From a virus, in IMG/VR virus record IMGVR_UViG_3300009431_000574, positions 1 to 20,653 of that record: a stretch of 20,653 bases of DNA. One strand, 5' to 3'. Positions 1 through 20,653 of this stretch are shown here, in pieces. The notes under the pieces were generated by a model, which was not told the DNA's origin, ran no database searches, and saw only the letters and a list, made by a program, of their open reading frames with translations. Every line of letters begins with the position of its first letter. Position 1 is the stretch's first letter. The position numbers and the translations under genes were made by a program.

Positions 1-141
1 GGGGTTTCTGAGTGTAGATTCTGGACAAAGAAAGCTGTAAAAGGATATATACAGGAGCCTTCAGATGGCCCAGATGATAAGTTATGGAAGCCAGATGTCG
101 GTGAGGATGAAAACTGGGAGGTTCAAAAGTGTTCTCAATAG
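1..141 (+). CDS. C-terminal end of an unrecognised protein (partial)
   Basis: Frame 1 is open from the first base to a TAG at 139-141, giving 46 residues of the end of a gene that starts before the window. The peptide is polar and rich in Asp, Glu, Lys and Trp, with an 'EPSDGPDDKLWKPDVGED' stretch and two cysteines. I do not recognise a family. It overlaps the start of the next gene by 13 bases, and that gene's ribosome site (GGAGG near 118-122) lies inside it, as is typical of the coupled genes in this operon. Its position suggests it belongs either to the glycan cassette or to the end of the head genes; the sequence does not decide. Confidence 0.6.
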   Translation, partial: GVSECRFWTKKAVKGYIQEPSDGPDDKLWKPDVGEDENWEVQKCSQ

Positions 142-1112
142 TCACAACTACTTATAATGATTATGAGCTTTTGAGGCAGTTTGTGGAGTCTGTTCTGAAT
201 AATGTAAATCCTGATTCTTACAAAGAGCTGATTGTGATGGATGATTATTCAAATAAAAATGGGACGCTGAGGGAGTATGAAAAGTATTTGAATACTGAAG
301 TGGATAAGGTAAGGGTAATATTACATGATGAGTATAGATATCCTCATATGTATAAATATAAAGAGTTCAAGAATAAGGTGGTGAATGGCAGTTTTGATTA
401 TAGGGATTATGATTCTGACAAGGCCAATATGGGGCATGCTTATTCTCTCAATGAAGTGATGAAATATGTAGAAACTGACTATGTGTTTCAGGCAGACTGC
501 GATTGTATTTTTATGGAAGATTCAAAGGACATGTTATTTGAGATCGCAAAGTTATTCGAGGAGAATGAAAAGGTATTAGGCATTGGTCAGGCAACAGGGA
601 CAAGGACAAATGATATTGTGATATTTGGGGATAGATTTAAGTGGAATTCCAGAGGGCGATCAGTTGGTGGAGGTGGGTACGTTTCTCAATGTGCTTCTGC
701 TCTGAGGACTTCTGCCTGGAAGGAACACGATATTTATGTGGTGCGTCCAAATCATTTTAAACGGGAAGATGAAAAGGTGACCACCTCAGCTCTGAATTTC
801 TTCCATGAATACCTTTATGAAAAGGGATTCCAGACGATGAACTATCCAGTGTTTAGTGCTGGGAAAATGATTCATCTTGGAGGAGGGTTTGTAAAGAGGA
901 GTCCTGGTGGGAAATATGTATATGGATTTTGCAGGGACTTTGTTGCTCCATATGGCCCAAGAAGATTGCATGGTTCATTTGAGAGCTGGCACATGGGCAG
1001 GTATATAATTGATATGGATTATGATGAGTATGTGAAGAAGCTGAAAGAAGATTACAAAAGCCCATTTGGTGAGATTCAAAGTACCATAAATAAAGTTCGG
1101 GTATTAGATTGA
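129..1112 (+). CDS. GT-A glycosyltransferase (family 2-like)
   Basis: This 327-residue protein probably transfers a sugar from a nucleotide-sugar donor in the host cytoplasm. Its N-terminus 'FSIVTTTYNDYELLRQFVES' (residues 2-21) is the usual first strand and helix of family 2 enzymes. It is followed by 'VMDDYSN' (36-42), 'NMGHAYSLNEV' (100-110) and 'QADCDCIF' (121-128), where D123 and D125 form the metal/nucleotide-sugar DxD motif. There is no signal peptide or membrane segment, so it is a soluble enzyme. The start is GTG at 129, set by a GGAGG about six bases upstream and by the first residues already matching the GT fold. Acceptor and sugar cannot be predicted. It is the first complete gene of a run of glycan-related genes, and its stop is followed at once by the AAGGAGGG of the next gene. 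Confidence 0.85.
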   Translation: MFSIVTTTYNDYELLRQFVESVLNNVNPDSYKELIVMDDYSNKNGTLREYEKYLNTEVDKVRVILHDEYRYPHMYKYKEFKNKVVNGSFDYRDYDSDKANMGHAYSLNEVMKYVETDYVFQADCDCIFMEDSKDMLFEIAKLFEENEKVLGIGQATGTRTNDIVIFGDRFKWNSRGRSVGGGGYVSQCASALRTSAWKEHDIYVVRPNHFKREDEKVTTSALNFFHEYLYEKGFQTMNYPVFSAGKMIHLGGGFVKRSPGGKYVYGFCRDFVAPYGPRRLHGSFESWHMGRYIIDMDYDEYVKKLKEDYKSPFGEIQSTINKVRVLD

Positions 1113-1123
1113 AGGAGGGTAAA

Positions 1124-1936
1124 ATGAATTGGCCAAAAATTGAAGTATGGAGAATGAGCTGTGGGAGGCCAGAGCAACTGGAAGCATCACATCCTACATT
1201 ATTGAAGAATCTCCAGTACTCAGGAGAGTTGGAATATCATCTTATTGAGAGCGTGAGATATAAGGAAGCTTCTGAGGAATGTATTGCTTGGGGAAAGAAT
1301 CATGATTATAAAGTTCATGTGATTAATCCAGCGAAAGGGCAGGGGTATGCAGTATGGTATTATCTTAATGAGGTGGCAGATTGTAAATATGGACTGAAGT
1401 GGGAGGATGACTTTCAGGCTGAAAAGGTAATCCCTCTTGATGATTGTATTCGAGTAATGGAGAATTATAATCATATCAATCAGATTTGTTTCAATAAGAG
1501 GGAAACGATGAAGGCTAAATGGTGCTCTTTGCAGGATGGTACAAGATATGAATGGGAGAAGGAACAGAGGGTATTGGGCTGGACTGAACTAATAGGAGGA
1601 ATTGAAGCAAAGTTTCTTATCCCTTTAGTTTGCAAGGAGAAATGGTGGTTTGGAGCTTCCCTTTGGAGAATAGATTTCATAAAGCCTATATTCAGATGGT
1701 GGGAAGTGAATACTCATAATACGTTTAATGATGAAGTCATTATTCCGATGATAAGAAAGGAGGCAGGAAAATATGATTATACAGCATCTGATATGGAAAA
1801 ATCAGTTGGCTGTTATATTTATGGGAAAACGGGTGATGAAAGAATGGCTTGGCATGCTGGTGGAGGAGTGAGTTGGTGGGCTGGGGAAATGCAGGAGAAA
1901 CTAAAGGCAGAAGGAAAGGAGATCATAGGGGTATGA
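1124..1936 (+). CDS. Glycosyltransferase-like protein with WEDD motif
   Basis: This 270-residue protein looks like a divergent GT-A glycosyltransferase. It begins with a strand-type segment followed by 'SCGRPEQLEAS' (12-22), and 'LKWEDDFQAE' (91-100) has the acidic triplet E94-D95-D96 where a DxD motif is expected. Further on, 'ICFNKRE' (near 121) and 'GASLWRIDFIKPIF' (near 180) resemble segments of the protein at 3245-3892, so the two appear to be paralogs. An in-frame TTG at 1109 would add five residues, but AAGGAGGG at 1112-1119, four bases before ATG 1124, fixes the start at ATG. The stop overlaps the formyltransferase start as ATGA. The enzyme class is inferred from motif and context; donor and acceptor are unknown. 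Confidence 0.7.
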   Translation: MNWPKIEVWRMSCGRPEQLEASHPTLLKNLQYSGELEYHLIESVRYKEASEECIAWGKNHDYKVHVINPAKGQGYAVWYYLNEVADCKYGLKWEDDFQAEKVIPLDDCIRVMENYNHINQICFNKRETMKAKWCSLQDGTRYEWEKEQRVLGWTELIGGIEAKFLIPLVCKEKWWFGASLWRIDFIKPIFRWWEVNTHNTFNDEVIIPMIRKEAGKYDYTASDMEKSVGCYIYGKTGDERMAWHAGGGVSWWAGEMQEKLKAEGKEIIGV

Positions 1937-2619
1937 ATATTGCAATCTTGACATATGACCATCCTCACAGGAAGACTCAGGAATTGATCATGAGGATGAA
2001 GGCAAATGGATATGGGGAAGCAACTGTTATAGTGACTCCTTGGGTAGATAGGAAAGGACATATACCGTTATATCCACATAGGTTCTTGAAGGCTTTCGAT
2101 ATTCCAATTCAGGAGTTTGCTCTGAATTTTTCATATGATGTGATGATGCCAGATGATTTGGCAAAGTGCCTGAGCCAGTTTGATTATGCTCTTATTGGTG
2201 GAGCAGGTATTTTGACAGAAGAAGTGGTGAATAGTACAAAGATCATAAATTCTCATCCTGGGTATCTTCCAAGAACAAGAGGGTTAGATGCTTTGAAATG
2301 GGCTATATATAATGGTGAAGAAATTGGAGTAACTTCTTATATAATAGGAGCAGAAGCAGATACAGGAATACTAATTGAACGGTGTTGGACTTTTCCAAAG
2401 CCTTTGGATTCATTTCATTCTTTTGCAATAAAACATTTTGATTTGGAAATTGATATGTTGGTAAGAGCTATTCATAAACGAAAAGATTGGGCAGGAAGAA
2501 ATATACAGGATGATATTTTGGAACCAGAAGGGATTGTTCATAAAAGAATGAAACATTGGCAGGAAATAATAATGGTGAAGAGGTTTGATGAATTGAAGAT
2601 AAGCAGGCAATCAAGATGA
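1933..2619 (+). CDS. Formyltransferase, probably sugar N-formyltransferase
   Basis: This 228-residue protein has the folate-dependent formyltransferase catalytic set. 'INSHPGYLPRTRGLDALKWA' (105-124) contains N106 and H108, and 'GAEADTGILIE' (139-149) contains D143, matching the Asn-His-Asp triad and HPG loop of PurN, Fmt and sugar N-formyltransferases, which use N10-formyltetrahydrofolate. At about 230 residues it lacks the C-terminal domain of methionyl-tRNA formyltransferase (usually over 300 residues) and is close in size to enzymes that formylate the amine of 4-amino-4,6-dideoxy sugars such as dTDP-Qui4N. The flanking glycosyltransferases support that role. Start ATG 1933 overlaps the previous stop (ATGA). 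No aminotransferase or dehydratase for making the amino sugar lies in this window, so the substrate would come from the host or from genes outside. A PurN-like role is less likely. Confidence 0.85.
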   Translation: MNIAILTYDHPHRKTQELIMRMKANGYGEATVIVTPWVDRKGHIPLYPHRFLKAFDIPIQEFALNFSYDVMMPDDLAKCLSQFDYALIGGAGILTEEVVNSTKIINSHPGYLPRTRGLDALKWAIYNGEEIGVTSYIIGAEADTGILIERCWTFPKPLDSFHSFAIKHFDLEIDMLVRAIHKRKDWAGRNIQDDILEPEGIVHKRMKHWQEIIMVKRFDELKISRQSR

Positions 2620-3248
2620 AAATAATAGAAAAGGCAAAATTTAGTTATCCAACTTGGGAGAATAAAGAGACAGAAGGGGATTGGCTCAATAGGATGAATG
2701 AGATTAATTTTCTGATAGCTAATGGGATGGAGCCAAATCATCATCTTTTGGATATTGGAACTGGTTGGCTGAGATGTGGAATTGATTGTATTAAGTATCT
2801 GGATAAGGATAGATTCTTTGGATATGATTATTCTCTTGCAGATATAGAGCTTGGTTTTACTGGGATTGCAAAATATGGATTGGAGGGAAAGAATCCTACA
2901 TTGGCAGTAGAGAAATATTTTGATGCTCAAAAATTTAGCCAGGAGTTTGATTTTGCTTTTGCCAATTCAATTTTCACTCATCTTCATCCGAAAGCTATAA
3001 TGTTGTGTATCAGTAATACAGTTTCCGTATTAAAAGAGAATGGAAAGTTCTTTGCTACAATTTACAAAGAGGATTCTTTAACTGGGTTTGATGATAATCC
3101 AGATGGGTTCTTTTTGAGAAGTACTCAACCCTATTCTTTTTATGAAGAGATTTGTAAAGGGCTTTGTAAGTTCACTTCTATTGGAAAGTGGATTGGTTCT
3201 GATGCAGCATATGGACAACAGATGTTATTATTCGAGAGGTTAAAATGA
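2616..3248 (+). CDS. Class I SAM-dependent methyltransferase
   Basis: This 210-residue soluble protein has a Rossmann-type methyltransferase core. Motif I is 'LLDIGTGWLRCG' (44-55), the acidic end of strand 2 is 'FFGYDYS' (67-73), and 'DFAFANSIFTHLHP' (112-125) with 'VLKENGKFFATIY' (138-150) correspond to motif IV and the following strand. It should transfer a methyl group from S-adenosylmethionine. The substrate is not readable from the sequence, but its place between a formyltransferase and glycosyltransferases suggests a sugar hydroxyl or amine on the same glycan. Start ATG 2616 overlaps the previous stop as ATGA, and its own stop overlaps the next ATG at 3245, so translation is probably coupled. 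Confidence 0.85.
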   Translation: MKIIEKAKFSYPTWENKETEGDWLNRMNEINFLIANGMEPNHHLLDIGTGWLRCGIDCIKYLDKDRFFGYDYSLADIELGFTGIAKYGLEGKNPTLAVEKYFDAQKFSQEFDFAFANSIFTHLHPKAIMLCISNTVSVLKENGKFFATIYKEDSLTGFDDNPDGFFLRSTQPYSFYEEICKGLCKFTSIGKWIGSDAAYGQQMLLFERLK

Positions 3249-3892
3249 TTGATGTATTGATTACATCTTCTTCAAGATCGGAATATTTGAAGCGTGTGAT
3301 ATTTTCTTTGAGGGATCATTTGAAATATTCTGGTAATTTGAATTTTATTTTGCATGATGATATAAGAAATAATGATTCATATTATGTTCTCAGTTTGGCT
3401 AAGATATGGAGAATAAACAAAACATTATTGACTCGTCCAGCTGAAGGAGAATCAAAGGCCATCCAAACTTTGCTTAATCATTCCACTACAAAATATGTAG
3501 TATTTTGGGAGGATGACTGGTTACTCCTGAAGGATATAGATTTGGATGATGTGATTAGCTTCTTTGAGTACAGAGATGATGTGAATATGATAGCTTTCAA
3601 TAAGTGCTTGAATAATCCGTATCATGGATATAAAGAGACTGTGATAAATGGGAAGAAACTATTATTCTGCTATGATTGGGTGGTTGCTCCAAGTGTCTGG
3701 AGGGCTGATTATATAAAGCCAAGATTCAAGGTGACTGAGAATCCAGATGATATCAGGAGAGTATTGAGAGGATGGAAACAAAGAAGTCCTGAATGGGTAA
3801 AGGAAAATATGGGAACCTATTTCTATGGTGGATACGGACAGGGAGAATTCATTAAACATATTGGGGAGAAGTCAGCAAATGAAACAATATAG
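3245..3892 (+). CDS. Small GT-A glycosyltransferase-like protein (WEDD type)
   Basis: This 215-residue protein opens with 'MIDVLITSSSRSEYLKRVIF', a typical GT-A first strand and helix, and carries 'VVFWEDDWLLL' (85-95) with the acidic triplet in the DxD position. 'MIAFNKCLN' and 'APSVWRADYIKPRF' further on parallel segments of the protein at 1124-1936, suggesting duplication and divergence within the cassette. It is short for a family 2 enzyme and has no membrane anchor. The start overlaps the methyltransferase stop (ATGA), with GAGG just upstream. Donor and acceptor are unknown; the glycosyltransferase call rests on fold-level motifs and neighbours. Confidence 0.72.
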   Translation: MIDVLITSSSRSEYLKRVIFSLRDHLKYSGNLNFILHDDIRNNDSYYVLSLAKIWRINKTLLTRPAEGESKAIQTLLNHSTTKYVVFWEDDWLLLKDIDLDDVISFFEYRDDVNMIAFNKCLNNPYHGYKETVINGKKLLFCYDWVVAPSVWRADYIKPRFKVTENPDDIRRVLRGWKQRSPEWVKENMGTYFYGGYGQGEFIKHIGEKSANETI

Positions 3893-4844
3893 GATAGTAG
3901 GATTGGGTGATTGGCATGGGTATTATTCCCACTTTCTTCATGGTATTCTGGAAGGCACAATAAGGAATAGGGGATGGTTCAGACCTGTATATTTATTCCA
4001 GGGGTTGGATGAGATAGAGATGCAGATAAGATGGTTCAGACCTCACCTGATTATTGGGCATATGTATTTTAACAAGAGGCCGCATGAGCCAAGGCAGCTT
4101 TTGAAGATGTTGGGAAGAATTAGAGAGATGGGAACAAAAGTGGCTTATCATATGGGTGATGCAAAAATAGTTTCCAAGTTCCCGGATGATATTTCGAAGT
4201 TCGTAGATTTTGCTTTGGTCAATCATACCAATTATCAGGAGATAGAAAAGGCTTGGGGAGTGCCTTGTCATCATTGGCCCTATATGTGTTTCCAGCAAAA
4301 TGGAGGGGAGAAGAAAGCTGAGTTTGAAAAGAAGGTGGTTTTTACTGGTAGTTTGGATGATGGAAAATATCATGGAGCAAGGAAAATATTTATTGAAAAA
4401 TTGAGAAAAGAAATTGAAGTGGCAACTTTCCCTAATAGCCAAGTGGGTAATACAAGATTTATGACTGCTGATGTATCCATGTCTGCTGGGTGTGTATTAG
4501 GAGTCCAGATGGAACCACAGATAAATGGCTACTTGGATGTTCGGCCATTCCAATATATAGGATCTGGGGCATTATATTTCCAGGATAGATGTGAAGCGAT
4601 GGACAGGGTATTCAAACCTGATTACCATTATGTAAGTTATAGGACTGGCAGTGTTGAAGATTTTATAACGAAATACAAATACTATGTAGAGGAGCACCCA
4701 GAGGAAGGGGAAAAGATCAGATTGCAGGGAAGGCGGTTTTGTCAGAATTATCACAGCACAAAGGAAAGAGTAAAGTTTGCTATGGATATTGCTGAGGGTA
4801 AAGAAGTGACCAATAGAATATATTTAAAGGATTTGCCAGAATGA
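3879..4844 (+). CDS. GT-B glycosyltransferase, CgeB-like (Glyco_trans_1_2 type)
   Basis: This 321-residue protein has the C-terminal signature of GT-B enzymes of the CgeB type: 'GYLDVRPFQYIGSGALYFQD' (217-236), followed by a fixed-distance 'YRTGSVEDFITKYKYYVEEH' (254-273) and 'GRRFCQNYHSTKERV' (284-298). The N-terminal half has alternating strands and helices, including 'RPHLIIGHMYF' (54-64). No signal peptide is present. An upstream in-frame ATG at 3825 would overlap the previous gene by 68 bases; ATG 3879 is preferred because GGGGAGAA lies eight bases upstream and the overlap is then 14 bases. CgeB-like proteins are common in phage and spore-coat glycan clusters. The transferred sugar is unknown. 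Confidence 0.8.
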   Translation: MKQYRIVGLGDWHGYYSHFLHGILEGTIRNRGWFRPVYLFQGLDEIEMQIRWFRPHLIIGHMYFNKRPHEPRQLLKMLGRIREMGTKVAYHMGDAKIVSKFPDDISKFVDFALVNHTNYQEIEKAWGVPCHHWPYMCFQQNGGEKKAEFEKKVVFTGSLDDGKYHGARKIFIEKLRKEIEVATFPNSQVGNTRFMTADVSMSAGCVLGVQMEPQINGYLDVRPFQYIGSGALYFQDRCEAMDRVFKPDYHYVSYRTGSVEDFITKYKYYVEEHPEEGEKIRLQGRRFCQNYHSTKERVKFAMDIAEGKEVTNRIYLKDLPE

Positions 4845-6088
4845 AGATATTCAAACAAGCAGAAATCAAAGGTGATGAAATAAGGATTGATCACAAAGCT
4901 TATCCAGTAATCAGAGGGAAGCACTGTATTTGGATTCCCCATTTAGAGATGAAAATCATTTGGAGCTTTAATGGGAAAATAGAATCCCTCAAGGAATGGG
5001 ACAAGGGAAGGCATAATGAGGTTATCAAGAGCCATACCTTCAATGAAAATGAAGGGTGGAAGGAGGAGTCAATAACAAGCATAATATCTGAATATAAAAT
5101 ATTAAACGAGTTGAGTAATCATGGAATGGCTCCTCCGGTCAATGACTACTTTTATATACAGAGTTTGATTTCAGAGTATCCAGATGGAGTGAGAAATTGT
5201 GACTGTCAGGGAGCATATGGATATTTTATTAAGGATGCAAATAAACTGGAAAAAGGGAAATATTCTTATGATGAGTTTAAAAAGGTGTTTTTGGATACTG
5301 GGTTGATTGTAGCCTCAGATGGAGCAAGGGGTGATTTGGCAAAACCAGCTAATACAGTGAATGGGTATTTGGTGGATGTGAGGAAGACGATTTGGGATAT
5401 GATGGAGTGGAATGGTGAAGAAGATCCTGTTGATCAGTCTGAATTTAATTATAATGGAAGTACGGATATATTGTTGCTAATAGAAAGAATTCAAAACCTC
5501 TCCCAATTTCCACACAAGGAGAGAAAGCAAAATTACCAGTCTTACTATCTGATTGACCATTATGAGGAAGGAAGCAGAAATACGATTTACAGGATGATGG
5601 AAATGAAAGTGGAACTGGATTTGTCTGGTAAGACTGTTGTTGATCTGGGATGTCAGCTTGGAAGTATGGCTATGGAATGCTACAGGCGAGGAGCCAGGAA
5701 AGTGACTGGCTTGGAGTATGAGACAGATTATGTAGATTGTGCCAGAGACTTGGCGAGGGTAAACAATTTCCAGATCAATCTTTTACAGATGGACTTGACA
5801 GACAGTGAGAAAGTGATTGAGTATCTGAATGGGTATTACAAAGAAGGTATTGATATTCTGTTTGCTCTGAGTATTTACAAGCATATCCCAAGAGGGTGCT
5901 TCATAAAACTTTTGGAAGAAATCAAATGGAAAGTTTGTTATCTGGAAAGTCACAATGCCCCAGATGGAGAAAAGACTGGTCATGTAGTAGATATAATAAA
6001 AATAATAAATGACCTTGACTGTGAGGTTGAATGCTTGGGTATTATAGAGGACAGATCACCGAGGATGGTATGGAGGATGAAAAGATGA
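4841..6088 (+). CDS. Fusion: unknown (possibly kinase-like) N-domain plus methyltransferase
   Basis: This 415-residue protein has two parts. Residues about 225-415 form a class I SAM-dependent methyltransferase, with motif I 'TVVDLGCQLGSMA' (265-277), 'VTGLEYETDYVDCARD' (288-303) around the SAM-ribose acidic residue, and 'INLLQMDLTD' (312-321). Residues 1-190 are not recognised with certainty. 'EYKILNELSNHGMAPPV' (84-100) and 'NGYLVDVRKT' (174-183) faintly recall the helix C and catalytic/metal strands of kinase-fold sugar or lipid kinases, but no clear glycine loop or HxD was found, so that domain may be degenerate or something else. It starts at ATG 4841, overlapping the previous stop. It probably modifies the glycan made by its neighbours (inference). 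Confidence 0.75.
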   Translation: MKIFKQAEIKGDEIRIDHKAYPVIRGKHCIWIPHLEMKIIWSFNGKIESLKEWDKGRHNEVIKSHTFNENEGWKEESITSIISEYKILNELSNHGMAPPVNDYFYIQSLISEYPDGVRNCDCQGAYGYFIKDANKLEKGKYSYDEFKKVFLDTGLIVASDGARGDLAKPANTVNGYLVDVRKTIWDMMEWNGEEDPVDQSEFNYNGSTDILLLIERIQNLSQFPHKERKQNYQSYYLIDHYEEGSRNTIYRMMEMKVELDLSGKTVVDLGCQLGSMAMECYRRGARKVTGLEYETDYVDCARDLARVNNFQINLLQMDLTDSEKVIEYLNGYYKEGIDILFALSIYKHIPRGCFIKLLEEIKWKVCYLESHNAPDGEKTGHVVDIIKIINDLDCEVECLGIIEDRSPRMVWRMKR

Positions 6089-6307
6089 GAGAGAAAAAGA
6101 GAAGATGGGTATTATTGGGTTAGGTTTGTTAATCCTATAGTGGCTGGGCATATGGTATGGACTGTAGGATATTATAAGTTTTCAGCACAAGGATCAATTA
6201 TGGACCCATCTAATCCTTTAGAATGGGAGGTTGTAGCTTCTGATGAAATATTTTGTGAGAATAAACTTGAGATTTTTGAAGAAAAGATAAAGGAACCAGG
6301 TGAGTAA
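6085..6307 (+). pseudogene. Small unrecognised ORF with apparently frameshifted start
   Basis: An ATG at 6085 has an excellent ribosome site (GGAGG, 6072-6076) and an ATGA overlap with the previous gene, but its frame stops at TAG 6121-6123. The next frame is open from 6089 to TAA 6305-6307 and encodes an aromatic-rich peptide. Removing one A from the five-A run at 6094-6098 joins them into a 73-residue protein beginning 'MREKREDGYYWVRFVNP' and ending 'EEKIKEPGE'. The options are a true indel, a sequencing error, programmed +1 frameshifting, or a shorter gene from GTG 6140 or ATG 6152, neither with a clear ribosome site. The family is unknown. The same open frame also continues directly past the TGA of the methyltransferase fusion. 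The stop overlaps the GTG start of the next gene by eight bases. Confidence 0.55.
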
Positions 6308-8117
6308 CGAGATAAAAATTCATTGGGCAGTGGATATCAGTCCAGAACTAAAAGGTAATGGATATGGGTATAAATCCCATAGCAATAGCATGAAGGAATA
6401 TGTTTCCAAGATTGCTGATTTGACTCCTGATGCTGAGGACTCTGTGATAATAACAAGTCCTGAGTTTTATTATCATAGGATTCCAAACAAAGTAAACTGG
6501 CTTTTTACAATGTTTGAAGGCACAGAGCTTCCAGGTATTTATGCAAAATCCATCCAGAAAGCGGATTTCATTTTGACACCTTCAACCTGGGTGACTGAAT
6601 TGTTCAAAAAGTATTTTGATCCCAAGAGAATATTCACAGTACAGGAGGCAGCCTCAGAAGATTATACTTATCATGAAAGGAAATACCCACATTGGAGACC
6701 ATTCAGATATCTTTGGGTGGGTGCTCCAAATCCAAGAAAAGGGTGGAATGAGATTATGGCTGTCTGGGCTCAATTGTTTATGCATAATCCAGAGGTGGAA
6801 TTATATCTGAAGACCACAAAAGCTGAGAGTGGTAAACTTGGGGATGGAATATCAAGGATTAATTTGAGAGATCCAGATGAAAGGATAGTAGGGACAAAGC
6901 AGGGTAATATAATATTAGACAAGAGGGATATTCCAAAAAAGGAATTAATTGAACTTTATCACTCTGCTCATTGCTTTGTATTCCCAACGAGAGGAGAGGG
7001 CTTTGGACTTACACTTGCAGAAGCTATGCGAACAGGTCTGCCATGTATTTCAACTCTGTACTCAGGACTCACTGATTTTTTTGATGATAGTGTTGGTTAT
7101 AGCTTGCCTTATGAAATGGGCAAAGGGTCAATGACCTTCAAAGGTGGAAGAAAAGGAGAAAGAACTTATATCACAGAAATGGCTATGCCAGATGTAACAG
7201 CGTTATTTGATGCTATGGTTTATATAAAGGCAAATTATGATCAAGCTTTGGCAAAAGGAAAGTTAGCCAGTGAGTTGATAAGCCATTGCTTTACTTGGGA
7301 GAGATCGGCTGAGATATTGGTCAATGTAATAAAGGAGCATGGAGGATTGAAAAGGACTAATATCAAGCTGAAGGAAACAGAGTTGAAGAAAGTAAAAACC
7401 AAGAAAAAAGTAATCACTATGACAGCTTATAAGAGGCCGGAATATACAAAGAGGGTTTTGGATGGATTGAAGAACTGTGAAGGGATCAAGGAATTTGTAC
7501 TGATGCCTCATGTGGAGCCTGGGAATGAGGAAGTAATTGAGATGATCAAGGCTGTGGATTTTATGGAATGTGACTATTCAATCAATAATATAAGGTGGGA
7601 TATTAATGAGAACACTTTTAGGGCTTTGACTCATGGGTTCCAGGAATCAGATTTTGTGATCCATATAGAGGATGATACTGTGCCATCACCAGATTTCCTG
7701 GCTTATATGTACCAGATGAAAACTCTTTATGAAGTGGATAAGGATGTGTTGACAATATGTGCATATAACAAATATCCAATGGAGAAGATTGACCAGAAGG
7801 ATTACCATATGTGCTTCAGGAAAAAGTGGTTCACTCCCTGGGGATGGGGAACATGGAAGGACAGGTGGGAAAAGTTTATCGAGCCTGACTGGCACAAGAA
7901 TGGGGATAAACTTTCCTGGGATGAGTATATGAATCATGTTCTGAGGGGTGAAAAGGATGAGGTTAGACCGATGCTTGGGAGGACTCAGAACATTGGAGCA
8001 GAAGGTGGTAGGTTTGACAAAGATCATGCAAAGGATCAGTTCAACAAAGTGTGGGCAGGAGATGTGAAAATAGAATTTGCTGAATTTAAGGAAGTAGAAT
8101 ACAAGGAGGCAGAATAA
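6300..8117 (+). CDS. Bifunctional glycosyltransferase: GT-B (family 4-like) plus GT-A domain
   Basis: This 605-residue soluble protein joins two glycosyltransferase folds. Residues about 5-345 are GT-B: 'YLWVGAPNPRKGWNEIM' (137-153) is the linker/start of the second Rossmann half, and 'RGEGFGLTLAEAM' (231-243) holds the EX7E pair E233/E241 that binds the donor. A lysine-rich linker (about 350-370) leads to a GT-A domain, with 'KKVITMTAYKRPEYTKRVLD' (369-388), the metal-binding 'HIEDDTVPSPDF' (455-466) and 'FTPWGWGTWKDRW' (511-523). The GT-A half resembles GNT-I-like and other EDD-type transferases and the smaller EDD proteins in this cassette. Start GTG 6300 is supported by AAAGGA at 6289-6294. 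Such fusions usually add two sugars in succession to one glycan. It is the last cassette gene, and its stop overlaps the neck gene start as TAATG. Confidence 0.85.
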   Translation: MSNEIKIHWAVDISPELKGNGYGYKSHSNSMKEYVSKIADLTPDAEDSVIITSPEFYYHRIPNKVNWLFTMFEGTELPGIYAKSIQKADFILTPSTWVTELFKKYFDPKRIFTVQEAASEDYTYHERKYPHWRPFRYLWVGAPNPRKGWNEIMAVWAQLFMHNPEVELYLKTTKAESGKLGDGISRINLRDPDERIVGTKQGNIILDKRDIPKKELIELYHSAHCFVFPTRGEGFGLTLAEAMRTGLPCISTLYSGLTDFFDDSVGYSLPYEMGKGSMTFKGGRKGERTYITEMAMPDVTALFDAMVYIKANYDQALAKGKLASELISHCFTWERSAEILVNVIKEHGGLKRTNIKLKETELKKVKTKKKVITMTAYKRPEYTKRVLDGLKNCEGIKEFVLMPHVEPGNEEVIEMIKAVDFMECDYSINNIRWDINENTFRALTHGFQESDFVIHIEDDTVPSPDFLAYMYQMKTLYEVDKDVLTICAYNKYPMEKIDQKDYHMCFRKKWFTPWGWGTWKDRWEKFIEPDWHKNGDKLSWDEYMNHVLRGEKDEVRPMLGRTQNIGAEGGRFDKDHAKDQFNKVWAGDVKIEFAEFKEVEYKEAE

Positions 8118-8692
8118 TGGCTTTTATTGACAAAACTGATATTAAAAATGAGATTGATCCTAAGGAAGCTATTGGAACTACTTGGGACACTTATATAACT
8201 GCATTGGCCACATATGTATTATCTCTTTGGGATGAGTTGACAAACAGAACTTGGGCAAGTACCACCCATACGGAGTATTATAGTCCAAGGAAACACCAGT
8301 CACTTCTGATATTGAAGAATTGCCCCATTACGAGTATAACAAGTATTCATGATGATCCTGAAAGAGATTATGAAAGCGATACATTAATCAGCTCTGATGA
8401 TTATGGATATGGAGATGGGAAGTCCGGGATGGTGACTTATGATTCGGAGTTCTACGAAAGTATGTTTGGAGTGAAGATTGTTTATGTGGCTGGCTATACA
8501 GATACGAATGTACCAGCATGGTTGAAAAATGCTTTATCAAGACAAGGTGCTCATTGGTGGTTGCAATCAAAGGAGAAAGCCTGGAATATTGGAGGAAAAA
8601 CAGTGGGTGCAGGCACAATAAATTATAAGGATTTGAAAACTAATTTACTGCCTGACTTTGAATTATTAGTTGAAAGGAATATGTTAATATAA
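8117..8692 (+). CDS. Head-tail connector (HK97 gp6-like adaptor)
   Basis: This 191-residue protein is probably the ring protein docked under the portal that links head to tail. Features typical of the gp6-like family are a helical N-terminus (residues 8-45), a central beta segment with 'LLILKNCPITSITSI' (63-77), and the signature 'VYVAGYTDTNVPAWLKNAL' (122-140), followed by a C-terminal helix pair that in the family packs between subunits. Length is within the family's usual range. It begins at ATG 8117, overlapping the stop of the glycosyltransferase, and is followed by tail-completion and terminator genes in the standard order. Confidence 0.8.
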   Translation: MAFIDKTDIKNEIDPKEAIGTTWDTYITALATYVLSLWDELTNRTWASTTHTEYYSPRKHQSLLILKNCPITSITSIHDDPERDYESDTLISSDDYGYGDGKSGMVTYDSEFYESMFGVKIVYVAGYTDTNVPAWLKNALSRQGAHWWLQSKEKAWNIGGKTVGAGTINYKDLKTNLLPDFELLVERNMLI

Positions 8693-9153
8693 TGAAGTAC
8701 AAAATAGTCCCTGCTGGTTCTGAGAAGTGGATAGCCAGAGATTGGGAGAAATGGTATAAAGAATTTAGACAGGCACGAAATGAAGTTCCTAATCTACTGG
8801 CGAAACAACTTCATAAAGGATTAGAGTTTGCAAGGAGGAAAATCACCACTGAATACCTAACAGGCCCAAGACCGGAGAAGCTTGGTGTGGTGACTGGTAG
8901 ATTGAGATCAAGTATTCATTATAGGATAACAACAGTAAATAAAAGATTTATAAAGGGGGAGATTGGGACTGATGTATGGTATGGAAAGTTGCATGAAGAA
9001 GGTGGAGACTTTAAAATGGCAAGTGGCCCATTGGCAGGAGCAGTTCATAATTACCCAAAGAGACCATTTCTCAAGCCAGGGTTAGAAGATTCAGAAGATT
9101 ATATAAGCAAGTTATTTCAGAAGTTTGGAATGCATTTACAGAGGACTGGATAA
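8692..9153 (+). CDS. Tail-completion/neck protein (HK97 gp10-like)
   Basis: This 153-residue protein carries the hallmarks of the HK97 gp10-like family: 'VVTGRLRSSIHYRI' (66-79), a turn 'GTDVWYGKLHEEGG' (92-105), and 'YPKRPFLKPGLED' (121-133) near the C-terminus. Members act at the head-tail junction, as tail-completion or neck proteins. It lies between the gp6-like connector and the putative terminator, as expected. No separate head-closure gene is seen between the connector and this gene, so either this protein or an upstream one may cover that role. Start ATG 8692 overlaps the previous stop (TAATG). Confidence 0.78.
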   Translation: MKYKIVPAGSEKWIARDWEKWYKEFRQARNEVPNLLAKQLHKGLEFARRKITTEYLTGPRPEKLGVVTGRLRSSIHYRITTVNKRFIKGEIGTDVWYGKLHEEGGDFKMASGPLAGAVHNYPKRPFLKPGLEDSEDYISKLFQKFGMHLQRTG

Positions 9154-9587
9154 TGGCAGTTAAGAATGTAGAAAAATCAGTATATGATAGGATAGTTGAT
9201 GATCTTCAGGGGATTGATGGGACTGGTAACTTTAATTTTGATATAGGGAATGACTTTGTTTTTGATACTGAGTTCATTCCTCCAGAGCAGGCTACATCAG
9301 ACAGGGTTATTGTCATGGGATCACAAAGGCAACTTCCTGCTGATCCAAAATGGAGGACTGATTTTGAGCTTCCCATGAGGTGGGAGATTTGGGCCTATGT
9401 TCAGAACGTAGAAGACCCAGCAGGAGATGCAAATAAGATACTGTCTGATATAAGGGTGGCAATATTAGCAGATGAACAATTAAATGAATTGGTAACTGAT
9501 CTGACATTTGAATCAGAAATGGAAGTATTATTGGGGACTGGATACGTACGAGTTGTGATACATGCAGATGCCTTGCACCAAGCATAA
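9153..9587 (+). CDS. Putative tail terminator protein
   Basis: This 144-residue protein has the mixed alpha/beta pattern and size of tail terminators (lambda gpU-like). It has an N-terminal helix 'EKSVYDRIVDDLQ' (6-18), a central strand 'DFELPMRWEIWAYVQ' (55-69), a helix 'GDANKILSDIRVAILADEQL' (75-94), and closing strands ending in 'VRVVIHADALHQA'. The family is poorly conserved, so the call relies mainly on position: directly after the gp10-like protein and directly before the tail tube. In such phages the terminator forms a ring that caps the finished tail tube and joins it to the head. Start ATG 9153 overlaps the previous stop. Confidence 0.65.
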   Translation: MAVKNVEKSVYDRIVDDLQGIDGTGNFNFDIGNDFVFDTEFIPPEQATSDRVIVMGSQRQLPADPKWRTDFELPMRWEIWAYVQNVEDPAGDANKILSDIRVAILADEQLNELVTDLTFESEMEVLLGTGYVRVVIHADALHQA

Positions 9588-9599
9588 GGAGACAATGAA

Positions 9600-10643
9600 A
9601 TGAGAAAGTTTACTGCACGAGACGGAACATTACGAATATTCGATGGGGCCGAGAGAATAGCAAAAGGAGCACAGGCTAATATGTCTGTCTATGTTTGGGA
9701 TCAAAGTGGTCCCACATTTACTGACAAAACGGCTGAAGCCTATGCTGATGATACAAGTTATACAGGAAACTTTTGGGTAGATTCACCAGACAAAATATAT
9801 GTGGGCCAGACTACTCCTTTTGCCAGAATAAAATATTTACAAGGGGGAGGAGTGGATGCTATTGCTGCTGGGGCATTAGTTCCGAAATATTATAATGGCA
9901 CATCATTTACAGGAATTCCTGGATTTGAAGCTGCTCATGATGGAACAGCAGTGAGTGGGAATACACTGGCTCAGGATGGATATATACATTTCAATCCTCC
10001 TTATAATTGGGCAAAGGGTGGTGATGCCTCTTTGGATTCTACAATGTATTATATTGAGTTGGCTCCTACATCTTATCCTACTACAGAGCCAAGTGCTGAT
10101 ATATTGGCTCCTGTGGATGGACAATTCAGAGATGTGATATTTGCCAACATGGATTTTGCTGGGCCATTTGGCAGAGCTTTGACAGAAGAGCAATTGGTAT
10201 TGAATAGAGGGCAGATGGATTCTTATGGACATTATGTTCAAGGGTCAGATGATCCTGTCCATGCTCCTTTGCCAATATCATTTTCGTTTTTATTGGATGA
10301 TACTGTGAATTTGGATTATATCTTTGATGCTTTGATTTGTGCCAATCCTAATGATGGAGCAAATTGGACAGCTTCAGGAACTACCACAAAAGGAGATACA
10401 AAAAATGATGGTACAAATTCAAATCCTGCCTTTGCAAACTCATCTGAGAAAACAGTGGATATTCAGATGCTTTGGGCAACCGGAACAACTGGAGGGTATG
10501 ATCAGGGAGTGTCCTATTATGAAGTATATTTTCCAAGGGAACAACAGCAAATCGCTGAAAGTGATGAGGGAGTAATTATGACTTGCAATGGGTTGGTGTA
10601 TGGGGTAATTGAGAATATCCACTGGTTGGCAGATAGATACTAA
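9600..10643 (+). CDS. Putative major tail tube protein, long paralog with inserted domain
   Basis: This 347-residue protein matches the shorter protein at 10974-11561 at both ends. Residues 1-20 ('MRKFTARDGTLRIFDG') pair with 'MKFTKRNGAIRFVDG'. From about 178 to 335 the shared blocks include 'FGRALTEEQLVLNRGQMDS', 'HYVQGSDDP', 'APLPISFSFLLDD', 'NPAFANSS' and 'FPREQQQIAESDEGV'. Position after the terminator and before the chaperones suggests a tail tube subunit. Residues about 24-177 have no counterpart in the paralog: a Thr/Ser/Tyr-rich, apparently all-beta segment including 'KYYNGTSFTGIPGF', 'DGYIHFNPPYNW' and 'YYIELAPTSYP', probably displayed on the tail surface. Start ATG 9600 has AAGGAG at 9586-9591; an ATG at 9595 is stopped after two codons. 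It could instead be a tube-associated decoration protein. Confidence 0.65.
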   Translation: MRKFTARDGTLRIFDGAERIAKGAQANMSVYVWDQSGPTFTDKTAEAYADDTSYTGNFWVDSPDKIYVGQTTPFARIKYLQGGGVDAIAAGALVPKYYNGTSFTGIPGFEAAHDGTAVSGNTLAQDGYIHFNPPYNWAKGGDASLDSTMYYIELAPTSYPTTEPSADILAPVDGQFRDVIFANMDFAGPFGRALTEEQLVLNRGQMDSYGHYVQGSDDPVHAPLPISFSFLLDDTVNLDYIFDALICANPNDGANWTASGTTTKGDTKNDGTNSNPAFANSSEKTVDIQMLWATGTTGGYDQGVSYYEVYFPREQQQIAESDEGVIMTCNGLVYGVIENIHWLADRY

Positions 10644-10653
10644 GGAGGGTGAT

Positions 10654-10977
10654 ATGAAATTCTATGGAATAAATTTGAAAAGGACAAAAGGACCGATTGA
10701 GGTTGAGGCAGACGGATATCTTCATGCCAGAGAAGCTTTGGAATTTGAATTTGAAGATAGCTATCTTGTGTACAGGGAAGATGATGTCATGCCAGAAGTC
10801 AAGAAGTCAACAAGAAGAAGGAAACAAAAAGAGGAGGTATTTACTGAACCAGAAATTCCAGAAGAAACACTGGAAGAGCCTATAACAACTGAGGTTGAAG
10901 AATTACCAGAAATTGAAGAAGAATCTGAAATTGAAACCGATGACGAAACTGAAATAGAGAAAGGAGAAGAATTATGA
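10654..10977 (+). CDS. Small acidic protein between tail tube paralogs
   Basis: This 107-residue protein has a short folded-looking N-terminus (1-50, 'MKFYGINLKRTKGPIEVEAD' to 'YLVYRED'), a basic patch 'KKSTRRRKQKEE' near residue 50, and then a disordered, Glu/Thr/Ile-rich tail made of irregular 'EPEIPEE', 'EELPEIEEESEIE' units. I recognise no family. The start is ATG 10654, set by AAGGAGGGTGAT immediately upstream; the same frame is open from 10609 but that would overlap the previous gene. Its stop overlaps the next tube gene as ATGA. Placement between two tube paralogs suggests a role in tube assembly, such as chaperone or decoration, but that is only inference. Confidence 0.65.
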   Translation: MKFYGINLKRTKGPIEVEADGYLHAREALEFEFEDSYLVYREDDVMPEVKKSTRRRKQKEEVFTEPEIPEETLEEPITTEVEELPEIEEESEIETDDETEIEKGEEL

Positions 10978-11561
10978 AGTTTACCAAAAGAAATGGAGCG
11001 ATACGATTTGTGGATGGGACAAGCACCTCTTACTATTTGGACATAGATTTTGAGAACGCTGACCTTAATGCTCCCTTTGGCACACCACTGACCGAGGAAC
11101 TTTTGCACATGAATCGTGGGGTAATGGATTCAGATGCTCATTATGTCCAAGGGCCGGATGATCCAATGATGGCTCCTCTGCCCATGACATTATCTGTGAC
11201 ACTGACTGATGGTGCTCATACCCAGAATGTACTGGATTGGATCACTGCTTTGAATGATGGGGGAAGCACTACTGTCAATAGTAATACTGTTGCCACTACT
11301 GAATCAGATACCCAGAGAGATGGAAGCAATAACAATCCCGCTTTTGCCAATTCCAACAAGCTGACCTGTAATGTTGAAGCCCATTGGAACACTTCTGGGA
11401 CTGATCTGCATTTTATTTGGGCAGAGGTTTGTTTCCCAAGGGATCAGGTCCAGATTGCTGAGTCAGATGATGGTGTGAATATTACCTTGAATGGGATGAT
11501 CTATGGTACTATCACGTATAATTCAAGTGCTCTGAATGGTGACACTGATATCGAAGCTTAA
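10974..11561 (+). CDS. Putative major tail tube protein, short paralog
   Basis: This 195-residue protein has the expected size for a siphovirus tail tube subunit and lies just before the chaperone pair and tape measure gene. Predicted beta-rich blocks include 'YLDIDFENADLNAPFG' (21-36), 'LPMTLSVTLTDG' (69-80), 'LTCNVEAHWNT' (130-140) and 'ESDDGVNITLNGMIYGTITY' (163-182). It aligns by eye along its length with the outer parts of the 347-residue protein upstream, without that protein's internal insertion, so the two arose by duplication. Start ATG 10974 has AGGAG upstream and overlaps the acidic gene's stop. Which paralog is the main tube subunit cannot be told from sequence; this compact form is the better candidate. 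Confidence 0.68.
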   Translation: MKFTKRNGAIRFVDGTSTSYYLDIDFENADLNAPFGTPLTEELLHMNRGVMDSDAHYVQGPDDPMMAPLPMTLSVTLTDGAHTQNVLDWITALNDGGSTTVNSNTVATTESDTQRDGSNNNPAFANSNKLTCNVEAHWNTSGTDLHFIWAEVCFPRDQVQIAESDDGVNITLNGMIYGTITYNSSALNGDTDIEA

Positions 11562-11575
11562 AAAAGGAGAACAAG

Positions 11576-12115
11576 ATGGGTAAGAGAAAAGTATGGTCAA
11601 AATTTGTTGAGGGTGAAACCACTTTTGAATCAAAAGGTGTTTCAATTATTAAATTAACAAAGAGAGTTGGAGTGGAAGGAGATTCAGAAAATATTGATGA
11701 ATATATTGAAATTCCCATTACATCAATTGGAATGATGGAGGTTTGGGAGGAATTAGAAAGGGATATTCCCAAACCTCCTACCAGGAAAGTACAGGTGATA
11801 AAAGGTTCCCAGTTTGAAACAGAATATGGCTTTCCAGTTAATTCAATAGTACAAGTATTTGATGTAACTGATGAAAAGTATTTGAAAAAGTTTTCTGATT
11901 ATAAAAGTGATTTCCTTTGGAGAACAGTTATTCATGGAATAGATTTTGAATGGATAGATACTGAAGGAAATGAAATCACTGATCCGAAAAAGAAAACTGA
12001 ACTGTTGAAAAATTCTGGTATTACTGGATTTCATTTAGAGCAATTGAAAAATGATATCGCAAAGCTGACAACCGATGCAGAAGAGAGTGCAGATTTTTTG
12101 TCAAAAATGCCATAG
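11576..12115 (+). CDS. Tail assembly chaperone, gpG-like (zero-frame product)
   Basis: This 179-residue acidic protein lies between the tail tube and the tape measure gene, the slot of lambda gpG. It has an N-terminal beta-like part ('VWSKFVEGETTFESKGVS'), a middle 'FPVNSIVQVFDVTDEKYLKK' region, and a helical end 'FHLEQLKNDIAKLTTDAEES'. The family is barely conserved at sequence level; the decisive evidence is that its last codons contain a canonical -1 slippery heptamer leading into a second open frame. In lambda, G and its GT fusion hold the tape measure protein in solution while the tube polymerises and are absent from the finished virion. Start ATG 11576 has AAGGAG a few bases upstream. 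Confidence 0.75.
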   Translation: MGKRKVWSKFVEGETTFESKGVSIIKLTKRVGVEGDSENIDEYIEIPITSIGMMEVWEELERDIPKPPTRKVQVIKGSQFETEYGFPVNSIVQVFDVTDEKYLKKFSDYKSDFLWRTVIHGIDFEWIDTEGNEITDPKKKTELLKNSGITGFHLEQLKNDIAKLTTDAEESADFLSKMP

Positions 12116-12390
12116 GGTATACTGAAAAGGTTCAAAAGAAATTAGAAAAAAAGGGTGAATCTGTAAAGTATTTGTTTAATGAAATAAGTATAATAGAGGA
12201 ATTTAAGATTGATCCCTTTACTTATGATGAACTCCATAGATGGGATAAAAAATTACTTTATTATTATCTTCTTATGAAAAGATATTATGATGAAGTCAGT
12301 ATGGAGAAAATAAGAAAGGATTCAGATGTGGAAAGAAAGCAAGCTGAGATGGTGAAGAATGCTCCTAAAGTAGCGAGACGGAGAAAATAA
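11576..12390 (+). CDS. Tail assembly chaperone fusion, gpGT-like, by -1 frameshift
   Basis: Slippage at T_TTT_TTG (12094-12100) moves ribosomes into a frame that is open from 12055 to the TAA at 12388-12390. The fusion would be 271 residues, continuing after the slip as 'VKNAIGYTEKVQKKLEKKGE' and ending 'KNAPKVARRRK'. The added part is highly charged, helical and Lys-rich, as expected of the T domain that contacts the tail tube in lambda. The T frame has no ATG or strong ribosome site of its own before the helical region; a TTG at 12172 is a poor start, so the fusion is the likely product. The stop overlaps the tape measure ATG. Confidence 0.78.
12094..12120 (+). promoter_or_regulatory. Programmed -1 frameshift site: slippery heptamer and hairpin
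   Basis: The zero-frame codons GAT TTT TTG contain T_TTT_TTG, a canonical X_XXY_YYZ heptamer at 12094-12100. Six bases downstream, ATGCC (12107-12111) can pair with GGTAT (12116-12120) around a four-base loop, with one G-U pair, giving a short stem at the usual stimulator distance. The zero-frame stop TAG (12113-12115) lies in that hairpin. The slip direction (-1) is exactly the one needed to enter the downstream T frame. Confidence 0.8.
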
Positions 12391-14945
12391 TGGCAAGAGA
12401 ACTGAAGTGGAAATTAATTGTTGACACGAAGCAAGGAAAGCTTTCCCTTGACAGATTTAGAGCATCCCAGGACAAGGTAACAAAGAGCATGAAAAAGTCT
12501 GGAGTGCAAGCAGGCAGAACAAGTAAAAGAATGGGCTCTTTGAAAAAGATGGTTGTTGGGCTTGCTGGCACTGCTGGACTTCTGATGCTTAGTAAGAGTT
12601 TTTTGAAAGCAGCAGATACAGCAGAACAGTATGGGGTTAGACTGGAAGTTCTTTTGAGATCACAGAAGGAAGGTAATCGTTTATTTAAGGATATGGCTGA
12701 ATTTGCCTCCCGAGTTCCTTTTCAGTATGAGGAAATTATGGGAGCAGCTACTCAGCTTGCTGGTGTGATGAAGGGTGGTGTGGATGAGATTAAGGAATGG
12801 ATGCCTTTGATTGGTGATCTTGCTGCTGCCTCTGGATTACAGATTGAGCTTGCCACTGGACAGGTAATCAGAATGCTTAGTGCTGGTTCTGGTGCTGCCA
12901 GATTATTCAGGCAAAGAGGTATTCTTGCTATGCTGGGATTTCAAGCTGGAGTTGCCACAAGTGCATCTGAGACTCGGAGAATTTTGAGAGAGTCCTGGGA
13001 AAAGACAGATAGCCAGTTTAGAGGAGCTACTGCAAAATTAGCCAAGACTTGGAAAGGGGCCACTTCAATGATGGGAGATAAGTGGTTCAAATTTAGAACG
13101 ATGTTAATGGATTCAGGCCCATTTGACTTTCTAAAATCTGGTATTCTCGTCGTTAACGAGGAATTTGATAAAGCAGTTGAATCTGGTAAAATGCAGAAGT
13201 GGGCAGATGATCTTGGTGGAGCGATAATTAGGATTACCAAAACTGTTTTGCTGGGAGTCACTGGAATAATAGATACAGTTGGGCCAATACTTGGTAAGAT
13301 AATTTCTATAATTTACAATACTATTAAAGAAATGCCTCCTTGGGTTAGGGAACTTGGAATACTTGGATTTTTATTATTTGGAATAAAGGGAGCGGCCACT
13401 ATTGGTTTATTATCAGCAGCTATAACAGAGATAAAAAAATTAAATGAATCTGAGGAAGTCCTCATTAAGGATTTGGAAACTGCTGAAAAGGTTTTAGTAG
13501 GATATAATAAAGAATTGAAACAACTTCAAGGCAATTACAAAGATTTAAGTTTAGTAGAAAAGGCTGATATTTTCTTGAGTGGGGGATTAGAAAGAGAAAT
13601 TCAGAATCAAGAAGAATTAGTAAATAAGCAAATTACTCTTGTAGATAAATACAAAGGGAAGCTTGCAGAATTGTATCCAGAAGGAGCCGGAAAGGAATAT
13701 TTAGCTTTCCAAATAGATGTTGAAATTGAAGGAGAAGAGCAATTTAGTTTCCTTAAAGGTATGGGGGATCTCCTTGGAGTAGAAGAAGGTACACTCACTA
13801 AAACTTTAAGAAAGATTATAAAAGAGTTTGAAGAGGCTATGGAAAGAATTAGGGAAGCAGATAAAGAAGTAAAACCCCCTGATTTATCTTCTGTAAGAAA
13901 TCAAATGATATTAGAGGCAGAGGCATTGGCTGGAGATTTAGATGCAATACAAACAATGAAGCAACAAGATGAAGTTGCAAAATTAGAATCCCATTTTGGA
14001 GACTTGGCTTTAAAGTATCAGCAACAAGGTTTAAAGGATATTGATCTTACTGAACAACTTGAAAAGGGTAAAGCTGAAATAAGAAAGAAATTTCGGAAGA
14101 TAGAATTGGATGAACAAACAGAGAAAGCTCAGGAGCTTTATGATTTAGAATTGACATATACTCAATTATCTGTTCAAAATATGGAAGATGGTTCAATTAA
14201 ACAAGATGCCTTAGCTGAAATTGCAAAAAATAAAGAGGATGATAGATATAGAGAGGCTTTGCAAACTTTAAATGAGCAACTTGAAAACAAAGTGATTGTT
14301 GCAGAAGAATATAGAAGAATAACAGAAACATTAGAGGGTATTCACCAAGAAAAACTGAATGAAATTGAAAAAGAAGGGGTGGAAAAAAGAACATCATTAG
14401 AAAAATCAAGACTTGATAGCATTAAAACATTAGTTGGGGATTATGCTTCTCTTTATAGAGATATGGCTCAAGCTGGCATTGGTGGGTTAAAGGAGAGTTT
14501 TGATCTTTATAAAGCTTTTGCAGGAGCAGAGGGCATAATTGCTGCTTATGGTGCTTATTTAAAGGGATTGGAGAAAGGCGGCCCAGTAATGGCTTATGCT
14601 AATCTTGCATTAGGTCTGGCAAAAGTAGCTTTAATCAATGCCCAACAACCTCCCTCCTTTGATCAGGGAGGAATATCAACCAAACCCGGTGTTTATTATT
14701 CAGGAGTGCCAGAAGCTCATATTCCACTAAAAAGTGGAAAAGTACCAGTGGATATATCTGGAGGGGAAAGACCTACTATAATAAATGAATTTCACATAGA
14801 AGGAAATACGTTTTTGGATCAACAAACATTACAAGAAAATATGGCTGTGATAGCAGATACAATATCAAAACAAAATGCTCCTGGAGCAATTGTGGAGAAT
14901 TATCTTAATGATGGAATTGTTAGAACTATTTTAGGAGGAAGGTAA
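12390..14945 (+). CDS. Tape measure protein
   Basis: This 851-residue protein sets tail length and is probably packed inside the tube. The N-terminus is basic ('KVTKSMKKSGVQAGRTSKRM', 29-48), followed by a hydrophobic segment (52-70) and a tape-measure-type domain with 'EYGVRL'-like and 'GAATQLAGVMKGGVDEI' blocks (about 80-240). Hydrophobic stretches lie at about 278-347, then a long charged helical/coiled-coil region (about 350-700). The C-terminus has 'DQGGISTKPGVYYSGVPEA' and 'IPLKSGKVPV' (about 757-785), a motif common at tape measure ends. At about 0.15 nm per residue the tail would be near 130 nm. Start ATG 12390 overlaps the GT stop. From roughly 13430 on, leucine becomes mostly TTA and the DNA more AT-rich, a possible sign of mosaic exchange. 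Confidence 0.9.
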   Translation: MARELKWKLIVDTKQGKLSLDRFRASQDKVTKSMKKSGVQAGRTSKRMGSLKKMVVGLAGTAGLLMLSKSFLKAADTAEQYGVRLEVLLRSQKEGNRLFKDMAEFASRVPFQYEEIMGAATQLAGVMKGGVDEIKEWMPLIGDLAAASGLQIELATGQVIRMLSAGSGAARLFRQRGILAMLGFQAGVATSASETRRILRESWEKTDSQFRGATAKLAKTWKGATSMMGDKWFKFRTMLMDSGPFDFLKSGILVVNEEFDKAVESGKMQKWADDLGGAIIRITKTVLLGVTGIIDTVGPILGKIISIIYNTIKEMPPWVRELGILGFLLFGIKGAATIGLLSAAITEIKKLNESEEVLIKDLETAEKVLVGYNKELKQLQGNYKDLSLVEKADIFLSGGLEREIQNQEELVNKQITLVDKYKGKLAELYPEGAGKEYLAFQIDVEIEGEEQFSFLKGMGDLLGVEEGTLTKTLRKIIKEFEEAMERIREADKEVKPPDLSSVRNQMILEAEALAGDLDAIQTMKQQDEVAKLESHFGDLALKYQQQGLKDIDLTEQLEKGKAEIRKKFRKIELDEQTEKAQELYDLELTYTQLSVQNMEDGSIKQDALAEIAKNKEDDRYREALQTLNEQLENKVIVAEEYRRITETLEGIHQEKLNEIEKEGVEKRTSLEKSRLDSIKTLVGDYASLYRDMAQAGIGGLKESFDLYKAFAGAEGIIAAYGAYLKGLEKGGPVMAYANLALGLAKVALINAQQPPSFDQGGISTKPGVYYSGVPEAHIPLKSGKVPVDISGGERPTIINEFHIEGNTFLDQQTLQENMAVIADTISKQNAPGAIVENYLNDGIVRTILGGR

Positions 14946-15319
14946 TGGCGGCTGATGATTTTACAATTACTCCGACTTGGGTATACCCTATACGTATAAG
15001 TTTTAATAATGTAATTACAGTGTCAGAATCTTTGAAAAAAGATTACCAGAATATCGCTGATATTCCCACAGAACGATTTAGAATTGTATGGAGAGGTCTA
15101 TCTGATGCTAATGCAGAATTAATATATGAGCATTATAAATCTCGTTATGCAGGATATGATGATTTTGCTTGGAAGGCTGCAAATATACCTTCTTATATAA
15201 ATGACATTCTTGATTTAGGAGGAGCAGATTTGACAGGAAGATGGATTGATGAATCATGGAAAGCTACCCCAAAAGCAAATTCTTGGGATATAGAATTGAT
15301 ATTTGAAAAAGCACAATAA
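14945..15319 (+). CDS. Minor tail protein, gpM-like tail-tip protein
   Basis: This 124-residue protein lies directly after the tape measure gene, where lambda has gpM. Its layout fits gpM/distal-tail type proteins: an initial strand 'YPIRISFNNVITVSES', then 'RIVWRGLSDANAELIYEHYK' (47-66) with the Trp and helix that such proteins use in ring formation, 'GYDDFAWKAA', and 'RWIDESWKA' near the end followed by 'WDIELIFEKAQ'. It probably forms the ring joining the tail tube to the tip complex. Start ATG 14945 overlaps the tape measure stop, with GGAGGAAGG just upstream. Confidence 0.72.
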   Translation: MAADDFTITPTWVYPIRISFNNVITVSESLKKDYQNIADIPTERFRIVWRGLSDANAELIYEHYKSRYAGYDDFAWKAANIPSYINDILDLGGADLTGRWIDESWKATPKANSWDIELIFEKAQ

Positions 15320-15328
15320 GGAGAAAAA

Positions 15329-16249
15329 ATGCCAAGAGATATTCCTGGAGGACTGGTAACCCAAATCGATGCTGATCAGAGAAGACCAGTAATATTATTG
15401 GAATTAGGGTTATCAACTACAATACGATTTGCAGTATCAAGAAATAATATTGTATTTGATGGCAACACCTATACAGCAAAGAAAGTTACTTTTGGAAGTA
15501 TTGGGAGATCGATGGGGGGGACAGTTGGGAGAGTGACTTTGAAATTTGACAATGTTGCAAAGGATATGGCAGCTTATGCAAATGCAATTGATTTTGAAGG
15601 CAAATCCATTACCATCAAAAGAATTTTTCTTGATGATTATGATTCAGCAACAGATTATGTTGGATTATTTGAAGGTACTTTAGAAAGACCATCATCTATT
15701 GATCAGCAGTGGCTGACAGTTACAGCAATATCAGGGAAAGACTTATCGAGAAATGCTTTGACAAGAAGATATCAAAAGTTATGTTCACTGACTTTTGGGG
15801 GAAGCCTTTGTAATCAAGATTCACTTGCAGATCTTTCTTCTTTGACTGCAACAGGAACAGCAGATTCAGGCTCTACAACTACATTGGTAGATAATGCTCT
15901 AACTGAAGAGGCTGATTATTGGAATTATGGAGATATTAAAATAACAATTTCAGGTATCCCCTATCATAGGATTGTGAAAGATTTTGATGCTGCCAATGAT
16001 GAGATTACTTGGGATGTTGGTTTGCCTGTTGCTGTTTCCTCTGGTGATACATATACAGTTTATAAGGGGTGCAAGAAGAATTGGGATACTTGTTTAGGTA
16101 ATAGTACTTTTGGGCCAAGCGCAGATAATTCAGCTAATTATGGGGGTTTCCTTCATATTGGTGAAATTGCTGGGCCTTCCCAAAGACCTTGGGGAAGGAG
16201 AGAGCCTCGTCATACAGGTGATAAGTCGGACAGGAGGGTAAGGAAATAA
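15329..16249 (+). CDS. Minor tail protein, gpL/BR0599-like, putative Fe-S protein
   Basis: This 306-residue protein fits the phage BR0599/DUF2163 group related to lambda gpL. The N-terminal part (1-145) is beta-rich, with 'LLELGLSTTIRFAVS' and 'VGRVTLKFDNVAKDMAAYA'. The C-terminal part has cysteines at 152, 161, 248 and 255, i.e. CX8C and CX6C. The segments are 'KLCSLTFGGSLCNQD' and 'YKGCKKNWDTCLGN', followed by 'ANYGGFLHIG'. Lambda gpL binds a [4Fe-4S] cluster through four cysteines in this arrangement, so an Fe-S cluster is expected here. The 86 residues between the pairs form a small beta domain. It sits between the gpM-like protein and the tip complex genes. The start ATG has AAGGAG upstream. 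The end 'RREPRHTGDKSDRRVRK' is unusually basic. Confidence 0.8.
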   Translation: MPRDIPGGLVTQIDADQRRPVILLELGLSTTIRFAVSRNNIVFDGNTYTAKKVTFGSIGRSMGGTVGRVTLKFDNVAKDMAAYANAIDFEGKSITIKRIFLDDYDSATDYVGLFEGTLERPSSIDQQWLTVTAISGKDLSRNALTRRYQKLCSLTFGGSLCNQDSLADLSSLTATGTADSGSTTTLVDNALTEEADYWNYGDIKITISGIPYHRIVKDFDAANDEITWDVGLPVAVSSGDTYTVYKGCKKNWDTCLGNSTFGPSADNSANYGGFLHIGEIAGPSQRPWGRREPRHTGDKSDRRVRK

Positions 16250-16251
16250 AA

Positions 16252-16662
16252 ATGGTTATTAGAATTCTAACAGAGCCACAAGAAGTTTTAAAGATCATAA
16301 ATTTAGAAGACGATCCCCAGGATTTTATGATGGGGAATAAAGATGAGTGGATTCAATGGCTTGTACAACAAACAAAAGAAAATTCAAAAATTATAATTTG
16401 GGGAGCTTATGAGGAGGAGGAATTAGTAGGGTATCTTGTTTTGATGGATGGAAGAATACCACCTTTATCTTATCATGCTTTTATAATGTATGTTTATTCT
16501 GGAATGCTAACAGAAAATAATAAAGAAGCTTTTAGGGAGATAATTAATTGGTGTAAGAAAAGAGATATTCGAAAGATTATGATTGGAACAAAAACACCAA
16601 AAGTAATGGAGAAATATGGATTTAAAAAAAGTGATACGATATCTATGATGATGGAGTTATAA
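16252..16662 (+). CDS. GNAT-like acetyltransferase-fold protein in the tail module
   Basis: This 136-residue protein has the order of strands and helices of the GNAT fold: 'KIIIWGAYEEEELVGYLVLM' (44-63) as the central hairpin, a helix 'NNKEAFREIINWCKK', a strand 'IRKIMIGTK' and the terminal 'VMEKYGFKKSDTISMMMEL' (about 118-136), a typical GNAT ending. The acetyl-CoA loop (Q/R-x-x-G-x-G/A) before the helix is not evident; the sequence there is 'GMLTENNKEA'. It may therefore be inactive or divergent. It occupies the position where lambda encodes gpK, a peptidase-like protein, but no NlpC/P60 or JAB motif is present. Its start follows the gpL-like stop by two bases, and its stop overlaps the J-like start. 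Confidence 0.65.
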   Translation: MVIRILTEPQEVLKIINLEDDPQDFMMGNKDEWIQWLVQQTKENSKIIIWGAYEEEELVGYLVLMDGRIPPLSYHAFIMYVYSGMLTENNKEAFREIINWCKKRDIRKIMIGTKTPKVMEKYGFKKSDTISMMMEL

Positions 16663-19600
16663 TGTCAGACTTTTCTCAATTTACAGAAGAATCTTTTGGT
16701 TTTACTGCTGGTCAGTTAATTGGAGGAACTGTTGGAGCCGTGGTTGGTTTTTTTATTCCTGGAGTTGGGCCAGGCTTGGGAGCAGCAATTGGATATGCAA
16801 TTGGAGGATTAATTGATCCACCAAACTATTCTCCCACATATGACTTTGTTGGGAATACTGTCTCTGAAGATTTACCGATCCCTATATGTTATGGAACTTG
16901 TAAGATTGGTGGAAATGTAGTAAGAGTAAAATCAGATTCAAGTGGTGAATTAAAATTAGCAATTGTCCATTGCCAAGGAGAGATAAATGCTTATGATACA
17001 GTTTGGGTAAATGATGTTGAGTGGGCAAGTCTTGATACAGACATAACGAAATCTGTTGATCATTTTACAGGAACAGCATCACAAGCAGCAGATACAACAA
17101 GATGGGGAGCAAATCCTGCTAACAGAGTTTCATCTTTTCGTAGACTTGCGTATTCATCATTCACTCTTGAGCAGCATGAACAAATTGGTGGAAATCCTGT
17201 AATTTTAGTAAAAATAGATGCTAAAAAATGTTATCCTATTGGTGGTGGAGCAACTGTATTTTCCAGAAGTCCTGCTGATATCTTATATGATTATTTGGTG
17301 GCAGTAGATGGTTATAGTGATGCTGAAATAGATGCTACTTCTTTTGGTAATTTGCAAACTTACTGTGATGCTGTTCCCACAGGAGGATCAACAGCCAGAT
17401 ATCTTTTTGATTATATTTTTGATGCGGAAATTACAAGTCATGATGCAAAAAAACTTATTTGTGCTTCTTTTCATGGAAATTTAATAAAAAGTCAAGGAAA
17501 GATAAAAGTAGTTTGGGATGCTGCGAAAAACTCTTCTCATGCATTTACAAAAGATAATATTGTAAAGGGTACATTTTCTTGGAAACAACCTCCCAGATAT
17601 AATGTTGTAAGGATTCATTATATTAACAGTACAAATAATGAATATAAGAGGGACTTAGTTGAAATAAAAGATCGTTCTGCTATTGCTCTTAATGGAGAGA
17701 TTCCATTTGAGCAAACTTGTTACTTTATTACTGATCCAGAGAATGCAAGACGAAGAGCCCAATTCATCTTTGATAAATTTAAGTATACTGATTATTCTTG
17801 TACGTTGACTGGTCTCCCAGATTCACAAGATTTGGAATTATTAGATAGAGTAACAGTTACACATAAACTTCCAGGATGGACAACAAAAAGTTTTATTATA
17901 GTGGGAAGAAATGAGGATGAATATGGGAGAACTGTATTTAATTTAGATGCTTATTATGCTGGGATTTATGGCGATAATGAGGTTGGGGATCAAGAAGGAT
18001 ATGGTTCAGAACTTGATAATCCTTGGGATCAACCAGGACATTGTACAAATTTATCTTTATTAGAAAATAATTACGTGAATGAAGATGGTACTTATTATGC
18101 TACAATAACTCTGATTTATGATAGACCAGAAAATAGAATTTATTGGAGTCATGCTGATATTTATGTTAAAGAGATTGATGAAGCAGATTATCGTTTTATT
18201 GGGGTTGATACGAGTAATGGAGCTGGCTATACTATTGATATGGTTTCAGGAAGATTTAAAGTCGGATATACTATTTCTGTGAGGGTTGTTTCTGTTAATG
18301 TAAATGGGATAAGAGCTGATATATCAGGCTCTCCAACAATTACTATTACACTAATTGAACAAAAAGTGCCTCCTAATGCCATTACAGGATTGCAATTAGA
18401 AGAATCTGTTGGAATGAATCATACTGATTCTACCATCTGGAAGGGAAAAAGCTTTGCTGTTATCTGGAGAAACGCCTCTCAGACCGGAGCCTTTGGTAAT
18501 GAAACATTTGGGGAAGAGTTACATGAGTTTGGAGGAGCACAGACTGATCCCAATTGGGCAAGGGATGAAGTTGAAATCATTATAGGAGGATTGAAAAGAG
18601 GAGTTTATATAACAAGGGATTGCAGATGGGAGTACAAATGGGGAGATAGAGATGATAGGAAACTTGACCCTCATATGGTTACTGCTAATGGAACTTGTAC
18701 TCTGAGAGTAAGAAGATGGTCTGTTTGGAATCAAGCGTCAAGCTGGGTAGAATTATCAATCACTCATGCTTCACCTTCAATTGAAACTCCTTCTGCTTAT
18801 TTCATTGGCAGAGATTGTGTAGTAACTTGGGATGATGTTGATTATACAGATGATCTAAGAAACTATGGGATTGTAGTTTATTCAGATTCAGACAGATTAA
18901 TACCTATTTATTCAGCTGGAACATATGGGACTTCATGGACATTTTCTTATGATGAAAACAAAAGAGTAAATACTAATGCATTATCAACATTATACTTTAC
19001 TATTACAAAGTATAATGTATTTGGACAGACCTCTACAGCAAACACTTCTGCCACTCATGCTGCTCCTGGCGATTTTGCAGCTGCTCCCACTTTGACTGCA
19101 ATCACCGGAGGTTTAATGGTAGATTGGGTAAAAGCTTCTGAGGATTTTGTCACTGGATACGAAGTATATATTGATACCACCTCAAGTCCAACAACGAAAA
19201 GAGCCACAGTAGATAGCACATCTTATATTTGGCAAGGTGATACCAATACAAAATACTATGTTAGAATAAAAGCCATTGATGAAATGACTGCTGGTAATTA
19301 TTCTGCTGAGGCATCTGCCACAACATTATCAGCACCTTCTGGAGAAGTGGGAACTCAAGGTTGGCAGTTCGATGCCACATTTTCCTCTACTGATTATAAT
19401 ACAACAGCTTGGACAAGTGGAACAATTACATTAATGGATGGTACTACATTTTCTATTGATGCTGGGAATACCGGAAATATGGCAGCATTGACTTATATAT
19501 ATTTTGACAAGGGGACTTCTGAGACAGTATTACAGACAAGTACTACAGCAGGTGATGCTGTTGGAATTGGAAAAATATTAATAGGCGTAGCTCAGAATAA

Positions 19601-20653
19601 TGATGATGCCACAAGTGATTCTATTTTTCAGATATTCGGAGGGAAAGGTGGAGTATTACTAACTACTGAGAATCTGGCAGCCAATACAGTGACGGCAAAT
19701 GAAATATTGGCGAATACGATAACAGCTACTGAAATGAACGTATCTCAATTATCTGCTATTGCTGCGGATTTAGGAACCATTACAGCTGGAACAGTAACAG
19801 GAGCTACTATTCAAACAGCAGCAAGTGGGCAAAGAATTATAATAAGTCATTCTGATAATACTATTAAATTAAACAATTCTTCTGGGAATCAAGTTTTTCT
19901 TTTGGATGACGATATTTGGGGAGGCTTTCCGGGGATATCTTTAGGGCATGCACCAAGCAGTATAGGTGGAGTATTCCAAATTGCCAAAGATGCATTTAAT
20001 TGGAGTGTGCTCACACACGATCGCTTTGTAATGGGCTCTCAGTATAATGGGGGCGCTGTTATTGCAATTTCCCAAGTTATTAACAATCCATCTTATCCGG
20101 TTCTTTCGTTGACAAGCAATGAAACAAGTGGCTTAAGCACCATCCTTTCTTGTACACACTCATCTACAGTGGTGGCAAATATTGATAGCAATGGAAATCT
20201 TGGATTGGATGGAAAAATAGAAGCTAATGTAATTGAAGATTTTTACATAAGAGATGACCGCTTCCCCTGTAAAATGACTTTAATAAGAAACGAGCAGATG
20301 GACAACACTCTTGACATACATTCTGGAATTGCCGAGGAATTAAATGAAACAGATTTTGCTACTCATGCTAAATGGGATACGACTGGAGTAGGTAGCGATC
20401 TTGGGGGAAATTTATCGTTTATTTTTGGAGGTGGCACACTAAATGGTACGGGAGCCCAGACAGCGGTAAACAGAGTGTCTACAGGAACAAACTCAGCGGC
20501 TTATCAATTCACGTATACGGTGGCTGTTGCATTAGCTCCAGATGGTGATTTTGCCCTTACTCTGGACGACTTTCCAGCAGCTTCAACAACATTGGCCTTC
20601 ACGGCAGGGACCCATACGGTACGATTTATGAGTGCTGCGGATGCTACTGCCCA
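16662..20653 (+). CDS. J-like central tail-tip/fibre protein (partial, runs off the end)
   Basis: Open from ATG 16662 to the window end: 1330 codons without a stop. Residues about 17-51 are a Gly-rich hydrophobic segment ('GTVGAVVGFFIPGVGPGLGA'), as in gpI-type domains fused to J proteins. Residues about 55-455 form the baseplate-hub-like core, with 'LPIPICYGTCKIGGNVVR', 'EQIGGNPVILVKID' and 'FSWKQPPRYNVVRIHYI'. Four beta domains of Ig/FN3 type follow: about 459-566, 566-705, 706-804 and 804-897. A 'GTITLMDGTTFSIDAGNTG' domain precedes a J-type segment 'ANTVTANEILANTITATEMN' (about 1002-1022) and 'LGTITAGTV'. The end (about 1225-1330) looks like a carbohydrate-binding beta-sandwich starting 'ELNETDFATHAKWD'. 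It would form the tail tip, contact the host receptor and help eject DNA. Confidence 0.85.
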   Translation, partial: MSDFSQFTEESFGFTAGQLIGGTVGAVVGFFIPGVGPGLGAAIGYAIGGLIDPPNYSPTYDFVGNTVSEDLPIPICYGTCKIGGNVVRVKSDSSGELKLAIVHCQGEINAYDTVWVNDVEWASLDTDITKSVDHFTGTASQAADTTRWGANPANRVSSFRRLAYSSFTLEQHEQIGGNPVILVKIDAKKCYPIGGGATVFSRSPADILYDYLVAVDGYSDAEIDATSFGNLQTYCDAVPTGGSTARYLFDYIFDAEITSHDAKKLICASFHGNLIKSQGKIKVVWDAAKNSSHAFTKDNIVKGTFSWKQPPRYNVVRIHYINSTNNEYKRDLVEIKDRSAIALNGEIPFEQTCYFITDPENARRRAQFIFDKFKYTDYSCTLTGLPDSQDLELLDRVTVTHKLPGWTTKSFIIVGRNEDEYGRTVFNLDAYYAGIYGDNEVGDQEGYGSELDNPWDQPGHCTNLSLLENNYVNEDGTYYATITLIYDRPENRIYWSHADIYVKEIDEADYRFIGVDTSNGAGYTIDMVSGRFKVGYTISVRVVSVNVNGIRADISGSPTITITLIEQKVPPNAITGLQLEESVGMNHTDSTIWKGKSFAVIWRNASQTGAFGNETFGEELHEFGGAQTDPNWARDEVEIIIGGLKRGVYITRDCRWEYKWGDRDDRKLDPHMVTANGTCTLRVRRWSVWNQASSWVELSITHASPSIETPSAYFIGRDCVVTWDDVDYTDDLRNYGIVVYSDSDRLIPIYSAGTYGTSWTFSYDENKRVNTNALSTLYFTITKYNVFGQTSTANTSATHAAPGDFAAAPTLTAITGGLMVDWVKASEDFVTGYEVYIDTTSSPTTKRATVDSTSYIWQGDTNTKYYVRIKAIDEMTAGNYSAEASATTLSAPSGEVGTQGWQFDATFSSTDYNTTAWTSGTITLMDGTTFSIDAGNTGNMAALTYIYFDKGTSETVLQTSTTAGDAVGIGKILIGVAQNNDDATSDSIFQIFGGKGGVLLTTENLAANTVTANEILANTITATEMNVSQLSAIAADLGTITAGTVTGATIQTAASGQRIIISHSDNTIKLNNSSGNQVFLLDDDIWGGFPGISLGHAPSSIGGVFQIAKDAFNWSVLTHDRFVMGSQYNGGAVIAISQVINNPSYPVLSLTSNETSGLSTILSCTHSSTVVANIDSNGNLGLDGKIEANVIEDFYIRDDRFPCKMTLIRNEQMDNTLDIHSGIAEELNETDFATHAKWDTTGVGSDLGGNLSFIFGGGTLNGTGAQTAVNRVSTGTNSAAYQFTYTVAVALAPDGDFALTLDDFPAASTTLAFTAGTHTVRFMSAADATA
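19668..19815 (+). repeat. Short amino-acid repeat in the J-like protein
   Basis: Two tandem ten-residue units, 'ANTVTANEIL' and 'ANTITATEMN', are followed by 'VSQLSAIAADLGTITAGTVT'. The DNA copies differ, so this is an old protein-level repeat. Comparable segments in J-like proteins form the trimeric helical stalk that joins the fibronectin-like body to the receptor-binding end, and that is the probable role here. Confidence 0.55.

Follow-up and report, generated by a model that had tools for sequence, protein, structure and literature searches.

A conserved pair of putative tail-tube paralogs, one with an N-proximal inserted domain, in siphovirus-like phages

Gene content of the locus and predicted tail-tube folds

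The window, by which we mean the whole 20,653-nucleotide stretch analyzed from IMG/VR record IMGVR_UViG_3300009431_000574, contains two related open reading frames (ORFs), here called LONG and SHORT, within a run of predicted tail genes (Table 1). The first-pass annotation had proposed a paralog pair, and both ORFs were found exactly where it placed them. Residues 176 to 337 of LONG were 47% identical to residues 21 to 180 of SHORT (E = 2e-46), and the first 15 residues of the two proteins also matched (N termini KFTARDGTLRIFDG in LONG and KFTKRNGAIRFVDG in SHORT). With SHORT as the query against the window, the only matches were at the places of LONG and SHORT. The C termini of the two proteins were unlike each other, and each was conserved. 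The product of the small ORF between the copies has a short basic stretch and a Glu-rich tail.

An N-proximal insertion in LONG had also been described and was confirmed, but with bounds at about residues 17 to 173 (~155 to 157 residues) in the family alignment rather than residues 24 to 177. In the LONG model, the insert interrupts the turn between strand 1 (residues 2 to 20) and strand 2 (residues 166 to 188), and it therefore follows the first strand and not, as had been thought, the first strand pair. The Thr/Ser/Tyr richness attributed to the insert was modest in the window (24% versus 18% in the core) and slight or absent in many relatives.

Table 1. Positions of the tail-tube paralogs, their segments, and neighboring features in the window
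Feature	Position	Strand	Description
Tail-terminator-like ORF	9153..9587	+	Upstream of LONG; weak match (phrog_4204, E = 0.07)
LONG	9600..10643	+	347-aa tail-tube paralog with N-proximal inserted domain; upstream Shine-Dalgarno-like AGGAG
Inserted domain of LONG	9648..10118	+	Beta-rich; from family alignment and model
Hinge region of LONG	10156..10277	+	Residues 186-226; end of strand 2 and long hinge (inter-ring) loop; LONG and SHORT most alike
C-terminal sheet region of LONG	10516..10605	+	Residues 306-335; the other segment in which LONG and SHORT agree within genomes
Small acidic ORF	10654..10977	+	107 aa, between the copies; conserved only in closest relative, L028 (43% identity)
SHORT	10974..11561	+	195-aa compact tail-tube paralog; upstream Shine-Dalgarno-like AGGAG
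Tail assembly chaperone G-like ORF	11576..12115	+	Adjoins the pair; conserved in all genomes
Chaperone T-like extension	12055..12390	+	Overlapping -1 frame, 111 codons
TTTTTTG heptamer	12094..12100	+	In frame for -1 slippage (T TTT TTG)
Tape measure protein	12390..14945	+	TMP_3, 5e-11 (Pfam); phrog_973, 2e-27 (PHROGs)

The pair lies directly upstream of frameshifted G/G-T chaperone genes and the tape measure gene, as is characteristic of a major tail protein gene. In lambda-like phages, the G/G-T chaperone arrangement lies between the genes for the major tail protein and the tape measure protein, in that order. In 18 of 18 genomes, ORF G had a T TTT TTN heptamer 9 to 24 nt from its end, together with a -1 extension of 77 to 106 aa. 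Farther downstream in the window are a small distal protein ORF after the tape measure gene (14945-15319) and a hub of the phiJL001 gp84/BR0599 type. A weak GNAT acetyltransferase-like gene (16252-16662; Pfam E = 0.008) lies between the hub and tip genes and is kept in L037, L032, and L059; gene transfer agents have a peptidase in the hub-tip gene interval.

Sequence searches of the LONG and SHORT cores gave no significant match to a named tube family in Pfam, PHROGs, NCBIfam, PDB, or 50,697 phage records. T5-like tube proteins are likewise without sequence homologues in databases despite their common fold (PMC5717097). AlphaFold models built on alignments of 34 to 35 relatives (LONG, pLDDT 80.1 and pTM 0.78; SHORT, pLDDT 81.2 and pTM 0.78) both gave the phage tail-tube fold for the monomer, with a beta-sandwich, a long hinge loop, and a helix. 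Foldseek comparison to the PDB matched the SHORT model to the HFTV1 tube (9fkb; E = 6e-5, probability 1.00) and to AFP, PVC, monocin, and R4C tubes (probability 1.00), while the LONG model matched R4C (8gtb; 0.99), Hcp (0.99), and T4 gp19 (0.94). TM-scores were moderate, at ~0.5 to 0.6 for SHORT and its targets, with lower values for LONG on account of its insert. The first-pass proposal that both genes encode tail-tube proteins was thus upheld by the predicted fold of both products, their gene position, and the adjoining frameshifted chaperones. Paralogy and the predicted fold are both well supported, and we take the two products to be tail-tube paralogs of a siphovirus-like phage. Two other assignments were rejected, namely, LONG as a distal tail (Dit) protein, considering that its gene lies ahead of the chaperones and is not linked to the tip module, and LONG as a decorated form made by frameshifting of the SPP1 type, considering that LONG and SHORT are two separate genes with 47% identity.

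Conservation and duplication history of the gene pair

Scans of IMG/VR recovered relatives in about two dozen records. No relative within a prophage turned up when bacterial and archaeal genomes were scanned twice. With near-identical contigs counted once, 15 distinct genomes spanned both genes, the window included; two further records (L003 and L042) end inside LONG. Recurrence of the architecture in 14 further distinct genomes argues that the pair is neither a product of chance nor an assembly artifact. In each of the 15 genomes, the order was LONG, SHORT, and chaperones, with sizes of 340 to 376 aa for LONG and 187 to 196 aa for SHORT, and this order was kept even where the neck, tape measure, and tip genes had no similarity to those of the window. 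Among 14 relatives (blastp, 1e-3), the neck genes of the window were matched only by L028, the distal and hub genes were matched only by L037, L028, L032, L033, and L051, and tip genes had no detectable match in about half to two-thirds, counts that give a lower bound on module sharing since some relatives' loci end early. Since neck and tip modules are mosaic among the relatives, LONG is linked to SHORT and the chaperones and not to either end of the tail. Obligate pairing of LONG and SHORT is well supported.

Several smaller differences were seen among these records. One lineage (L030, 6857-7633, and also L014, L016, and L031) has, between LONG and SHORT, an ORF containing a NUMOD3 motif (Pfam E = 3e-11), which is typical of homing endonucleases. 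Debris of a third, decayed SHORT copy directly follows SHORT in L041 (2325-2570). A stretch of ~190 bases in the window (6087-6277), within which a small ORF begins and which is flanked by short direct repeats, is absent from L003, an otherwise near-identical contig (99.5 to 99.8% identity).

Phylogenetic analysis with the insert masked, and with the root set by choice on the outgroup, placed all LONG copies in one clade (100/100) and all SHORT copies in another (100/98), which points to a single old duplication before the spread of these phages. More distant relatives had other arrangements. L060 encodes a single compact tube copy in its 33.9-kb record, and L057 has two compact copies with a divergent third tube-like ORF in between (704-1159; 152 aa), which may be a further tube paralog. 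Of the two copies in L059, the first carries a domain of ~127 residues at the same strand 1-2 turn. This domain (phrog_30593, E = 3e-9) is unrelated in sequence to the LONG insert, indicating that the turn has received different domains; a weak choice-of-anchor V match was also seen for the domain inserted in that copy (7584-8552). In both L057 and L059, the genome's own two copies were each other's closest kin (97/92 and 100/99, respectively), and on this tree independent duplications would look the same as gene conversion of an older pair.

Subunit composition of the tube

Within genomes, LONG resembled its own SHORT more closely than it resembled the SHORT of other genomes in two segments. 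LONG-SHORT identity was 0.58 within versus 0.50 between genomes in the hinge region and 0.50 versus 0.42 in the C-terminal sheet region (P ~ 5e-5 for each, by permutation unaware of the tree), and the concordance was similar in both after thinning to 11 and 8 genomes. Residues 227 to 305 showed no clear within-genome excess (0.32 versus 0.31). At third codon positions of shared residues, identity over the whole core was 0.50 within genomes versus 0.42 between them, and within-genome identity in the hinge (0.48) was no higher than that of the core. Since third-codon identity is not specially raised in the hinge, recent local gene conversion is unlikely, and we do not favor it as the cause of the concordance. 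Likeness of each LONG to its own SHORT is unexpected after one old duplication and suggests that something couples the two. In the solved tubes of R4C (PMC10276861) and JBD30 (PMC11445458), the long loop docks both on the adjacent subunit and on the ring that follows, so it is plausible that the concordant segments belong to the interface. The concordance may thus be taken as support, though not proof, for LONG and SHORT working together.

Retention of the pair since an old duplication suggests tails built from two different subunits. Judging from the gene and protein sequences, LONG and SHORT probably co-assemble in one tube as noninterchangeable subunits, with LONG decorating the outside. 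Both would form part of a single tube that surrounds the tape measure protein, with SHORT as the plain subunit and LONG contributing the same ring-forming core plus the ~155-residue beta domain in its strand 1-2 turn. For a lumen 40 Å wide and a rise of 41 Å per ring, six inserts would need ~124,000 cubic angstroms, compared to ~51,500 in the lumen of one ring. Because six inserts exceed this volume, the domains are expected to lie outside the tube, and we infer that the insert of LONG faces outward from it.

The main rival reading is a position-specialized ring, in which one copy (most likely LONG) would be confined to a single ring or a few rings at one tube end, either initiating the tube at the tip or lying next to the head, and the bulk would be made of the other copy. 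Such specialization has parallels in extracellular contractile injection systems (eCIS), which have distinct genes for tube and tube-initiator proteins sharing one fold and in which Alg7 of AlgoCIS bears an extra outward LysM domain (PMC8894135), and in Dit proteins, where the tube fold carries insertion domains that face outward (R4C, PMC10276861); the differing, individually conserved C termini of LONG and SHORT would also fit. However, LONG has been retained while tip and neck modules were swapped for ones without detectable similarity, and its gene lies between the terminator-like and chaperone genes and not after the tape measure gene, a site already taken by the separate small distal protein. 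Concordance of the hinge loop and C-terminal sheet suggests, moreover, that both copies make equal use of the tube interface, and we regard an end-ring role for one copy as rather unlikely. Linkage and shared interface residues lead us to favor a mixed tube over LONG at one end, although they do not amount to proof.

A stricter form of the mixed tube, which we offer tentatively and with some doubt, is an obligate two-component polymer in which, after duplication, the upstream copy gained a domain in its strand 1-2 turn on at least two occasions (in the phages described here and, with an unrelated domain, in L059). LONG and SHORT might then alternate within hexamers, as an unfused counterpart of T5, or form alternating rings. 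That one copy is no virion component at all, serving as an assembly or regulatory decoy or degenerating, is very improbable: the third-copy debris in L041 indicates that copies can decay, but both frames were intact in 15 of 15 genomes, mean identities suggest similar constraint (55.8% for the LONG core and 54.7% for SHORT), and ribosome-binding-like sites precede LONG and SHORT in most genomes.

The inserted domain and comparison with known tails

The LONG insert had no sequence match in Pfam, PHROGs, NCBIfam, or PDB, including none to a carbohydrate-binding or Ig-like family, and no named homolog among 50,697 phage records; by these searches, it was not recognizable as a known adhesin. A weak Foldseek match to a galactose-binding carbohydrate-binding module (7blg; probability 0.63) was obtained with the whole LONG model and may serve as a lead. 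Among genomes, the insert (mean identity, 52.5%) evolves no faster than the LONG core (55.8%), and a fast-evolving adhesin engaged in an arms race was rejected on these grounds. Along the tail, the outward domain probably serves for decoration or weak adhesion.

A glycosyltransferase cassette with a methyltransferase occupies positions 129 to 8117 of the window, immediately upstream of the neck genes (Pfam). Apart from the window's phage (including its second contig, L003), GT2/GT4 genes were detected only in the sister lineage L028/L027. The first-pass annotation had named the insert as a plausible target of the phage's own glycosyltransferases; several such genes upstream in the window and their presence in L028 are in line with this, but ten other records (8 distinct genomes), which may be fragments, carry the insert without GT2/GT4, and its Ser/Thr/Tyr enrichment is weak, so a link between the insert and these genes is not supported, and we think it highly unlikely that the insert is a glycosylated surface modified by phage-encoded enzymes.

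Decorated tubes are already known. The SPP1 tube contains gp17.1 and gp17.1* at 3:1 (PMC7666168), plain and decorated subunits in one tail, as proposed here from genes; in SPP1, however, both forms come from one gene by frameshift, and the decoration is a C-terminal FN3 domain (PMC7666168), whereas here there are two diverged genes and the domain sits in the strand 1-2 turn. Outward tail-tube extensions also occur in lactococcal 936 phages (MTP-TpeX), where they are partly produced and host binding, but these are C-terminal and made by frameshift and not by separate paralogs (PMC6669499). T5 pb6 likewise combines a duplicated tube domain with an outward domain, although its copies are fused in one chain, its rings are trimeric, and its Ig domain is C-terminal, in contrast to the separate genes described here (PMC5717097). 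In JBD30 gp44, a decoration domain is inserted inside the tube fold, as in LONG, but later in the chain (residues 88 to 175), and a single gene makes all rings (PMC11445458). Several tube-fold paralogs, one with an extra domain, are found in the eCIS proteins Alg1, Alg5, and Alg7; that system is contractile, however, and its paralogs are position-specific baseplate rings (PMC8894135). Both of our models match the compact siphovirus fold of the marine siphophage R4C and RcGTA tubes, which are encoded by a single undecorated tube gene (PMC10276861).

A search of mostly nonsubscription literature found no report of two separate tube paralogs acting as partners in a siphovirus, which is weak evidence of absence. 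In the literature compared, each siphovirus tube comes from a single gene, in some cases along with a variant made by frameshifting, and no conserved pair of separate genes, one of them with a domain at the strand 1-2 turn, was described there. If LONG and SHORT do share one tube, they would provide a natural case of a polymer evolving two dedicated, coevolving subunits, and the strand 1-2 turn would be a repeatedly used docking site for tail-tube surface domains. The pair also gives a sequence signature by which tube genes may be recognized in uncultured phages without a database match.
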